NCBI GenBank assembly: GCA_015234465.1
Contig: JADGNA010000019.1
Coordinates: forward strand, 26,052 to 90,051
Origin: Salinibacterium sp.
GTDB taxonomy: Bacteria > Actinomycetota > Actinomycetes > Actinomycetales > Microbacteriaceae
Direction of reading: 5' to 3'
DNA: 64,000 bases
The notes beneath the pieces were generated by a model that saw only the letters and a program-made list of their open reading frames with translations, did not search any database and was not told the DNA's origin. Shown here one piece after another: positions 1-64,000 of this stretch. The translations under genes were made by a program, and so were the position numbers. Numbering within the stretch: the first letter of the stretch is position 1; each line of letters begins with the position of its first letter.

Positions 1-1599
1 GTCGACGGGCAGTTCACGACGGGGCCGATCGCCCGCACGCTCGCGGTCCCCGACCTGCCGCAGCTCATCCTCAACACGCTCATCGTCGTCGCGGGCAGCA
101 GCATCCTTGCCGTCGTCATCGGCGTGCTCCTTGCCTGGCTGAACGAGCGCACGACGGCACGGATGGGCGTCATCGGCGATGCCCTCCCCCTCCTGCCCTT
201 CCTGCTGCCGCCCGTAGCGGGAGCGGTCGGCTGGACCATGCTGCTCTCGCCCCGCGCCGGGCTGCTCAACGCGTGGTTCCGTGACTTCATCGGCATCTTC
301 GGCATCGAGATGGAGACGGGCCCCTTCAACATCAACAGTTGGTACGGGCTCGTCATGGTGTTCGCGTTCTACGCGGTGCCCTTCGTCTACATGAACGCGG
401 CCGCGAGCCTGCGAAGCTTCGACACGAGCCTCGAGGAGGCGTCGCGGCTGAGCGGCGCCAGCCCGCTCCGCACGCTCGTCAAGGTCACGCTCCCCGCGAT
501 CGCCCCCGGCATCGGTGCGGGCCTCCTCCTGAGCATCTGGTTCGGCTTCGGCATGTTTTCGATCCCCTCGATCATCGGAACACCCGCCGGCATCGACGTG
601 CTCTCGGTGCGCATCGTGCAGCTGCTGACCTTCACCTATCCCCCGGAGACGGATGTCGCGGTCGGCCTCAGTGCCTTCATCGTGCTCTTCGTCGGCCTCG
701 CCTACGCGCTGCAGGTGCGCATCCTGCGCAAGGGGCGCTACGCGACCCTCACGGGCAAGGGGGCCCGCTCGAACCCCACGAACCTCGGTGTGTGGAAGTG
801 GCCGCTCCGCGGGCTCATGCTCCTCTACGTCGCCGGTTCGACGCTGCTGCCGATGTTCGCGCTCGTCATCGTCTCGCTCAACGGCTACTGGACACCGAAG
901 ATCGGATGGGACAGCCTCTCCCTGCGGGCGCTCCAGGCGGCCGTGATCGACGACCGCATCACGCGGGAGGCGCTCGCCAACAGTCTCGGGCTCGGCGTCG
1001 TGGGCGGGCTCATCGGCATCATCGCGGCAGCGCTCGTCGCCCTCTATGTCGCCCGCAAGCGAACCGGGTTCGCGCAGGCGCTCGACCTCGGCATCAAGAT
1101 GCCGGCCGCCGTCTCCAACATGGTCATCGCCGTCGGCATCCTGCTCCTGCTTGCTGGGCCACCGTTCGGGCTCGGTGGCACGCTGGCCATCCTCCTGATC
1201 GGCTACATCGCCCTCTACCTGCCCCAGGCATCCATCGCGGCGGATGCGGCGGTCAGCAGTGTCGGCAAGGAGCTGCCCGAGGCATCCGCTGTCTCTGGCG
1301 CCTCGCCCCTTCGCACCTTCGTGAAGGTCTACCTGCCCCTCATGGTGCCGGGCCTCGTGGCGGGTTGGGCACTGCTCTTCATCCGGATGGTGGGTGACCT
1401 AACGGCGTCGGCGATCCTCGCCGGCACGGGCAACCCCGTCGTCGGGTTCAGGATCCTCGAGGTGTTCAACGGCGGCTCCTACGCGCTGCTCGCCGCCCTC
1501 TCGACCGTGCTCGTGCTCATCACCGCGACCGTGCTCGTCGTCGTGATGGTCTACGCACGCCGCAAGTCCCGCTTCGGCATCACGGCCAAGATCGGCTAG
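1..1599 (+). CDS. ABC transporter permease, Fe3+/polyamine type, two fused permease domains (5' end outside window)
   Basis: The reading frame is open from the first base and ends in TAG at 1597-1599, so the start lies upstream; about 532 residues are visible. The protein is a string of membrane helices carrying two copies of the cytoplasmic EAA loop that docks the ATPase. One is EEASRLSGASPLRTLVKVTL near residue 145; the other is PEASAVSGASPLRTFVKVYL near residue 425. Two loops in one chain are the mark of the FbpB/AfuB-type double permease. It would form the membrane channel for the binding lipoprotein encoded 65 bases downstream. The ATPase gene is not in the window and may lie just upstream. 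The substrate cannot be told from sequence; ferric iron, polyamines, thiamine or organophosphonates are all known for relatives. Confidence 0.9.
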   Translation, partial: VDGQFTTGPIARTLAVPDLPQLILNTLIVVAGSSILAVVIGVLLAWLNERTTARMGVIGDALPLLPFLLPPVAGAVGWTMLLSPRAGLLNAWFRDFIGIFGIEMETGPFNINSWYGLVMVFAFYAVPFVYMNAAASLRSFDTSLEEASRLSGASPLRTLVKVTLPAIAPGIGAGLLLSIWFGFGMFSIPSIIGTPAGIDVLSVRIVQLLTFTYPPETDVAVGLSAFIVLFVGLAYALQVRILRKGRYATLTGKGARSNPTNLGVWKWPLRGLMLLYVAGSTLLPMFALVIVSLNGYWTPKIGWDSLSLRALQAAVIDDRITREALANSLGLGVVGGLIGIIAAALVALYVARKRTGFAQALDLGIKMPAAVSNMVIAVGILLLLAGPPFGLGGTLAILLIGYIALYLPQASIAADAAVSSVGKELPEASAVSGASPLRTFVKVYLPLMVPGLVAGWALLFIRMVGDLTASAILAGTGNPVVGFRILEVFNGGSYALLAALSTVLVLITATVLVVVMVYARRKSRFGITAKIG

Positions 1600-1664
1600 C
1601 CGTCCGTCTGTTCCACCCACCGCAGAAACACCCACCCGAGAAACACCGAGCAAGGAGGCAATCA

Positions 1665-2696
1665 ATGAAGATTCGCAACGCAGCACTCGCGGCAGGGCTC
1701 GTGGCAGCCCTCGCCATGACAGGTTGTAGTGGCGGCGGCGGAGGGGGCGGCACGGCGGCGCCCGACGTGACCGTCGACGATCCCGCACTCCAGGAACTCA
1801 TCGACGCAGCCACGGATGAGGGCGAGATGACCCTCTACAGCATCATCGATGAGGGGCCCATGCGGGCGGTCGCCCAGGCGTTCACCGACAAGTACGGCGT
1901 CGACGTCAGCGTGCAGCGACTCGTCTCGGCCGACCTGCAGCAGCGCTACTCGGCAGAGGCCGAAGCGGGCGCGACGGTCGCCGATGTCGTCATGCTGACG
2001 CACTCGCCGTTCTACTCCGACGGCTTCGACAAGGGGTGGCTGACGCCCCTGGCGGATGCCGACATCCCTGGGTTCGACGAGTACCCGGCCGACTTCGTGC
2101 GCAACGATGGCGGCGCGGCGATCGTGAGCCTCGTGCCCACGCGCCTCGTCTACAACACCGACGCGGTCGAGGACGAGCCGACGAGCTGGGAGGAGTACGC
2201 CGACCCCAAGTACAAGGGCAAGCTGCTCTTCGCGGCCCCCGACACCTCGCCCGCGAACCTGACGTTCTGGTCGCTCATGATCGACGAGTTCGGTGAGGAC
2301 TTCCTGCGCGATGTGGCTAAGAACGAGCCGACATGGATGAACAGCGCCGTCGTGACGACGCAGGGTGTCGCCGCAGGCGAGGGCGACCTCGCCCACCCCG
2401 GCGTGCTTGCGATCGTCAACACCCTCAAGAAGGAGGGCGCTCCCGTCGAGGCAGCACTGCTCGGCCCCACGACGGGACCCGAGATCGGCATCGCCCTCTC
2501 GGCGGAGAGCCCGAGCCCGAACGCCGCGAAGCTCTTCGCGCACTTCCTGCTCTCGCAGGAGGGCAGCGAGGTGCTCGCCGAGGAGACCGGCGACGGCTCA
2601 CCCTTCGGTCTCAACATGGTCGACGGCTGGGTCTCGCCCGGCCCCGTCAATGACGAGACCAAGGCGAAGATCAACGAACTGCTGGGGGCGAACTGA
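1665..2696 (+). CDS. ABC transporter substrate-binding lipoprotein, Fe3+/AfuA-like family
   Basis: This 343-residue protein is a periplasmic-type binding protein anchored to the membrane by lipid. It has a short basic N-terminus, a hydrophobic stretch and a lipobox (MTGC, Cys21), then a run of glycines that probably acts as a flexible linker. The body reads as a type II binding fold of the AfuA/spermidine-binding class, with a hinge region around WEEYADPKYKGKLLF. The start is well set by the ribosome site AAGGAGG 8 bases ahead of ATG. It follows the double permease directly and is separated from the P450 downstream by a strong hairpin. The ligand is unknown. Its position beside a P450 suggests an organic substrate rather than iron, but that is inference. 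Confidence 0.88.
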   Translation: MKIRNAALAAGLVAALAMTGCSGGGGGGGTAAPDVTVDDPALQELIDAATDEGEMTLYSIIDEGPMRAVAQAFTDKYGVDVSVQRLVSADLQQRYSAEAEAGATVADVVMLTHSPFYSDGFDKGWLTPLADADIPGFDEYPADFVRNDGGAAIVSLVPTRLVYNTDAVEDEPTSWEEYADPKYKGKLLFAAPDTSPANLTFWSLMIDEFGEDFLRDVAKNEPTWMNSAVVTTQGVAAGEGDLAHPGVLAIVNTLKKEGAPVEAALLGPTTGPEIGIALSAESPSPNAAKLFAHFLLSQEGSEVLAEETGDGSPFGLNMVDGWVSPGPVNDETKAKINELLGAN

Positions 2697-2700
2697 TCGC

Positions 2701-2734
2701 ATGACGGCGCCCGGCCCAGGCCGGGCGCCGTCAT
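2701..2734 (+). terminator. Perfect GC-rich hairpin between binding-protein gene and P450a
   Basis: Two 16-base arms starting ATGACGGCGCCC are exact reverse complements around a two-base CA centre. No T-run follows, which is common for hairpins in high-GC actinobacteria. It sits 5 bases after the binding-protein stop codon and 31 bases before the P450a start. It could terminate transcription partly, or protect the 3' end of the permease/binding-protein message so that the binding protein is made in excess. Confidence 0.7.
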
Positions 2735-2765
2735 CCTCGCCCCCGCAGCAGCACAAGGAGGACCA

Positions 2766-3977
2766 ATGATCGACGCAAGCACGACCGACGAACGGCGCAG
2801 TGCCCACGACTTCGACCCGGTGCGTCCGGCCGAGACATTCACGAGTGCACATGAGGAGTTCCACGAGCTGCGGCCGAAGCATCCGGTCGCTCGCAGCCAG
2901 GAGTACGACGGCTTCTGGGCCGCCCTCAGCTACGACGCGGTGCTCAACGTGATCACCGACATCGAACACTTCACGACCTCCAAGCAGAACGCCGTGCCCA
3001 AGTTCGCCTTCACGGGCGTGCGCCCGCCGCTGCACCTCGACCCGCCGGAGCACACCGACTACCGCCGCATCATCAACAAGGCCTTCACGCCGCCGAAGAT
3101 GCGTGCCCTCGAGCCGAAGGTGCGGGCATCCGCCGTGGCGCTCCTCGAGCCGCTCATCGATGCTGGCTGGGCGGATGTCTGTGCCCAGTACGCCCACAAG
3201 TTCCCCGCCCACGTCTTCGCCGACTTCTTCAACCTCGACGTCGAGACCTCACAGACCATCAAGTCGGTGACGGGCACCTACGTCGACGCGATCCAGGTGC
3301 TCAACCACGATGTGGTCAAGAGCCTGAGCGGAAAGCTCTACGAGATCGCCCAGGGCATCATCGACGAGCGCAAGGTCGGCGGCTACGACCCCGAGGTCGA
3401 CCTCACCGCGGCGCTCCTGGCCGCCCGTCCCAATGGCGAGCCGCTGCCGGAGGCGATGGTGCTCGGCACCGTGCGCCAGCTCATCGTGACGGGCATGGTC
3501 GCCCCGAGTGTCTTCATCGGCAACATGTTCGTGCACCTCGCCCGCGACCCCGAACTGCAGGAGCAGCTTCGACGTGACCCCACGCTCATCCCCGCGGCGG
3601 TCGAGGAGTTCCTGCGCCTCTACTCGCCCTACCGCGGCATGGCCCGCACGGCCCGCGAAGATGTCGTGCTCGAGGGGCAGCTGATCCGCAAGGACGACCC
3701 CATCGCGCTCGTCTACACCTCGGCCAACCGCGACGAGAGCGTCTTTCCCGACGGGGAGAAGTTCGTGCTGAACCGGCCCAACATCGCCAAGCACATCTCC
3801 TTCGGCCGCGGCACCCACAGCTGCCCGGGGGCGCCCCTCGCCCGCCTGATGATGGTCATCACGCTCGAGGAGGCCCTCGCCCGCAGCGCGAGCTTCACAG
3901 CGGCCGGGGATCCCGAGATGGCGATCTGGGCGGAGTGGGGCACGCGCTCTGTGCCGCTCGACTTCGTGCGGGCGTAG
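2766..3977 (+). CDS. Cytochrome P450 (P450a) lacking the usual I-helix acid-alcohol pair
   Basis: A 403-residue soluble bacterial P450. The heme-binding loop is FGRGTHSCPG with Cys353 as the thiolate ligand, the K-helix ExxR motif is E281-F-L-R284, and the substrate-side PPLHLDPPEHTDYRR stretch is typical. The I helix reads VTGMVAPSVF (241-250) where most P450s have AGxDTT, so the acidic residue and the threonine that deliver protons to bound oxygen are replaced by Val and Ala. The start has a strong site, AAGGAGG, 6 bases before ATG. It follows an ABC binding-protein gene, and no ferredoxin or reductase gene is nearby. It has the same length as P450b (12143-13354) and shares its landmarks, so the two are paralogues. 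Peroxide- or substrate-assisted chemistry is possible but unproven. Confidence 0.95.
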   Translation: MIDASTTDERRSAHDFDPVRPAETFTSAHEEFHELRPKHPVARSQEYDGFWAALSYDAVLNVITDIEHFTTSKQNAVPKFAFTGVRPPLHLDPPEHTDYRRIINKAFTPPKMRALEPKVRASAVALLEPLIDAGWADVCAQYAHKFPAHVFADFFNLDVETSQTIKSVTGTYVDAIQVLNHDVVKSLSGKLYEIAQGIIDERKVGGYDPEVDLTAALLAARPNGEPLPEAMVLGTVRQLIVTGMVAPSVFIGNMFVHLARDPELQEQLRRDPTLIPAAVEEFLRLYSPYRGMARTAREDVVLEGQLIRKDDPIALVYTSANRDESVFPDGEKFVLNRPNIAKHISFGRGTHSCPGAPLARLMMVITLEEALARSASFTAAGDPEMAIWAEWGTRSVPLDFVRA

Positions 3978-3999
3978 GCCGCGCCGCTCGTCCCGATCC

Positions 4000-5106
4000 T
4001 CAGCCGACCAGGACGTCGTCGCCGTCGACCGTGAACGTCGTGTCAAGGCCCGCCTCAGCGGAGATCGCTCGCACGTAGTCGACGACCTCGACGTGGCGCG
4101 CGTCGCTCGCCGGGAGGAGTTCGGGCACAGCCATCCGGTCGATCATGACCGGACGGAAGCGCACGCGCGAGACGCCCCCACCGTCGATGTCGCAGCTGAC
4201 GACCATCGACTTGCGGGAGTCGGGCGGGAAGTTGAACATGCCCCCGATATCGGGCTCCCAGCCCGGATGCAGGCTCATGAGGTGTTTGAAGCTCGGCCGG
4301 TTGGCGTGCTCCTCGTCCATCGGCAGTTCGATCGCAAAGTTGCCGAGGCTGTGGAAGATCGCCTTGCCTTTGTACACCTCGACACCCTTGAGGATGTGGG
4401 CGTGGTGGCCGATCACGAGATCGGCGCCAGCGTCGATCGCGGCGTGCCCGAGCATCCGCTGGTAGTCGGCGAGCTCGGCGTGCGTGAAGTGGATGCCCCA
4501 GTGGGCCGAGACGATGACGGCGTCGGCGAGTTCCCGGGCGCGCGCGATGTCTTCCACCATTCCGCGCTGGTCGTCGGGGTGGGGGAAGGTGAGCATGCGG
4601 TGAGGAGTGCCGGGCTGGTCGGGCTCGGCGGGTTCGAACACCGTGAAGGCACGCAGCGGCGCGACCCCTGCCCTGTTGCCCGTCGCCCAGTAGTCGGCGG
4701 GCAGGATGCTGCAGTAGGCCAGGATCGCGACGCGCACTCCCCCAACTTCGGCGACCCGGATGCTGCGCGCATCTGCCAGGTCGCGTCCGACGCCGAGCGG
4801 CACGATGTCAGCCGCCTCCAGCGCCTCGATGGTGTCGAAGAAGCCGTCGTAGCCCCAGTCGAGCGAGTGGTTGCTCGCCCAGCCCGCGTGCGTGAACCCT
4901 GCACGTCGGAAGGCGTGGGCCGCTTCGGGTGACGTGCGCGAGGTGTGTTTCGTCTGGGGCACCCGTTGCCCGCGTTCCGTGAGCGTCATCTCCAGCTGCA
5001 TGAAGGCGACATCCGCCTCTCGGATGTGCTCGGCCACCCTCTCGAACAGGGTGTCCACGTCGGGGCGTTCTGGCCCCACATCGCCAACGGCGGTGAATCT
5101 GATCAT
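4000..5106 (-). CDS. CapA-family protein (metallophosphatase-like fold), copy 1
   Basis: A 368-residue protein starting MIRFTAVGDVG. The reading frame stays open for a further 320 codons upstream, but the family fold begins at this ATG. The ATG overlaps the stop codon of the PrpD-like gene (ATGA, 5106-5103), so the two are translationally coupled. Metal-site motifs typical of CapA/PgsA proteins are present: GDV at the N-terminus, ASNHSLDWGYDG in the middle, SAHWGIHFTHAE, then GHHAHILKGVEVYKGKAIFHSLGN. CapA proteins were first linked to poly-gamma-glutamate capsules, but no other capsule gene is here. This copy is the last gene of a peptide-type ABC operon, so a hydrolase role on the imported compound is a fair alternative. 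It ends 22 bases from the convergent P450a. Confidence 0.88.
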   Translation of the reverse strand: MIRFTAVGDVGPERPDVDTLFERVAEHIREADVAFMQLEMTLTERGQRVPQTKHTSRTSPEAAHAFRRAGFTHAGWASNHSLDWGYDGFFDTIEALEAADIVPLGVGRDLADARSIRVAEVGGVRVAILAYCSILPADYWATGNRAGVAPLRAFTVFEPAEPDQPGTPHRMLTFPHPDDQRGMVEDIARARELADAVIVSAHWGIHFTHAELADYQRMLGHAAIDAGADLVIGHHAHILKGVEVYKGKAIFHSLGNFAIELPMDEEHANRPSFKHLMSLHPGWEPDIGGMFNFPPDSRKSMVVSCDIDGGGVSRVRFRPVMIDRMAVPELLPASDARHVEVVDYVRAISAEAGLDTTFTVDGDDVLVG

Positions 5107-6491
5107 GCTGTCGCTTCCTTCATGGTGGCCAATGGGGCGAGCAGGCGGCCGGCGTGAGCTCCGCCCGGTAGCGCGTCCACCGCCGCGATGATGCCCTCGC
5201 TCGCGGCTTCGCCGATGATGGGCACGCACAGGGCGCGGAACTTTGCCCGAGTCGCCTCGAGCGAGAGCGGATTCTCGCGCGTGCCGGGCGCCTCGGCGCG
5301 CCTGGTGACCGTGCCGCGCGGCGTCTCGACCGACACCTCCGCCACGAGTCGGTCGGGGAAGAGCCGCTCCGACTCCTCGTCGATGCGCAACTCGACGCGC
5401 TCGGCGACGGATGACACGGCGAGCCCCTCTTCGAAGAGTCGATAGTGCTCTGGGTCGTTGCCGCCCGCCACGAGCCTCATCGCGATCGCGTGGTGCACGC
5501 TCATCTGCGCCTCCGTCATGTCGCGCGGGCTGCCGCCGATGTGGCCGACGTGCGCGAGCGTCGCCCGGTCGACGCCGACCGTGACACGCACGATGTCGTC
5601 GTGGCCCGGCCCTGTCGAGACATCGCCCTCCGAGAGGATCGCGTCGAGCGCCGCGAGCGGAGCCTGGAGCCCGGCGCACACGCACCAGCGCTTGAGCGCG
5701 AGTCCGCGCAGTGCCCAGCGCGTGCCGAGCGCATCCGTGAGGGCATCGGGCCGAGGCCTCTCGACGAAGGCGCGCAGGAAGCCGCGCTCTCCCTCGATCG
5801 CGGCGGACGGGCCGGTCAATCCGCGCGCCGCGAGCGAGGCCGAGCGGATGCCCGCCGCTGCAGCCATGCCGGCGTGGAGTCGCTTGATGTCTCCACCCGT
5901 CCTGGTGAACTCGCTCGTACCGCTCGCGTGCGAGGCGGCGATGCCGAAGGCGGCGAGCGACTGGTCCTCGCCTAGTCGTCCGAGATTGGCCGCGACGGCG
6001 GCCGCGCCGAACACGCCAAGCGCGCTCGTCACGTGGAAGCCCCTGTCGCTCGTGAGCGAGGGTGTGCACGCCTCACCGAATCGCACGGTCGTCTCGAAGC
6101 CGGCCGCAAGCGCAGCGATGAGGTCACGACCGTTTTGGTGGTGGTGTTCGGCGAGGGCGAGGGCGGTCGGCACGACGACGCTGCCGGGATGCGAGAGACC
6201 GGGGAGCGCGTAGTCGTCGATCTCGAAGCCGTGGGCTGCAGTGCCGTTCACGAAGGCCGCCCACTCCGGGCGCAGCCGCCGGCCGAGGAGCGGCACGATC
6301 GCGTCGCCGTCGGGCGATTCGGTGTCGGCGTAGTCGCGCGCGGCGGCGGTCCATGCGCGGCGCGAGCCGACGACGATCGCGCCGACCGCATCGAGCGTGT
6401 GCCTCAGGACGATCTCGACCACGTCGTCGGGCAGCGCGTCGACGTCAAGCGCGGCCGACCATCGCGAGAACGCCGAGGTGGATCCCGTCAC
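5103..6491 (-). CDS. MmgE/PrpD family protein (2-methylcitrate dehydratase-like)
   Basis: A 462-residue protein of the MmgE/PrpD fold, which includes 2-methylcitrate dehydratase, cis-aconitate decarboxylase and iminodisuccinate epimerase. Family features are the NGTAAHGFEIDDYAL segment, followed by LSHPGSVVVPTALALAE and the all-helical body with SLAAFGIAASHASGTSEF. The GTG start at 6491 overlaps the TGA of the upstream ATPase gene (GTGA). An upstream in-frame ATG at 6611 would run 40 residues into that ATPase gene and was rejected. The exact substrate cannot be read from sequence. No prpB or prpC is present, so a methylcitrate cycle role is unlikely. Its place inside a transporter operon suggests action on the imported compound. 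Confidence 0.88.
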   Translation of the reverse strand: MTGSTSAFSRWSAALDVDALPDDVVEIVLRHTLDAVGAIVVGSRRAWTAAARDYADTESPDGDAIVPLLGRRLRPEWAAFVNGTAAHGFEIDDYALPGLSHPGSVVVPTALALAEHHHQNGRDLIAALAAGFETTVRFGEACTPSLTSDRGFHVTSALGVFGAAAVAANLGRLGEDQSLAAFGIAASHASGTSEFTRTGGDIKRLHAGMAAAAGIRSASLAARGLTGPSAAIEGERGFLRAFVERPRPDALTDALGTRWALRGLALKRWCVCAGLQAPLAALDAILSEGDVSTGPGHDDIVRVTVGVDRATLAHVGHIGGSPRDMTEAQMSVHHAIAMRLVAGGNDPEHYRLFEEGLAVSSVAERVELRIDEESERLFPDRLVAEVSVETPRGTVTRRAEAPGTRENPLSLEATRAKFRALCVPIIGEAASEGIIAAVDALPGGAHAGRLLAPLATMKEATA

Positions 6492-7441
6492 GCCGCGACC
6501 TGCTCGGCGAAGTGACAGGCGGAGCGCTGCCCCTCCGGCATCACCCGCAACTCGGGCACGGCCGTGGCGCAGATCTCCTGCGCCATGGGACAGCGAGTGC
6601 GGAAGCGGCATCCGCTCGGTGGATTCATGGGCGAGGGCAGGTCTCCCGCGAGAGCGGGACCCGTCGAGGGCTGATGCGGGTCGGCGACCGGCACCGAGTC
6701 GAGTAGGGCGCGGGTGTAGGGATGCCGCGGCCGCGAGTACACCTCCTCGACCCCGCCGATCTCGACGATGCGGCCCAGGTACATGACGGCCACGCGGTCG
6801 CTGATTGTGCGAACCACCGAGAGGTCGTGCGAGATGAAGAGCATCGCGAGCCCGTGCTGCTGCTTCATGTCCTCGAGCAGGTTGATGACCTGGGCCTGCA
6901 CCGAGACGTCGAGGGATGCGACGGGCTCGTCACACACGAGGATCTCCGGCTGCATCACCATGGCTCTCGCGATGGCGATGCGCTGGCACTGGCCGCCCGA
7001 GAACTCTGAGGCACGTCGTTCGCCGACCCGGTCCGGCTCGAGCCCGACGCTCCGCAGCATGGCGTCGACGCGGGTCGCGGCATCCACTCGGTTCATTCCG
7101 CCGATGATGAGGCCCTCCGCGACGAGGTCGCGCACCCTGCGACGCGGATTGAGCGAGGAGCGCGCGTCCTGGAAGATCATCTGCAGCGCACGCCGCTGGC
7201 GCTTCGTCTCGCGCGGCGGACGACCGGCGAGCTCCTCGCCTCGGAGCCTGATCGAGCCGGAGTCCGGCCCCGGCACCTGCAGCACGGCCCGGCCCGTCGT
7301 CGACTTGCCGCAGCCGGACTCCCCCACGAGTGCGAGCGTCTCGCCGCGCTCGAGCGTGAAGCTCACCCCTGAGGAGGCCTCGATGGTTCCCCCGGCAACC
7401 TTGAATCGCTTGACGAGGTCGGTCACTTCCAGGAGCGCCAT
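6488..7441 (-). CDS. Peptide-type ABC transporter ATP-binding protein (OppF/DppF-like)
   Basis: A 317-residue ATPase starting MALLEVTDLVKRF. Walker A is GESGCGKSTTG, the signature is FSGGQCQRIAIARA, and Walker B with its D-loop is ILVCDEPVASLDVSV. The C-terminus has the Opp-type extension with CRFRTRCPMAQEIC, the cysteine-rich region that binds an Fe-S cluster in some relatives. Its ATG shares one base with the stop codon of the OppD-like gene (TGATG). It should pair with the OppD-like ATPase to power the two permeases of the same operon. The signature segment has C where Q or R is usual (GGQCQR), which is unusual but probably tolerated. Confidence 0.93.
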   Translation of the reverse strand: MALLEVTDLVKRFKVAGGTIEASSGVSFTLERGETLALVGESGCGKSTTGRAVLQVPGPDSGSIRLRGEELAGRPPRETKRQRRALQMIFQDARSSLNPRRRVRDLVAEGLIIGGMNRVDAATRVDAMLRSVGLEPDRVGERRASEFSGGQCQRIAIARAMVMQPEILVCDEPVASLDVSVQAQVINLLEDMKQQHGLAMLFISHDLSVVRTISDRVAVMYLGRIVEIGGVEEVYSRPRHPYTRALLDSVPVADPHQPSTGPALAGDLPSPMNPPSGCRFRTRCPMAQEICATAVPELRVMPEGQRSACHFAEQVAA

Positions 7442-8436
7442 CAGGGAGCCTTTCTTGCGTCGGCGAACGAGTCGACGGGGTGGTAACAGCGAAGGGTGCG
7501 GTCGGCAACCGGGTGCGTGACGGGAGGCACGACCGGCAGGCAGTCGGGCTGCGCGTTGGCGCAACGCGCAGCGAACGGGCAACCCGTGCCGAGCCGGGAG
7601 AGGTCGGGCGGGTTGCCCGGGATCGCCGTCAGGCGGCTGTGCGGAGGCGCATCGATGCGCGGGATCGCCTCCAGGAGCGCCTTCGTATACGGATGCTGCG
7701 GCGCATCGAACACCGCTGCGGTCGGCCCCGACTCCACGATGATGCCGCCATACATGACGGCAGTCGTGTGGGTGCGCCCAGCGATGACAGAGAGATCGTG
7801 GCTCACCATGATCATCGCGAGGGAACGCTCGAGCGCGAGGCGGCTCAGCAGGTCGAGGATCTGCCGCTGCACCGTCACGTCGAGGGCGGTCGTCGCCTCG
7901 TCCGCGATCAGCAGGTCGGGGTCGCACGCGAGCGCCATCGCGATCGTGACGCGCTGCCGAAGGCCGCCCGAGAACTGGTGCGGATAGTGACGCAGGCGAC
8001 TCGCGGCATCCGGGATCCCCACCTGCGAGAGCAGCTCGACGGCTTCGGCGCGCGCCTGCTCGCGCGTGATGCCGCGGTTGTGCACGGCGGCCTCGGTGAT
8101 CTGCCGGCCGATCGGCACGACGGGGTTGAGCGCCATCATCGGGTCCTGGAAGACGATGCCGATGCGGCGGCCCCGGATGCCACGTGCTGTCTCGGGCTTC
8201 ACCGACTCGAGGTCCTCGCCGTCGAGCACGACCCGCCCAGAGATGCGCGCACCGGGCGCCTTCGCGCCGACGATGAGCTTGGCGAGCGTCGACTTGCCGG
8301 AGCCGGACTCCCCCACGAGACCGACGATCTCTCCCCGGCGCACCGTGAGGTCGACCCCGCCGAGTGCGATGACATCGCCGCGCGCCGTCGGGATCTCGCA
8401 TCGAGCACCCGTCACCTCGAGCAGCACATCGCTCAT
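7441..8436 (-). CDS. Peptide-type ABC transporter ATP-binding protein (OppD/DppD-like)
   Basis: A 331-residue ATPase with Walker [13 protein letters not shown], signature FSGGLRQRVTIAMA, Walker B LLIADEATTALDVTV and the Opp/Dpp C-terminal region GCPFAARCANAQPDC. Its ATG overlaps the stop of the upstream permease gene (ATGA, 8436-8433), so the subunits are probably made in fixed ratio. It forms the ATPase pair with the OppF-like product immediately downstream. The Walker B glutamate is followed by A (DEATTALD) rather than the commoner P, which is seen in other DppD-type proteins. Confidence 0.93.
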   Translation of the reverse strand: MSDVLLEVTGARCEIPTARGDVIALGGVDLTVRRGEIVGLVGESGSGKSTLAKLIVGAKAPGARISGRVVLDGEDLESVKPETARGIRGRRIGIVFQDPMMALNPVVPIGRQITEAAVHNRGITREQARAEAVELLSQVGIPDAASRLRHYPHQFSGGLRQRVTIAMALACDPDLLIADEATTALDVTVQRQILDLLSRLALERSLAMIMVSHDLSVIAGRTHTTAVMYGGIIVESGPTAAVFDAPQHPYTKALLEAIPRIDAPPHSRLTAIPGNPPDLSRLGTGCPFAARCANAQPDCLPVVPPVTHPVADRTLRCYHPVDSFADARKAP

Positions 8437-9311
8437 GACTCGCCTCCCGTCGCGATCCGCCGACGAAGGTGGTCGCCGATCGTATTGAACGCGAAGACCG
8501 TGAGGAAGATCATGAGCGATGGCGCGATCACGAGGTAGGGCGCGCGCGTGAGGTTGTCTTTGCCGGAGGCGATCATGGAGCCCCAGCTCGGCGCGGGTGC
8601 CGGCACCCCGACGCCAAGGAAGCTCAGGGAGCCCTCGATCACGATGATGAGCGCAACGACCACGACCGAGTAGGAGATGATCGGCTGGATGCTGTTCGGC
8701 AGGAGCTCGCGGAACAGGATGCGCGCGTGGCCCGCCCCGAGGGACCGGGCGGCCGTGATGTAGTCACGGCCCAGCTGGCTGAGGGCCGCCGCCCGCGTCA
8801 AGCGCACGAAGGGCGGCACGAAGAGGAAGCCGAGCGCGATCACGAGGGTCGGCACGCCCGGTGTCACGACGGTCGCGAGGGCCAGCAGCAGCAGCAGCGG
8901 CGGGAACGACAGCACCGTGTCGGTCAGCACGTTGATGATCCGCTCGACCGCGCCGCGCGTGTAGGCAGCGAGCAAGCCGAGCAGCACACCGACGACAACC
9001 GCGATTGCGGTTGCCCCGACACCGACAGCGAGGGAGATACGGACGCCGTGGATGAGCCGCGAGGCGATATCGCGACCAATCGCGTCGGTGCCGAGAAGCG
9101 GCCCTTCACCAGAGAACGGCGGGATGCTTGGCCCTCCGACGGGCTCGTCGATTGCGGGAATGGGGAGGAGGTCGGCGACAAGCGCCAGCAGCGTGAGTAG
9201 CGCGATCCATGCGACCGCAAGCATGAAGCCCACGCGACGCGTGAGGGTGAAGCGCGGCGGGCGGCTGGTGCGTGCGGGCCTCGTGGCGGGGTCTTCGAGC
9301 GTGACGGTCAT
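8433..9311 (-). CDS. Peptide-type ABC transporter permease (DppC-like)
   Basis: A 292-residue membrane protein. A cytoplasmic N-terminus of about 30 residues is followed by one helix, the extracytoplasmic DppC segment with GTDAIGRDIASRLIHG, and five more helices with the EAA-type loop AARSLGAGHARILFRELLPN. The frame is open far upstream, but the family N-terminus and the ATGA overlap with the DppB-like stop codon fix the start at 9311. It partners the DppB-like permease encoded just upstream. Confidence 0.93.
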   Translation of the reverse strand: MTVTLEDPATRPARTSRPPRFTLTRRVGFMLAVAWIALLTLLALVADLLPIPAIDEPVGGPSIPPFSGEGPLLGTDAIGRDIASRLIHGVRISLAVGVGATAIAVVVGVLLGLLAAYTRGAVERIINVLTDTVLSFPPLLLLLALATVVTPGVPTLVIALGFLFVPPFVRLTRAAALSQLGRDYITAARSLGAGHARILFRELLPNSIQPIISYSVVVVALIIVIEGSLSFLGVGVPAPAPSWGSMIASGKDNLTRAPYLVIAPSLMIFLTVFAFNTIGDHLRRRIATGGES

Positions 9312-10318
9312 ATGCGTCGCATCCTGGGGTCGAGAAGGGCGTAGGTCGCATCGACGACCGCGTTGATGAGCACGTAGGTCACGGCGACGAGCACGACGAT
9401 GCCCTGGATCATGGGGATGTCCTTCGCCGGGATCGACTGCAGCGCGAGGCTGCCGAGCCCCGGAAGGGCGAAGAGGCTCTCCACGACGACCGAACCGGCG
9501 AGGAGTCGCCCGAACGCAACCGCGGCGACCGTGATGAGCGAGAACGACGACGGACGCAGCACATGCCTGCGCAGGATGTAGCCGCGTGGCATGCCGCGAA
9601 CGGTGGCCGTCTGCACGAAGTCCTCGCGCAGGGTCGAGATGACGTCGCTCCGGAGGAGGCGATAGAAGGCGGGGAACTCCCCCAGAGCGAGGGCGAGCAC
9701 GGGCACGAAGACGAAATGGAGGTTCTCGGCGAGACCCGAACTGAGCGGCGCCCAGCCAGCGACAGGGAACCAGCGGGTCGCCACCCCCAGTACATAGACA
9801 AGTAGCACGCCGATGACGAAGACGGGCACCGACATAAACCCCGATGCGAGCCCCGAGACGATGCGGTCGAACATCGAGTTCTCGCGTGAGGCCGCATAGA
9901 CGGCAGCGGGAATCGCGATCGCGAGCGAGAGCAGCAGGGCGAGCACCGTGAGTTCGAGCGTCACGGGCAGGCGCTGCAGCAGCACCTCGACGACGGGCTG
10001 GTTCGACTGGATCGAGACCCCGAGGTCGCCCGTGATCGCGTTGCCGAGCCACTGCAGGTATCGCAGCAGCAGCGGCTGGTCATACCCGTACTCGGCATTG
10101 AGCGCCGCGATGGCCTCGTCGCTGGCTGTCGGCCCAAGGATGATGGATGCCGGCGAGCCAGGCATGAGGTCGGTCAGCGCCGTGCCCGCGAGGGTCACGA
10201 GCACGAGCACGGCCACGAGGTGCAGCGCACGGCCGCCGATCGAGCGGAGCCGGTGGAGCGTGTGGGAGCGGGGCCGGATGTTGGACACCCGGGCCCGCTC
10301 CCGCTGGAGCACAGTCAC
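9308..10318 (-). CDS. Peptide-type ABC transporter permease (DppB-like)
   Basis: A 336-residue permease with the DppB landmarks: the MPGSPASIILGPTAS segment after the first helix, the extracytoplasmic YGYDQPLLLRYLQWLGN, and the loop TATVRGMPRGYILRRHVLRP that contacts the ATPase. The GTG start used here lies one base beyond the TAG stop of the binding-protein gene. No strong ribosome site is visible, so translation probably depends on ribosomes finishing the upstream gene. A second GTG 11 codons inside (VSNIRPRS) is a possible alternative start. Confidence 0.9.
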   Translation of the reverse strand: MTVLQRERARVSNIRPRSHTLHRLRSIGGRALHLVAVLVLVTLAGTALTDLMPGSPASIILGPTASDEAIAALNAEYGYDQPLLLRYLQWLGNAITGDLGVSIQSNQPVVEVLLQRLPVTLELTVLALLLSLAIAIPAAVYAASRENSMFDRIVSGLASGFMSVPVFVIGVLLVYVLGVATRWFPVAGWAPLSSGLAENLHFVFVPVLALALGEFPAFYRLLRSDVISTLREDFVQTATVRGMPRGYILRRHVLRPSSFSLITVAAVAFGRLLAGSVVVESLFALPGLGSLALQSIPAKDIPMIQGIVVLVAVTYVLINAVVDATYALLDPRMRRI

Positions 10319-10319
10319 G

Positions 10320-11888
10320 CTACGGCGCCGCCAACCACAGCCGGTCGTACAACAGCGAGCCGTCGCCGTGGAGCGTCAGCCCGTTGAGCGCTGTCGCGTG
10401 CACCGTGTACGCCTCCTGGTTGCGCACGAGCAGCACGGGTACCTCGTCGACGATGATCTGCTCGACCGTCGCATAGGCATCTCCACGCTCCCCCTCGTCG
10501 GTCGAGTTGCGTGCGGACTCGAGCGCCGCGTCGACCTCGGGGTTCGAGTAGCCCATGTAGTTGGTCTGGCCGCCCGTCTGCAGGAGCTTGGCGAAGTTGG
10601 GCTCCGGGTCACCCACGGGAACGATCTGTGCCGACAGTTGGTAGTCCCGGTTGCGGAAGACACGCTCGTCCAGCGTCGCGTTGTCGACGGTGTCGATCGT
10701 GACGGAGACGTTGTCGAACTGCGAGAGCCGGCTCTGCAGGTACTCCGCCGTCCTCGTGAAGAAGCCGCTCGCGGGCATCGTGATCGCGAAGGAGACCGCC
10801 TTGCCGTCGGCGGCGAGCTCGTCGAAGAGCTCCTGCGCGGCGTCCTTGTCGGGCTGCACGAACATGCTCTCTGAGGGGAAGAAGGCCGAGTCGGGCGCGT
10901 AGAAGCTCTCAGGAGCCGACGACCCGGGATCAACGACCGCCGTGAGGTCGTTGATGTCGAGCGCGAGCTGCACGGCCTTGCGTGCACGGACATCGTCGAA
11001 GGGCGCGTTCTCGACGTTGAACATGAGGAGGGGCCCGCCGCCGGTCGGGGCGCTCGTCACCTCAAGTCCGCTTCCCGTTGCCGACTCCTTGAAAGAGAGT
11101 TCGGAGCCGGGCACAGCGGCATGCGCCTGTCCCGTTGACACCGTGTTGATGCGCTGCGTCGGGTCTTTGATGGGCGTGAAGGTGATGGAGTCGAGGTATG
11201 GCTCGCCCTCCTTGAAGTAGTCCTCGTTGCGCACCAGCGTCATGTGGTCGTCGCGCACCCACTCCTCAAGCACGAATGGCCCGGCACCCACGGGATTGTT
11301 GGCGAAGTCGGCGTCGTTCTCGATCGCCGTGGGTGAGGCGATGTGCGTGAGGCTCGTCGCGAGCACCCGATCGAACTGCAGGTTCGGCTCGGGCAGTGCG
11401 ATCGTCAGGCTCGTGTCGTCGGCGACAGTGAAGCTCGCTCCCTCGAGCAGGCCGGCGAGAGGAGAGCCCGTCGCGGGATCCTGGATGCGCTCGTAGTTGA
11501 AGACGACCGCCTCCGCGTCGAGCGGCGTGCCATCCGTGAAGGTGATTCCCTCGTTCAGGGTGAGGGTCCACTCCGTGCCATCGTCGTTCGGTTCGAGCGA
11601 CTCGCCGAGCTGCGGAGTCACCTCGCCCGTCTTTGCGTCGGACCAGAACAGCACGTCGTAGATCGCCGACATGCGGTTGGCGTCACCCGACGGCGTCAGG
11701 TTGAACAGGAAGGCGGGATCGAGGCCGCGCACGGCCTCGATGCCCAGGATGATGGTCGCGTCGCCGCCCGCAACGGGCTCGCCGTCGGGCGATGCGCTCG
11801 GACTGGACGATTCGGGGGCGCAGGCGCTAAGACCCGCGATCATTGCGGCCGCAAGCGCTGCTGCGGCGATTCTTCTCGAGGTGCGCAC
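10320..11888 (-). CDS. Peptide-type ABC transporter substrate-binding lipoprotein (SBP_bac_5 family)
   Basis: A 522-residue binding protein, first gene of the seven-gene operon that runs to 4000. The GTG start at 11888 follows AGGA by 5 bases and gives a clean lipoprotein signal, basic residues then AAAMIAGLSAC with the lipid-modified cysteine near residue 22. The longer frame starting at 12098 would precede the promoter and was rejected. Family features include GESLEPNDDGTEWTLTLNEG and GAGPFVLEEWVRDDHMTLVRN, which are standard in DppA/OppA-type proteins. Such proteins bind peptides, opines, nickel chelates or sugars. The ligand is unknown here, but the operon partners (PrpD-like, CapA-like) suggest an unusual carboxylated or amide substrate. 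Confidence 0.92.
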   Translation of the reverse strand: MRTSRRIAAAALAAAMIAGLSACAPESSSPSASPDGEPVAGGDATIILGIEAVRGLDPAFLFNLTPSGDANRMSAIYDVLFWSDAKTGEVTPQLGESLEPNDDGTEWTLTLNEGITFTDGTPLDAEAVVFNYERIQDPATGSPLAGLLEGASFTVADDTSLTIALPEPNLQFDRVLATSLTHIASPTAIENDADFANNPVGAGPFVLEEWVRDDHMTLVRNEDYFKEGEPYLDSITFTPIKDPTQRINTVSTGQAHAAVPGSELSFKESATGSGLEVTSAPTGGGPLLMFNVENAPFDDVRARKAVQLALDINDLTAVVDPGSSAPESFYAPDSAFFPSESMFVQPDKDAAQELFDELAADGKAVSFAITMPASGFFTRTAEYLQSRLSQFDNVSVTIDTVDNATLDERVFRNRDYQLSAQIVPVGDPEPNFAKLLQTGGQTNYMGYSNPEVDAALESARNSTDEGERGDAYATVEQIIVDEVPVLLVRNQEAYTVHATALNGLTLHGDGSLLYDRLWLAAP

Positions 11889-11957
11889 GTGAGTCCTATC
11901 TCCGTTGATGGGCCCAGCGCTCAAAGGCGAGCGAGCGCGGGCGTGCTGTCGCCCAAT

Positions 11958-11986
11958 AGTATCCAGCGATTGTTTACGATCGTCAA
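11958..11986 (-). promoter_or_regulatory. Promoter of the dpp-like/PrpD/CapA operon
   Basis: On the - strand a -35 box TTGACG (11986-11981) and a -10 box GATACT (11963-11958) are 17 bases apart. The predicted start of transcription is about 60 bases before the binding-protein GTG. The -35 box lies inside a near-perfect palindrome, so a bound regulator would compete with RNA polymerase. Confidence 0.6.
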
Positions 11987-11987
11987 C
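11972..11987. promoter_or_regulatory. Near-perfect 16-base palindrome, candidate operator
   Basis: GTTTACGATCGTCAAC is its own reverse complement except at one symmetric pair of positions. It lies in an AT-richer patch between the divergent binding-protein and P450b genes and covers the -35 box of the - strand operon. The regulator is not identified. PaaX, encoded at 14283-13351 and convergent with P450b, is the closest candidate. Confidence 0.55.
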
Positions 11988-12082
11988 GTATTTGTCGCAT
12001 ATTTCTTCGCAGCACCTCGGCATTGCCTCAAAGCTGTGCTTCACACAGGCAGAGGGGCACATCCATTCATGCGACACGACGA

Positions 12083-12111
12083 TTGCCGCTCGGGGCATGC
12101 AATAGTAGAAT
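12083..12111 (+). promoter_or_regulatory. Promoter of P450b
   Basis: TTGCCG at 12083-12088 and TAGAAT at 12106-12111 are separated by exactly 17 bases. This is a good match to the main actinobacterial sigma-factor consensus. Transcription would begin near 12118, leaving a 25-base leader that contains the ribosome site AAGGAG at 12133. An inverted repeat CTGTG-N5-CACAG at 12034-12048 lies 35 bases upstream of the -35 box and could be a regulator site. Confidence 0.6.
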
Positions 12112-12142
12112 GATGGATACCGGCATGACGCGAAGGAGCACC

Positions 12143-13354
12143 ATGACCATCACGCCCGCTCGAGACCTCGAGCAGCCTGTTCCGGACGACTTCGACGCTG
12201 GCGCGCCCGAGACCTTCGACAGTCCCCACGCGATGTATCGACAGCTCCGGGACGAGCATCCAGTCGCCCGCTCGAATGCCTACGGTGGCTTCTGGGCCCT
12301 CACGCGCTTCGCTGACGTTGAGGCGGCGGCAAAGGATTCCGACCTCTACATCTCATCCGTGCGCGCGGTCGTGCCGAGCGATCCCCGAGGCATTCGCCGC
12401 CCGCCCCTCAACTTCGACGCACCGGCGCACTCCCCCTTTCGCCGTGCGCTCGACCGCACCCTGCACCACTCCCGCCTCGAACGGATCGAGGCCAAGTTGC
12501 AGGAACACGCTGCCCGCGAGATCACGCCGTTCATCGAGGCCGGCACGAGCGACATCTGCCAGGGCTTCGGCACGATCTACCCGGCCTTCACCGCAGCAGA
12601 GTGGCTCAATCTCGACCATGACGACGTCTACCGACTTGCATCGACGGCATCCGAGTGGGTGGATGCCTGGCGGCGACAGGACGGAGACTTCGTCACCGAA
12701 CGCAGCAACGAGATGTACGACATGGCCCGCGCCCTCGTCGCCGATCGCAAGGCGAACCCACGGCCCGTCGAGACCGATCCCGCCAGCTCGCTGCTCTCTG
12801 AGGAATACGAGGGTGCCCCACTCAGCGAGGAGCTCGTGGTCGGCGCCCTGCGCCAGTCCCTCGTCGTCGGCATGGTGGCTCCGCCCATTCTTCTCGGCGG
12901 CATCTGCGTGCACCTGGCACGCGACCCCGAACTCCAGCAGCAGCTCCGCGAGAACCCCCAGCTGCTCCCCGCCGCGGTCGAAGAGTTCGTGCGTCTCTAC
13001 ACCCCCTACCGCGGCTTCGCGCGCACAGTGGCCGAACCGGTCACTCTCCATGGCCGCACGATCAATCCCGACGAACCTGTGACGCTCGTCTACGCATCCG
13101 CGAATCGCGACGAGCGAGTGTTCGAACGCCCCGACGAGTTCATCCTCGACCGGCCCAACATCATGAAGCACCTGGGATTTGGGCGCGGACGCCACCGCTG
13201 CGTCGGCATGTCCCTTGCGAGGCTCAGCCTGCGCATCGCACTCGAGGAACTCCTCCGACGCACGAGCAGCATCGAGCTCGCGGGCGAAATCGAGACGACA
13301 CGGATGCCGGAGGTCGGCGCACAGGGCGTGCCCCTGCGCGTGACTGCCGCCTAG
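12143..13354 (+). CDS. Cytochrome P450 (P450b), paralogue of P450a
   Basis: A 403-residue P450 with heme loop FGRGRHRCVG (Cys353) and K-helix motif E281-F-V-R284, at the same residue numbers as P450a. The I helix reads VVGMVAPPIL (241-250), again without the acid-alcohol pair. Shared segments include VHLARDPELQ and AAVEEF. The start at 12143 is chosen for AAGGAG 5 bases upstream; in-frame ATGs further upstream precede or overlap the promoter. The stop codon TAG overlaps the stop of the convergent PaaX gene inside the palindrome CTAG. No redox partner gene lies in the neighbourhood. It is transcribed away from the peptide-type ABC operon from a shared intergenic region of 254 bases. Confidence 0.95.
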   Translation: MTITPARDLEQPVPDDFDAGAPETFDSPHAMYRQLRDEHPVARSNAYGGFWALTRFADVEAAAKDSDLYISSVRAVVPSDPRGIRRPPLNFDAPAHSPFRRALDRTLHHSRLERIEAKLQEHAAREITPFIEAGTSDICQGFGTIYPAFTAAEWLNLDHDDVYRLASTASEWVDAWRRQDGDFVTERSNEMYDMARALVADRKANPRPVETDPASSLLSEEYEGAPLSEELVVGALRQSLVVGMVAPPILLGGICVHLARDPELQQQLRENPQLLPAAVEEFVRLYTPYRGFARTVAEPVTLHGRTINPDEPVTLVYASANRDERVFERPDEFILDRPNIMKHLGFGRGRHRCVGMSLARLSLRIALEELLRRTSSIELAGEIETTRMPEVGAQGVPLRVTAA

Positions 13355-14283
13355 GCGTCGCGCGAGGTGTGGTGCGAGGCCAGCTGGGCGAGGTCGCGGT
13401 CGACATTGCCGATGATCTGCCGGAAGCGGCCCTCAGCCGTCGTGCCCAGCTCATCGTAGATGCGGTAGGCGACCTCTCGGGCGCGACGACGCGGCCAGTC
13501 CTCCGGCAGGAGCTCGGCGGGCAGGCTGGGGTCGACCTGTCGGAACTGCAGCCACTCGCTCATGACCTCGGTGCGCAGCACGAGCGCCTCGCTGGGGGCG
13601 ATCCGGCCCGCGACGACGGCCTCGATCATGGGCTCGTGCCTTGCGATGAAGTCGCGGTAGTCCGCCTCGAGTTCGCGCAGGTCGAAGACATCGACGAACG
13701 AGAGATCGCGGCCGGGTCGCGGCAGGATCTCGCCCCGCATGACACTCGCATCCGCGACATCAAGTTGTTCCAGGAGCGCGAGCGCCTGCTCGGTCCTGTG
13801 ATGTGGGGAGACCCAGATCGCATCGTTGAGCAGCCCGAACTTGAGGTCACGCAGGCCGTTGCGCAACAACCTGCGCACGTCCCTGGCCTTCTCGGGGATC
13901 GAGAATGACACGATGGTCCACTGCCCGTCCCAATCGGTGAACTCGAGGCCGAAGCGCAGCACGCGGCTGCGCCTCGCCGCGGTCGACTCCGTCATCTGCT
14001 CCGGGATGCCGTAATACGTGGTGCGTCCAGACTTCGACTGCTCGAGCATCCGGCGGTTCGTCAAGCGACGCATGGCCTGACGCGCGCTGCTCTCGGTGAC
14101 GTCGAACTCGGCGAGGAGATCGACGAGTGCAGAGGACGGGATCTTCTCGCGCCGGCCAAACCAGTAGTCGCCGAGCAGCGTGACAATGAGGTACTGCGGC
14201 TCGCGGCCCGTCGTGGAACGGGGCAGGTGGGGCCCGCTTGGGAGGAAGTCCATCCTCGATTCGCCCCTCGTCGGCGTGGTCAT
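13351..14283 (-). CDS. PaaX-family transcriptional regulator
   Basis: A 310-residue regulator. The N-terminal winged helix covers roughly residues 28-95, with YLIVTLLGDYWFG and a recognition region SSARQAMRRLTNRRMLEQ. The middle has the PaaX signature LRFGLEFTDWDGQWTIVSF followed by the basic RRLLRNGLRDLKFGLL. Family members repress catabolic genes and are usually released by acyl-CoA intermediates such as phenylacetyl-CoA. This fits its place at the end of an operon with a CoA-transferase and dehydratase-like subunits. Its ATG overlaps the stop of the upstream dehydratase-like gene (ATGA). The effector is unknown, and no phenylacetate genes are present. Confidence 0.9.
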   Translation of the reverse strand: MTTPTRGESRMDFLPSGPHLPRSTTGREPQYLIVTLLGDYWFGRREKIPSSALVDLLAEFDVTESSARQAMRRLTNRRMLEQSKSGRTTYYGIPEQMTESTAARRSRVLRFGLEFTDWDGQWTIVSFSIPEKARDVRRLLRNGLRDLKFGLLNDAIWVSPHHRTEQALALLEQLDVADASVMRGEILPRPGRDLSFVDVFDLRELEADYRDFIARHEPMIEAVVAGRIAPSEALVLRTEVMSEWLQFRQVDPSLPAELLPEDWPRRRAREVAYRIYDELGTTAEGRFRQIIGNVDRDLAQLASHHTSRDA

Positions 14284-15557
14284 GACTGCTCCACGTTATC
14301 CGAGGACAGCACCGATTTCGTGAGCCACGTCGCAACGCGACCCCTGAACTCGTCGACATCATAGGAACTGTCGTCAGCATTGTCGGCATGCACCTCGATC
14401 ACGGGGATGCCCGCCGCCTCGAGGGCGCGGGTGGTCGCCCAGTTGCCGCGCGGGTCATCCGACACAAGATGCACGACGCCGTCGACGCCGTGTTGGCGCG
14501 CCTGGTGCACGTACCACTCGGCTGACATGGGCGGCACGTAGAGGTGCTCGTGGAAGCCGACGAAGCGGGCAGCAAGGGCACGGAGTGGGTCGTCTCCGTA
14601 GCGAAGATAGCCGTCGGCCGCGATCGCGAGGTACATCGACCACACGAACACCGCACCGTACTCCTGCTCGAAGTGCCGGTAGAAGCCGAGGTCGAACCAG
14701 AGCCCGCGGCCCACCCACATGAGCCTCGCACGCTCGGGGTTCGCGAGTGCGCTGCCGCTCTCTACCCGCGCCTCCACCTCCCGGTAGAGCTGTTCGGCGG
14801 CGTCCCGCCCCCACTCCGTGCCCCGGTGCCACTGCGGCACCATGACTGAAGAGATGCTGTCGTTGACGCTGACGGGGCACGGCACGGCGATCGCGAGGAG
14901 GTCACGCGTGCGGCGATTCCACTCCGCCTGCTCGTTGCCGAGTGCCATGATCTCCGCGAGCCGTGTCGAGTCGAACTTCGAGCCGGTCTCCTCCTCAAGG
15001 AACGCGATGAGCTCGCGGAGCTCATCGACCATGAGGTCAATGCGATGCGAGCCGGTCAGTCGCTCCCAGTCGTGCGGGAGGGCATCCCACCATTCGCCGT
15101 CCATCTCCGGCTCCGCCGAGTTCTCGAGGGGAAAGAACGTGATGCCCTCCTGCTCCCCCCACACATCGAACACCTTGCGGGTGACGTCACCCGTGATGTC
15201 GCCCAGCACGAGGAACGGTCGAGGAAGGCCACCCCAAGGCGCCGTTGCGGGGTCGCTGTCGAAGACTGAACCGAGGCCGATCGCGTTGTACTGCTCGGAG
15301 TCACGCGGCAGCCCGCGCTCAGCGACAAGGTCGAGGTAGCGCTGGGCGCCAGACCTCGAGGCGGCGATGGATGACCACCACTGGTTGACGACGTAGGGGA
15401 TGTCGAAGGCGCGCAGGATCTCATGGGGGGTGTCGGCGTTCACGAGCGCGAAGCGGCCCCCATTGGCCACGTGTTCCTGCAGTCCGCGGAACCACTCGCG
15501 CTGGTAGGCGACCGCATCCCCCGCCGCGGTCAGGCGGTCACCGCGGTGTCGGCTCAT
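14280..15557 (-). CDS. 2-hydroxyacyl-CoA dehydratase (HGD-D/BcrC-like) subunit, cluster ligands missing
   Basis: A 425-residue protein that reads as an HgdA/HgdB/BcrB-C-fold subunit. It shows the N-terminal NGGRFALVNADTPHEILRAF region, the TDLLAIA-like helical linker, and a C-terminal Rossmann part with MWVGRGLWFDLGFYRHFEQ followed by DGVVHLVSDDPRGNW. Classical members carry conserved cysteines that hold a [4Fe-4S] cluster. Here Cys227 is the only cysteine, and the usual cysteine places hold Ser, Tyr or Asp (LPRDSEQYNAIG; SDDPRGNW). The ATG overlaps the stop of the partner subunit (ATGA), which supports a heterodimer. No activator ATPase (HgdC-type) is in the window. Function could be dehydration by another mechanism, binding of CoA esters, or something new. 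Confidence 0.75.
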   Translation of the reverse strand: MSRHRGDRLTAAGDAVAYQREWFRGLQEHVANGGRFALVNADTPHEILRAFDIPYVVNQWWSSIAASRSGAQRYLDLVAERGLPRDSEQYNAIGLGSVFDSDPATAPWGGLPRPFLVLGDITGDVTRKVFDVWGEQEGITFFPLENSAEPEMDGEWWDALPHDWERLTGSHRIDLMVDELRELIAFLEEETGSKFDSTRLAEIMALGNEQAEWNRRTRDLLAIAVPCPVSVNDSISSVMVPQWHRGTEWGRDAAEQLYREVEARVESGSALANPERARLMWVGRGLWFDLGFYRHFEQEYGAVFVWSMYLAIAADGYLRYGDDPLRALAARFVGFHEHLYVPPMSAEWYVHQARQHGVDGVVHLVSDDPRGNWATTRALEAAGIPVIEVHADNADDSSYDVDEFRGRVATWLTKSVLSSDNVEQS

Positions 15558-16747
15558 CGGTTGACTCCCGTCTGCTCTGGTGCTCGAAGGGCCACGTCGA
15601 GCTCCTCGGCGTCGATCGCGCCGTAGGGCTGTCGCACGACGACGGCCGAGGGTACGGATGCCGCGGCCCGCTGTGCGGCGAAGTCCCACAGCGGCGCCTC
15701 GTCCATGACCCGCACGTAGCTCAGCAGGAGTTCAGCGCCGGTGCGTCGGATTCCCTCCGCCGTGTGTTCCGCCCTCGCGGCGATGGACCCGCGTTGCGCG
15801 GTGGGCCCGCTGTACTGGTACCGGTCGGCGATCGCGTCGAGGAGGCTCTCCAGGTCGCGGGCGGGGGCAACGTCCCGTTCCGCGAGCAACTCTCCGCGGT
15901 CGTGGTTCTCCCCCACGATCGTCGCGCCATGGGCCTCGATCGCCCGGTAGACGTCGGGGCTGTCGTGTGTGCTGCCGGTCACGAAGATGCGCGTACCGGG
16001 GCGCGGCCCAAGCTCGTCACCGCCCGCGACAAGCGACTCGAGGCATCCGGCGTATCGCTCCCCTGCCATCCTGTCGGCCGCGGCGAAGACCGCGAGGGCG
16101 TCCACCCCGCTCAACCTGGGCTCGGGCGAACGACGAAGCTCCATGACGGCCCGCTGCAGTTCGCGTCGCCGATTGTGGGCGATCACGGCGTGCTCCAGCC
16201 CGGCGTCGCTCACCCGGTTGCCGGTCCATCGCTCGAGCACCTCGAGCAATTGCCGCACGCGCACGCGGTTGTAGCGAGCGGTCGATTCGCGCGGCAGGTG
16301 CAGGATGTCGACGAGGTAGACGGGCGGCACCGCGATCTCGGGGGTGACCCGGCGCATCTCCCTCAGCACATAGAAGAGCCGCTGCGATGCGTCGCAGTCG
16401 CTCGAGATCACGATCGCGTCGAGGCGGCCGAAGGCACCGTCGAGGATTCCCTCCATGAGCGAGCGCATGGCGGGATCGAGCCCCTTGCCGAGGTATCGGT
16501 CGGCGCTCTCGGTCAGCCAAGCCGGGTTGCCGCGAAGCCGCAGCGCGACGGCGCCGGCAGCATCGATGATCTCGACCGGCACGTCCTGCCCCACGGTGCC
16601 GACGACGAATGCCTCGGGCCGGTACGAGGCATCGCGACGTGCCGCGCTGCTGATCTCGGCGAGGGCGGATGCTGCAGACGTGGGTGGCAAGGGGACTCCC
16701 TGGTTTGGCGGGGCGATGGGCGGCGGTGCGGAGTTGTTCTCAGCCAT
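15554..16747 (-). CDS. 2-hydroxyacyl-CoA dehydratase (HGD-D/HgdB-like) partner subunit, one cluster cysteine left
   Basis: A 397-residue protein with the HgdB layout: a long ADRYLGKGLDPAMRSLMEGI segment, VISSDCDASQRLF, the helical AHNRRRELQRAVMELRRSP linker, and a second Rossmann part with GTRIFVTGSTHDSPDVYRAI. In classical members cysteines sit in the first, second and last of these landmarks. Here only Cys118 (SDCDAS) remains, the first being LDPAMRS and the last SYVRVMDEAP. The start at 16747 has GGGAGG about 10 bases upstream and overlaps the end of the MFS gene by 8 bases. An in-frame ATG at 16783 is less likely. It probably pairs with the following gene product. The proline-rich first 25 residues are unusual. 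Confidence 0.75.
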   Translation of the reverse strand: MAENNSAPPPIAPPNQGVPLPPTSAASALAEISSAARRDASYRPEAFVVGTVGQDVPVEIIDAAGAVALRLRGNPAWLTESADRYLGKGLDPAMRSLMEGILDGAFGRLDAIVISSDCDASQRLFYVLREMRRVTPEIAVPPVYLVDILHLPRESTARYNRVRVRQLLEVLERWTGNRVSDAGLEHAVIAHNRRRELQRAVMELRRSPEPRLSGVDALAVFAAADRMAGERYAGCLESLVAGGDELGPRPGTRIFVTGSTHDSPDVYRAIEAHGATIVGENHDRGELLAERDVAPARDLESLLDAIADRYQYSGPTAQRGSIAARAEHTAEGIRRTGAELLLSYVRVMDEAPLWDFAAQRAAASVPSAVVVRQPYGAIDAEELDVALRAPEQTGVNR

Positions 16748-17999
16748 CGGCGACCACCTCCCTTCGCGCTCGCTGTCGCCCAAGGGCGAGGCAGACCACG
16801 CCCGCGCACACTGCCGTGACGACGGCGGCGACGCCGAGCGCCGTCTGGCCCGAGGTCAGGTCGATCAGCACGCCGACGAGGAGCGCGCCGATGGGGGCAA
16901 CCCCCTGCTGGCCCATCGTCACGAGTGACATGGTGCGGCCGAGGGCGTGGGGTGCAGATTCGCCCTGGGCTGCGCCGCTCAGCACTCCCTGGTAGACGCC
17001 GATCCCGACGCCGAGCAGAGGCGCCGCCATGAGGAACAGCAGCAGGCTCGGGGCGGCCGCATTCACCGCGAGGGTCACGGAGAAGAGGAGGCACGCCGGC
17101 ACGAGGGTGAGCGCTCCAAGGCGCGTGTAGCGGGCGAGGAGCAGACCGCCGACGACGGCGCCGACAGCGTTGAGCGCATGGGTCGCGCCGAGTTGCCCCG
17201 CGTCTCCCTCAAAGGAGAGCGAGACGATCGACGTGAGCACGACGTTCATGTTCATCGCGGCGACCGTGACGATGACGTTGACCGCGAGGATCACGACGAG
17301 CGCCCGGTTCGAGCGCACCTCCCGCAGGTTCTCGCGCACGGTCGGGCGTGGCCCCTCCGCACGCAGGCGCGGGTGGAGCTCGCTCGGCCTGATGAGCAGC
17401 ACGGCGACGAGCACCGCGAGGTAGGTGGCGGCGTTGATGAGCAGGCATGCCGTCGGGCCGACCGCGAGGAACGCGACGCCCGCGAGCCCCGGCCCGATCG
17501 AGCGGGCGGCCGAGATGTACACGGTGCTCAGCACGACCGCGTTGCGCAGGAGCTCGGCACCCACGAGCTCATAGATGAAGGCTTGGGCGGCCACCCGCTC
17601 GAAGGCGTGCACGCATCCGGAGACGACGATGAGGCCATAGAGCCAGCCGAGCGAGGGTTCCTCCTGGCCGACCGCGACCGCCAGCCCGCATGTCACGAGC
17701 ACGGCGATGGCGGATGTCACGGCCAGGATCATTCGCGGCGGCACCGAGTCAGCGAGCCTCCCGGCGGGCGCCCCGAGCAGCAGGATCGGGCCGAACTGCG
17801 CCACCGTGACGAGCGCGAGCGCGCTCGCACTACCCGTAATCTGCACGACGATGAGCGAGATGGCGAGGTTCTGGAACCAGGTTCCCGTGTTGGAGACCAG
17901 TTGGCCCGTGAAGTAGCGCGTGAAATTGGGCACACGGAAGGCCGCGAGCGATCCGCCCGTCCCCCCTGCAGCCTTCACCGCCGACTCCGCATTCGTCAC
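16740..17999 (-). CDS. Major facilitator superfamily transporter
   Basis: A 419-residue membrane protein with about 12 predicted helices. It shows the MFS loop between helices 2 and 3 as LGAPAGRLADSVPPRMIL and a start like that of enterobactin-exporter-type MFS proteins (FRVPNFTRYFTGQLVSNTGTWFQ). The GTG start at 17999 lies 13 bases after the CoA-transferase stop. Another in-frame GTG 8 codons upstream overlaps that stop and cannot be excluded. It could export an intermediate or import the substrate; the subgroup more often exports. It lies between the CoA-transferase and dehydratase-like genes of the same operon. Confidence 0.88.
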   Translation of the reverse strand: MTNAESAVKAAGGTGGSLAAFRVPNFTRYFTGQLVSNTGTWFQNLAISLIVVQITGSASALALVTVAQFGPILLLGAPAGRLADSVPPRMILAVTSAIAVLVTCGLAVAVGQEEPSLGWLYGLIVVSGCVHAFERVAAQAFIYELVGAELLRNAVVLSTVYISAARSIGPGLAGVAFLAVGPTACLLINAATYLAVLVAVLLIRPSELHPRLRAEGPRPTVRENLREVRSNRALVVILAVNVIVTVAAMNMNVVLTSIVSLSFEGDAGQLGATHALNAVGAVVGGLLLARYTRLGALTLVPACLLFSVTLAVNAAAPSLLLFLMAAPLLGVGIGVYQGVLSGAAQGESAPHALGRTMSLVTMGQQGVAPIGALLVGVLIDLTSGQTALGVAAVVTAVCAGVVCLALGRQRARREVVADG

Positions 18000-18012
18000 T
18001 CGTCCAGGCCGG

Positions 18013-19257
18013 TCACAGCGCACCGGAGTCGCGAAGCTTTGCGATCTGCTCGTCGGCGTAGCCGAGGAGGGAGCGCAAGACGGTCTCCGTGTGTTCGCCG
18101 AGGCCGGGCGCGGGCTCGCTGAGGGAGGTCTCGCTCGCGGACAGTCGCATCGGCAGCCCCGCGCCGAACAGCTCCTCCTGCACCCCGAAGCTCGGGTGCG
18201 CGAGTTGCACGACCTCTCCCCTCTCGCGCACGAGCGGATCGCGCACGGCTTCCGCGGTGCTGCGCACGGGCGCGGCCGGCACGCCCGCCGCCTCGAGGCG
18301 AGCCGTCGCATCCGCCGTCGTGAGGTGCTGCGCCCACTGGGCGATCATGGCGTGCAGGGTGTCGGCGTTCGCCACCCTCCCGTCGCGACGTGCGAAGCGC
18401 TCGTCGTCGGCGAGTTCGGGAGTGCCCAGCGCAGTCATGACGCCGCGCGCGAACTCGTCGGTCGGCGCGCACAGGGCGAACCAGCCGTCGCTCGTCGCGA
18501 AGGTGCCGAAGGGCGCGAGGCGCGGAACGTAGTCGCCCGTGCGGAGCGGCAGGCCGATTTTCTCGAAGGCGTCGAAGGGCTCGCAGGCCACGAGCGAGGT
18601 CAGGGCACCGAGCATCGAGACGTCGACGTGCTGCCCCTCGCCCGTGCGTTCGGCCTGTAGCACGGCCGCGAGCGTGCCGATCACGCCGAAGAGGGGCGCC
18701 ACGAGGTCGCCGATCGGCAGCCCGAAGCGCACGGGACCGTCGCCCGGCTTGCCCGCCGTCATCATGACGCCGCTCAACGCCTGGATGATCGTGTCCATGG
18801 CCTTGCCCGTGCCGGCGCCGCCCTGGGCGCCGAAGCCGCTGATCGACGTGTAGACGAGCGCGGGGTTCAGGTGCCGCACGCTTTCGTAGTCGATTCCGAG
18901 ACGCGAGGTGACGCCGGCGCTGTAGTTCTCGACGACGATGTCGGCGTTGGCCACGAGATCGAGGAAGACCTGGCGAGCCTCGGGGTGCTTCATGTTGAGC
19001 GTCACGCTCTCCTTGTTTCGCCCCCGGAGCATCATCGAGACCGACATGTCCTCGTCGCTGGTCCGCAGCACGCTCAACCCCTCGCGCGTCACATAGGGAG
19101 AGTTGTTGCGCGAGCTGTCCCCTCCCCGCGTCGGGTTCTCGACCTTGATGACTCGCGCGCCGAGGCCCGCAAGCAGGAGCGTCGCGTAGGGGCCGGAGAG
19201 GGCGGTCGTGAGGTCGATGACGGTCTTGCCCTCGAGCGGGCGTGCGGTGGTGCTCAT
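18013..19257 (-). CDS. CaiB/BaiF-family (class III) CoA-transferase
   Basis: A 414-residue enzyme that moves CoA from one acyl-CoA to a free carboxylic acid. The family N-terminus is clear (LEGKTVIDLTTALSGPYAT), with VIKVENPTRGGDSSR and VENYSAGVTSRLGIDYE. The catalytic aspartate is Asp155 in GKAMDTIIQALSG. The ATG at 19257 has AAGGA 10 bases upstream and lies 20 bases after the CapA copy 2 stop codon. In context it would activate a carboxylate for the dehydratase-like pair encoded two genes later. The donor and acceptor are not predictable. Confidence 0.93.
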   Translation of the reverse strand: MSTTARPLEGKTVIDLTTALSGPYATLLLAGLGARVIKVENPTRGGDSSRNNSPYVTREGLSVLRTSDEDMSVSMMLRGRNKESVTLNMKHPEARQVFLDLVANADIVVENYSAGVTSRLGIDYESVRHLNPALVYTSISGFGAQGGAGTGKAMDTIIQALSGVMMTAGKPGDGPVRFGLPIGDLVAPLFGVIGTLAAVLQAERTGEGQHVDVSMLGALTSLVACEPFDAFEKIGLPLRTGDYVPRLAPFGTFATSDGWFALCAPTDEFARGVMTALGTPELADDERFARRDGRVANADTLHAMIAQWAQHLTTADATARLEAAGVPAAPVRSTAEAVRDPLVRERGEVVQLAHPSFGVQEELFGAGLPMRLSASETSLSEPAPGLGEHTETVLRSLLGYADEQIAKLRDSGAL

Positions 19258-19277
19258 GTGGTGCTTGTCCTTCCAGG

Positions 19278-20417
19278 TCACGCGTCGGGGGCTGAGACGC
19301 GGACTTCGCGGCCCTGCCAGCTGAACCGTGTGTCGAGTTCGACCTCGCGCGTGATGTCTTCGATGTATGCGGCGACCTGCCGCCCCTTCTCGTCGTCCCC
19401 GAGCGGCACCGGTCGCGCATCGTCGTCGATCCAGCACGGGATGAATCCGCCCGAGACCGCGCCCTGCTCGTCGACCGAGATGACGGCGATCGCTGTGTTG
19501 CGGCTCTCGGGGTGGAAGGCATAGGTGGGCATCGCGGGGTCTGGGCTGAAGCCGAACAGTTTCTTGCGCCGCTTCGCCCACGCCTGGCGCTCGGGTGAGT
19601 TCTCGTCGCCGCTCGAGAGGGCGGATGTCACGGTCACGAAGTTGCCCAAGCCGTGGAAGATTGGCGCACCGCGGTAGACCTCGATGCCCCGCATGATGTG
19701 CGCGTGATGGGCGATGACGGCGGATGCCCCGGCGTCGACGGCCGCGCGGGCGATCTCGAACTCATACGCCGCGATCTCAGCGGGCAGGTGCCCGATGCCC
19801 TTGTGCAGCGCCGCGATCACGATGTCGACCCGCCCTGCGAGCTCGCGCACGGCATCCGTGAAGGTGCGCAGCGAGGCGGGGTCGCAGAAGCTGTAGACGG
19901 TGGGCGGCCCGCCGGGGTTGGCGCTGTCGAGCTCGTAGTGCGTGATGACCTTGACGGATGCCGCACCCGGCTTGCGCGACGTCGCCCACGATTCCCGGGG
20001 GCCGACGCAGTTGACGTTGATGACGCCGATGCGGTGGCCACCCCGTTCCACGATGGCGGGCTCCCACGCCTCCGTGAGGTTCATTCCCGCGCCGGTCGGG
20101 GTCATGCCCGCCTCGCGGCACAGCCGCACGGTGTCGGCGATCCCCTGCGGGCCGCAGTCGTAGATGTGGTTGCCCGCGAGGGTCGCGACGGCGAAGCCAG
20201 CGCGTCCCGCCGCAGCGAGGTTCGCGGGGTCGGCCGGAGGGGCCGGCACGTCGACGCTCGCGCACTCAGTCGAGGTCGTGTGTGGCACCTCGACCTGGGC
20301 GATGGCCAGATCCGCCTGTTGCAACAGCGGCGTGCTCGCCTCGAAGTAGAAGTCGGGATTCGGCTCGTCGAGCACGAGGTCGCCGACCGCCATGATCGTC
20401 ACCGGCTGCTTCATCAT
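19278..20417 (-). CDS. CapA-family protein (metallophosphatase-like fold), copy 2
   Basis: A 379-residue CapA-family protein starting [19 protein letters not shown]. Landmarks are [14 protein letters not shown] and [24 protein letters not shown]. Where copy 1 has SAHWGIHF, this one has [11 protein letters not shown], so the active site differs between the copies. Cysteines near the start (STECASVD) and middle are not part of a known motif. The ATG overlaps the stop of the ABC ATPase gene (ATGA), so it is made together with an amino-acid-type importer, just as copy 1 is made with a peptide-type importer. This repeated pairing suggests that these proteins act on imported substrates. Confidence 0.88.
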
Positions 20418-21214
20418 GAGACCGCCTGCCTTCCCTCGGAGTACCGCGTGAGGAACGACCTGAGACGGTCGGTGCGCGGCGAGGCGAAGAACTCCGCCGA
20501 CGGGCCCTCCTCGACGACGCGACCCTCCGCCATGAAGACGCAGCGGTCGGCGACCTCGCGGGCGAAGTCCATCTCGTGGGTCACCACGACCATCGTCATG
20601 CCGGCACGCGCGAGGCTCTTCATGACCGCGAGCACCTCGTCGACGAGTTCCGGGTCGAGTGCGCTCGTCGGCTCATCGAAGAGGAGCACACGCGGATTCG
20701 GGGCGACGGCGCGGGCAATCGCGACCCGCTGCTGCTGGCCGCCGGAGAGCTGCCGCGGGTGCGCATCCGCCTTGTCCGACAGCCCGACCTTCTCGAGAAG
20801 TTCGAGCGCGCGGGCGCGAGCCTTCGCGGCGGGCACCCCATGCACCTTCGTGGGAGCCTCCGTGATGTTGCGCAGCACACTCCAGTGTGGGAACAGATTG
20901 AACTGCTGGAAGACCATCCCCATCTGCCTGCGCTGCTGCTCCACCTGGCGCTCGCTGCGGGGACGGAGGCCCCCGCGATGCTCCTCAAAGCCGAGGAGTT
21001 CGCCGTCGAGGTACATTGCGCCGCCATCGATCGACTCGAGCTGGTGCAGGCAGCGCACGAGCGTCGACTTGCCGGAACCGGACGGTCCCAGGATCGCAAC
21101 GACATCACCCTCGGCGACGCTCAGGTCCACTCCGTCCAGGGCCAGGGTGTCACCGAATCGCTTCACGACGCCCCGTGCCTCCAGCACGGTCTTGCGGGTG
21201 GTCTCGGCGTTCAT
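20414..21214 (-). CDS. Polar amino-acid-type ABC transporter ATP-binding protein (GlnQ-like)
   Basis: A 266-residue ATPase with Walker [14 protein letters not shown]-loop [18 protein letters not shown], signature [14 protein letters not shown] and Walker [15 protein letters not shown], followed by [16 protein letters not shown]. These are textbook GlnQ/HisP features. An insert around [16 protein letters not shown] lengthens the region between Walker A and the Q-loop. The ATG overlaps the permease stop codon (ATGA). It powers the permease encoded upstream. Confidence 0.95.
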
Positions 21215-22185
21215 GCGCCCTTCCCCTTCCTGCGCGCGCGCCCCGTGGCATCCGTCTCGCCGGCGGGTTCTGGGAGCGCAACGGCGCCAGTGAGCATCGT
21301 GCGCACCTGCCCCGTCTTCGGCATCGCCGTGGCGGCACGGTCGTAGCCGCGGCCGAAGTAGCGCTCGATGCGGCGCTGCCCCATCGTGAGCAGGGTCACG
21401 ACGACGAGATACCAGATGACCGCGACGAGGAGCAGCGGCACGACCTGGTAGGTGCGGTTGTAGATGACCTGCACGGAGTGCAGCAGGTCACCCATCGCGA
21501 TGACGGAGACGAGCGACGTGCCCTTGAGCAGCCCGATGAACTGACTGCCCGTGGGCGGGATGATGACGCGCATCGACTGCGGCAGCACGACCTTCATGAA
21601 GGTCTGCAGGCGGCTGAAGCCCATCGCCCTCGCGGCATCCTTCTGGCCCGTGTCGACCGCGAGGATGCCGGAGCGCACGATCTCCGCCATGTAGGCGGCC
21701 TCGTGCAGGCTCAGGCCGATGATGGCGGCCGTGAGCGGACTGATGAGGTCGTTCGACGACCAGGAGTAGAGCTCGGGGCCGAATGGCACGCCGATCGAGA
21801 TGCGCGGCACGAGGTACGCGAGGTTGAACCAGAAGATCAGCTGCACGAGGGGCGGGATGCCGCGGAAGACCCCGACATAGAGCTGACAGATCCAGCGCAC
21901 GGGGCCGAAGTCGCTCAGTTGCCCGGCCGCGATGAGCGTGCCGAGCACCGAGCCGATGACCATGCCGACGATCGTCAGGAAGATCGTCATCCACAGGCCC
22001 GTGAGCACGTTCGGATTGAAGAGATAGCTCGCGACGACGCCCCACTCGAGGCGTTCGTTCGTCACGAGGAAGATGACGACCTGCAGCATCACGATCGCGA
22101 TCGCGGCGCCGCCGACGAGTCGCCACGGCCGGAACCGGGGTCGGGCGGATGCGACGTCATGCGTCGCGAGGGCTGGGGTGCTCAT
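21211..22185 (-). CDS. Polar amino-acid-type ABC transporter permease (GlnP/HisM-like)
   Basis: A 324-residue permease. After a first helix it shows the GlnP-type core: [30 protein letters not shown], and the ATPase-contact loop [20 protein letters not shown]. The N-terminal 55 residues and a charged C-terminal tail of about 45 residues (ending RRKGKGA) extend beyond the usual core. Only one permease gene is present, so the channel is probably a homodimer. It is separated from the binding-protein gene by a 70-base gap that contains a hairpin. Confidence 0.93.
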
Positions 22186-22217
22186 TCTTCTCCTGGTGCG
22201 AAGGCTGGCAAGGGGTG

Positions 22218-22241
22218 GGCGGGCCCGTCACCGGGCCCGCC
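22218..22241 (-). terminator. Hairpin between binding-protein and permease genes
   Basis: GGCGGGCCCG and CGGGCCCGCC form a perfect 10-base stem around a 4-base loop. It lies 14 bases after the binding-protein stop and has no T-run. It probably protects the binding-protein message or stops part of transcription, so that binding protein exceeds permease, a common arrangement in ABC operons. Confidence 0.6.
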
Positions 22242-22255
22242 GCTCGGCTGACTCG

Positions 22256-23158
22256 TCAGCCCGTGACGGGGTTGTAGAGGGGCTCGTCGACAGCGACGTT
22301 CTCGAGCCCCCACTTCTCCATGAACTCGATGTACTGGCCGCTCTCGAACAGGTTCTGCATCGCCTTGTACAGCACCGGGCCGAGCTCGTTGTCCTTCGGC
22401 GCGAACATTGCGAGGAGGTCAACGCCGGCCCCCTGCGCGTCGGACTGCGTGTGGTACGCGAAGGTGTCCGGCGTCTTGTCGAGGATGTCGATCGCGGCGG
22501 TCTCCGTCACGGCGAGGGCGTCGACTCGCTCGGACTGCACGGCGAGGATGGTCGAGTTGGTGTCGGCGAGCCCGACGAAGGTGTTTGCCTCCATGCCCTC
22601 CGAGACGCACCAGTCATTGAGCGCAGCGACCTGTGTCTCGGTGACGGAGCCCGTGACTCCCGAGATCTGGATGCCGCAGAGGTCCTCCTCCGACTCGAAG
22701 TCGTCTTCGCGACTCTCGAGGAAGACGTAGGAGGTGCGGGTCGTGAGCCACACGACGGCGTCGAAGTCCGCCTCGCGTTCCTCGGTCGTGCGCACAGGAC
22801 CGTTGAACGCGTCGTAGCGCCCCGAGAGCATGCCCGTGAGGATTGCGGGGAGCCCCGAGGCGATGTCGATCTCGATGTCAACGCCGAGCTGCTCCTCGAG
22901 CATGGCCTGGAACTCGGGGTCGATGCCTGTGACCGATCCGTCCTCTTCAACGGTGCGATAGGGCGGGTGACTGTCGCCTGCAAAGGTCAGGGTGCCTTTA
23001 TCCTTCGCCCACTGGGGAAGCTCGTCGTAGAGGGGCGCCTCAGCGGTCCCGGTCGCGGGCTCCGTGGGGTCCGGCTCCTCGGCGGGCGTGGCGCATCCCG
23101 CCAGGAGCAGCCCGGCGGCGCCGAGAGTGAAGAGTGCCATGGGTCGGTGCAGGCGCAT
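22256..23158 (-). CDS. Amino-acid-type ABC transporter substrate-binding lipoprotein
   Basis: A 300-residue family 3 (SBP_bac_3) binding protein, first gene of the nine-gene operon ending at 13351. The signal has a basic start, a hydrophobic core and lipobox LLAGC (Cys22), followed by a Pro/Glu-rich linker. The core shows GTLTFAGDSHPPYRTVEEDG and TGIDPEFQAMLEEQLGVD, typical of this family. It has a cysteine pair (DLCGIQISG and LNDWCVSEG) also found in relatives. The ligand is unknown. Company with a CoA-transferase and dehydratase-like proteins suggests an amino or organic acid. Confidence 0.92.
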   Translation of the reverse strand: MRLHRPMALFTLGAAGLLLAGCATPAEEPDPTEPATGTAEAPLYDELPQWAKDKGTLTFAGDSHPPYRTVEEDGSVTGIDPEFQAMLEEQLGVDIEIDIASGLPAILTGMLSGRYDAFNGPVRTTEEREADFDAVVWLTTRTSYVFLESREDDFESEEDLCGIQISGVTGSVTETQVAALNDWCVSEGMEANTFVGLADTNSTILAVQSERVDALAVTETAAIDILDKTPDTFAYHTQSDAQGAGVDLLAMFAPKDNELGPVLYKAMQNLFESGQYIEFMEKWGLENVAVDEPLYNPVTG

Positions 23159-23230
23159 GTGAATTCTCCATTGGATTCAGCCGATGCCTCGGGGGCTCCC
23201 TCGGCATTCAGGGTCGACTCAGTACCCAGA

Positions 23231-23259
23231 AGAGTAACGACTCGCTGCACGAGCGTCAA
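23231..23259 (-). promoter_or_regulatory. Promoter of the amino-acid-ABC/CapA/CoA-transferase/PaaX operon
   Basis: On the - strand TTGACG (23259-23254) and TACTCT (23236-23231) are 17 bases apart. The spacer holds the inverted repeat CTCG-N5-CGAG. The -35 box overlaps the last codons of pcm. The first 11 bases, TTGACGCTCGT, differ at one position from the -35 region of the other - strand operon (TTGACGATCGT), which hints at a common regulator. Confidence 0.55.
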
Positions 23260-23948
23260 TAGATGTGTTGCCTATTCTGCTGATCTGTCTCGATTCCTCC
23301 CCCAGGATGGCCGTGCTCCCCCACGAGCGGCACGAACGCCACGCCGAGGAGTGGCGTCTCGGTGACCCGGCCGTCGACATCCTTGCGCACGAGGAGCAGC
23401 TGCTGGTGGCCGTAGGAGCCCTCGACCGGCATCACGAGCCGGCCGCCGGGCGCGAGTTGCTCGAGGAGCGGCGGAGGAACCGAGGGCCCCGCCGCCGTCA
23501 CGACGATCGCGTCGAAGGGCGCCCCCTCGGGCAGTCCCCACGTTCCGTCCGCCGAATGCACGTGCACGTTGTTGTAGCCGAGTCGCGACATCCGCTCCGC
23601 CGCCTGCTCCGCCAAGCGGGAATGGCGCTCGACCGTGTCGACACGGGCAGCCAGCCTTCCCAGCACGGCGGCTCCGTAGCCCGACCCTGCGCCGATCTCG
23701 AGCACCCTGTCGCCCTGTTCCACCTGCGCCGACTGCGCCATGAAGGCGACGATGTAGGGCTGAGAGATGGTCTGGCCCTCCTCGATCGGCAGCGGCCGGT
23801 CAGCATAGGCATACTGGCGAGCGTGCTCGGCAACGAACTCCTCGCGCGGCACCGCCGCCATCGCCGCGAGCACCCGCTCGTCATCGATCCCCCTCGCACG
23901 CAGGTGGCGGGCGAGCATGACTTCCTTGTCCCTGGCGAGGCCGTCCAT
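23256..23948 (-). CDS. pcm: Protein-L-isoaspartate O-methyltransferase
   Basis: A 230-residue S-adenosylmethionine-dependent enzyme that starts repair of isoaspartyl residues in damaged proteins. Motif I is VLEIGAGSGYGAAVLGRL, preceded by the family block GQTISQPYIVAFMAQ, and followed by VDTVERHSRLAEQA and FDAIVVTAAGPSVPPPLLEQLAPGGRLVMPV. The start at 23948 (MDGLARDKEVMLARHL) matches the family N-terminus; a frame extension to 24023 overlaps the divergent gene. The last codons overlap the -35 box of the operon downstream. Confidence 0.93.
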   Translation of the reverse strand: MDGLARDKEVMLARHLRARGIDDERVLAAMAAVPREEFVAEHARQYAYADRPLPIEEGQTISQPYIVAFMAQSAQVEQGDRVLEIGAGSGYGAAVLGRLAARVDTVERHSRLAEQAAERMSRLGYNNVHVHSADGTWGLPEGAPFDAIVVTAAGPSVPPPLLEQLAPGGRLVMPVEGSYGHQQLLLVRKDVDGRVTETPLLGVAFVPLVGEHGHPGGGIETDQQNRQHIY

Positions 23949-24006
23949 GCCGCAATCATGCCGCCGCCCTCTCCTCCCGCCAAGGCCCCGCAATACACTG
24001 TGAACG

Positions 24007-24876
24007 ATGCCTTCCCACACCACACCGCCGTGGTTCGACCCGGCGCCCTATGACTCTGGACTGCGCCACGAACTCGTCAGCAGCGGCGTCCGCATCCGCT
24101 ACCGGACGGGTGGCAACGGCGACGGGCCCCGCATCCTCTTCGTGCACGGCGGGCGCGCTCACGCCGCCTGGTGGGCGCACCAGATAGCCCTCCTCGGCCC
24201 TGACACGCCCAAGTGGGCGGCGCTCGACCTCTCCGGGCATGGCGACAGCGAGTGGCGGGAGCACTATCGAGCCGAGTTGTGGCTGGGCGAGGTGCAGGAT
24301 GTCGCGGCCGCCCTCGGCGCAGACGACGAGCTCATCCTGGTCGGCCATTCGCTCGGCGGCATGCTCTCGATCCTCACCGCGGCATCCGGCGCTGTTCCTG
24401 CCATCCGCCACGTCGTCTCCGTCGACGCGGTTCCCCTCGTCCCAGGCGACGCCCCTGCTCGGGCGGAACAGTCGGCCAGCACGCCCTCCTATCGCGGCCT
24501 CGGCGACGGCATCGCAGCCTTCGCCGATCGCTCGGCGCGCCAGCACTGGCCGCGCTGGCTCGCGCGCTTCATCGGGGAACGGAGCCTACGCCCGCACGAC
24601 GGCGGCTGGACCTGGAGGCACGACACGGCGCCTCGCATCATCGAACGCCCGGTGATCCAGGAGTTCGACGCCCTCGACCTGTCACGACTCACGCTCGTAT
24701 CGGGACGCCGCTCCCCCTATCGAGACTCGCTCCTCGCATCCGGGTTCCTGCGCCGCGCGGGCGATGAGCTGCGCCACTTCTCGCTCGACGCGGGCCACGA
24801 CGTCATGATGGAGCAGCCAGAGGAGTTCCACGCGCTCTTGGTCGGGGAACTCGCGCTCGCGGAGGCACCCCGATGA
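24007..24876 (+). CDS. Alpha/beta hydrolase
   Basis: A 289-residue hydrolase of the alpha/beta fold. The oxyanion motif is VHGG (residues 46-49), the nucleophile is Ser115 in GHSLGG, and a late histidine occurs in LDAGHDVMMEQPEEF. A second landmark LDLSGHGDSEW is typical of lactonase, esterase and haloperoxidase-like members. It is transcribed away from pcm, with only 58 bases between the two start codons. Its stop codon overlaps the start of the short macro-domain ORF. Substrate unknown. Confidence 0.88.
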   Translation: MPSHTTPPWFDPAPYDSGLRHELVSSGVRIRYRTGGNGDGPRILFVHGGRAHAAWWAHQIALLGPDTPKWAALDLSGHGDSEWREHYRAELWLGEVQDVAAALGADDELILVGHSLGGMLSILTAASGAVPAIRHVVSVDAVPLVPGDAPARAEQSASTPSYRGLGDGIAAFADRSARQHWPRWLARFIGERSLRPHDGGWTWRHDTAPRIIERPVIQEFDALDLSRLTLVSGRRSPYRDSLLASGFLRRAGDELRHFSLDAGHDVMMEQPEEFHALLVGELALAEAPR

Positions 24877-25109
24877 CGCTCCCGCTGGCAGCCCACGGCG
24901 ACATCACGCAGCAGTCAGTCGATGCGATCGTCAACGCGGCCAACAATCGGATGCGCGGCGGCGGCGGTGTCGACGGCGCCATCGCCGCGGTCGCCATGCT
25001 CGCGACGACCCCCACGCGCGTCGAGGAGATCCGCATCGTGGCGTTCGACGAGGCGACACACGATCAGGTGCAGCGGGCGATCCGTGCCCACTCCCCCGAA
25101 ATCGAGTAA
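24873..25109 (+). pseudogene. Macro-domain protein with internal in-frame deletion
   Basis: The 78-residue product begins like a macro domain (an ADP-ribose-binding fold): HGDITQQSVDAIVNAANN then GGGGVDGAI. It then jumps straight to the family C-terminus TRVEEIRIVAFDEATHDQVQRAI. A normal macro domain has about 165-175 residues, so roughly 90 residues, including the central strands and the second ADP-ribose-binding loop, are missing with the frame kept. The ATG overlaps the hydrolase stop (ATGA). It is more likely a decayed gene than a working mini-protein, but it is still translatable. Confidence 0.65.
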
Positions 25110-25117
25110 GAACACAA

Positions 25118-25152
25118 AACGGCTGAACCCCAATCGCTGGGATTCAGCCGTT
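25118..25152 (-). terminator. Terminator downstream of tRNA-Ala
   Basis: An inverted repeat with arms AACGGCTGAA and TTCAGCCGTT, extended by three more pairs after one mismatch, closes a short loop. Read on the - strand the stem is followed by TTTTGTGTT, which fits an intrinsic terminator for the tRNA gene ending 22 bases before it. Read on the + strand the T-run is absent, so it serves the convergent macro-domain ORF less well. Confidence 0.7.
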
Positions 25153-25173
25153 CATGTTGCCCCAAGAGGACTT

Positions 25174-25250
25174 TGGTGGATCCAAGGGGATTTGAACCCC
25201 TGACCCCCTGCATGCCATGCAGGTGCGCTACCGGGCTGCGCCATGGACCC
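25174..25250 (-). tRNA. tRNA-Ala (anticodon GGC)
   Basis: A 77-base tRNA with CCA encoded. The acceptor stem pairs GGGTCCA with TGGATCC and includes the G3:U70 pair that marks alanine tRNAs. The anticodon stem CCTGC/GCAGG closes the loop ATGGCAT, giving anticodon GGC, which reads GCC and GCU. The T-arm contains GGTTCAAATCC. Confidence 0.95.
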
Positions 25251-25289
25251 TCGGTGTTTGTCACTCCGTGAAGCAACTTCTCAAGATTA

Positions 25290-26252
25290 CTACATTCCTG
25301 CCGAGCGCAAAATCGAGTGCGCCCGGAGTGTCTTCATTCCACGGATGGCGGAGCGGATCTCCTGCAGATGCTGTTGCGCACCGAAGTGCTGCGTGTGCTC
25401 TCCGAGGTCATTCGACCGGGCATCCGCCCCCACCGTCTCGACAGCCATCCCCGCCTCGATGCCAAGTGTCTCCACCGCGACGGCCGCCTGATACGGCACG
25501 TAGATGGGCGTGGTCACGACGAGCACCGAGCTCGTGTCGCGCCCACTCAACTGCGCCCAGTGCCGGAACGTGTCGGCGGTGTCGGCGCGCCGCGCTTCGG
25601 GGGCACTGGACGGAGCCGCGACCACTTCGAAACGCACGCTCGGATGAGCGTCCCATGTGAGGCGGGTCGCCCGCGCATTACCCTCACCGCCATGGGTCAC
25701 AGCGGGTGCGCCCAGGTCGAACGCCCGGCGCATCCCCTCGGCCATGGCATCCACCTCGTCGTCGCCGGGAACGCCAAGGGCTGCCGCCAGCGCAGCCTCG
25801 TCGCCTTGGAACGCCCGGTGTGCCCCCAGGAACACGACTTGCCGCGCAGCGATACCCGCGTCCAGGAGCGAGCGCACGAACCGCGGCTTCACGACACCAG
25901 CGCGCACCATCCCACCCGTCATCACGATGGCGTCATAGCTCCGGGCCCCGGGCAATGATGAGACGAGGCCAAGTTCCGGCGCGACCTGCAGCACGGCGGC
26001 TGCCTGCTCCGGGCTCAGTACTGCGGATGCCGCGAGGTTGCGTTCCCTCCCCCGACGAAAGTCCCAGTGCTCGGCTGAGAAGGCGTCGAGCCACTCGAGG
26101 AGAGACTCCGTCTCGCCGTCGGCGGGGCGCTGCCCACCCCAGAGACGTACGAGTTGCCCGAGCGCGTCGGAACATGCCCATGCTGCGATGCCGTCAGCGG
26201 TCGCCTCGGCGGCTCCCGCACTGCCGCTCCATGAGGGCACCCACGCGGTCAT
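25290..26252 (-). CDS. Conserved hypothetical protein
   Basis: A 320-residue protein that is not assigned to a function. It looks soluble and cytosolic, with a central Rossmann-like part. YDAIVMTGGMVRAGVVKPRF is followed by RQVVFLGAHRAF, then RADTADTFRHWAQLSG and SSVLVVTTPIYVPYQAAVAVE. The TADTF...SVLVVTTPIYVPYQ region recalls DUF218/YdcF-like proteins, but the match is too weak to name. The ATG overlaps the rsfS stop (ATGA), so it is translated with the ribosome-silencing factor. It is the last gene of the nadD-rsfS operon and ends about 40 bases before the tRNA gene. Confidence 0.8.
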   Translation of the reverse strand: MTAWVPSWSGSAGAAEATADGIAAWACSDALGQLVRLWGGQRPADGETESLLEWLDAFSAEHWDFRRGRERNLAASAVLSPEQAAAVLQVAPELGLVSSLPGARSYDAIVMTGGMVRAGVVKPRFVRSLLDAGIAARQVVFLGAHRAFQGDEAALAAALGVPGDDEVDAMAEGMRRAFDLGAPAVTHGGEGNARATRLTWDAHPSVRFEVVAAPSSAPEARRADTADTFRHWAQLSGRDTSSVLVVTTPIYVPYQAAVAVETLGIEAGMAVETVGADARSNDLGEHTQHFGAQQHLQEIRSAIRGMKTLRAHSILRSAGM

Positions 26253-26650
26253 GCCCGCGCGTCGGCTCCTGCACTGCCGGCACCGGGTGCTTCGGGCAGG
26301 TCGAGAGGAATCGCCGGGCAGTCCTTCCAGAGACGCTCGAGCGAGTAGTAGATTCGCTCCTCCTCGTGGAAGACGTGCACGACGAGGTCGCCGAAGTCAA
26401 GGAGCACCCAGCGACCCTCGCTGCGCCCCTCGCGACGCAGGGGCTTGCTTCCGGCTTCGATCAGCTTGTCCTCGATCTCGCTGGCGATGGCGAGCACGTT
26501 GCGCTCATTTCGCCCGGATGCGAGCAGGAATACGTCCGCGAATGGCAGCGGCTCCGAGACATCGAGGGCGACCAGGTCGGACGCCTGCTTCGAGTCGGCC
26601 GCCGTCGCGGCGATGGTGAGAAGTTCGAGGGCGTGCTGGGAGGCGGTCAC
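26249..26650 (-). CDS. rsfS: Ribosome silencing factor RsfS
   Basis: A 133-residue protein that binds ribosomal protein L14 and blocks subunit joining when nutrients are short. Family landmarks are ALDVSEPLPFADVFLLASG, RNERNVLAIASEIEDKL, and the end block EGRSEGRWVLLDFGDLVVHVF followed by RIYYSLERLWKDCP. The start codon is GTG. The final 20 residues are a Pro/Ala/Gly-rich tail outside the conserved domain. It lies in the usual nadD-rsfS neighbourhood. Confidence 0.95.
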   Translation of the reverse strand: MTASQHALELLTIAATAADSKQASDLVALDVSEPLPFADVFLLASGRNERNVLAIASEIEDKLIEAGSKPLRREGRSEGRWVLLDFGDLVVHVFHEEERIYYSLERLWKDCPAIPLDLPEAPGAGSAGADARA

Positions 26651-26691
26651 AGATTCCTAAAGGGTGGGTACTGACATTCGTGGGGACGAGT

Positions 26692-28293
26692 CTAGAACGT
26701 GCCGAACACGAATCCCGCGACAACCAGCACGGTGACACTCACCATCATCGCTCCCGCGGTGATCGCGAGCACGACGGGAAGACGGTTGCCGCTGCCCGAG
26801 TTGCGCGACATCGCGATGACGTCGCGCGGAGAGGTGTGCGTGCTGACGGCACGGATCGCGCGGACGGGAGCGGACTCCCCCTCGATGTCATCCCGGTCGG
26901 CAGCATCGATGATGGCGTCGAGTTCGGAGTGGTCGTAGCGCGCGGGGTGCGCTCCCGTCGTACCGAGCGTGGTCGGCAGCGTGATCGAGCCGGTGATGAG
27001 CACCTCGCCCGTCGCCGTCGCGAAGGGAACGGCCAGGTCGGAGCCTTCCGGCACCGCGGGAAGCACGAGGGCATTGCTCGTGATGGGACCGGTCGATGTC
27101 GAGATGTCGCGCGACGTCACCGAGTCGGCGGACTGGCTCGCGTCGTCGAGCGCCTCCTGGGTCGACCAGTGGCCGACGGGAGTGACCTGCTGCTGCGGTG
27201 CGAAGTCGATGCCTCGAGCGGACTCGGGTGAGCCGGGCAGCATGGTGGGCGGCGGGTACTGCGCAAGCGAGTATTGGGGAACGAACTCGCCCGTCGGTGC
27301 CGGGGGCGGGGGGAGCTGGGGTGCCGGCAGGTCCGCGAGCGTGGGGATCTCGGTCGGCGACGTGCCGAACGGCATCCCGGCAGGCGGCGCAAGCGCTGAG
27401 AGCGGCACGCCCGTGTCGGACGGTGTCTCGACTTCCTCTTCCGCCCGCGGCTCAACGGGCGCGACGGGAGCCACGTCAAGCGAGGACGGGATGTACTGGG
27501 GGTCCGCAAGCGCCGCGTGCGGCGGCTCGACGAGGGGCGGAGGTTCCGTCACTGCCTGAGGCTGTGCTGGGGCCACCTGCGCGTCAGCCGGTTCTGGTTG
27601 GACTGGGATGGGCTCGACCGTGCTGGTGAGCGCGACGTCAACGAAGGAGGCGTCGAACTGCGGCGGTGCTGTCGGCGCGGGGAACGGCGCACTCTCGTGC
27701 GCGGCATCCTGCGCCTCGACTCCGGCTGCCTGCTCCGCCTCGCGGGCCCGGGCGGCCTCGAGCGCGCGAAGTTCACGCCGGGTGAGCGGGCGGCCGGCCG
27801 GAGCTGGCGAAACGTCGTCAACGGCTGGTGCCGGCGGCGGGGTGACCGCCGGGGCGGCGGGCTCGGCCGGACGGAAGTCGCGGAGCCGGTACGCGTGGGC
27901 GTCCGAATCGGGTTCGGCCGGGGGCGCGGCCGGAGCCTCGCGCGCGTCTGCTGCCGGCGCGAAGGCGGCAAGGTCGGCGAAGGAAAGTGCCCCGGTCTCG
28001 GCAAGGCGCTGCGCGCGACGCGATCCGGGCCGGATGGGGTTCGCGGAGGTCGAGGGCGCGCCGTCGAAGCGGGCGGGCGTCGCATCCGGGGCTGCGGGAG
28101 CTGCGGGCGGGAAGGTATCGAACGGAACAGAATCCTCGTGGCCGGAATCGCCCATGGTCGCCTCCGGGTTGTCGAGATCGATGCTGCCCGTCTGGGCCCG
28201 GGCGCTGGAGAACTCACTGCCACCCTTGTGGGTTCGCTCGTTCATCCTGACCTGCCTCCGCGAAAGCGGCGGCTGGTCACCCCAGGCTGTCAT
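26692..28293 (-). CDS. Proline/alanine-rich membrane-anchored protein, function unknown
   Basis: A 533-residue protein made mostly of low-complexity Pro/Ala/Val sequence with scattered acidic and basic patches such as RPLTRRELRALEAARAREAE. A single transmembrane helix lies at the extreme C-terminus (LPVVLAITAGAMMVSVTVLV), leaving only a few residues after it. This is a tail-anchored layout with a long disordered cytoplasmic part. A short conserved-looking patch SRDISTSTGPITSNALVLP lies before the helix. Its ATG shares a base with the nadD stop (TAATG), so it is co-translated. The RRELRALE segment resembles helices in actinobacterial cell-envelope proteins, but no function can be given. Confidence 0.85.
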   Translation of the reverse strand: MTAWGDQPPLSRRQVRMNERTHKGGSEFSSARAQTGSIDLDNPEATMGDSGHEDSVPFDTFPPAAPAAPDATPARFDGAPSTSANPIRPGSRRAQRLAETGALSFADLAAFAPAADAREAPAAPPAEPDSDAHAYRLRDFRPAEPAAPAVTPPPAPAVDDVSPAPAGRPLTRRELRALEAARAREAEQAAGVEAQDAAHESAPFPAPTAPPQFDASFVDVALTSTVEPIPVQPEPADAQVAPAQPQAVTEPPPLVEPPHAALADPQYIPSSLDVAPVAPVEPRAEEEVETPSDTGVPLSALAPPAGMPFGTSPTEIPTLADLPAPQLPPPPAPTGEFVPQYSLAQYPPPTMLPGSPESARGIDFAPQQQVTPVGHWSTQEALDDASQSADSVTSRDISTSTGPITSNALVLPAVPEGSDLAVPFATATGEVLITGSITLPTTLGTTGAHPARYDHSELDAIIDAADRDDIEGESAPVRAIRAVSTHTSPRDVIAMSRNSGSGNRLPVVLAITAGAMMVSVTVLVVAGFVFGTF

Positions 28294-28898
28294 TACTCAC
28301 TCCGATACAGATGATGTTTGGCGATGTACTGTACTACCCCGTCGGGTACGAGGTACCAGACGGGAAACCCCCTACCTACCCGGCTACGACAGTCCGTCGA
28401 AGAAATCGCCAAGGCAGGCACCTCTAGCAAGCTTACGTCGTGCTCCGGCAAACCGGAAACGTTCAGGATGTGACCTGGCCGTGAAACCGCTACGAAATGG
28501 GCGAGTTCGAAGAGTTGGTCGACGTTCTTCCAGTCGACGATCTGGGCGATGGCGTCCGCTCCCGTGATGAAGAAGAGCTCGGCCTCCGGCCGCAGGCGCT
28601 GCATGTCGTGCAGCGTGTCGATCGTGTATGTGGGCCGGTCTCGATCGATGTCAACCCGGCTCACCGTGAACGATGGGTTCGACGCCGTCGCGATCACCGT
28701 CATGAGGTAGCGGTGCTCGCTGCCCGTGGCATCCGGCTTCTGGTACGGCTGCCCCGTCGGAACGAAGACCACCTCGTCCAGGCCGAAGTGCTGGGCGACC
28801 TCGCTGGCCGCGACAAGGTGGCCGTTGTGGATGGGATCGAATGTGCCACCCATGATGCCGACGCGAGGACGACCTGAGTCGGGGTCCACCGCCGTCAT
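28293..28898 (-). CDS. nadD: Nicotinate-nucleotide adenylyltransferase
   Basis: A 201-residue enzyme that makes nicotinate adenine dinucleotide in NAD synthesis. The nucleotidyl-transfer motif is [12 protein letters not shown], and the second signature [10 protein letters not shown] is present near the end. [12 protein letters not shown] and [16 protein letters not shown] are typical NadD segments. The stop TAA overlaps the start of the proline-rich membrane-protein gene. It lies 10 bases after the small membrane protein gene. Confidence 0.96.
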
Positions 28899-28908
28899 CG
28901 ACGCGCCG

Positions 28909-29109
28909 TCAGTCGTGCGTGCCCGCGCCGGGGCCCGCGTTCGTGGACTGACGCTTGTTGCGGTGCGCCACGTCGCGGAAGCTGTAGGTGACGAGGCCGA
29001 CCGTCACGAAGAAGGCCGCAGCGATGACCGCGAACCAGATGGGGTCCATGATCATGGGGGCGAGCTCGTGGTGGCCCTCTTCAGCAGCGATGACAGCAAG
29101 CAGTGACAT
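28909..29109 (-). CDS. Small single-helix membrane protein
   Basis: A 66-residue protein. The first part is acidic and histidine-containing ([11 protein letters not shown]), then one transmembrane helix ([21 protein letters not shown]), then a basic tail ([10 protein letters not shown]). It is placed between proA and nadD in line with both. Coding is supported by the frame, the ATG with GGAGA upstream, and the clear helix. Function is unknown. Confidence 0.78.
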
Positions 29110-29153
29110 TAGTTCTCCGTTCGACGCGTCTCTAATCTACCGTGCGTGGCGGG

Positions 29154-30422
29154 TCAGCCGCGCACCTGGCCGGAACCGCGCACAATCCACTTGGTGCTCG
29201 TCAGCTCAGGGAGCCCCATAGGGCCGCGGGCGTGCAGCTTCTGGGTCGAGATGCCCACCTCGGCGCCGAAGCCGAACTCTCCCCCGTCGGTGAAACGGGT
29301 CGACGCGTTGACCATCACGACGGCCGAATCCACCTCGGCGAGGAAGCGTTCGCTGCTCGCGAGATCCGAAGTGACGATCGACTCGGTGTGGTGGGTGGAG
29401 TAGCGACGGATGTGGTGGAGCGCGCCATCGAGGTCGTCGACGACCCGCACCGCAAGGTCGAGGCTCATGTACTCGGTCGCCCAGTCGTCCTCCGTCGCGG
29501 GGACGACATCCGCGAAGATGGCCGCCGTGCGATCGTCGGCATGCAGGGTCACGCCGCTCGCGCGGAGCGCGGAGAGCACGGGAGGCAGCAGTCGCTCCGC
29601 CGCATCGGCGTGCACCAGCAGGGTCTCGGCGGCGTTGCAGACGCTGGGGCGGTGGGTCTTCGCGTTGTGCACGATCTCGACCGCTGCGCTGACGTCGGCC
29701 GAGGCGTCGAGGAACACGTGCACGACGCCAGCGCCCGTCTCGATGACCGGCACCTGGGATTCGCGCACGACCGTCTGGATGAGGTCGGCGCTGCCGCGCG
29801 GGATCAGCACATCGATGAGGCCACGGGAGCGCATGAGCTCGGTTGCGCCATCGCGGCCGAACTCGTCGATGCCCTGCACGAGCTCGCCGGGCAAGCCCAC
29901 GGAAGCGACAGCATCCTGGATGATCTGCACAAGGGCCGTATTGGAGTGGATCGCTGCCGAACCTCCCCGGAGCACGACGGCGTTGCCGCTCTTGAGGGCG
30001 AGCGAGGCGATGTCGATCGTGACGTTGGGTCGGGCCTCATAGATGGCGCCGACCACGCCGAAAGGAACGCGCACCTGGGTGAGGGCGAGCCCGTTCGGCA
30101 GGCTCGAGCCCTGCACGACGCGACCCACGGGGTCGGTCAGGGCCGCGATCTCCCGCACCGCCGCCGCGAGGCCGTCGAGTCGCGCCTCGTCGAGCCGGAG
30201 GCGATCCTGCAGGCCTTCGCTCAGCCCGTTCTCGCGCCCGTTGGCGAGGTCGAGTTCGTTCGCCGCGAGGATGCGATCGGCGTTCCCCAGGACGGCTGCG
30301 GCGATCGCCTCCAGCGCGTCATTCTTGAGCTGCGTCGTCGCCGTGGCGAGGGCACGGGAAGCGTCTCTCGACGCCACCAGCTTCTGCTGGAGAGTGGGGG
30401 TCGCAAGAGTCTGCTCGGGCAT
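29154..30422 (-). CDS. proA: Glutamate-5-semialdehyde dehydrogenase (gamma-glutamyl phosphate reductase)
   Basis: A 422-residue NADPH-dependent enzyme, the second step of proline synthesis. The catalytic cysteine lies in RPSVCNAAETLLVH, and other family blocks are VGAIYEARPNVTIDIA, LKSGNAVVLRGGSAAIHSN and STRFTDGGEFGFGAEVGIST. Its substrate is made by proB immediately upstream, with a 37-base gap. Length is normal for the family. Confidence 0.97.
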   Translation of the reverse strand: MPEQTLATPTLQQKLVASRDASRALATATTQLKNDALEAIAAAVLGNADRILAANELDLANGRENGLSEGLQDRLRLDEARLDGLAAAVREIAALTDPVGRVVQGSSLPNGLALTQVRVPFGVVGAIYEARPNVTIDIASLALKSGNAVVLRGGSAAIHSNTALVQIIQDAVASVGLPGELVQGIDEFGRDGATELMRSRGLIDVLIPRGSADLIQTVVRESQVPVIETGAGVVHVFLDASADVSAAVEIVHNAKTHRPSVCNAAETLLVHADAAERLLPPVLSALRASGVTLHADDRTAAIFADVVPATEDDWATEYMSLDLAVRVVDDLDGALHHIRRYSTHHTESIVTSDLASSERFLAEVDSAVVMVNASTRFTDGGEFGFGAEVGISTQKLHARGPMGLPELTSTKWIVRGSGQVRG

Positions 30423-30459
30423 GGGCCCAGTCTATCGACCGCCCGAAGGCACCTACCCG

Positions 30460-31299
30460 TCAGCCGAGGGAGTGCTCGACGAGGCCCGCCGCGAACCACG
30501 TGCCGACTGGCGCACCGCCCAGCGCCTCGCTGACCTGCGCGGTCGAGGTCAGCAGCACAGGGGTGCCGGCGCTGGCCGCGAGCCGAGCAGCATCCACCTT
30601 CGTGCGCGCTCCTCCCGTGCCGACCCCGGCCGCTCCGATGCCGCCGAACTCGACCGAGTCGAGCGATTCGCCGAAGGCAACGTCGACGATGCGCTCCGAG
30701 CCCTCGACCCACGGCGGCTTCGTGTAGAGGCTGTCGACGTCGGAGAGCAGCACGAGCACATCCGCATTCAGGAGTTTCGCCACGCGAGCCGCCAGCTCAT
30801 CGTTGTCACCGAAGCGGATCTCCGCGGTCGCGACCGTGTCGTTCTCGTTGACGATCGGCAGGATCCGCAGGTCGAGCAGTCGCTCCATGGCGCGCCGGGC
30901 GTTGGCACGATTGACCTTCGCCTCGAGGTCGCCTGCGGTCAGGAGCACCTGGGCAGCGACGATTCTGTAGCGAGCGAGGCTCTCCTGGTAGCGGTAGATG
31001 AGCACGTTCTGGCCCACGGCCGCGGCGGCCTGCTTCGTGGCGAGGTCTGTCGGCCGGTCCTGCAGATTCAGGAACGGCAGGCCCGTCGCGATCGCACCGG
31101 ACGACACGAGCACGATCTCCGCACCACGCGCATGGGCGGCGGCGAGGGCATCGATGAGGGGTGCGACCTGGCCTGCGTTCTCACCACTGATCGACGAGGA
31201 GCCCACCTTGACGACGATCCTGCGGGCACGCGGGATGTCCGCTCGCGACGTGACGGGGCTCAGCGTGGGAATCGTGCTTGTCGTGGGCTGCGCTGTCAT
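30460..31299 (-). CDS. proB: Glutamate 5-kinase, without PUA domain
   Basis: A 279-residue kinase for the first step of proline synthesis. It has RIVVKVGSSSISGENAGQV at the nucleotide site, LVSSGAIATGL, PIVNENDTVATAEIRFGDND, and LLSDVDSLYTKPP. The chain ends after the amino-acid-kinase fold and lacks the C-terminal PUA domain of the E. coli enzyme, which has about 367 residues. This short form is known in several bacteria and may change proline feedback control. The ATG follows AGGA by 4 bases and lies 8 bases after the obgE stop. Confidence 0.96.
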   Translation of the reverse strand: MTAQPTTSTIPTLSPVTSRADIPRARRIVVKVGSSSISGENAGQVAPLIDALAAAHARGAEIVLVSSGAIATGLPFLNLQDRPTDLATKQAAAAVGQNVLIYRYQESLARYRIVAAQVLLTAGDLEAKVNRANARRAMERLLDLRILPIVNENDTVATAEIRFGDNDELAARVAKLLNADVLVLLSDVDSLYTKPPWVEGSERIVDVAFGESLDSVEFGGIGAAGVGTGGARTKVDAARLAASAGTPVLLTSTAQVSEALGGAPVGTWFAAGLVEHSLG

Positions 31300-31307
31300 C
31301 GGTCCTG

Positions 31308-32882
31308 TCAGTCGTCTGAAACGGATGCTTCGCCCGAGGTCTGCTCGGACGCTGCGGAGTCGCGGCGATCCACCGCGAAGCCCTCATCATCATTCCAGAG
31401 GCCGGCCTCGCGTTCGCGAATGAGCTCGGCGCGGGCGGCCGCCTTGGCATCCATGCGCTCGAAGTACGCTTCGCGGCGCGCATTGCGGGTCGGCCTTGCG
31501 GACTCGCCGAGACGAGCATCCGTGCCTCGCGGGCTCGTGATGAGTTCCGCGGCGGAGGTCAGCGTCGGCTCCCAGTCGAAGACGACACCCTCGCCGGCAC
31601 CGATGATGACGGTCGATCCGGCGACGGCCCCCGACTTGAAGAGCGAATCCTCGACGCCGAGCTTTGCAAGGCGATCCGCAAGGAAGCCGATCGCCTCGTC
31701 GTTCGTGAAGTCGGTCTGGGCAACCCAGCGCTCCGGCTTGGCGCCGATGATGCGGTAGATGTTGCCGTGGGTGCCGCCCTCGACACGCACGTCGAAGGCC
31801 GCCTCATTGACCGCCCGGGGTCGAAGCACGATGCGTTCACGGGGAGGCTCTGCTGCCTTGGCGGCGCGTTCCTCCTCGACGAGCTCGCCGAGGGCATAGG
31901 AGAGCTCCCTGAGCCCGGCGCGACTCACGGCCGAGACTTCGAAGACGCGGTACCCTTGCTGCTCGAGCTCGGGGCGCACGAACTCGGCGAGGTCGCGCGC
32001 ATCCGGCACGTCGATCTTGTTCAGGACGACGACCTGCGGGCGCTCGAGCAGTGGCGTCTGCCCCTCCGGCACCTCGTAGGACTCCAGTTCGTGACGGATG
32101 ATCTCGAGGTCGCTGAGCGGGTCGCGGCCCGGTTCGAGGGTCGCGCAGTCGAGCACGTGCACGAGCGCGGAGCACCGCTCCACGTGACGGAGGAACTCGA
32201 GTCCGAGTCCCCTGCCCTCGCTCGCGCCCTCGATGAGGCCGGGGACGTCAGCGACCGTGTAGCGGCTTTCCCCCGCCTGCACGACGCCGAGGTTCGGGTG
32301 CAGCGTCGTGAAGGGGTAGTCGGCGATCTTGGGCTTCGCAGCCGACAGTGCCGCGATGAGGCTCGACTTGCCCGCCGAGGGGTACCCGACGAGAGCGACA
32401 TCCGCAACGACCTTGAGCTCGAGGACGACGTCGCCCTCCCAGCCGGGGGTGCCGAGCAGGGCGAAGCCGGGGGCCTTGCGCTTGGTGTTGGCGAGGGCCG
32501 CGTTGCCGAGACCGCCCTGGCCACCGGGCGCGACGACGATGCGCATGCCCGGTTCCGTGAGGTCGGCGAGGACGGTGCCGTCTGGGTCCTTCACGACTGT
32601 GCCGACGGGAACCGCCAGCTCGAGCTCGGATCCTGTCGTGCCCGCACGGTGGTCTCCCATGCCGGGCTGCCCGTTCTCAGAGCTGCGGTGCGGAGAGCGG
32701 TGGTACGACAGCAGCGTCGTGACCTGCGGGTCGCTGACCAGCACGATGTCACCACCGTTGCCACCGTTGCCCCCGTCGGGGCCCGCGAGGGGCTTGAACT
32801 TCTCGCGCTTGACTGACACGCAGCCATTGCCGCCGTGCCCCGAGCGCAGATGCAGGGTCACGTGGTCCACGAAGGTTGCCAT
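31308..32882 (-). CDS. obgE: GTPase Obg/CgtA
   Basis: A 524-residue GTPase that assists large ribosomal subunit assembly and links it to growth state. Domains in order are the glycine-rich Obg fold (residues 1-160, [16 protein letters not shown]), the GTPase domain ([30 protein letters not shown]), and the OCT domain at about 345-430. It has a charged C-terminal tail of about 90 residues. The OCT domain is typical of Gram-positive Obg proteins. It sits between rpmA and proB, an order widely kept in actinobacteria. Confidence 0.97.
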
Positions 32883-32975
32883 AACCGTGATCCTTGTCTC
32901 GAAACGGGCCGAAGCGGCCGGGGTGAAAACAGCGAAGGGCGAGCCGAAGCCCGCCCCACGAGTGAGTGATTGTGC

Positions 32976-33233
32976 CTAGGAGGCAGCCGCCACAATGTTG
33001 ACGACCTTGCGGCCGCCCTTCTGGCCGAACTCGACGGCGCCAGCCTCGAGTGCGAACAGCGTGTCGTCGCCGCCGCGCCCGACGTTCACGCCGGGGTGGA
33101 AGTGCGTGCCGCGCTGGCGGACGAGGATCTCGCCGGCGTTGACGGTCTGGCCGCCGAAGCGCTTGACGCCGAGGCGCTGCGCGTTGGAGTCGCGGCCGTT
33201 ACGGGTGGACGATGCGCCCTTTTTGTGTGCCAT
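32976..33233 (-). CDS. rpmA: 50S ribosomal protein L27
   Basis: An 85-residue ribosomal protein placed near the peptidyl-transferase centre. It begins [20 protein letters not shown], and continues with [23 protein letters not shown]. No Firmicutes-type cleaved N-terminal extension is present. It follows rplU with a 26-base gap and is part of the rplU-rpmA unit. Confidence 0.97.
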
Positions 33234-33259
33234 TTGTCAGCCCCTAATGCTTTCGATGC

Positions 33260-33568
33260 TTACTTGATGCCGGTGATCTTGACGCGCGTGAGCTCCGAGC
33301 GGTGGCCCTGGCGCTTCTTGTAGCCGGTCTTGTTCTTGAACTTCTGGATGACGATCTTGGGGCCGCGGAGGTCGCCGAGGACCTCTGCAGTGACCGTGAC
33401 CTTCGCAAGCGCCTTCGCGTCGTGCGTGATCTTGTCGCCGTCAACGAGCAGCACGGGGGCGAGCTCGATGTTGCCATCCTTGTTGGCCGCGACACGGTCA
33501 AGGACGACGACCGAGCCGACCTCGACCTTTTCCTGCCGACCGCCGGCGCGCACGATTGCGTAAACCAC
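33260..33568 (-). CDS. rplU: 50S ribosomal protein L21
   Basis: A 102-residue large-subunit protein ([35 protein letters not shown] near the end). It is the first gene of the transcript rplU-rpmA-(obgE). A leader of about 100 bases separates it from its promoter, leaving room for control of translation. Confidence 0.97.
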
Positions 33569-33676
33569 TTGGGAACCCTAACTACTTGAAGAAAAGCTTC
33601 ATGATTTCGCCGCGGCTGATGCCCGACGAAGAACTTGGCGTTGAATGCGGGCTTGGCCAGCGCACGCCAAGGGTCA

Positions 33677-33706
33677 ATACTAGTCGACACCCGGGCTGGC
33701 GGTCAA
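33677..33706 (-). promoter_or_regulatory. Promoter of rplU-rpmA
   Basis: On the - strand TTGACC (33706-33701) and TAGTAT (33682-33677) are 18 bases apart, a strong match to the housekeeping consensus. The start of transcription would be near 33670, giving a leader of about 100 bases before the rplU start codon. Confidence 0.65.
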
Positions 33707-33796
33707 ACCTCATCAAGCATAGCCGCTCTGCGAACGCCGCCGGGCCATGAGCCGGCCGCACGACGCTCGCAAGGCTTCCAAGTCTAGACTCCACAC

Positions 33797-34081
33797 ATGG
33801 CGGTTCTGATCGACACGCCCATGTGGCCGGCGCACGGCACGCTCTGGGCTCACCTCGTGAGTGACGAGGCCATCGACGAGCTCCACGACTTCGCGCAGCG
33901 CGCAGGACTCCCCCGGCGGTCGTTCGACCTCGACCACTACGACGTGCCCGCCGAGCGGGTCGCGGCACTTGTCGAGCTGGGGGCCACACCCGTGAGCAAC
34001 CGCGAGCTCGTGCGGCGTCTCGCCGCGAGCGGCCTCCGGGTCAGCCAGCGTGAACGACGCGCGGGAGACTCATCCCGCTGA
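33797..34081 (+). CDS. DUF4031 domain protein
   Basis: A 94-residue protein that matches the DUF4031 pattern: MAVLIDTPMWPAHGTLWAHLVSDE, then HDFAQRAGLPRRSFDLDHYDVPAERV. Function unknown. TAGACT ends six bases before the ATG and no ribosome site is visible, so the message may be leaderless, which is common in actinobacteria. Its last 12 bases overlap the end of the convergent hypothetical gene. Confidence 0.85.
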   Translation: MAVLIDTPMWPAHGTLWAHLVSDEAIDELHDFAQRAGLPRRSFDLDHYDVPAERVAALVELGATPVSNRELVRRLAASGLRVSQRERRAGDSSR

Positions 34082-35209
34082 AGCGCCCCACTGTGTCCCA
34101 AACCCCGTGAACTCAGCCACGACCTCCCCCTCGGCGACGGAGACGATGCGGGTCACGATCGACACCGCCCGGGCGTGCGGGAAGTATGCGTCCGAGACCA
34201 TGCCCGCGACATCCGGAACCACTTCGATCGCGACATGCCGCCCGTCTGGTGCGACCTCGAAACCATCGATGCCCTCCCGTTCGCTCGCGCGGTAAAGCAC
34301 GCGGGGCGACTCGCCGTCGTCGACCACGATGGCGCTCGACACGCGCCCGCTCTCATCCAAGGGCAGCGCGAGCTTTTGCACCCGCTCCGGCCCATCGAGG
34401 AGGAACACGACGTCACCGCCGAAGGGAGCCGCGCCGTCGACCGGCGTGGGGCCGAACGGCATGGCTGTGCCGTCGTCGAGGGACAGTACGACGGTGTCGT
34501 GGTGGTCGCGCACGATGGCGGAGCCGCCGTCTGCCGAGACAGCCTCGATGCCCTCCCACTCCCCCAGGCCTTCGACGTCATTCGGCGCGTCGGGGGCGAA
34601 TCGCAGCAACTCCTCTTCCGTGTCGATCGCGAGCATCTCGGCTCCTCCCGGAAGCCAGGACCATGCAACCGCCTCGAACGGAGCTCCGTCGCGTTCGACG
34701 AGCTTTACGGTGTCCGCACCGGCCTCGAGCCAGAGCAAGGCATTCGAGAACTCGCGCTCCTGCGGATCGCCCGCACTCGTGAACCGGAATGCGGCTCGCT
34801 CGCCCTCTGACGCGAGTGAATCGACAGCTCCCGCCGCGGGGAGAGCGATTTCCCTCGCGGTGCCGGAGGCTACATCGACGCTCGTCAGGGAGTGAGCATC
34901 GGGCGTGCCGCTCACAATGACGAGGCTGCGCTCAGTGGCAGCGAATGTATCGATCCGCTCGGCCGAATAGACCACGGATGTCTCGCCCGACTCGAGGTCG
35001 AACTCGATGACAGAATCGAGGCCGCCCACGGCGGGGTCGGCACGATCGAGCATGTAACCCGTGCGCGCCTCCGGGAGTGGAGCTGCAGCGTCGCCCGCGC
35101 CCTGGGGACCGTCCGCCCGCAGGAACGCGAAGGACACGACAGCGACAACCCCGAGCGCGAGCACCGCGAGGCCGACCCTGAGGGCACGACCTCGCGTCGC
35201 CTTGCTCAT
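34070..35209 (-). CDS. Secreted or membrane-anchored hypothetical protein, beta-propeller-like
   Basis: A 379-residue protein with a basic N-terminus and one hydrophobic segment (VGLAVLALGVVAVVSFAFL), so it is exported or anchored outward. The rest is built of short repeated beta-rich units such as VIEFDLESGETSVVYS, LTSVDVASGTAREIALP and TVVLSLDDGTAMPFGP. These recall WD40/TolB-type propellers, though no motif is strong enough to name the family. The start at 35209 was taken because the family-like N-terminus begins there; further upstream the frame overlaps rne. Function unknown. Confidence 0.78.
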   Translation of the reverse strand: MSKATRGRALRVGLAVLALGVVAVVSFAFLRADGPQGAGDAAAPLPEARTGYMLDRADPAVGGLDSVIEFDLESGETSVVYSAERIDTFAATERSLVIVSGTPDAHSLTSVDVASGTAREIALPAAGAVDSLASEGERAAFRFTSAGDPQEREFSNALLWLEAGADTVKLVERDGAPFEAVAWSWLPGGAEMLAIDTEEELLRFAPDAPNDVEGLGEWEGIEAVSADGGSAIVRDHHDTVVLSLDDGTAMPFGPTPVDGAAPFGGDVVFLLDGPERVQKLALPLDESGRVSSAIVVDDGESPRVLYRASEREGIDGFEVAPDGRHVAIEVVPDVAGMVSDAYFPHARAVSIVTRIVSVAEGEVVAEFTGFGTQWGASAG

Positions 35210-35225
35210 GTGTGGCCGATCGCGA

Positions 35226-37859
35226 TCAGTCGTCGAGCGTGATCGACGTGCCTGATCCCGCCTGTACGACGCCGGCGCTCGATGCGCGGCGTGAGCCGCG
35301 GGAGCGGCCCTGCCCGGGCTGCTTCGGCTCCGGCAGGGCATCCAGCACGGTTCCGAGGATCTGTTCCGCGTCTTCCGAGCTGATCTTGCGCGCGGCACGG
35401 GGCGCCTTCACGACGGGGATGTCGAGGATCTCGACGACCTCTTCCTGCGATTCGGCAGCACGGTCTTCTGCAGCGCTGTCGCCCTTCGTGTCTGCCGGCG
35501 GGGTCGCGTCGGCCTTCGCCGCCGCGTCTCCAGCGTCTGCATCCTTTGACTCCGTCGTGCCCTTCGAACGCGAACGCCGGGAACGCGACTTCGAGGGCTT
35601 TTCCTCGGCGGTAGTGCCGCCCGTCGTGGCATCGGCCGTGGCCTGCGCCGCCTGCGTGTCCGACTTCTCTGCGCTGTCGGAGTCCGCCGGCTGGTTGGCG
35701 ATCGTGCTCGCCGCAATCTGGGCGAGCGCGTTCTTCACGTCCTCCGTGATGGCATGGGTCGCGGCCGCCTTGGGAGCGGCATTGGAACCGGCGCCGTTGT
35801 TGCCGTTGCCGTTGCCGTTGCCGTTGCCATTGTTGTTGCCGTTGCCATTGCCGCCCTTGCCACCACGGCCGCGGCGCGATTCGGGCTGCGGCGTCTGGCG
35901 GTGCTTCGTGACGGGATCGTGGTGCACGATGATGCCGCGGCCGGCACACGTCTCGCAGGGCTCACTGAAGGACTCGAGCAGGCCGAGTCCGAGCTTCTTG
36001 CGCGTCATCTGCACGAGGCCGAGCGAGGTGACCTCGGCGACCTGGTGCTTCGTGCGGTCACGGCTCAGACACTCGACGAGGCGACGAAGCACGAGGTCGC
36101 GGTTGGACTCGAGCACCATGTCGATGAAGTCGACGACGATGATGCCGCCGATGTCACGCAGGCGCAGCTGGCGCACGATCTCCTCGGCAGCCTCGAGGTT
36201 GTTCTTGGTGACCGTCTCCTCGAGGTTTCCGCCGGAGCCGACGAACTTGCCCGTGTTGACGTCGACGACGGTCATGGCCTCGGTGCGGTCGATCACGAGC
36301 GAACCACCCGAGGGCAGCCAGACCTTGCGGTCGAGCGCCTTCTCGATCTGCTCGCTGATGCGGTACTCGTCGAAGGAGTCCTTCTCGCCGACGTGCGCCT
36401 CGACCCGGTCGACGAGGTCTGGTGCGACCTGGCGCAGGTAGCTCGTGATGGTCTCGCGGGCATCCGCCCCCTCGATGACGAGCTTGTGGAAGTCCTCGTT
36501 GAAGACATCGCGCACGATCTTGACGAGGAGGTCCGGCTCGCTGTGGAGCAGTGCGGGCGCGTTGACCGACTCGATCGCGGAGCTGATCGCCGACCACTGC
36601 GAGGTGAGGCGGTTGACATCGAGCGTCAGCTGCTCCTCAGTCGCACCCTCGGCAGCCGTGCGCACGATGACGCCCGTGTTGTCGGGGAGCACCTCCTTGA
36701 GGATTTTCTTGAGACGCGCCCGCTCGGTGTCGGGCAGCTTGCGACTGATGCCGTTCATCGAGCCGTTCGGCACGTACACGAGGTAGCGGCCTGGCAGGGA
36801 GACCTGGCTCGTGAGCCGGGCGCCCTTGTGACCAACCGGGTCCTTCGTCACCTGCACGAGCACCTTGTCGCCGGGCTTGAGCGCCAGCTCGATGCGCCGG
36901 GCCTGGTTCTTGCCCTCGGCGGAGTTCTCGGCCGCAGCATCCCAGTCGACCTCGCCCGAGTACAGCACGGCGTTGCGGCCCCGACCGATATCGACGAAGG
37001 CGGCCTCCATGCTGGGGAGCACGTTCTGCACGCGACCGAGGTACACGTTGCCGATGAGCGACGACTCCTGCGACTGGGCAACGTAGTGCTCGACCAGCAC
37101 ACCGTCCTCCAGCACGCCGATCTGGATGCGGTTGTTCTTCTGGCGCACGACCATGACACGGTCGACACTCTCGCGACGCGCAAGGAACTCCGCCTCCGTG
37201 ACGACGGGACGACGACGGCCGGCATCACGGCCGTCGCGACGGCGCTGCTTCTTGGCCTCGAGACGCGTCGAGCCGCGCACCTTCTGCGGTTCGTTCGAGG
37301 GCTCTGGCTGCTGCTTGGGCTGGCGAGCCTGGCGGCCGGAGGAGCGCTCCTGCGGCGCCCGGTCCTGGGAGCGCTCGGATTCTGCCTGCTCGTCGTCACC
37401 GGAACGGCGACGGGTGCGACGACGGCTCGAAGAGGACTCGTCCACGGCATCGTCGGATGGCGACGGCGGAACCATGGTCGGCAGGTCGGGGGCACGGAAG
37501 AGCAGGGTCGTCGTCGACATCGCGACGAGCGGCTCAGGCGCCGCGGGACTCTCCTGCGACTCGGCAGTGGCCGACGTCTCAGCTGCGGCGTCCTCGGCAG
37601 GCTCCGTCGCGACGGCAGCCCCATCACCTTCCGGGGTGGGAACCTCTGCCGGCGGGGCCGTGTCCGCTGCAGCGGTCTCCGGAGAAGCAGTCACGGCCTC
37701 AGCAGCCGCATTCGCTCGTTCCTCGGAAGGTGCGGATGCGGCACCCTGCGAGGCCTCGGCCTCGCTGCCCTTCGCCCTGCGGCCCCCGAAGAGCCTCACA
37801 CGCCTGCGCGAGCCTTCCTTCTGCGTACCACCGTCATTGTTTTCGTTTGTCTCCACCAT
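35226..37859 (-). CDS. rne: Ribonuclease E/G
   Basis: An 877-residue endoribonuclease. The catalytic core is complete: S1 domain (around GNVYLGRVQNVLPSMEAAFVDIG), the RNase H-like part, the DNase I-like active site with VVDVNTGKFVG and GGIIVVDFIDM, and the zinc-link CETCAGRG. Long disordered arms flank it. The N-terminal arm of about 250 residues is rich in Ala/Glu/Pro and basic clusters. The C-terminal arm has a Gly/Asn repeat followed by Ala/Lys/Ser-rich sequence. This split layout is usual for actinobacterial RNase E. The start at 37859 has AGGAG 11 bases upstream. A long leader precedes the gene. Confidence 0.95.
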   Translation of the reverse strand: MVETNENNDGGTQKEGSRRRVRLFGGRRAKGSEAEASQGAASAPSEERANAAAEAVTASPETAAADTAPPAEVPTPEGDGAAVATEPAEDAAAETSATAESQESPAAPEPLVAMSTTTLLFRAPDLPTMVPPSPSDDAVDESSSSRRRTRRRSGDDEQAESERSQDRAPQERSSGRQARQPKQQPEPSNEPQKVRGSTRLEAKKQRRRDGRDAGRRRPVVTEAEFLARRESVDRVMVVRQKNNRIQIGVLEDGVLVEHYVAQSQESSLIGNVYLGRVQNVLPSMEAAFVDIGRGRNAVLYSGEVDWDAAAENSAEGKNQARRIELALKPGDKVLVQVTKDPVGHKGARLTSQVSLPGRYLVYVPNGSMNGISRKLPDTERARLKKILKEVLPDNTGVIVRTAAEGATEEQLTLDVNRLTSQWSAISSAIESVNAPALLHSEPDLLVKIVRDVFNEDFHKLVIEGADARETITSYLRQVAPDLVDRVEAHVGEKDSFDEYRISEQIEKALDRKVWLPSGGSLVIDRTEAMTVVDVNTGKFVGSGGNLEETVTKNNLEAAEEIVRQLRLRDIGGIIVVDFIDMVLESNRDLVLRRLVECLSRDRTKHQVAEVTSLGLVQMTRKKLGLGLLESFSEPCETCAGRGIIVHHDPVTKHRQTPQPESRRGRGGKGGNGNGNNNGNGNGNGNGNNGAGSNAAPKAAATHAITEDVKNALAQIAASTIANQPADSDSAEKSDTQAAQATADATTGGTTAEEKPSKSRSRRSRSKGTTESKDADAGDAAAKADATPPADTKGDSAAEDRAAESQEEVVEILDIPVVKAPRAARKISSEDAEQILGTVLDALPEPKQPGQGRSRGSRRASSAGVVQAGSGTSITLDD
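35794..35853. repeat. Short tandem repeat in rne encoding Gly-Asn runs
   Basis: About ten imperfect copies of the hexamer CCGTTG (with CCATTG and TTGTTG variants) lie head to tail. On the coding strand they give alternating Gly and Asn codons just after the catalytic core. Such repeats change length by slippage, so this linker is likely to vary between strains. Confidence 0.85.
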
Positions 37860-38291
37860 CGCTGGTGCACTCCTAAGCCGGTGTGGCAAACCGCGCTGCC
37901 ATCCGGAACTCTCTCGCGGGGACCGCAATCGGCGGTCCCGCTAATCCTTACGACGCGTTTCGCGCGGATACGTGCAGCTGTGCCCTGCGGCTCCTGCCCT
38001 TGACGCTTTCGTCCTCAGGCGAACTCACGGATGCTGCTGTAGCGGTATCGGCCCTGTCTCGCTCGTCTTCTGTCATTCGGTACTGCACGCCCGGCGTGCC
38101 ATGCCTGTGACGACCTCGTCGTCACTGTCGCGAACGACTCGGCTGGCAGGCCGGAAAGCTTCTTCTTCGTCACCGTGAGCGCGGCTCGCGGTGAACATCT
38201 CACAAATTATCGCATGCATCCGCGAGAGTGCCGCATTGAGGGGTGCAAGTCGCCTGCGACTACCAGCCGCGAGGGATGACAGGATGGCCCT
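37860..38291. other. 432-base intergenic region between divergent rne and VKOR genes
   Basis: No convincing gene was found here. On the - strand, GATAAT (38211-38206), preceded by TGC, is the best -10 candidate, which would give rne a leader of about 340 bases. A 13-base inverted repeat GTGA-N5-TCAC lies at 38191-38203, just downstream of that -10. A hairpin with arms GGGACCGC/GCGGTCCC and a five-base loop lies at 37919-37939, in the rne leader. Long leaders with hairpins are used for self-control of RNase E in other bacteria, so the same may apply here. No clear promoter for the VKOR gene was seen. Confidence 0.45.
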
Positions 38292-39113
38292 ATGGTCGAC
38301 GTCCAGCGTGCCCGCCGACAGGTCTGGGCGCTCCTTGCAACCGCCGCCGTGGCACTGTCCATCGCGGTCGCCTGCTTCGTGCTGACACTGCATGCCTTCA
38401 GCGGCATGTCTCCGGAATCGCCCTTCGAATCGCTTCTCCTGGGAGTGCCCGCGCCGACCGCCGCCCTTCCGCCCGCGACGCTACTCATCGCCCTCGCGAG
38501 CATCCGCGCGGCGGCCCTCCGCTCGAGCGAGGGCACACGAACGGCACCGCGGCGGCTGGCGGGAGCGTTGCTCGTCGTCGCGGGCGGAGTCGGCCTACTC
38601 GCCGCATGGGCACTCACGGCGGACAAGGTCGTGACCCTGACGCAGCCGGAGGCTCCCCTCGAATGCAACTTCAGCCTGCTCGTGCAGTGCGGCGCGAACC
38701 TTGAGTCGTGGCAGGGCTCACTGCTCGGCTTTCCCAATCCGCTGCTCGGCCTGGTGGGATGGTCGGCCGTGATCGCGGTGGGCGGCTGCCTGTTCATCGG
38801 CATCCGCATCGCGGACTGGCTCTGGGTCGCCTTCACGGTCGGCGTCGCCGCAGCGATGGCGTTCGTGCTGTGGCTCATCGGCCAGAGCATCTCCGTGCTC
38901 GGCACCCTGTGCCCGTGGTGCATGGTGACGTGGTCGGTCACGATTCCCGTGTTCTGGTGGGTCTCGGCCGAACTCGCGCGGCGGGTCGGAGGCCCCCGGC
39001 TCTCGGCCGGGGGCGCCCGCATCGCGGGGTGGTGGCCCACCCTGACGGTGTTCAGCTACCTCGTCGTTGCCGTGCTCGCACAGCTACGGCTCGACGTGAT
39101 CGCTCACCTCTGA
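38292..39113 (+). CDS. Vitamin K epoxide reductase family protein
   Basis: A 273-residue membrane protein that regenerates oxidised disulfide carriers by passing electrons to quinone. Helices surround the redox centre CPWC near residue 216 and the outer loop cysteines in LECNFSLLVQCGANLES, an arrangement that defines VKOR. Actinobacteria use VKOR in place of DsbB. An N-terminal extra pair of helices with a basic loop (RSSEGTRTAPRR) precedes the core. No DsbA-like partner is adjacent. The gene ends 7 bases from the convergent ndk. Confidence 0.9.
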   Translation: MVDVQRARRQVWALLATAAVALSIAVACFVLTLHAFSGMSPESPFESLLLGVPAPTAALPPATLLIALASIRAAALRSSEGTRTAPRRLAGALLVVAGGVGLLAAWALTADKVVTLTQPEAPLECNFSLLVQCGANLESWQGSLLGFPNPLLGLVGWSAVIAVGGCLFIGIRIADWLWVAFTVGVAAAMAFVLWLIGQSISVLGTLCPWCMVTWSVTIPVFWWVSAELARRVGGPRLSAGGARIAGWWPTLTVFSYLVVAVLAQLRLDVIAHL

Positions 39114-39120
39114 GCTGGGT

Positions 39121-39543
39121 TCAGGCGAACCAGAGCGCGAGTTCCCGTGCGGCCGACTCGGGCGAGTCGCTGCCGTGCACGAGGTTCTGCTGCACGCGTG
39201 CGCCCCAGTCGCGTCCGAGGTCGCCGCGGATGGTGCCAGGCGCCGCGGTCGTGGGGTCGGTCGTGCCGGCGAGGGAGCGGAAGCCCTCGATCACGCGGTT
39301 GCCCGCGAGGCGGATGGCGACGACCGGGCCGCTCTCCATGAACTCGACGAGGGGCTCGTAGAAGGGCTTGCCCTCGTGTTCGGCGTAGTGCTTCGCCAGC
39401 AGCTCACGGTCAGGCTGCACGAGGCGCAGGTCGACGAGCTGGTATCCCTTCGACTCGATGCGGCGGAGGATCTCCCCCGTGAGTCCACGGGCAACGCCGT
39501 CGGGCTTGACGAGGACGAGTGTTTCTTCGATTTCCATTGACAT
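39121..39543 (-). CDS. ndk: Nucleoside diphosphate kinase
   Basis: A 140-residue enzyme that balances nucleoside triphosphates. The phosphorylated histidine lies in NLVHGSDSPESA, and ETLVLVKPDGVARG and PTTAAPGTIRGDLG are standard blocks. The ATG at 39543 has AAAGGAG 5 bases upstream. It follows the folC-DUF4233 pair with a 27-base gap. Confidence 0.97.
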   Translation of the reverse strand: MSMEIEETLVLVKPDGVARGLTGEILRRIESKGYQLVDLRLVQPDRELLAKHYAEHEGKPFYEPLVEFMESGPVVAIRLAGNRVIEGFRSLAGTTDPTTAAPGTIRGDLGRDWGARVQQNLVHGSDSPESAARELALWFA

Positions 39544-39570
39544 GGTGCTCCTTTTGCTGGGGGACGAAGG

Positions 39571-39948
39571 TCAGGCGGGGGTGATGCCCATAGCGGCATT
39601 GCGTCGGTCGAGCTTGCGACCGGTGACGAAGCAGTAGATCCAGATGGCCACGAAGATGGCGCCGGAGACGTAGAGGGCCGGCAGGAGCAGCCCCAGCGCG
39701 ATGAGGCCGACCTGGAGCGCCCACCCCAGCCACTCTGCCCACGGGAAGCGCAGGCACGCCGCCGTAACCAGGAGCAGTGCGATGAGCAGCACTCCCCCGC
39801 CGAGCGCCACGAGGGGCGGCAGGATGTCGAGCCCGAAGATCGTGAGGGCGACGAAGAACACGAGGGCCGCTTCGAGGCCGAGCACGATCGAGAGCAGGCT
39901 CTCGGTCACGCTGCGGACTCGGCGCTGCCGGGGCGCGCTGGCCATCAT
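39571..39948 (-). CDS. DUF4233 membrane protein
   Basis: A 125-residue protein with four predicted helices; its features match DUF4233: SVTESLLSIVLGLEAALVFF and LRFPWAEWLGWALQVGLI, ending in CFVTGRKLDRRNA. Its usual home in actinobacteria is just after folC, as here. The ATG at 39948 overlaps the folC stop (ATGA); a GTG three codons further upstream is also possible. Function unknown. Confidence 0.88.
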   Translation of the reverse strand: MMASAPRQRRVRSVTESLLSIVLGLEAALVFFVALTIFGLDILPPLVALGGGVLLIALLLVTAACLRFPWAEWLGWALQVGLIALGLLLPALYVSGAIFVAIWIYCFVTGRKLDRRNAAMGITPA

Positions 39949-41330
39949 GCCTTCCACCCCTCGCTCCTGGCGAGGTCCATCGCTTCGCCCACGAGCGTGA
40001 TGGATCCCGTGACGATGACGGCGCGCTTGGGCGCTTCCGAGGCCCAGCGGCGCGCGGCATCCGTCGCCTCGGCGAGCACGTCGTACTCCCAGGTGGCGTC
40101 GGCTCCAGCGAGGTCGCGCACGACATAGGCGAGGTCGTCGGATGCCACGGCGCGCTCGGATTCCGACTGCGTCACGTAGAAACGGGTCGCCATCGGTGCG
40201 AGCCGCGCCACGATGCCGTCCAGATCCTTGTCCTCGAGCACGCCGAGCACGACGGCGACCTCGTCGAAGTCGAAGTAGTCCCGCATGGCAGCGACGAGGG
40301 AATCGACACCCTGGGGGTTGTGGGCGGCGTCGACGATGACGGTGGGGTCCACGCCGATGAGCTCGAGGCGCCCGGGTGACGTCGACTCGGCGAGACCCTG
40401 CTCGATGACGTCGCTGACGATCGCCTGGTCACCGCCGCCGAGGAACGACTCGACAGCAGCAACCGCGAGCGCGGCGTTCTGGGCCTGGTGCGTTCCATAG
40501 AGCGGCAGGAAGACCTCGGAGTAGCTCGCCGCACGTCCCCGCACGGAGACAAGCTGTCCCCCCACGGCAACGGTCGAGGAGGCCACATCGAAGGCCTCCC
40601 CTTGGAGCACGAGCTCGGCGCCCACCTCGCGGGACTTCGCCTGCAGCTCCCCAAGGGCCGTCGCATCCTGCTGGGCCGAGACGACGATGGCGCCGGGCTT
40701 GATGATGCCGGCCTTCGTGCGGGCGATCTCCTGCACGGTCGAACCGAGCCGGTGCATGTGGTCGAGGGCGATGGGGGTGATCACGGCAACCGCACCGTCG
40801 GCGATGTTGGTCGAATCCCACTCTCCGCCCATGCCGGTTTCCAGCACGACGACGTCGACGGGCGCATCCGCGAAACTCGCAAACGCCAAGAGGGTGAACG
40901 CCTCGAAGAACGTGAGCGGAGCCTCACCCTCACCGTCAAGCTGGGCATCCGTCATCTCAAGGTAAGGCTGGATGTCGCGCCAGTTGGCGATGAACGCCTC
41001 ATTGCTGATGGGTTCACCATCGATGAGGATGCGCTCGTTGACGCGGCTGAGGTGCGGGCTCGTGAGGAGCCCCGTGCGCAGCCCGTGCGCCCTGAGGAGG
41101 CTGTCGATCATGCGGGCCGTGCTCGTCTTGCCGTTGGTGCCCGCGACGTGGATGACGGGCGCGGCCGCCTGCGGGTCGCCCAGGAGGGCCGCCGCCCGAC
41201 GCGTCGGCTCGAGTCGCACCCGCGGTGTCGCCTCACCGACGCGCGCGAGCAGTTCCGCATAGACGGCGTCGGCGTCGCCCTGCAACAGGGCGTCGTCCGA
41301 CAGCTCGGGATCATTCGTGAGTTCAGACAT
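39945..41330 (-). CDS. folC: Folylpolyglutamate synthase / dihydrofolate synthase
   Basis: A 461-residue Mur-ligase-family enzyme that adds glutamate to folates. The P-loop is [11 protein letters not shown], followed by [16 protein letters not shown] and [14 protein letters not shown]. The C-terminal domain contains [13 protein letters not shown]. The start at 41330 overlaps the ileS stop by 8 bases; the frame upstream of that is ileS shadow. Confidence 0.96.
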
Positions 41331-44300
41331 CGATTCCCTCTCCCCAGCGCGCGACATCGAGCACGATGCGGCCCGCATTCGAGTACTGCCCCGCGCGGAT
41401 CTCGGCACGGTGCGCGCCAGCCTCGCCCTGCAGTTCGGCCCCTGCGCCGCGATGCACCCGCATCTCGCGCGAGAGGGTCTCTCCCGACACGAGTTCCGTG
41501 AACGACTCGAGCGCGTCGGCATCCGCGTCCGCCTCGGTGAAGACGTCGAGACGGATGCGGTCGCTCACGTCGAATCCAGCGCCGCGGCGAGCGTCCTGCA
41601 CGGCCCTCACGAGGTCACGTGCGAGTCCCTCCGCCTCAAGCTCGGGCGTCGTCGCGGTGTCGAGCAGCACGAAGCCGCCGCCGGGCAGGAAGCTGATGGC
41701 CTGCTCGGAGGATCCTGCCGTGAGCTGCAGCTCGAACTCGCCCGGCAGCAGTTCGACGCCGCCCGCGATCACATTGTCGCCAGCGGGGGTCCAGTCGCCG
41801 GACTTCGCCGCCGCGATGACCTGCTGCACGGCCTTGCCGATACGAGGACCTGCCGCGCGGGCGTTGACCGTGAGCTTGCGCTCGATGCCGAAGGCGCTGA
41901 GGCTGTCCTCCGCCAGCGGAACGAGGTCGACCGCCTTGACGTTGAGCTCGTCGCGCACGATCGAGCTGAACTCCTCGAGACGGGCCCCGTCGTCGCTCAC
42001 GATTGTGAGGCTCGCGAGCGGCAGCCGAACGCGGCGACCCGTCGCCTTGCGCAGGGCGAGTCCGGCGGAGGCGATCTCACGCACGCGGTCCATCGTCGCC
42101 GCGAGGGTCGCGTCGGCCGGGAACTCCTCCGCGTCGGGCCAGTCGGTGAGGTGCACACTGCGCCCGCCGGTGAGGCCCTGCCACACCTTCTCGCTCACGA
42201 GCGGTGCGAGCGGGGCGGCGAGCCGGGTCAGGGTCTCGAGCACGGTGTAGAGCGTGTCGAAGGCGTCCTTGTCGGTGCCCGCCCAGAAGCGGTCGCGGCT
42301 CCTGCGCACGTACCAGTTCGTGAGCACGTCGGCGAAGTCGCGGAGCGCATTGGCCGCGAGCGGCGAGTCGAGCGCGTCGAGGTGAGCCGTGACATCCGTC
42401 ACCAACTGCCGGGTCTTCGCGAGCAGGTAGCGATCGAGCACGTGGCTCGAGTCGGTGCGGCGGCTCGCCTCGTAGCCGCCCTCCTGCGCCGCGTTCGCGT
42501 AGAGGGTGAAGAAGTAGTAGGTGCTCCAGAGCGGAAGGAGGAACTGCCGCACTCCCTCACGGATGCCCTCCTCCGTCACGATGAGGTTGCCACCGCGGAT
42601 GACCGAGGATGACATGAGGAACCAGCGCATGGCATCCGCGCCGTCGCGCTCGAAGACCTCGTTGACATCCGGGTAGTTGCGCAGCGACTTCGACATCTTC
42701 TGCCCGTCATTGCCGAGCACGATGCCGTGGCTGATGACGTTCTTGAACGCAGGGCGGTCGAAGAGGGCCGTCGACAGCACGTGCATCGTGTAGAACCAGC
42801 CGCGCGTCTGCCCGATGTACTCGACGATGAAGTCGGCAGGGTTGTGGGTGTCGAACCAGTCCTTGTTCTCGAAGGGGTAGTGCACCTGGGCGTAGGGCAT
42901 CGAGCCGGAGTCGAACCAGACGTCGAGCACGTCCTCGATGCGGCGCATGGTCGACTGGCCCGTCGGGTCATCCGGGTTCGGGCGGGTCAGGTCGTCGATG
43001 AAGGGGCGGTGCAGGTCGGGCTCGCCCTCCGCGTTGCGCGGCAGCGTGCCGAAGTCGCGCTCGAGTTCCTCCAGTGAGCCGTAGACGTCGACGCGGGGGT
43101 ACTCGGGGTTGTCGCTCTTCCAGACCGGGATCGGCGAACCCCAGTAGCGGTTGCGCGAGATCGACCAGTCGCGGGCGTTCGCCATCCACTTGCCGAACTG
43201 GCCGTGCTTGACGTTCTCCGGCACCCAGTTGATCTGCTCGTTGATCTCGACGGCACGGTCGCGGAATTCCGGCACGCGGATGAACCAGCTCGAGACCGCC
43301 TTGTAGATGAGCGGCTGGCGGCAGCGCCAGCAGTGCGGGTAGCTGTGCTCGTAGCTCTTCTGCTGCAGGAGGCGACCGTCAGCCCTCAGCAGCTGGGTGA
43401 GCGGCTTGTTGGCGTCGAAGACCTGCAGGCCGGCGACCGGCTCGACGGCGGGCAGGAAGCGGCCACCGTCATCGACCGAGATCACGACGGGGATGCCCGC
43501 CTTGGCGCACGTCACCTGGTCGTCTTCACCGTAGGCGGGCGCCTGGTGCACGATGCCCGTGCCCTCACCCGTCGCGACGTACTCGGCGACGAGGATCTGC
43601 CACGCGTTCTCGTAGCCCTCCGCGTCGGCGTAGAAGTCCCAGAGCCGGTCGTACTTCACACCGCCCAGATCGGCACCCTTGAGGGTGCGGGTGACGGATG
43701 CCGCGGCATCCGCTGCGCTCTCGTAGCCCAGGTCCTTCGCGTAGGCCGCGACGGTGTCGGCGGCCAGGAGGTACTGGGAGACCGCCTCGGCCGAGCCGTC
43801 GCCCGCGCCCAGCGGACCGCTCGGGATCACGGCGTACTCGATCTCGGGGCCGACCGCGAGGGCGGCGTTGGTGGGGAGCGTCCAGGGGGTCGTCGTCCAT
43901 GCGAGGGCGCGCACGCCCGTCAGCCCGAGCGCCTCGGCCTTCTCGCCCACGAGCGGGAAGGTGACCGTGACGGTCTGGTCCTGGCGCATTTTGTAGACGT
44001 CGTCATCCATGCGCAGCTCATGGTTGGAGAGCGGGGTCTCGTCGTTCCAGCAGTACGGCAGCACGCGGAAGCCCTCGTAGGCGAGGCCCTTGTCGTAGAG
44101 GCGCTTGAAGGCCCAGATGACCGACTCCATGAAGGAGATGTCGAGGGTCTTGTAATCGTTCTCGAAGTCGACCCAGCGGGCTTGCCGGGTGACGTAGTCC
44201 TGCCACTCGTTCGTGTATCGCAGCACCGACTCGCGCGCCGTCGCGTTGAAGGCCTCGACGCCCATCGACTCGATCTCGTCCTTGCGCGTGATGCCCAGCT

Positions 44301-44628
44301 GGCGCATCGCCTCCAGCTCGGCGGGTAGCCCGTGGGTGTCCCAGCCGAAGCGGCGGTGCACCTGCTTGCCGCGCATGGTCTGGTAGCGCGGGAACAGGTC
44401 CTTCGCGTAGCCCGTCAGGAGGTGGCCGTAGTGCGGCAGGCCGTTCGCGAAGGGCGGGCCGTCGTAGAAGACCCACTCGTCGCATCCCTCACGGTTGTCG
44501 ATCGACGCCTGGAAGGTGTCGTCGCCCTTCCAGAAGGCAAGGATGCCCTTCTCGATCGCCGGGAATTCAGGGCTCGGCGTCACGGGGGCTGCGGGCGTGC
44601 CGTCGTGGGAGGGGCGCGGGTAGGTCAA
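41323..44628 (-). CDS. ileS: Isoleucyl-tRNA synthetase (long type)
   Basis: An 1101-residue class I synthetase. The ATP-site motifs are PHYGH (in [14 protein letters not shown]) and KMSKS (in [15 protein letters not shown]). The editing domain lies between them and the anticodon-binding domain after them. The length is that of the eukaryote-like type often linked to mupirocin tolerance, which I infer only from size. The start is TTG at 44628: AGGAG lies 5 bases upstream, and the protein begins (M)TYPRPSHDG. An upstream ATG would run into the T-box. Expression is controlled by the T-box leader. Confidence 0.95.
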
Positions 44629-44852
44629 GTCTTCTCCTGGCAGTGACGAATCTGCACGAGGACGACGGATGATCTGCTCACCCTCCGCGGTACCACCTCG
44701 CTTGCCGCATCTGGTTTCGACGAGCTCAACCCGCGATGCGACCGCTTGTTCCTTGGCTGTGACGGGCCAGACCCGTTCGGTTCTACTGGGCGGGTGCCGG
44801 GGCATCCGCTGTTCTGCCGAAGACTCCCCGGTGATGGCCGGATCAGCGCCTG
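44629..44852 (-). promoter_or_regulatory. T-box riboswitch leader of ileS (tRNA-Ile sensor)
   Basis: The - strand leader holds the conserved T-box AGGTGGTACCGCGG (44698-44685). Its TGGT can pair with the uncharged ACCA end of tRNA-Ile. Upstream, a short hairpin with arms CCGG and CCGG exposes ATC (44835-44833), an isoleucine codon in the specifier position. The compact first stem, and the absence of a terminator with a T-run, fit the ultrashort translation-type T-box known for ileS in actinobacteria. In that type, uncharged tRNA frees the ribosome site (AGGAG at 44638-44634). The middle stems were not folded in detail. Confidence 0.85.
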
Positions 44853-44859
44853 TGGCTCA

Positions 44860-44889
44860 AGGATACCGTGCGGCTCGGCACGACACGAA
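44860..44889 (-). promoter_or_regulatory. Candidate promoter of ileS
   Basis: TTCGTG (44889-44884) and TATCCT (44865-44860) are 18 bases apart on the - strand. This would start transcription near 44852, just before the specifier stem. The match is moderate, and the site lies about 40 bases after the end of the lipoprotein gene. Confidence 0.4.
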
Positions 44890-44925
44890 TGCCTCCGGCA
44901 TGGGCGCTGGCGCTGCCCTCAGTCC

Positions 44926-45516
44926 TCAGTCCTCGAAGACGATGCGCAGGTAGCGAGCCCCATCGACCGCCGTCGAGTAGTACCAGCCCGCGTTCGTGAC
45001 GAGGTGCGATGCGGCTGCGCCACTCGGGTCACTCATCTCGGTGCCGCCCTCGCTGTCGCGACGCTCGTATCCCGCGGCCTCGAGTTCGGCGATCGCCTGC
45101 TCGCGCTGCTCCTCGTCGATGGGCAGCCAGGCGAACGCCACGTGTTCACTGGCCTCGCCGGGCGAGAGCAGGCAGACGAGTGGATCGTGCTCGATGAGGG
45201 GCGACATCCACTCCAGGTGCCCGCTCTCGGCCAGGGCCTCGACGTCGTACACGACGGTCAGTCCGCCGAGGTCCGTGCCGTTGAACGCCGCGAATCCCGC
45301 GCCGTCCTCTCCGATGAGGAAGGGGCATGCCTGCGATGCCGGAGGCATGTAGTCGGGATCGCCCGGGGTATCAGATGTGGCCTCCGGTCCCAGGCTGGAG
45401 GGCTCGGGACTGCCCTGCTCGCTCGCCGTGCAGGCGCTGAGGAGGAGGCAGCACGCCAGCCCGATCGCGGTGCTGGCCTTCGCCCCCGCGCGGCGCATCC
45501 GATGTTCCGTGCTCAT
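44926..45516 (-). CDS. Lipoprotein of unknown function
   Basis: A 196-residue protein with a lipoprotein signal (basic RMRRAGAK, hydrophobic core, lipobox LLSAC). A Ser/Pro/Glu-rich linker follows, then a compact domain with DGAGFAAFNGTDLGGLTVVYD, HDPLVCLLSPGE and LEAAGYERRDSEGG. Two cysteines (SQACPF and PLVCLL) may form a disulfide outside the cell. The ATG has GGGAG upstream and the gene lies 10 bases after the L,D-transpeptidase gene, so the two are probably cotranscribed. Family not recognised. Confidence 0.8.
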   Translation of the reverse strand: MSTEHRMRRAGAKASTAIGLACCLLLSACTASEQGSPEPSSLGPEATSDTPGDPDYMPPASQACPFLIGEDGAGFAAFNGTDLGGLTVVYDVEALAESGHLEWMSPLIEHDPLVCLLSPGEASEHVAFAWLPIDEEQREQAIAELEAAGYERRDSEGGTEMSDPSGAAASHLVTNAGWYYSTAVDGARYLRIVFED

Positions 45517-45526
45517 CCTTCTCCCT

Positions 45527-46435
45527 TTAGGGGGCCACCAGTACCGGCGTGCCGAGCGGCAGCCCAGCCAAGTACTGCGCCGTCGCGGCATCGACGCGGA
45601 TGCACCCGTTGGAGATGGGCCCGGAGCGGGCGTCGTGATAGTGGAACGCCGTGACGGCGACGGATGCCCCACCGAAGCCGTCGAGGGTCGGGGACTGCAC
45701 CGCGAGGGCTGTCGTCGGGTTGCCCCGCGTGTACGTGGCCGCCGGGTCGGTGAAGACCGTCATGACGAAGGTGCGGCCGAGCGGGGTGGGCGTCGCCGGC
45801 GTGCCGAAGCCGAAACCGGAGCTCTCGTAGACGCTTCGCCCCGACTCCGTGACGGAGATCGTGCCCTCGCTGAGGCTGACGCGCACGAGGTAGGGGTTCT
45901 CGTTGAGCGTCACGTCGGCGGCCCGAACCCACCCGGTCGTCTGGCCCACGACCCCGCCCGAGGGAAGGCCGGCCCGCGCCGGCAGGAGCACCCGCACCCA
46001 GTGCGGGTGCTGCTCGATAACAGGGACCGCCGTGCCGTCGTGGGCCTGCGCATGGGGAAGCTGGGCGACGGGCGATGCGCCGGGTTCGGGGAAGACGGGG
46101 ATCGAGGGAGCGAGCGCGGATGCGGTCAGCGGCAGCACGGGCGCATGCGGCTCGGGGTCGAGCGGCAGCTGCGGGATGACGGAGTACACCTGCGTCGCGG
46201 GCAGCGCGGCGAGGTCGTAGGTGGAGGGGTCCACCGGGTATTGCTCGACAGGACTGGGGCCGGGACTGGGGCTGGGGCTGGGGCTCGGACTGGGCATCGC
46301 AGTGCTCTCGGTGCTCGTGGACGCTCTCTCGGCTGGGGCGGCATCGTCGCGCGGCCAGAGGAGCACGGCGCACAGTCCTGCCGCCGCGATCGCGATGCCC
46401 GCGCCGGCGACCTGTGCCCCTCTCCGCCTGTCCAC
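45527..46435 (-). CDS. L,D-transpeptidase (YkuD domain), membrane anchored
   Basis: A 302-residue cell-wall enzyme. One N-terminal hydrophobic segment anchors or exports it. A linker of Pro-Ser repeats follows, then a middle region with an SH3-like stretch, then the YkuD domain. The catalytic motif is HYHDARSG followed by ISNGCIRVD, with the nucleophilic cysteine. Such enzymes make 3-3 cross-links or attach proteins to peptidoglycan, though some act in wall hydrolysis. The GTG start at 46435 has GAGGAAGG upstream. Confidence 0.9.
   Translation of the reverse strand: MDRRRGAQVAGAGIAIAAAGLCAVLLWPRDDAAPAERASTSTESTAMPSPSPSPSPSPGPSPVEQYPVDPSTYDLAALPATQVYSVIPQLPLDPEPHAPVLPLTASALAPSIPVFPEPGASPVAQLPHAQAHDGTAVPVIEQHPHWVRVLLPARAGLPSGGVVGQTTGWVRAADVTLNENPYLVRVSLSEGTISVTESGRSVYESSGFGFGTPATPTPLGRTFVMTVFTDPAATYTRGNPTTALAVQSPTLDGFGGASVAVTAFHYHDARSGPISNGCIRVDAATAQYLAGLPLGTPVLVAP
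46251..46294. repeat. Pro-Ser coding repeat in the L,D-transpeptidase gene
   Basis: Tandem copies of a six-base unit (GGGGCT and close variants) encode PSPSPSPSPGPSP on the - strand. It forms a rigid spacer between membrane anchor and enzyme domain, and its length may vary between strains. Confidence 0.8.
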
Positions 46436-46535
46436 GGAACCCCTTCCTCAACGTCGCCACTGTTGCGCGACTCCCACGTTCTCACATCGTGCAGCTACTC
46501 TCGCTGCGATGCGATACATGCGCAATGCTGGACGC

Positions 46536-47711
46536 ATGACGATCTCGGTCCCGTCCCTCGAGCAGCTCCGAACCCGTTCGAGCGCAAAGTGGCGCACACA
46601 CCCGAGTGACGTCCTCCCCCTCTTCGTCGCCGAACTCGATTTCGCGCTCGCCGACCCCATCGCGGAGGCGCTGCACGACAGCATCCGTCGCAGCGACACG
46701 GGCTACGCCTCGGGCGACGCTGAACTGCCCGAGGCATTCAGCCGCTTCGCCGCCGAGCGCTTGGACTGGAGCGTCGATGTCGAGCACGTGCGCTCGACGG
46801 CGGACGTCAGCTTGGGGATCGTCGAGTGCCTGCGCCGCCTGACCGACCTGGGCGACGGGGTCATCATCACGCCTCCGGTCTATCCGCCGTTCTTCGACCT
46901 CGTGCGCGAATCGGGAGCATCCGTCGTCGAGGTGCCGCTCCGAGAATCGGATGCTTCGGATCACTCCGCCTGGGCCCTCGATCTCGACGCCATCGAGGCG
47001 GCGTTCCGAGCCGGCGCGAAGGCAATGGTGCTGTGCAACCCGCACAACCCGCTCGGCCATCCGCACCCGCGGAGCGAATTCGAGGAGCTCGCCCGCATCG
47101 CCGACCGCTACGGCGTCACGATCGTGAGCGACGAGATCCACGCTCCCCTCACGCACAGCGATGGCGACTACGTGCCTTACCTCACGGTGAGCCAGGAGTC
47201 CCGCGACCACGGCATCGCGATTACCTCGGCGAGCAAGGCCTTCAACCTGGCCGGGCTGAAGTGCGCCGTCATGGTGACGGCAAGTGCGCGCATGCGTGCC
47301 GTCGTCTCCGGCATGTACCAGGAGGTCTTCTGGCGCACCTCGCACCTCGGTGCCATCGCGAGTGTCGCGGCGTTCCGCCACGGCAGTGCGTGGCTCGACG
47401 ACGCCATCGCCACGCTCGAGGGCAACCGCTCCCTGCTGACGCGCCTTCTCGCCGAGAAGCTCCCCGGCGTCGTCTATCGCGAGCCCGCTGCGAGCTACCT
47501 CGCGTGGCTCGACTTCAGGGCGCTCGGGCTCGGCGACAACCCTGCCGAGCGCCTGCTCTCGGATGCTCGCGTCGCCCTCAGTCCGGGTCCGGACTTTGGT
47601 GGGCAGGGCACAGGTTTCGCCCGCCTGAACTTCGGATGTTCGCCGGAAGTGCTAACGGAGGCGATCGAACGCATCGCCGCCGCTACCATCGGCTCCCATG
47701 ACCGCCAATGA
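46536..47711 (+). CDS. MalY/PatB-type PLP-dependent aminotransferase or C-S beta-lyase
   Basis: A 391-residue fold-type I enzyme. The PLP-binding lysine lies in TSASKAFNLAGLKC, with NPHNPLGHPH and VSDEIHAPLTH as further cofactor-site blocks. Members of the MalY/PatB group cleave cystathionine or act as aminotransferases; which applies cannot be told. The start at 46536 fits the usual family N-terminus (SLEQLRTRSSAKWRTHPSDV). An ATG at 46509 lies 10 bases after TACTCT and could be the start of a leaderless message. The end overlaps the enoyl-CoA hydratase gene by 14 bases. Confidence 0.9.
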   Translation: MTISVPSLEQLRTRSSAKWRTHPSDVLPLFVAELDFALADPIAEALHDSIRRSDTGYASGDAELPEAFSRFAAERLDWSVDVEHVRSTADVSLGIVECLRRLTDLGDGVIITPPVYPPFFDLVRESGASVVEVPLRESDASDHSAWALDLDAIEAAFRAGAKAMVLCNPHNPLGHPHPRSEFEELARIADRYGVTIVSDEIHAPLTHSDGDYVPYLTVSQESRDHGIAITSASKAFNLAGLKCAVMVTASARMRAVVSGMYQEVFWRTSHLGAIASVAAFRHGSAWLDDAIATLEGNRSLLTRLLAEKLPGVVYREPAASYLAWLDFRALGLGDNPAERLLSDARVALSPGPDFGGQGTGFARLNFGCSPEVLTEAIERIAAATIGSHDRQ

Positions 47712-48486
47712 CGACGCCAAGAACTCGACCGTACTGCTCAGTGTGACCGACGGCCTCGCCCGGATCACCCTCAACCGCCCCGCCCGCCTGAACGCGATCG
47801 ACGCCGACGCGGCGGACCGCTGGCGCGACGTCGCCCGCGAGGTCACGGAGCGCGACGATGTGCAGGCCGTGCTGCTGGATGCCGCGGGGGCGGCATTCTG
47901 CGCGGGTGGCGACGTGCAGGCGATGGCGACCGCAGACTACGACGCCGCATCGATCGCCGACCACGCGGACGTGATCCATGAGGGCCACGCCCTCCTGCGG
48001 GCGAGCACGAAGCCGATCGTCGCGGCGGTCCAGGGCGCGGTCGCGGGCGGCGGCCTCGGATTCATGCTCTGCGCCGACTACATCGTCGCCGCCGACACCT
48101 CCTTCTACGCGTCGCGCTACGCCGCGATCGGCCTCACCCCGGACTGCGGCGTGAGCACGCTCCTGACGGAGGCGGTCGGCATGCGCCGCGCGCTCCAGCT
48201 TGCCCTCAGCGACGTGCGCCTCACGGCGGACGAGGCCAAGGAATGGGGGCTCGTCACCGAGGTCGTGCCGGCGGAGCAGATCGTCGCTCGCGCCGAGGAG
48301 GTCGCGGCGCACTGGCTCGCGGGGGCGGCCGGTGCCTACGGAGAAGCGCGACGCCTGCTGCGGGCCGCGCCCCTCCGCCCAGTGCAGGAGTCCCTCGACG
48401 ATGAGGCGCGCACGATCGCGCGGGCGTTCAGCACCCCGGATGCGCAGCGCCTCATCGCCGCCTTCACCGCCCCGAGGAAGCGCTAA
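47698..48486 (+). CDS. Enoyl-CoA hydratase/isomerase family protein
   Basis: A 262-residue crotonase-fold protein. The oxyanion-hole segments are AAFCAGGDVQAM and AVQGAVAGGGLGFML, and the later block IGLTPDCGVSTLL resembles the PaaG type (isomerase-like), with Asp in the PDxG position. It acts on an acyl-CoA, perhaps in fatty-acid or aromatic-acid breakdown. Translation is linked to the aminotransferase gene by a 14-base overlap. Confidence 0.92.
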   Translation: MTANDDAKNSTVLLSVTDGLARITLNRPARLNAIDADAADRWRDVAREVTERDDVQAVLLDAAGAAFCAGGDVQAMATADYDAASIADHADVIHEGHALLRASTKPIVAAVQGAVAGGGLGFMLCADYIVAADTSFYASRYAAIGLTPDCGVSTLLTEAVGMRRALQLALSDVRLTADEAKEWGLVTEVVPAEQIVARAEEVAAHWLAGAAGAYGEARRLLRAAPLRPVQESLDDEARTIARAFSTPDAQRLIAAFTAPRKR

Positions 48487-48514
48487 CTCCCCGAAGCGGC
48501 ACGTCGATTCTTCG

Positions 48515-50179
48515 TCAGGACATGGCGGGGACGTCGACCATGTTGACCCGCTCGTTGGGAACGCAGTGGGTCATCACGAGCCCTGTCACGTCACGAGGCC
48601 CGTTCTTGCCGAGGTTCTGCATGCGCTGGATCTCCTCCGCATTCAGCGTCTGGGTCGCGAGCGGACCGAGGTCGGCCACCTCCTCGAGCGCAATGCCGAG
48701 GCCCTCACCGACCCGCGCGCCGAGCTCGTCGTCGCACATGTAGAAGTGCCACAGCATCCGTTCCTGCACGGGCCGCGCAGCCTGCCCGATGAGGGTCACG
48801 AAGTTGAGCACGAGGTCGTCCTTCTCCCAGTCCTCCAGGAGCTGGTAACGCTGGCCGGCCTGCAGGTAGTCGTTCGTGCGCGGGATGCGGGCGCGCACGA
48901 GTCGCGCATTGATCTCAGGGCCGATCTCGGACTGGTACTCGCGCGGCGCCTCAGCGAGGCCGCCCGTGATCGACGGCTCGTAGTTGACGTGCGGGTTCTC
49001 ACCGCCGCCATCGACGTAGTACGTCATCTGGCCGTCACGCTGGTTCGTCGCGACCTTCGCGTTCTTCGCCTGGTTCACCGGCAGCTGCAGATAGTTCGGG
49101 CCGACGCGGTAGCGCTGCGTGTCGCTGTAGGAGAAGGTGCGCCCGACGAGCATCTTGTCGTCGGAGAACTCAAGACCGTCGACCAGCACCCCCGTACCGA
49201 AGGCGATCTGCTCGTTCTCGGCGAAGAAGTTCTCGACATTGCGGTTGAGCACCATGGTGCCGACGTGGCGCGTGGGGAACTCGTTCTCGGGCCAAACCTT
49301 GGTGTCGTCGAGGGGGTCGAAGTCCAGTTCGGGGTGCTCGTCGTCGCTCATGAGCTGCACATAGAGCTCCCACTCGGGGTAGTCGCCCGACTCGATCGCC
49401 TGGTACATGTCGTGGGAGGCGTGCCCGAGGTCGCCCGCCTGCACGGCCGCGGCATCCGCCTCAGTGAAGCTCTTGACCCCGGCCTTGGGGATCCAGTGGT
49501 ACTTGACAAGGTGGCTGACGCCCTCCGCATTGACCCAGCGGTAGGTGTTGACGCCGAATCCCTGCATCGTGCGGTAGCTCGCCGGGATGCCGCGCGGGCT
49601 GAAGAGGTTCACGAGCATGTGCATCGACTCGGGGGTCTGCGACATGAAGTCGAAGATGCGCGCGGGCTCCTGGCGGAAGGTCACGGGGTCGGGCTTGAGC
49701 GAGTGGATGACGTCGGGAAACTTGATCGCGTCGCGGATGAAGAACACCGCGAGGTTGTTGCCCACGAGGTCCCAGTTGCCGTCCTCCGTGTAGAACTTCA
49801 CCGCAAAGCCACGCGGGTCGCGCGCCGTCTCGGATGAATCGCGTCCGCCGATGACGCTCGAGAGGCGCACCGCGACATCCGTGCGCTTGCCAGCCGTGTT
49901 GAAGAGCTTTGCCCGCGTGTACTTCTCAATGGGCTCGTCGCCGACCTTGCCGGTCGCCTCGAAGTAGCCGTAGGCGACGAAGCCGCGGGCGTGCACGACG
50001 CGCTCCGGGATGCGCTCACGGTCGAAGTGGCTGATCTTCTCGAGGAACTGGTAGTTCTCGAGCGTCGCCGGCCCTCGCGCGCCCACCGAGCGCGTGTTCT
50101 GGTTGTCGACAACCGGATGCCCCTGCCTGTTGGTCAGTGTGCCCCGCGCCGTCGATCGTGCTTGATTGTCGGGTGCCAT
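48515..50179 (-). CDS. Heme catalase (monofunctional)
   Basis: A 554-residue catalase that destroys hydrogen peroxide. The distal histidine is His63 in [16 protein letters not shown], with Asn in [13 protein letters not shown]. The heme tyrosine lies in [18 protein letters not shown]. The C-terminal part ends with [17 protein letters not shown]. The size is between the small and large catalase groups and lacks the flavodoxin-like end domain of the large ones. It indicates aerobic life. It is divergent from bioY across 142 bases. Confidence 0.96.
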
Positions 50180-50321
50180 GTCTCACTCCTCATGTCGAAC
50201 CGCCGGTGTCTACAGACCCACTGTGCATCGCTTGTGCGGGTCGTGCACGGATGCTCGGGGAACGTGGAGGATGCTGGTCTGGCCCCCATAGGATGGCACC
50301 ACCCGTCGAAAGGAATGTCGC

Positions 50322-50921
50322 GTGTCGACTCTCACCCTCAGCCCTGGTCGCCCGACCCTCGCCGACCGTCTCGTCTCGCGGAGCCTCGCCATGGACGTCG
50401 TGCTCATCACGGCGGGCGCCGCCGTGGTCGCGGTCGCGTCGCAGCTTTACATTCCGATCCAGCCCGTGCCGATCACGATGCAGACGCTCGCGGTGCTGCT
50501 CGTCGGCAGCACGCTCGGAGCACTCCGCGGCACGCTCGCGATGGTGCTCTACATGGCGCTGGGTCTCGTGGGCCTTCCTGTCTTCAGCGAGGGTGCGTCG
50601 GGGGCGGCGGTGCTGTTCGGCGCGACCGGCGGGTACATCATCGGCTTCGCCTTCGCGGCCGCGCTCACCGGCTGGCTCGCCCAGCGCGACTGGGACAAGA
50701 AGTTCCTGGGCGCCGCCCTCTCCTTCAGCGCCGGCACGGTCGTGATCTTCGCCTTCGGTCTCCTCGGCCTCGCGATCACCCTCGGCGGCACGCTCGAGCA
50801 GACGCTCGCGTGGGGCCTCTACCCCTTCATCATCGGCGGCATCATCAAGGCCGGCATCGCCGCGGCTGCTGTCCCTGCGTCGTGGAAGCTCGCCGACCGC
50901 ATTGCGAAGGCGCGCGACTAA
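50322..50921 (+). CDS. bioY: Biotin transporter BioY (ECF substrate-binding component)
   Basis: A 199-residue membrane protein with six predicted helices and the BioY segments QLYIPIQPVPITMQTLAVLL, followed by LYMALGLVGLPVFSEG and GATGGYIIGFAFAA. It binds biotin in the membrane. The partner ATPases (BioM/EcfA) and BioN/EcfT are not in the window, so it may use a shared ECF module or act alone. The GTG start has AGGA 7 bases upstream. TAGGAT at 50289-50294 is a possible -10 box, with no clear -35. Confidence 0.94.
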   Translation: MSTLTLSPGRPTLADRLVSRSLAMDVVLITAGAAVVAVASQLYIPIQPVPITMQTLAVLLVGSTLGALRGTLAMVLYMALGLVGLPVFSEGASGAAVLFGATGGYIIGFAFAAALTGWLAQRDWDKKFLGAALSFSAGTVVIFAFGLLGLAITLGGTLEQTLAWGLYPFIIGGIIKAGIAAAAVPASWKLADRIAKARD

Positions 50922-50939
50922 CAGCGCCCAACCGTCAGC

Positions 50940-50970
50940 GACGGCCCGACCGCAGTGCGGTCGGGCCGTC
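50940..50970 (+). terminator. Strong hairpin terminator after bioY
   Basis: A perfect 14-base stem (GACGGCCCGACCGC with its complement) closes a three-base loop. It lies 19 bases after the bioY stop and is followed by GTCGTCT rather than a T-run. It separates bioY from the peptide-type ABC operon downstream. Confidence 0.75.
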
Positions 50971-51058
50971 GTCGTCTGCGGGGCTATGCTTGTCGGTGGG
51001 ATTTGTTGCACTCAGCCCAACAATCCCGATCCCGACCGCACCCACCTCGAAGGACTTC

Positions 51059-52696
51059 ATGCGTCGCGCCCCAAGAACTCTGACCGTCATCGGCGGATCC
51101 GCTCTCACCCTCAGCCTGCTTGCGGGCTGTGCCGCCGCCGCTCCCACCTCTGAGGAACCTGTCGCCGGCGGCACGCTCATCTACGCGACGGGTGACGCCG
51201 AGCCCAGCTGCCTCGACCCCCACGTCGGCGGCAACTACCCGCAGGCGCTACTCGCCACGCAGTACATCGAGTCCCTCGTCTCCAAGAACGCGGACGGCGA
51301 CATCCTCCCGTGGCTCGCGGAGTCATGGAAGGAGAGCGACGACGGCCTCAGCTGGGAGTTCACGCTCCGCGACGACGTGAGCTTCACCGACGGCACGCCG
51401 CTCACTGCCGACGCCGTCGCCGCGAACATCGCCCACCTCAAGGACCCTCAGACCGCGTCGTCGACCGGCTACCTCGCGGTCGGCAAGATCGAGTCGATGA
51501 CATCCGTCGATGAGCACACGCTCCGCATCGACCTCTCGGCTCCCGACAGCGCGCTGCTCGATTCCTTCAGCATGCCGTGGGTCGGCATCCAGTCCCCCAC
51601 AGCACTCGAACGTGGCCAGGACGTGAACTGCGAGTCCCCCGTCGGCACGGGTCCCTTCATCGTCGAGGAGTGGACGAGGCAGCAGGGTGTGCGCCTCGTT
51701 CGCAACGAGGACTACAACTCATGGCCGGGCGACGCCGCGCACGAAGGCCCCGCCTGGCTGGAGGCGATCGACTGGCGCTTCATCCCGGATGCCGCGACGC
51801 GCTATGCCGCTCTCCAGTCCGGCGAGGTCGACGTGATCGACAACCCCCAGCCCAACTCCCTTGCGGCGGCCACAGAAGACGGGCCGATCACCGCGATCGC
51901 CGCACCGCGGCCGGGCGCCTCCAACCGCATCGAACTGAACGCGGGCAAGGCGCCGTTCGACGATGAGCGCGTTCGCGAGGCGTTCATCCGCGCCGCCGAG
52001 GTCAACGACGGCATCGAGGGCCTCTTCTTCGGCACGGTGGCCCGGTCATACTCCGTGCTCTCAAGTGTCGAGGCCGAGTCACTCTCCACGCCCGAGTACT
52101 TCGACGTCGACCTCGACGCCGCCAACGCGCTCCTCGATGCCGCAGGATGGACGCAGCGTGACGCCGATGGCTACAGGGTGAAGGATGGCCAACGTCTCGT
52201 GCTGGAGTTCCCCGTCAGCACGAACCAGTCGGTGCCGGCCGAGCAGTCGCTCTTCGAGCAGATCCAGGCGACGACGAAGCAGGCGGGGTTCCAGGTGATC
52301 CTCGAACCCCTCGACCTGTCGAGCTGGTACGGCGCCCTCGCCGCGCACGAGTACAACCTCGTCAGCGCGCCGTACACCAAGGTTGGGCCCGACGTGCTGC
52401 GCATCCTGTATCACAGCGACTCCACCGTGCCGGCGCCGAGCGGCTACTTCGCCAACCTCGCCCAGCTGAAGGACCCCAAGCTCGACGCGCTCCTGACGCA
52501 GGCGAGCGAGACGACGGATGCCACGCTTCGCGCCGAGCTCTACGAGGAGGCGCAGGACATCGTGCTCTCCGGCTACCACGTGCTCCCGCTCTACGACCAG
52601 CAGAACCACTACCTGCATGGCGAGGACGTGGAGGGCATGCGCGCCCTGCCGACCGTGTCGACCCCGACGTTCTTCGACGCCTGGCTCGCGCGCTGA
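51059..52696 (+). CDS. Peptide-type ABC transporter substrate-binding lipoprotein, second system
   Basis: A 545-residue SBP_bac_5-family protein, first gene of a five-gene operon. The ATG at 51059 has AAGGA 5 bases upstream and gives a lipoprotein signal ending LLAGC (Cys23). The body shows WLAESWKESDDGLSWEFTLR, with VGTGPFIVEEWTRQQGVRLVR and late LPLYDQQNHYLHG. The long frame to the left covers bioY in another phase and is not coding. It is not a close copy of the binding protein at 10320. Ligand unknown. Confidence 0.92.
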   Translation: MRRAPRTLTVIGGSALTLSLLAGCAAAAPTSEEPVAGGTLIYATGDAEPSCLDPHVGGNYPQALLATQYIESLVSKNADGDILPWLAESWKESDDGLSWEFTLRDDVSFTDGTPLTADAVAANIAHLKDPQTASSTGYLAVGKIESMTSVDEHTLRIDLSAPDSALLDSFSMPWVGIQSPTALERGQDVNCESPVGTGPFIVEEWTRQQGVRLVRNEDYNSWPGDAAHEGPAWLEAIDWRFIPDAATRYAALQSGEVDVIDNPQPNSLAAATEDGPITAIAAPRPGASNRIELNAGKAPFDDERVREAFIRAAEVNDGIEGLFFGTVARSYSVLSSVEAESLSTPEYFDVDLDAANALLDAAGWTQRDADGYRVKDGQRLVLEFPVSTNQSVPAEQSLFEQIQATTKQAGFQVILEPLDLSSWYGALAAHEYNLVSAPYTKVGPDVLRILYHSDSTVPAPSGYFANLAQLKDPKLDALLTQASETTDATLRAELYEEAQDIVLSGYHVLPLYDQQNHYLHGEDVEGMRALPTVSTPTFFDAWLAR

Positions 52697-52703
52697 CGCC
52701 GCG

Positions 52704-53642
52704 ATGGGAGCGAGGGTGTTGCGGTGGGTCGCCGCGAAGGTTGCCGGTGGCGCCTTCGTGCTGTGGGCCATCGCGACGCTCATCTTCTTCGGCCTGCGAC
52801 TGATCCCAGGCGACCCGGCCCAGGCACTCCTCGGTGGGCCCGGGTCGCAGGCCTCGGAGGAGGCCCTCGCCCTCGTTCGTCGCGAACACGGCCTGGACCT
52901 GCCGCTCGCGGAACAGTACCTCCTCGCGATGGGGCGGCTCGCGACGGGTGACCTCGGCACGTCCTACTCACTCCGCCAGGACGTGCTCACGCTGATCGGG
53001 GAACAGTTCTGGGGCACCCTGCTGCTCACCGTGCTCTCGCTCGCGACGGCGTGGGCGATCGCGCTGCTCCTGGCGACGTGGGCGACGCGAGGCAGCCGCT
53101 CTGGCCGCGCCGTGGCATCCGGCCTCGAGGTCGTTGCCTCCGCCGTGCCGCACTTCTGGCTGGCGTCGATGCTCATCCTGCTCTTCAGTTCACTCCTCGG
53201 GCTGCTGCCGCCCGTGAGCGTCGAAGGGCCGAGCGGGCTTGTGCTGCCAGTGCTCACGCTCGCGCTGCCCCTCGCAGGGTTCCTTGCGCAGGTCATGCGC
53301 GAATCGCTCGCCGACGCACTCGAATCGCCCTTCGTGCTCTCGGCGCGCGCCCGCGGGGAGAGCGAGACTGGCGTCCGGTGGAGACACGCCATCCGGCACG
53401 CCTCACTGCCGGCCATCTCGCTCTCGGGCTGGGCCTTCGGCTCCCTCATCAGTGGCGCGGTCGTCGTCGAGACGGTCTTCGCCCGACCTGGCCTCGGCCG
53501 GAGCCTGCTCAACGCGGTCACGGCGCGCGACATCCCCATGGTCACGGGCATCGCGCTCGTCTCGGCGCTCGCGTTCGTGCTCGTCACGATTGCGACCGAC
53601 GCGATCGACCGCGTCGCCGACCCGCGGCTGAGGCGCGCATGA
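52704..53642 (+). CDS. Peptide-type ABC transporter permease (DppB-like), second system
   Basis: A 312-residue permease with the DppB pattern: LRLIPGDPAQALLGGPGSQAS after the first helix, HGLDLPLAEQYLLAMGRLATG outside, and the ATPase-contact loop SARARGESETGVRWRHAIRHA. The ATG lies 7 bases after the binding-protein stop codon. It partners the DppC-like permease that follows. Confidence 0.93.
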   Translation: MGARVLRWVAAKVAGGAFVLWAIATLIFFGLRLIPGDPAQALLGGPGSQASEEALALVRREHGLDLPLAEQYLLAMGRLATGDLGTSYSLRQDVLTLIGEQFWGTLLLTVLSLATAWAIALLLATWATRGSRSGRAVASGLEVVASAVPHFWLASMLILLFSSLLGLLPPVSVEGPSGLVLPVLTLALPLAGFLAQVMRESLADALESPFVLSARARGESETGVRWRHAIRHASLPAISLSGWAFGSLISGAVVVETVFARPGLGRSLLNAVTARDIPMVTGIALVSALAFVLVTIATDAIDRVADPRLRRA

Positions 53643-54508
53643 CCGCCCCCGAGACCGCTGGCACGGCCTACGGAACGGCACACGTCGCCGCCCGGCCCGG
53701 TGCCAGGCTGACGGCCGGGGAGGTCATCAGCCTCGCGGTCATCCTGCTCCTGGCCGCCGCCGCACTCGTGCCCCAGCTGCTCGCGCCCGGCGACCCCCTC
53801 GCCATCTCACCGACAGAGGCGTTCCAGGCACCCTCGTGGCAGCATCCCTTCGGCACCGACGAATCGGGTCGGGATGTCTACACCCGCGTCGTCCACGGCG
53901 CGGGGCAGTCCCTCCTCATCGGGCTTGCGGCAACCGCGATCGGGATCGGCCTCGCCCTCGTGCTGGGCACGCTCGGGGCCGTCGGCGGACGCGCCCTCGA
54001 CTTCGCCACGACCCGCATCAATGAGGTGCTGTTCGCGCTCCCCGGCCTGCTGCTCGCGCTCGTGTTCATCGCGATCGTCGGCCCGGGGGTCACGACGACG
54101 ACGATCGCCGTCGGTCTCTCGACCGCGCCCGGCTACGCGCGCATCATCCGGAGTCGCATCCTGGCCGTGCGACGCTCCGGGTACGTCGAAGCTGCCGTCG
54201 TGCTCGGCCACGGCCCGCTGACGATCCTCGGGCGGCACATCCTGCCCAACGCGGTGGCACCGGTCTTCGTGCTCGCGACGCTCGGGGTCGGCCAGGCGAT
54301 CGTGTGGGCCTCGTCCCTCAGCTACCTCGGCCTCGGCGTCGTGCCTCCCGCGGCGGAGTGGGGTGCAATGCTCTCAGCGGGCCGCCCTTACATCTCCGTC
54401 GCGTGGTGGCTCACGGTCTTCCCGGGCCTCGCGATCGTGGCGACCGCGGCATCCGCGACCGCGCTCGGCCGGAGCCTCCAGTCGCGCACGAGACAGGAGC
54501 AGTCATGA
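53639..54508 (+). CDS. Peptide-type ABC transporter permease (DppC-like), second system
   Basis: A 289-residue permease. FGTDESGRDVYTRVVHGAG follows the first helix, and the loop AAVVLGHGPLTILGRHILPNA contacts the ATPase. The ATG overlaps the stop of the DppB-like gene (ATGA). Confidence 0.93.
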   Translation: MTAPETAGTAYGTAHVAARPGARLTAGEVISLAVILLLAAAALVPQLLAPGDPLAISPTEAFQAPSWQHPFGTDESGRDVYTRVVHGAGQSLLIGLAATAIGIGLALVLGTLGAVGGRALDFATTRINEVLFALPGLLLALVFIAIVGPGVTTTTIAVGLSTAPGYARIIRSRILAVRRSGYVEAAVVLGHGPLTILGRHILPNAVAPVFVLATLGVGQAIVWASSLSYLGLGVVPPAAEWGAMLSAGRPYISVAWWLTVFPGLAIVATAASATALGRSLQSRTRQEQS

Positions 54509-56121
54509 CGGCGCCGCTGCTCACGGTCGACCGGCTCTCGGTCGCCTTCTCGGGTGTCACGGTCGTCCGCGACGTGTCGTTCGAGGTCAGCCCCGGCGAA
54601 TGCCTCGCGATCGTTGGCGAATCCGGGTCTGGCAAGAGTGTGACGGCGCGATCGCTCCTGGGCCTCACGGGCGGCCGCGTCTCGGCCGAGGGCCTGCGCC
54701 TGGGCGAGCATGACCTCCTGTCTGCCGGGCCGAAGCAGTGGCGTTCCATCCGCGGCGGCGAGGTCGGCCTCGTGCTGCAGGATGCGCTCGTCTCGCTCGA
54801 TCCGCTGAGGCCGGTGGGCCGCGAGATCGACGACACGCTGCGCCTGCACACTTCGCTCTCCCCCGCCGAACGTCGCGACCGCGTCATCGAGGTGCTCGAG
54901 TCGGTGGGGATGCCGGATGCCGCGTCCCGCGCCTTGCAACGCGCGGGCGAACTCTCCGGCGGCCTCCGACAGCGGGCACTCATCGCGAGTGCGATCGCGG
55001 CATCGCCACACCTCATCATTGCCGACGAGCCGACGACAGCGCTCGACGCGACCGTGCAGTCCCAAGTACTGCGGCTGCTCGCGCAGCTCCGGGCCGACGG
55101 CACCGCGCTCCTGCTCATCAGCCACGACCTCGCGGTCGTTCGGGAGGTGGCCGACCGGATCGTCGTCATGCGCGACGGCGAGATCGTCGAGGCCGGCAGC
55201 GTGGGCGAGGTGCTGGATGCTCCACGCCACGAATACACGCGCGCACTCATTCGTTCGGTGCCGTCGGGCGTGCCGCGCGGCATGCCGCTCGCGGCATCGG
55301 CGGATGCAGGCAGCACCAGGAACACCGCGCCTCCAGCGCCCTCGACCGGGCCGATCGTGCTGGAGGCGCGGGGGCTCAGCAAGTCGTTCCCCCGCCGCCA
55401 TCAGGCACCGCTCCTCGCGGTGGACGATGTCTCGATTTCACTTCGGCGCGGCAGCACCCTCGGCCTCGTCGGCGAGTCCGGCTCGGGCAAGACGACCGTC
55501 GCGCGCATGCTCCTCGGCCTTGTGACGCCCGATGACGGCACCGTCGACCTCGATGGCGCGCGGTTCAGCGACATCCCGGAGCGCCAGCGACGGCGACGAC
55601 GACGGATGCTCGGTGCCATCTATCAAGACCCGCTCAGCTCATTCGACCCGCGTCACACGGTGCAGCGCATCCTTCGCGACGCGCTCGACCCGAAGGAGGC
55701 GAACGCGCCCCGTCGGCTCACGGAACTGCTCGACTCGGTCGGCCTGCCGAGCTCCGTGCTGGCGCGCCGACCGCTGCATCTCTCGGGCGGACAGCGCCAG
55801 CGGGTCGCGATCGCCCGCGCCCTCGCTCCCCGGCCCGAGGTGCTCGTCTGCGACGAACCCGTCTCGGCCCTCGACGTCTCGGTGCAGGCACAGGTCCTCG
55901 ACCTGCTCGATGAGCTCCAGGGCGAGCACGGGCTCGCCTACCTCTTCATCTCGCACGATCTCGGCGTCGTGCAGCACATGAGCGACCGCATCGCCGTCAT
56001 GCGCGCGGGCACCATCGTGGAGGAGGGCGACGCGACGACGGTGTTCACCTCGCCGCAGCACGAGTACACCCGGCAGCTCGTGGCATCCACACCCCGTCTC
56101 GAGAGGAACCAGCGCTCATGA
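54505..56121 (+). CDS. Peptide-type ABC transporter double ATPase (DppD-DppF fusion)
   Basis: A 538-residue protein that holds both ATPase domains of the importer in one chain. Domain 1 (about 1-260) has GESGSGKSVTA, LSGGLRQRALIA and IIADEPTTALD. Domain 2 (about 285-538) has [25 protein letters not shown] and LVCDEPVSALD. An Ala/Pro/Ser-rich linker joins them. The ATG overlaps the permease stop (ATGA). The first peptide-type system in the window keeps these domains as two genes, so the two operons differ in origin. Confidence 0.94.
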   Translation: MTAPLLTVDRLSVAFSGVTVVRDVSFEVSPGECLAIVGESGSGKSVTARSLLGLTGGRVSAEGLRLGEHDLLSAGPKQWRSIRGGEVGLVLQDALVSLDPLRPVGREIDDTLRLHTSLSPAERRDRVIEVLESVGMPDAASRALQRAGELSGGLRQRALIASAIAASPHLIIADEPTTALDATVQSQVLRLLAQLRADGTALLLISHDLAVVREVADRIVVMRDGEIVEAGSVGEVLDAPRHEYTRALIRSVPSGVPRGMPLAASADAGSTRNTAPPAPSTGPIVLEARGLSKSFPRRHQAPLLAVDDVSISLRRGSTLGLVGESGSGKTTVARMLLGLVTPDDGTVDLDGARFSDIPERQRRRRRRMLGAIYQDPLSSFDPRHTVQRILRDALDPKEANAPRRLTELLDSVGLPSSVLARRPLHLSGGQRQRVAIARALAPRPEVLVCDEPVSALDVSVQAQVLDLLDELQGEHGLAYLFISHDLGVVQHMSDRIAVMRAGTIVEEGDATTVFTSPQHEYTRQLVASTPRLERNQRS

Positions 56122-56717
56122 CGAGCACGCGCGCAACAGGCAAGGGGCGCCCTCCCGCGGCCTCGCGGGAGATGCTCCAGGATGCGGCATTCGAGCTCTT
56201 CCTCGAGCAGGGCTACTCCGGCACCACCGTCGAACACATCACGCGGAGGGCGGGCGTCAGCCGCAACACCTTCTTCAACTACTTCGACGCCAAGGGGGAT
56301 GTGTTCTGGGTCGAGCTCGACGATGCGCTCGCGCGGCTTGCGCAGGAGCTCGCGGCGCATGACCCGGTCAGCGAACCCCTGCCCGCGCTGCGTGACGTGC
56401 TGCTCGCGCTTGGCGGGGGTTACGGTGCAGACGCCGTGCCCTTCGCGCTGACGCAACGGGAACTGATCGGCGGCGTGCACGAACTCCAGGCCTCCGCCGT
56501 GACCCGCTTCGTGGCCGCAGCCCGCGGCATCCGCAGCTTCCTCGTCGAGCGCGGGATCGCGGCCGACATGGCCCAGGCCGTCTCCTATGCCGTCATGGGG
56601 GCGACCGTCGCCGCGACACAGTCGTGGGCCGCCGCGGGACCAACACGCGGCACGCTGGCCGCCTACCTTGACGTCACGGTCAGCCCCGTGCTGCGGGGCT
56701 ACGCGCACGCCAGCTGA
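56118..56717 (+). CDS. TetR-family transcriptional regulator
   Basis: A 199-residue regulator. The DNA-binding helix-turn-helix is TTVEHITRRAGVSRNTFFNYF, about residues 37-57, preceded by LQDAAFELFLEQGYSG. The C-terminal ligand part is variable and unassigned. The ATG overlaps the double-ATPase stop (ATGA), so it is made with the importer and most likely controls that operon. Confidence 0.93.
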   Translation: MTSTRATGKGRPPAASREMLQDAAFELFLEQGYSGTTVEHITRRAGVSRNTFFNYFDAKGDVFWVELDDALARLAQELAAHDPVSEPLPALRDVLLALGGGYGADAVPFALTQRELIGGVHELQASAVTRFVAAARGIRSFLVERGIAADMAQAVSYAVMGATVAATQSWAAAGPTRGTLAAYLDVTVSPVLRGYAHAS

Positions 56718-56818
56718 GCACCGCGGGCGCATTCGGGCACTCCGATAGCATGGGATGACCTGACACTCAGGCACCTCAGCACAGACACGGTGCCGCACAC
56801 ATCGAACCGGAGCATCCC

Positions 56819-59389
56819 ATGGCCGACGCCATCCCCGACAAGCCCGCCCTCGAAGGCCTCGAGCAGAAGTGGGGCCCGCGCTGGGAGGAGAAGGGCACCT
56901 ACCGTTTCGATCGTGACTCGGCGACGCGCGAGAACATTTTCTCGATCGACACTCCCCCGCCCACGGCATCCGGTTCACTCCACATCGGGCACGTCTTCAG
57001 CTATACGCACACCGACGTCGTCGCGCGCTACCAGCGGATGCGCGGCCGCACCGTCTTCTACCCCATGGGCTGGGACGACAATGGCCTGCCGACCGAGCGC
57101 CGCGTGCAGAACTACTACGGCGTGCGCTGCGACCCCACGCTCCCCTACGACCCGGACTTCACTCCGCCCTTCGAGGGCGGGGACAACAAGAGCTCGAAGG
57201 CGGCAGACCAGCTGCCGATCAGCCGCCGCAACTTCGTGGAGCTGTGTGAGCGCCTGACGGTCGAAGACGAGAAGCAGTTCGAAGACCTGTGGCGCAAGCT
57301 GGGCCTCAGCGTCGACTGGAGCCAGACCTACCGCACGATCTCCCCCGAGGCCCAGGCCACCGCACAGCGTGCGTTCCTGCGCAACCTTGAGCGCGGCGAG
57401 GCCTACCAGGCGGATGCGCCGACCCTCTGGGACGTCACCTTCCGCACCGCGGTCGCCCAGGCCGAGCTCGAGGACAAGGAGCAACCCGGCGCGTACCACC
57501 GGCTCGCGTTCCATGGCCCCGAGGCCGACATCCACATCGAGACGACCCGGCCGGAACTGCTGCCCGCCTGTGTCGCCCTCGTCGCGCATCCGGATGACGA
57601 GCGCTACCAGGCCCTCTTCGGCACGACCGTGCGCACGCCTCTCTTCGACGTCGAGGTGCCCGTCGTAGCCCATCACCTCGCGCAGAAGGACAAGGGCTCC
57701 GGCATCGCCATGATCTGTACCTTTGGCGACCTGACCGACGTCATCTGGTGGCGCGAACTCGACCTGCCGAACCGCGCCATCATCGGCTTCGACGGCCGCG
57801 TCGTGAGCGAGGCACCCGACGCGATCACGAGCGAGACGGGACGCGAGGCCTATGCCCAACTCGCCGGCAAGACGGTCTTCAGCGCCAAGAAGACCATCGT
57901 GGAGCTGCTGCAGGCATCCGGCGAGATGATCGGCGAGGCCAAGGCCATCACGCACCCGGTCAAGTTCTTCGAGAAGGGTGACAAGCCCCTCGAGATCGTG
58001 TCGACGCGACAGTGGTACATCACCAACGGCGGGCGCGACGAGGCACTTCGCAACGCCCTCGTCGCCCTCGGCAAGGACATCGACTGGCACCCCGACTTCA
58101 TGCGCGTGCGCTACGAGAACTGGGTCAACGGCCTCAACGGTGACTGGCTCATCAGCCGTCAGCGCTTCTTCGGCGTGCCTATCCCCGTCTGGTATCCGCT
58201 CGACGGCGACGGCAACCCCGTCTTCGACTCCCCCATCGTGCCGAGCGAGGCGCAGCTCCCCGTCGACCCCTCATCGGATGCCGCCCCCGGCTTCGAGGAG
58301 TCCCAGCGCGGCGTGCCCGGCGGCTTCGTCGGCGAGATCGATGTCATGGACACCTGGGCCACCTCCTCGCTGACCCCGCAGCTCGCGGGGGGCTGGAAGA
58401 CCGACCCCGAGCTCTTCAACCTCGTGTTCCCCTACGACCTGCGTCCCCAGGGCCAGGACATCATCCGCACCTGGCTGTTCTCGACCGCCCTGCGTTCCCA
58501 CCTCGAGCACGACGGCGTCGCGCCCTGGAAGCACGCCGCGATCTCCGGCTTCATCGTCGACCCCGACCGCAAGAAGATGTCGAAGTCGAAGGGCAACGTC
58601 GTCACGCCGGCGGGCATGCTCGACGACCACGGTTCCGACGCGGTGCGCTACTGGGCTGCCTCGAGCCGGCTCGGCACGGATGCCGCGTTCGACCCGCAGA
58701 ACCCCAAGCAGATCAAGATCGGCCGCCGACTCGCCATCAAGGTGCTCAACGCATCCAAGTTCGCCTACTCCTACGAACTGCCTGGCGGAGAGCACGACAT
58801 CACCAACCCGCTGGACCGGGACGTGCTGGCGGAACTCGACCGGGTGGTCGCGACGGCGACGACTGCGTTCGACGAGTTCGACCACGCGCGTGCACTCGAG
58901 ACGACCGAGCAGTTCTTCTGGACCTTCTGCGACGACTACCTCGAGTTGGTCAAGGAACGCGCCTACGGTGCATCGACGGCCGAGGGGCAGGCCAGCGCGG
59001 TGCTGACCCTCCGTGCGGCCGTCGACACGATGCTGCGCCTGCTCGCACCCTTCCTCCCCTTCGCGACGGAAGAGGTGTGGTCGTGGACGCACGAGTCCTC
59101 GATCCACGCCGCCGAGTGGCCCGTGCCGCGCAGCAGCGAGGCACCCACCGGCATCCTGCCTGCCGTGAGCGCCGCGCTGATCGGAATCCGGCGCGCCAAG
59201 ACGGATGCCAAGGCATCGCAGAAGACGCCGGTCACCTCCGCGACGATTGCCGCACCCGAGGAGCAGCTCTCGCTCCTGCGGCTCGCCGAAGACGACCTCA
59301 AAGCCGTCGGACGCATCGCCGAGCTGAGCTTCGTGGCCGGCGAGGAGCTCGCCGTCACCGACATCGTGCTCGAGGAGCAGGCGTCCTGA
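56819..59389 (+). CDS. valS: Valyl-tRNA synthetase
   Basis: An 856-residue class I synthetase that charges tRNA-Val. ATP-site motifs are HIGH in ASGSLHIGHVFSY and KMSKS in DRKKMSKSKGNVVTP. The editing domain lies around residues 200-340 and the anticodon-binding domain after about 600. The ending lacks the long coiled-coil tail of E. coli ValS. A weak hairpin (GGCACC/GGTGCC) lies in the 101-base leader, but no T-box sequence was seen. Confidence 0.96.
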   Translation: MADAIPDKPALEGLEQKWGPRWEEKGTYRFDRDSATRENIFSIDTPPPTASGSLHIGHVFSYTHTDVVARYQRMRGRTVFYPMGWDDNGLPTERRVQNYYGVRCDPTLPYDPDFTPPFEGGDNKSSKAADQLPISRRNFVELCERLTVEDEKQFEDLWRKLGLSVDWSQTYRTISPEAQATAQRAFLRNLERGEAYQADAPTLWDVTFRTAVAQAELEDKEQPGAYHRLAFHGPEADIHIETTRPELLPACVALVAHPDDERYQALFGTTVRTPLFDVEVPVVAHHLAQKDKGSGIAMICTFGDLTDVIWWRELDLPNRAIIGFDGRVVSEAPDAITSETGREAYAQLAGKTVFSAKKTIVELLQASGEMIGEAKAITHPVKFFEKGDKPLEIVSTRQWYITNGGRDEALRNALVALGKDIDWHPDFMRVRYENWVNGLNGDWLISRQRFFGVPIPVWYPLDGDGNPVFDSPIVPSEAQLPVDPSSDAAPGFEESQRGVPGGFVGEIDVMDTWATSSLTPQLAGGWKTDPELFNLVFPYDLRPQGQDIIRTWLFSTALRSHLEHDGVAPWKHAAISGFIVDPDRKKMSKSKGNVVTPAGMLDDHGSDAVRYWAASSRLGTDAAFDPQNPKQIKIGRRLAIKVLNASKFAYSYELPGGEHDITNPLDRDVLAELDRVVATATTAFDEFDHARALETTEQFFWTFCDDYLELVKERAYGASTAEGQASAVLTLRAAVDTMLRLLAPFLPFATEEVWSWTHESSIHAAEWPVPRSSEAPTGILPAVSAALIGIRRAKTDAKASQKTPVTSATIAAPEEQLSLLRLAEDDLKAVGRIAELSFVAGEELAVTDIVLEEQAS

Positions 59390-59631
59390 TGCAGCTCGGC
59401 ACACGCTGGTCGGTCGGGGCGGCGAGCCCCGACCGCCTGCCTGCCGCCGTGCGCGACGCGATCCGTGGCGTGGACGAGGAACTGCTGGCCCTCGCATCCG
59501 AGACCTTCGACCCCACGACCTGGCGGTGGACCCTCACCTGGCTCGAAGGCCGCCCCATCGCGGAGCTCGATGATGGCACGATCGTGACGCTCGGCGCGGC
59601 GGGCGAGGTCCTCGTCACGCCAGCCGGATAA
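59389..59631 (+). CDS. Small conserved hypothetical protein after valS
   Basis: An 80-residue soluble protein (MQLGTRWSVGAASPDRLPAA; WTLTWLEGRPIAELDDGTIV). Its ATG shares a base with the valS stop (TGATG), so it is co-translated. It has a Trp/Thr-rich core and no known motif. Coding is supported by tight coupling and normal codon use. Function unknown. Confidence 0.72.
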   Translation: MQLGTRWSVGAASPDRLPAAVRDAIRGVDEELLALASETFDPTTWRWTLTWLEGRPIAELDDGTIVTLGAAGEVLVTPAG

Positions 59632-59635
59632 CTCC

Positions 59636-60088
59636 GTGCGCACTGGGCGTGGGTCTCGCGCTCTCCGTGCGCCAACGGCTTCGGGCCGACGCGGCAAGCG
59701 CCGCGGCGAGGCTGTCCGCTGGGCGGCCGGGACCATCGCTCTCGGAGCCCTCCTGCTCGTCTCAGCCCTGCGCATCCGTGACGGCCTGCCGTGGCTGCTC
59801 GTGCTCGGCCTGTATGCCATCGCGAGCGTGATCGCATACGCCGCCTACCGAAGCGACAAGGCGGCGGCGAACCGCGGCGCGTGGCGCGTCTCGGAGTCGA
59901 GCTTGCACATCGTCGCGCTGCTGGGCGGATGGCCGGGGGCATTCCTCGCCCAGGTCGCCCTGCGCCACAAGACCGTCAAGGCGAGCTTCCAGACCGGTTT
60001 CTGGGTGACCGTGGCGGCCAATGTCGCGCTGCTGGCAATCCTCCCCGTGTCACTGGCGCAGGATCTACTCACGTACGTGCTCCCCTAG
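59636..60088 (+). CDS. DUF1294 membrane protein
   Basis: A 150-residue protein with a basic N-terminal tail and about three helices. It carries the DUF1294 signature: YRSDKAAANRGAWRVSESSL, LLGGWPGAFLAQVALRHKT and KASFQTGFWVTVAANV. The family is sometimes fused to cold-shock domains; none is present here. It starts 4 bases after the small gene behind valS. Function unknown. Confidence 0.88.
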   Translation: MRTGRGSRALRAPTASGRRGKRRGEAVRWAAGTIALGALLLVSALRIRDGLPWLLVLGLYAIASVIAYAAYRSDKAAANRGAWRVSESSLHIVALLGGWPGAFLAQVALRHKTVKASFQTGFWVTVAANVALLAILPVSLAQDLLTYVLP

Positions 60089-60100
60089 CGGCGCGGGAGC

Positions 60101-60913
60101 TCAGCCGCGGCAGAGCACCTCGCCGTGCGGCATGCCCATCCAGCCAGCGGGCTCGGCCGCCCAGGACTGCCAGGCGCGCGACACGTCCTCCAGCTCGGAG
60201 CGGGTCACCAATCCCTTTGACATCGCGTCGCTCGCGAAGGCGGATTCGAGGGCACGATCGCGCCACATGCCGCCCCACCATTCGCGCTCCTCAGCGGATG
60301 CGAAGCACCAGATCGACGCCGTGCTGGCGACCTGGGTGAACCCGGCAGCCAGCGCCCATTCCTTAAGCTGGCGCCCCGCATTCGGCTCGCCGCCGTTGCT
60401 CCTGTGCACACGCTGGTACAGCGCCGCCCACGCCTCCAGGCCGGCCGAGGACGGGTGGACCATGGTGCCCGCGTAGTCGACGTCGCGCGCGGCGACGACA
60501 CCGTCGTCGCCGACGACACGTCGCATCTCCCGCAGTGCCGCAACAGGATCAGCCAGGTGCTGGAGCGTCTGGTGCGCATGGACGACGTCGAAGGATGCCT
60601 CGTCGTAGCGTGTGTCGTAGGCATCACCCACGACGAACTCGACATTGTCGAGGCCTTCCTCGAGCGCGAGCGCGCGCGCCTTCTCGATTACCTCGGGAGC
60701 CGCGTCAAGCCCGACGACCCGTCCGGGTGCCACCCGACGAGCGATGTCGACCGTGATGGTTCCCGGGCCGCACCCGATGTCGAGCACGCTCACGCCGGGC
60801 CGCAGGTGGGACTCAAGGTAGGCAGCGGAGTTCTCGACGGTTCGCCAGGTGTGCGACCTCAGCACGCTCTCATGGTGGCCGTGGGTGTACCGCTCAGGCT
60901 TTCGCTCATTCAT
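60101..60913 (-). CDS. Class I SAM-dependent methyltransferase
   Basis: A 270-residue methyltransferase. The SAM-binding motif is VLDIGCGPGTITVDIARR, followed by VVGLDAAPEVIEKARALA, FVVGDAYDTRYDEASFDVV and HLADPVAALREMRRV, as in UbiE/Methyltransf_11 proteins. Substrate unknown. It lies 13 bases after the BenE-like gene in the same direction. Confidence 0.9.
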   Translation of the reverse strand: MNERKPERYTHGHHESVLRSHTWRTVENSAAYLESHLRPGVSVLDIGCGPGTITVDIARRVAPGRVVGLDAAPEVIEKARALALEEGLDNVEFVVGDAYDTRYDEASFDVVHAHQTLQHLADPVAALREMRRVVGDDGVVAARDVDYAGTMVHPSSAGLEAWAALYQRVHRSNGGEPNAGRQLKEWALAAGFTQVASTASIWCFASAEEREWWGGMWRDRALESAFASDAMSKGLVTRSELEDVSRAWQSWAAEPAGWMGMPHGEVLCRG

Positions 60914-62097
60914 GAGAATAGTTTAGCTACGAACGTCGCCAACCGAGCCACCCCATGATGACCACGCCCACGAGCAGACCCCAGAATGCGGCACCGATCC
61001 CAAGGAACGTGACCCCGGAAGCTGTCACGAGGAATGTGGCGATCGCCGAGATGCGGTGCTTCGGATCTTCGAGCGCCGTGCCGACCGAACTCACGAGGGC
61101 GCCGAGCACCGCGAGACCCGCCACCGCGATGATCAGGATGGTGGGCGCCACAGCCACCACGGCCGTCGCGGCGCCTGCGCCCAACCCAAGAAGGATGAAG
61201 AAGGCGCCGCTGCTCGCGGCGGCGATCCAACGCTTGTGGGTATCTGCATGCGCCTCCGGGCTCGCGGAGATGGCGGCCGTGATCGCGGCGAGGTTGATCG
61301 CGTGGCCACTGAAGAAGGCTCCCGCCGCGGTGCCCAGGCCGGTGAGCGCAAAGACGGAGCGGGGCGGCGGCGTGTAGCCGAAGCTCTTCATGACGACGAA
61401 GCCCGGCACATTCTGACCGGCCATCGTCACAATGAAGAGCGGGAGCCCGAGGCTGACAATCACAAGCGGGTCGAACTGCGGAAGCACTGGAACCAGCACC
61501 GGCGCGAGCGTCGTGGCCGAGAGCCACTCCGTCCCCGCCTGGACAAGGATCACGGTGACGGCGACCACCATCGCTGCCGGCACCGCCCAGCGCGGTGCCC
61601 AGCGCAGGAGCACGAGCCATGTCAGCACGATGGGCAGCGCGAGCAGCGGGTGCTCGATGACGGCGGTAACGGGAGCCAGGCAGATGGGAAGCAGGATCCC
61701 CGCGAGCATCGCGCTTGCAAGCGGTGTCGGGATGCGCGTAACGGCGCGGCCGAGAGCAGGCCACAGGCCGCACAGGAAGATGAGGACCCCGCACACGATG
61801 AACGCGCCGACGGCGGTCTCGATACTGACACCGCCCCCACCCGCCGCGATCAGCACGGCTGCCCCGGGCGTCGACCAGACGATCGAGATCGGTTGCCGGT
61901 ATCGCCACGAGAGCAGCACGGTGAAGATGCCGGATGTCACGCACAGCGCGAGCAGTCCAGATGCCGCTTGGGAATCACTCGCGCCGACCGCGAGCAACCC
62001 CGCGATGACGAGCGGAAACGAGCTTGCAAAGCCGCTCAGCGAAGCGACGATTCCGGTCGACACCGGCTGAAGCGCGAGGAAGCCCTCCCGCCAATTA

Positions 62098-63375
<1,278 letters not shown>

Positions 63376-63485
63376 GCGCCCCCTCCTCCATCGATCGGGA
63401 TAGTGGATACGAGCCTAACCCGATCCAGTGACATCCCGCTGCATCCGTCGTCACCCGCGCGCCCTGTGACGCCGCGGGACGCGAA

Positions 63486-63513
63486 GGGCCCCGCCGCAAT
63501 TGCGACGGGGCCC
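63486..63513 (-). terminator. Hairpin between clpP and clpX
   Basis: GGGCCCCGTCGC and GCGGCGGGGCCC on the - strand form a 12-base stem with one mismatch and a short AATT loop, 13 bases after the clpP stop. A weak T stretch follows. It could stop most clpP transcripts, with clpX then needing its own promoter in the next 110 bases. Confidence 0.65.
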
Positions 63514-63526
63514 TCAGCGTCGATAC

Positions 63527-64000
63527 CTACTTGGTGATCGCCGGCATGTTCTTGCGCGACGTCAGCACCTGGTCGACGAGGCCGTACTCGAGCGCCTCGT
63601 GTCCGCTGAGGATCTTGTCGCGCTCGATGTCCTGGTTCACCTGCTCCTTGGTGCGGTTGGAGTGGCTCGCAATCGTCTCCTCGAGCCACTCGCGCATGCG
63701 GAGGATCTCCCGCGCCTGGATCTCGATGTCGGATGCCTGCCCGCGACCCGCGTCACCGGCCGAGGGCTGGTGGATCAGCACGCGCGCGTTCGGCAGCGCG
63801 AGGCGCTTGCCGGGCGTGCCTGCCGCGAGGATAACCGCCGCCGCCGACGCCGCCTGCCCCAGCACGACCGTCTGGATCTGCGGGCGCACGTACTGCATCG
63901 TGTCGTAGATCGCCGTCATGGCCGTGAAGGAGCCACCGGGCGAGTTGATGTACATGACGATGTCGCGGTCGGGGTCCTGGCTCTCGAGCACGAGGAGCTG
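63527..64000 (-). CDS. clpP: ATP-dependent Clp protease proteolytic subunit ClpP (5' end outside window)
   Basis: The C-terminal 157 residues of a ClpP protease are visible and the frame is open to the window edge. The catalytic serine is in [14 protein letters not shown], the histidine in VLIHQPSAG, and the [18 protein letters not shown] block holds the catalytic aspartate region. Actinobacteria usually have two clpP genes in tandem. The copy beside clpX, as here, is usually clpP2, but that label is inference. Confidence 0.95.

Follow-up and report, generated by a model that had tools for sequence, protein, structure and literature searches.

The BCR/HAD family carries out textbook chemistry that requires a low-potential Fe-S cluster, ATP and the exclusion of oxygen. 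Its closest described members to the proteins reported here are the class I benzoyl-CoA reductase BzdNO, the (R)-2-hydroxyisocaproyl-CoA dehydratase HadBC and the double-cubane protein DCCP. Here we describe a pair of genes of this family, UP and DOWN, from an actinobacterium, in which the cysteines of the cluster sites have for the most part given way to conserved carboxylates. The whole stretch of DNA that was analysed, 64,000 nucleotides in length, is referred to below as the window.

The UP/DOWN gene pair

The two genes lie on the minus strand of the window:

15554..16747, minus strand: UP, 397 aa, predicted beta-type HGD-D subunit (BzdN/HadC-like)
14280..15557, minus strand: DOWN, 425 aa, predicted alpha-type HGD-D subunit (BzdO/HadB-like)

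UP (16747..15554) and DOWN (15557..14280) share an ATGA overlap, which agrees with the first-pass annotation of two adjacent, coupled genes. Pfam PF06050 (HGD-D) is the sole family match of both proteins, at 2.6e-39 and 136 bits for UP and 2e-42 and 146 bits for DOWN (cut-off 28.4), and a profile search across the host genome matched UP and DOWN and no other protein. The HGD-D profile and a fold search, from which rows of low Z (response-regulator, metal-binding-protein and NifEN matches, among others) were left out, indicate that the predicted two-domain alpha/beta fold of each protein fits the BCR/HAD superfamily. The tree (support 100/100) separates the pair, DOWN falling among the alpha subunits and UP on the side of the beta subunits and DCCP. 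Together with the predicted fold this makes UP a subunit of BzdN/HadC type and DOWN one of BzdO/HadB type, and DOWN is likely the catalytic subunit of the pair. The HgdA/HgdB-type fold proposed earlier is thus borne out, and a wrong family assignment was rejected, since Pfam returns HGD-D alone and every top hit, by sequence or by fold, is a BCR/HAD/DCCP protein. A decayed pseudogene pair was likewise rejected: both frames are open, and UP lies near DOWN in 78 of 80 related loci.

Of the candidates scored, 2,180 are homologues of DOWN at E 1e-3, a count that includes more distant HGD-D proteins, and the pair belongs to a large family that is patchy in its spread. Conservation is strongest in DOWN, where 107 positions reach at least 98.5% identity over 200 rows, including Q59, Y90, D124, H244 and Y309. 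Within the same locus UP is the less conserved protein, with identities for UP and DOWN of 64 and 86% in L003 (Salinibacterium sedimenticola) and 32 and 55% in L079. Near-copies occur both among the 81 rows of UP and among the 200 of DOWN, 199 of the latter being distinct. One DOWN alignment (A2) used 38 of the 120 listed proteins, while the 200-row conservation counts used all 120. The UP column map omits P0025 (partial) and P0029, both restored in the 81-row count; P0030 and P0031 were excluded from every UP alignment.

Cluster-ligand positions

Ligand columns were placed by MAFFT, hhalign and HMMER against PDB chains, with the cluster ligands of BzdNO (PMC11971306) as reference. Each subunit contributes three aligned cubane-ligand positions, six in all:

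16475..16477, minus strand: UP D91 codon, cluster-Cys column, BzdN Cys73 by order
16394..16396, minus strand: UP C118 codon, BzdN Cys100 ligand column (MAFFT, hhalign, HMMER)
15701..15703, minus strand: UP D349 codon, last universal cluster-Cys column, BzdN Cys327 by order
15294..15296, minus strand: DOWN E88 codon, cluster-Cys column, BzdO Cys95 by order (HMMER against MbdO, MAFFT, hhalign)
15186..15188, minus strand: DOWN D124 codon, cluster-Cys column, BzdO Cys128 by order, within one residue (MAFFT, hhalign)
14454..14456, minus strand: DOWN D368 codon, at or next to BzdO Cys380, in a loop that is shorter in DOWN

Cysteine is kept at one of the six, UP C118; at the five others a conserved acid lies on the column or at most one residue away. 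The two proteins together hold three cysteines, UP C118, UP C235 and DOWN C227. The first-pass annotation had the count, Cys118 and Cys227 right, while its Cys234 is C235 when counted from the ATG; its statement that the Fe-S cysteines are missing holds with one exception, as C118 lies on a ligand column and C235 and C227 lie off them. That the lost cysteines are mostly swapped for strongly conserved carboxylates, and that a four-cysteine sister branch exists, are observations that go beyond it.

In UP, the D91 column is Cys in 9/9 canonical rows of the MAFFT alignment, with the same placement by hhalign and by HMMER against DCCP, whereas HMMER against BzdN pairs Cys73 with L90, one residue before; D91 itself is Asp in 81/81 rows. 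The C118 column holds Cys in 69, Ser in 11 and Arg in 1 of 81 rows. D349 falls on the Cys column by MAFFT and hhalign and is Asp in all 80 rows with a letter, the remaining cell being a gap. C118 is therefore the only cysteine in the three universal columns of the beta-subunit cluster(s), and G53, D283 and P315 stand at the other three positions of the double cubane. UP R70, kept in 81/81 rows, aligns with BzdN Arg53 (HMMER), R346 is kept in 80/80, and R70 could be a partner of D91. Both sphingomonad UP orthologues examined lack much of the middle part together with D91, R70 and R346; this joint loss of R70 and D91 fits a salt bridge no less than a metal site.

In DOWN, the residues in place of the three Cys ligands of the catalytic [4Fe-4S] cluster of alpha subunits are E88, D124 and D368. 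The E88 column is acidic in 186 of 200 rows (E 175, D 11, R 7, L 6, Y 1). D124 is Asp in 200/200 rows and in 122/122 sphingomonad-type rows, although its placement varies: by HMMER against MbdO the Cys column falls on V125 rather than D124, and in a large MAFFT alignment the canonical Cys of this site is scattered across neighbouring columns. D368 meets BzdO Cys380 only in a weak second HMMER segment (1.4 bits), with MAFFT placing P369 on the Cys column and hhalign opening a gap there; it is Asp in 198/200 rows, Gly in P0053 and Ala in L080, a Chloroflexi copy. Among the matches listed, 13 of 120 DOWN proteins (query counted) contain no cysteine at all.

A sphingomonad-type sister branch of DOWN differs in this region. 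There C88, C91, C123 and C125 are invariant (122/122 rows), and none of the 200 actinobacterial-type rows has Cys at any of the four. This is a hint that in the sister branch a metal or a cluster is still bound in the pocket.

Thioester pocket

BzdO Tyr97 is a thioester-oxygen residue (PMC11971306). The DOWN residues that correspond to this and related pocket positions are:

15288..15290, minus strand: DOWN Y90 codon, BzdO Tyr97 equivalent, two residues past the E88/Cys column
14631..14633, minus strand: DOWN Y309 codon, BzdO Tyr298 (thioester oxygen) equivalent, HMMER alignment to BzdO
14706..14708, minus strand: DOWN R284 codon, at BzdO Gln274 (thioester oxygen), HMMER alignment to BzdO
15381..15383, minus strand: DOWN Q59 codon, replaces the BzdO catalytic Glu65 (HMMER against MbdO, row counts)

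At the level of aligned residues, DOWN retains both thioester-oxygen tyrosines: Y90 is Tyr in 200/200 and Y309 in 199/200 rows, and each is Tyr in 122/122 sphingomonad-type rows. R284 is Arg in 200/200 rows and Ala in 122/122 sister-branch rows, so at this point the oxygen-binding site differs between the branches. The catalytic Glu65 of class I benzoyl-CoA reductases is replaced throughout, the Q59 position being Gln in 322/322 rows and Glu in 7/7 canonical rows. Invariant basic residues are R172 and H244 (322/322 rows) and K/R128 (200/200 actinobacterial-type rows).

Activator search and host

A profile search for the activator family PF01869 gave no match in the host genome, which is 99.97% complete; the same search was positive in 10/14 control genomes. 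None was found in the 80 related loci, the window or L132-L134 (flanks of at most 10 kb, less where a contig is short), and the profile detects the activator in 4/5 canonical control loci, of which L125 includes a profile-building sequence. The absence of an ATP-dependent activator claimed earlier is upheld for this host, both in the genome and beside the genes. PF01869 does match in each of the five further genomes where DOWN has a strong hit (G368, G411, G469, G495 and G561), so the claim is firm for the host genome and the neighbourhoods but not for every genome. Four of these five are weaker (1.3e-33 to 3.1e-22) than the best matches of eight canonical-HGD-D genomes (1.7e-50 to 2.5e-66) and may be sugar-kinase-like members of a broad family; G469 holds a match at 6.6e-58. 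The host genome encodes a haem-copper oxidase (PF00115, 1.2e-162), in keeping with the aerobic appearance noted at first pass.

Gene neighbourhood

The genes around the pair are all on the same strand:

13351..14283, minus strand: PaaX-type regulator (PF07848/PF20803/PF08223)
16740..18311, minus strand: MFS transporter ORF (PF05977), 5' end uncertain, MFS match from residue 120 of the frame
18013..19257, minus strand: class III (CaiB) CoA-transferase, 414 aa from the ATG at 19257
19278..20417, minus strand: CapA-like PGA_cap protein, 379 aa (PF09587, 5.9e-50)
20414..23158, minus strand: ABC transporter with a family 3 binding protein (PF00005, PF00528, PF00497), comprising ATPase 20414-21214, permease 21211-22185 and binding protein 22256-23158

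The CaiB gene product matches PF02515 (CoA_transf_3) over profile positions 1-366 of 366 at 3.9e-109, and its PDB relatives agree, placing it in class III. The association with a CaiB-type CoA-transferase, already remarked on, recurs in 79/80 related loci, and UP and CaiB both lie beside DOWN in 77/80. The order CapA, class III CoA-transferase, UP and then DOWN is found in 65/80 loci, and the PaaX-type regulator in 59/80; the MFS gene that sits between CaiB and UP in the window is present in 9/80. The PDB relatives of the CapA-like protein are 8gqb, 8gq9 and 8ith alone. We take the CaiB, beta, alpha arrangement to resemble hadA-hadC-hadB minus hadI.

Transport functions are more varied. A family 3 binding protein, whose PDB relatives in the case of the window are amino-acid binding proteins, occurs in 54/80 loci, dipeptide-type permease relatives in 9/81 neighbourhoods and an alpha/beta hydrolase in 11/81, and two sphingomonad plasmids carry a TRAP transporter. 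Because the transporter types vary between loci, the substrate class stays broad, a small carboxylate or amino-acid-like compound and nothing narrower. The CapA-CaiB-UP-DOWN cassette resembles a so far uncharacterised pathway for the breakdown of a carboxylic acid.

Proposed function

With almost all cluster cysteines gone and no activator found, the pair is likely oxygen-tolerant and likely performs ordinary chemistry on CoA-linked acids. Our preferred reading, held tentatively and at somewhat less than even odds, is that UP and DOWN form a cluster-free, activator-free alpha/beta HGD-D enzyme with likely polar (enolate-type) chemistry on a CoA thioester, its carboxylates probably holding a metal. 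The column mapping and the absent activator favour the cluster-free branch suggested at first pass, from which we infer the different chemistry; of the outcomes named beforehand as contrary to it (cysteines at all cluster positions, a needed activator, another family), none was seen.

In this mechanism, a small carboxylic acid would be imported, perhaps processed by CapA, and then put on CoA by CaiB. DOWN would bind the thioester, its oxygen gripped by Y90, Y309 and R284, while D124 and D368, joined by E88 where present, would probably bind a hard divalent metal ion, and through it a water, in the pocket that once held the cluster. The metal or water may polarise the thioester or supply hydroxide for a lyase-type step, e.g., water addition or loss. 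UP, no longer needed as an electron relay, may act as a structural partner with its own D91/C118/D349 site, and its divergence and the losses in the two sphingomonad orthologues are what would be expected if it no longer relays electrons. E88 is non-acidic in 14/200 rows, and D124 and D368 fall on cysteines to within one residue; these are among the weak points of the mechanism. More generally, the carboxylates of the pair probably hold a hard metal ion or serve as acid/base.

A broader evolutionary reading is possible though doubtful: that a radical Fe-S family has naturally turned into an oxygen-tolerant carboxylate-metal enzyme, in an undescribed aerobic pathway in actinobacteria with a four-cysteine variant in sphingomonads. 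The fold and the thioester pocket would have been kept, the cubane thiolates of both subunits exchanged for Asp/Glu and the ATP activator dropped, with one-electron ketyl chemistry becoming two-electron enolate chemistry; the aerobic pathway would then comprise ABC or TRAP uptake, CapA, CaiB and UP-DOWN.

Comparably doubtful is an enzyme that is both cluster-free and metal-free, its acids neutralised by conserved bases and one or two Asp acting directly as acid/base on the CoA thioester. The invariant bases of DOWN (R172, H244 and K/R128) and of UP (R70 and R346) suit this view, as do the Arg or Leu found at E88 and the joint disappearance of R70, R346 and D91 from the two sphingomonad UP orthologues; yet acids occupy the ligand columns of both subunits, more than one-subunit catalysis requires, and the four invariant cysteines of the sister branch, in the same region, resemble a metal or cluster site.

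It is unlikely that the heterodimer is a pseudo-enzyme or sensor that binds a CoA thioester without catalysis, e.g., as a partner of the CoA-transferase or CapA. Altered cluster ligands and Glu65, a divergent UP and the steady company of UP and CaiB beside DOWN would fit such a role, but the strong conservation of DOWN would hardly be needed by a mere binder.

An Fe-S cluster still bound through carboxylates and UP C118, with radical chemistry driven by an unrecognised electron donor, seems slightly more improbable again. C118 is largely kept, and other proteins are known in which one Asp serves as a ligand of an Fe-S cluster; an all-carboxylate cubane site is, to our knowledge, without precedent, and the cysteine-free DOWN proteins among the matches listed, the lack of an activator match in the host genome and 80 loci, and the host oxidase argue against it. 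An ordinary 2-hydroxyacyl-CoA dehydratase borrowing a distant activator, as the likeness to a had operon minus hadI and the PF01869 matches of five other DOWN genomes might suggest, is very improbable and was rejected for this host, where the cluster-column cysteines are lost and the near-complete genome has no activator match.

The widespread thiolate-to-carboxylate branch opens to direct test the long-standing question of how a radical enzyme family can enter aerobic life, and of what the HGD-D fold can do without a cluster. A further implication is that ‘2-hydroxyacyl-CoA dehydratase’ is probably a misleading label for proteins of the UP/DOWN type.

Comparison with known systems

Open-licence PubMed Central gave no match, judged by title and start of abstract among the matches listed, on a cysteine-free HGD-D branch or the UP/DOWN cassette. 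Relative to BzdNO (PDB 8s02; PMC11971306), BzdO Cys95, Cys128 and Cys380 correspond within one residue to acids in DOWN and BzdO Glu65 to Gln, UP retains the Cys100 equivalent alone of the six double-cubane cysteines of BzdN, and no activator gene was found for UP/DOWN. DCCP (PDB 6eno, 7yyl) is the best PDB sequence match of UP (4.7e-14); DCCP-like proteins, with six Cys for [8Fe-9S] in one chain, form a separate clade in the tree, whereas UP has Cys in 1/6 columns and is paired with a distinct partner. Compared with HadBC (PDB 3o3m, 3o3n, 3o3o), DOWN is without Cys at the cluster positions and the pair without a HadI-type activator; UP and DOWN stand in beta-alpha gene order and are linked to CapA, PaaX and an ABC transporter.

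Gene pair and genomic context

The HGD-D family is represented in the host genome (2.80 Mb, 99.97% complete) by two genes only, which lie on the minus strand and share an ATGA overlap:

15554-16747, minus strand, UP, beta-type subunit (BzdN/HadC-like), 397 aa
14280-15557, minus strand, DOWN, alpha-type subunit (BzdO/HadB-like), 425 aa

HGD-D is the single Pfam match of each (136 bits for UP, 146 bits for DOWN; cut-off 28.4). In NCBIfam, UP lies weakly near the double-cubane, BzdN, BcrC and HadC models and DOWN near the BzdO, HadB and double-cubane models, all far under the equivalog cut-offs. The pair holds three cysteines, UP C118, UP C235 and DOWN C227.

Gene neighbourhoods were compared by tblastn in the best 80 of 157 loci. 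In 65 of the 80, DOWN is preceded on its own strand by CapA, the class III CoA-transferase CaiB and UP, and in 12 further loci by CaiB and UP. The other three are a Chloroflexi locus (L080) with CapA, CaiB and UP beside DOWN on the opposite strand, a 3.7 kb contig (L071) and a locus without UP (L058). Counted anywhere in these stretches, 78 of the 80 loci contain UP, 79 CaiB, 68 CapA, 59 the regulator PaaX and 54 the ABC binding protein. In the window the transporter is an ABC system; the PDB relatives of its family 3 binding protein (PF00497) are amino-acid binders. Within the host's class, the DOWN profile matches 8 of 394 genomes, six strongly, the host included. The spread of the cassette is thus patchy, as expected of an accessory catabolic pathway.

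Adjoining the PaaX regulator, on the other strand (7441-13354), are an oligopeptide/dipeptide-type ABC operon (PF00496, PF00528, PF08352) and a P450 gene, relatives of which (cluster 17) occur in 12 of 81 neighbourhoods, the window counted. The CapA-like protein (19278-20417) has 8gqb/8gq9 as its nearest PDB relatives and weakly matches the NCBIfam model of the lasso-peptide epimerase MslH (89 bits, cut-off 700); the name ‘capsule synthesis’ is therefore probably misleading here.

Acidic residues at or next to the cluster-ligand columns

Two yardsticks defined the ligand positions: canonical, cluster-binding pairs together with double-cubane cluster protein (DCCP)-like proteins from genomes of the host's phylum, and the BzdNO ligands published in PMC11971306 (BzdO Cys95, 128 and 380; BzdN Cys36, 73, 100, 263, 293 and 327).

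Three UP columns are Cys in 9/9 canonical rows, and in 27 family rows they carry D91 (27), C118 (25 Cys, 2 Ser) and D349 (27). Among 81 UP rows D91 is found in 81, D349 in 80/80, and position 118 is Cys in 69, Ser in 11 and Arg in one. HMMER places D91 and C118 opposite DCCP cysteines; against BzdN, counted from the alignments, Cys36 corresponds to G53, Cys100 to C118 and Cys73 to L90, one residue before D91. All three columns are backed by hhalign and, because they are the universal ones, we infer that they belong to the proximal cubane. The remaining three BzdN ligand positions fall on G53, D283 (variable) and P315.

In DOWN, two columns that are Cys in 6/6 canonical rows hold E88 and D124; a third column aligns with P369, adjoining D368. 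HMMER against MbdO sets E88 opposite a cysteine and the next cysteine opposite V125, not D124, while a weak second segment (1.4 bits) pairs D368 with BzdO Cys380; hhalign backs E88 and D124 and leaves a gap at the third column. Since the MAFFT columns, HMMER and hhalign differ there, D124 and D368 are located only to within one residue.

Conservation was counted in 200 DOWN rows of the host's actinobacterial-type branch (80 loci and 120 listed proteins). D124 is present in 200/200 and D368 in 198/200, missing in the listed protein P0053 and in L080. Position 88 is E in 175, D in 11, R in 7, L in 6 and Y in 1; the 14 exceptions all lie in more distant loci (L051 onward), so E88 is not essential everywhere. 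Position 227 is Cys in only 121/200, and 13 of the 120 listed proteins contain no cysteine. Secondary structure is consistent with the assignments, with UP D91, C118 and D349 and DOWN E88, D124 and D368 at a helix start or strand-helix loop. Judged from the ligand columns, the acids presumably converge in space.

Activator and canonical relatives

A search of the host genome with PF01869, the ATP-dependent activator family, gave no match. An activator profile built from six sequences of four loci likewise found none in the window, the 80 related loci or three plasmid loci (L132-L134). The same profile gave at least one match in 4/5 canonical control loci (L125, which includes one sequence used in building it, L128, L130 and L135) and none in the short control locus L129. 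PF01869 matches do occur elsewhere in other DOWN-carrying genomes. The host encodes a haem-copper oxidase. Sequence gives good support to two conclusions, that the cluster cysteines have been lost and that the host genome encodes no activator.

A Rhizobium leguminosarum plasmid (L135:11809-14255) and a genome of the host's class (L130:8795-11307) each carry a canonical HGD-D pair that has the cluster cysteines, with activator genes nearby; both groups are usually regarded as aerobic. The beta subunits of L128, L129 and L130 carry Pro at the first cluster-cysteine column and keep the three universal ones; they are possible halfway forms.

A sister branch with four cysteines

Plasmid searches returned 8 records, all alphaproteobacterial. 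Seven match DOWN at 37-40% identity; the eighth, from Rhizobium leguminosarum (25%), is a pair of the canonical kind, accompanied by two annotated activases. The sister, sphingomonad-type DOWN branch carries four invariant cysteines (CxxC, CxC):

L132:14001-15287, plasmid-borne DOWN
L133:13950-15251, plasmid-borne DOWN
P0152-P0271, listed DOWN proteins

C88, C91, C123 and C125 are invariant in the 122 rows of this branch, as is D124, and at position 368 there are 116 D, 5 E and one A. Positions 88, 91, 123 and 125 are never Cys in the 200 actinobacterial-type rows. C88 falls on a canonical ligand column; C91, C123 and C125 lie outside such columns. The four cysteines point to a likely Zn or Fe-S site in this same pocket, and they are the main hint that the actinobacterial pocket may also hold a metal. 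Alternatively, the acids and basic residues may simply pair with each other.

In Novosphingobium and Croceicoccus CapA comes first, followed by two TRAP permease genes, the UP orthologue, a double-length CaiB, DOWN, DctP, one further gene and a second CaiB. The two UP orthologues examined (L132:11036-11923 and L133:10970-11854), annotated ‘hypothetical protein’, lack much of the middle; R70 is replaced by L/A, D91 by P, C118 by D and R346 by A/T, and D349 is kept. The double-length CoA-transferases of the same operon (L132:11920-14004 and L133:11851-13953) have 694 and 700 aa; in the L132 protein the CoA_transf_3 domain of Pfam is matched by two stretches.

Substrate site and proposed chemistry

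Judged from its conserved residues, DOWN retains the CoA-thioester site while the radical machinery is gone, and mainly on this ground we propose that the pair could carry out polar, enolate-type chemistry. The retained site is read from a comparison with BzdO, in which, according to PMC11971306, Tyr97, Tyr298 and Gln274 bind the thioester oxygen and Glu65 and His131 form an acid/base pair beside the cluster water. The counterparts of the three oxygen-binding residues in DOWN are conserved as Y90 (200/200), Y309 (199/200) and R284 (200/200), whereas Glu65 of BzdO is replaced by Gln59 (200/200).
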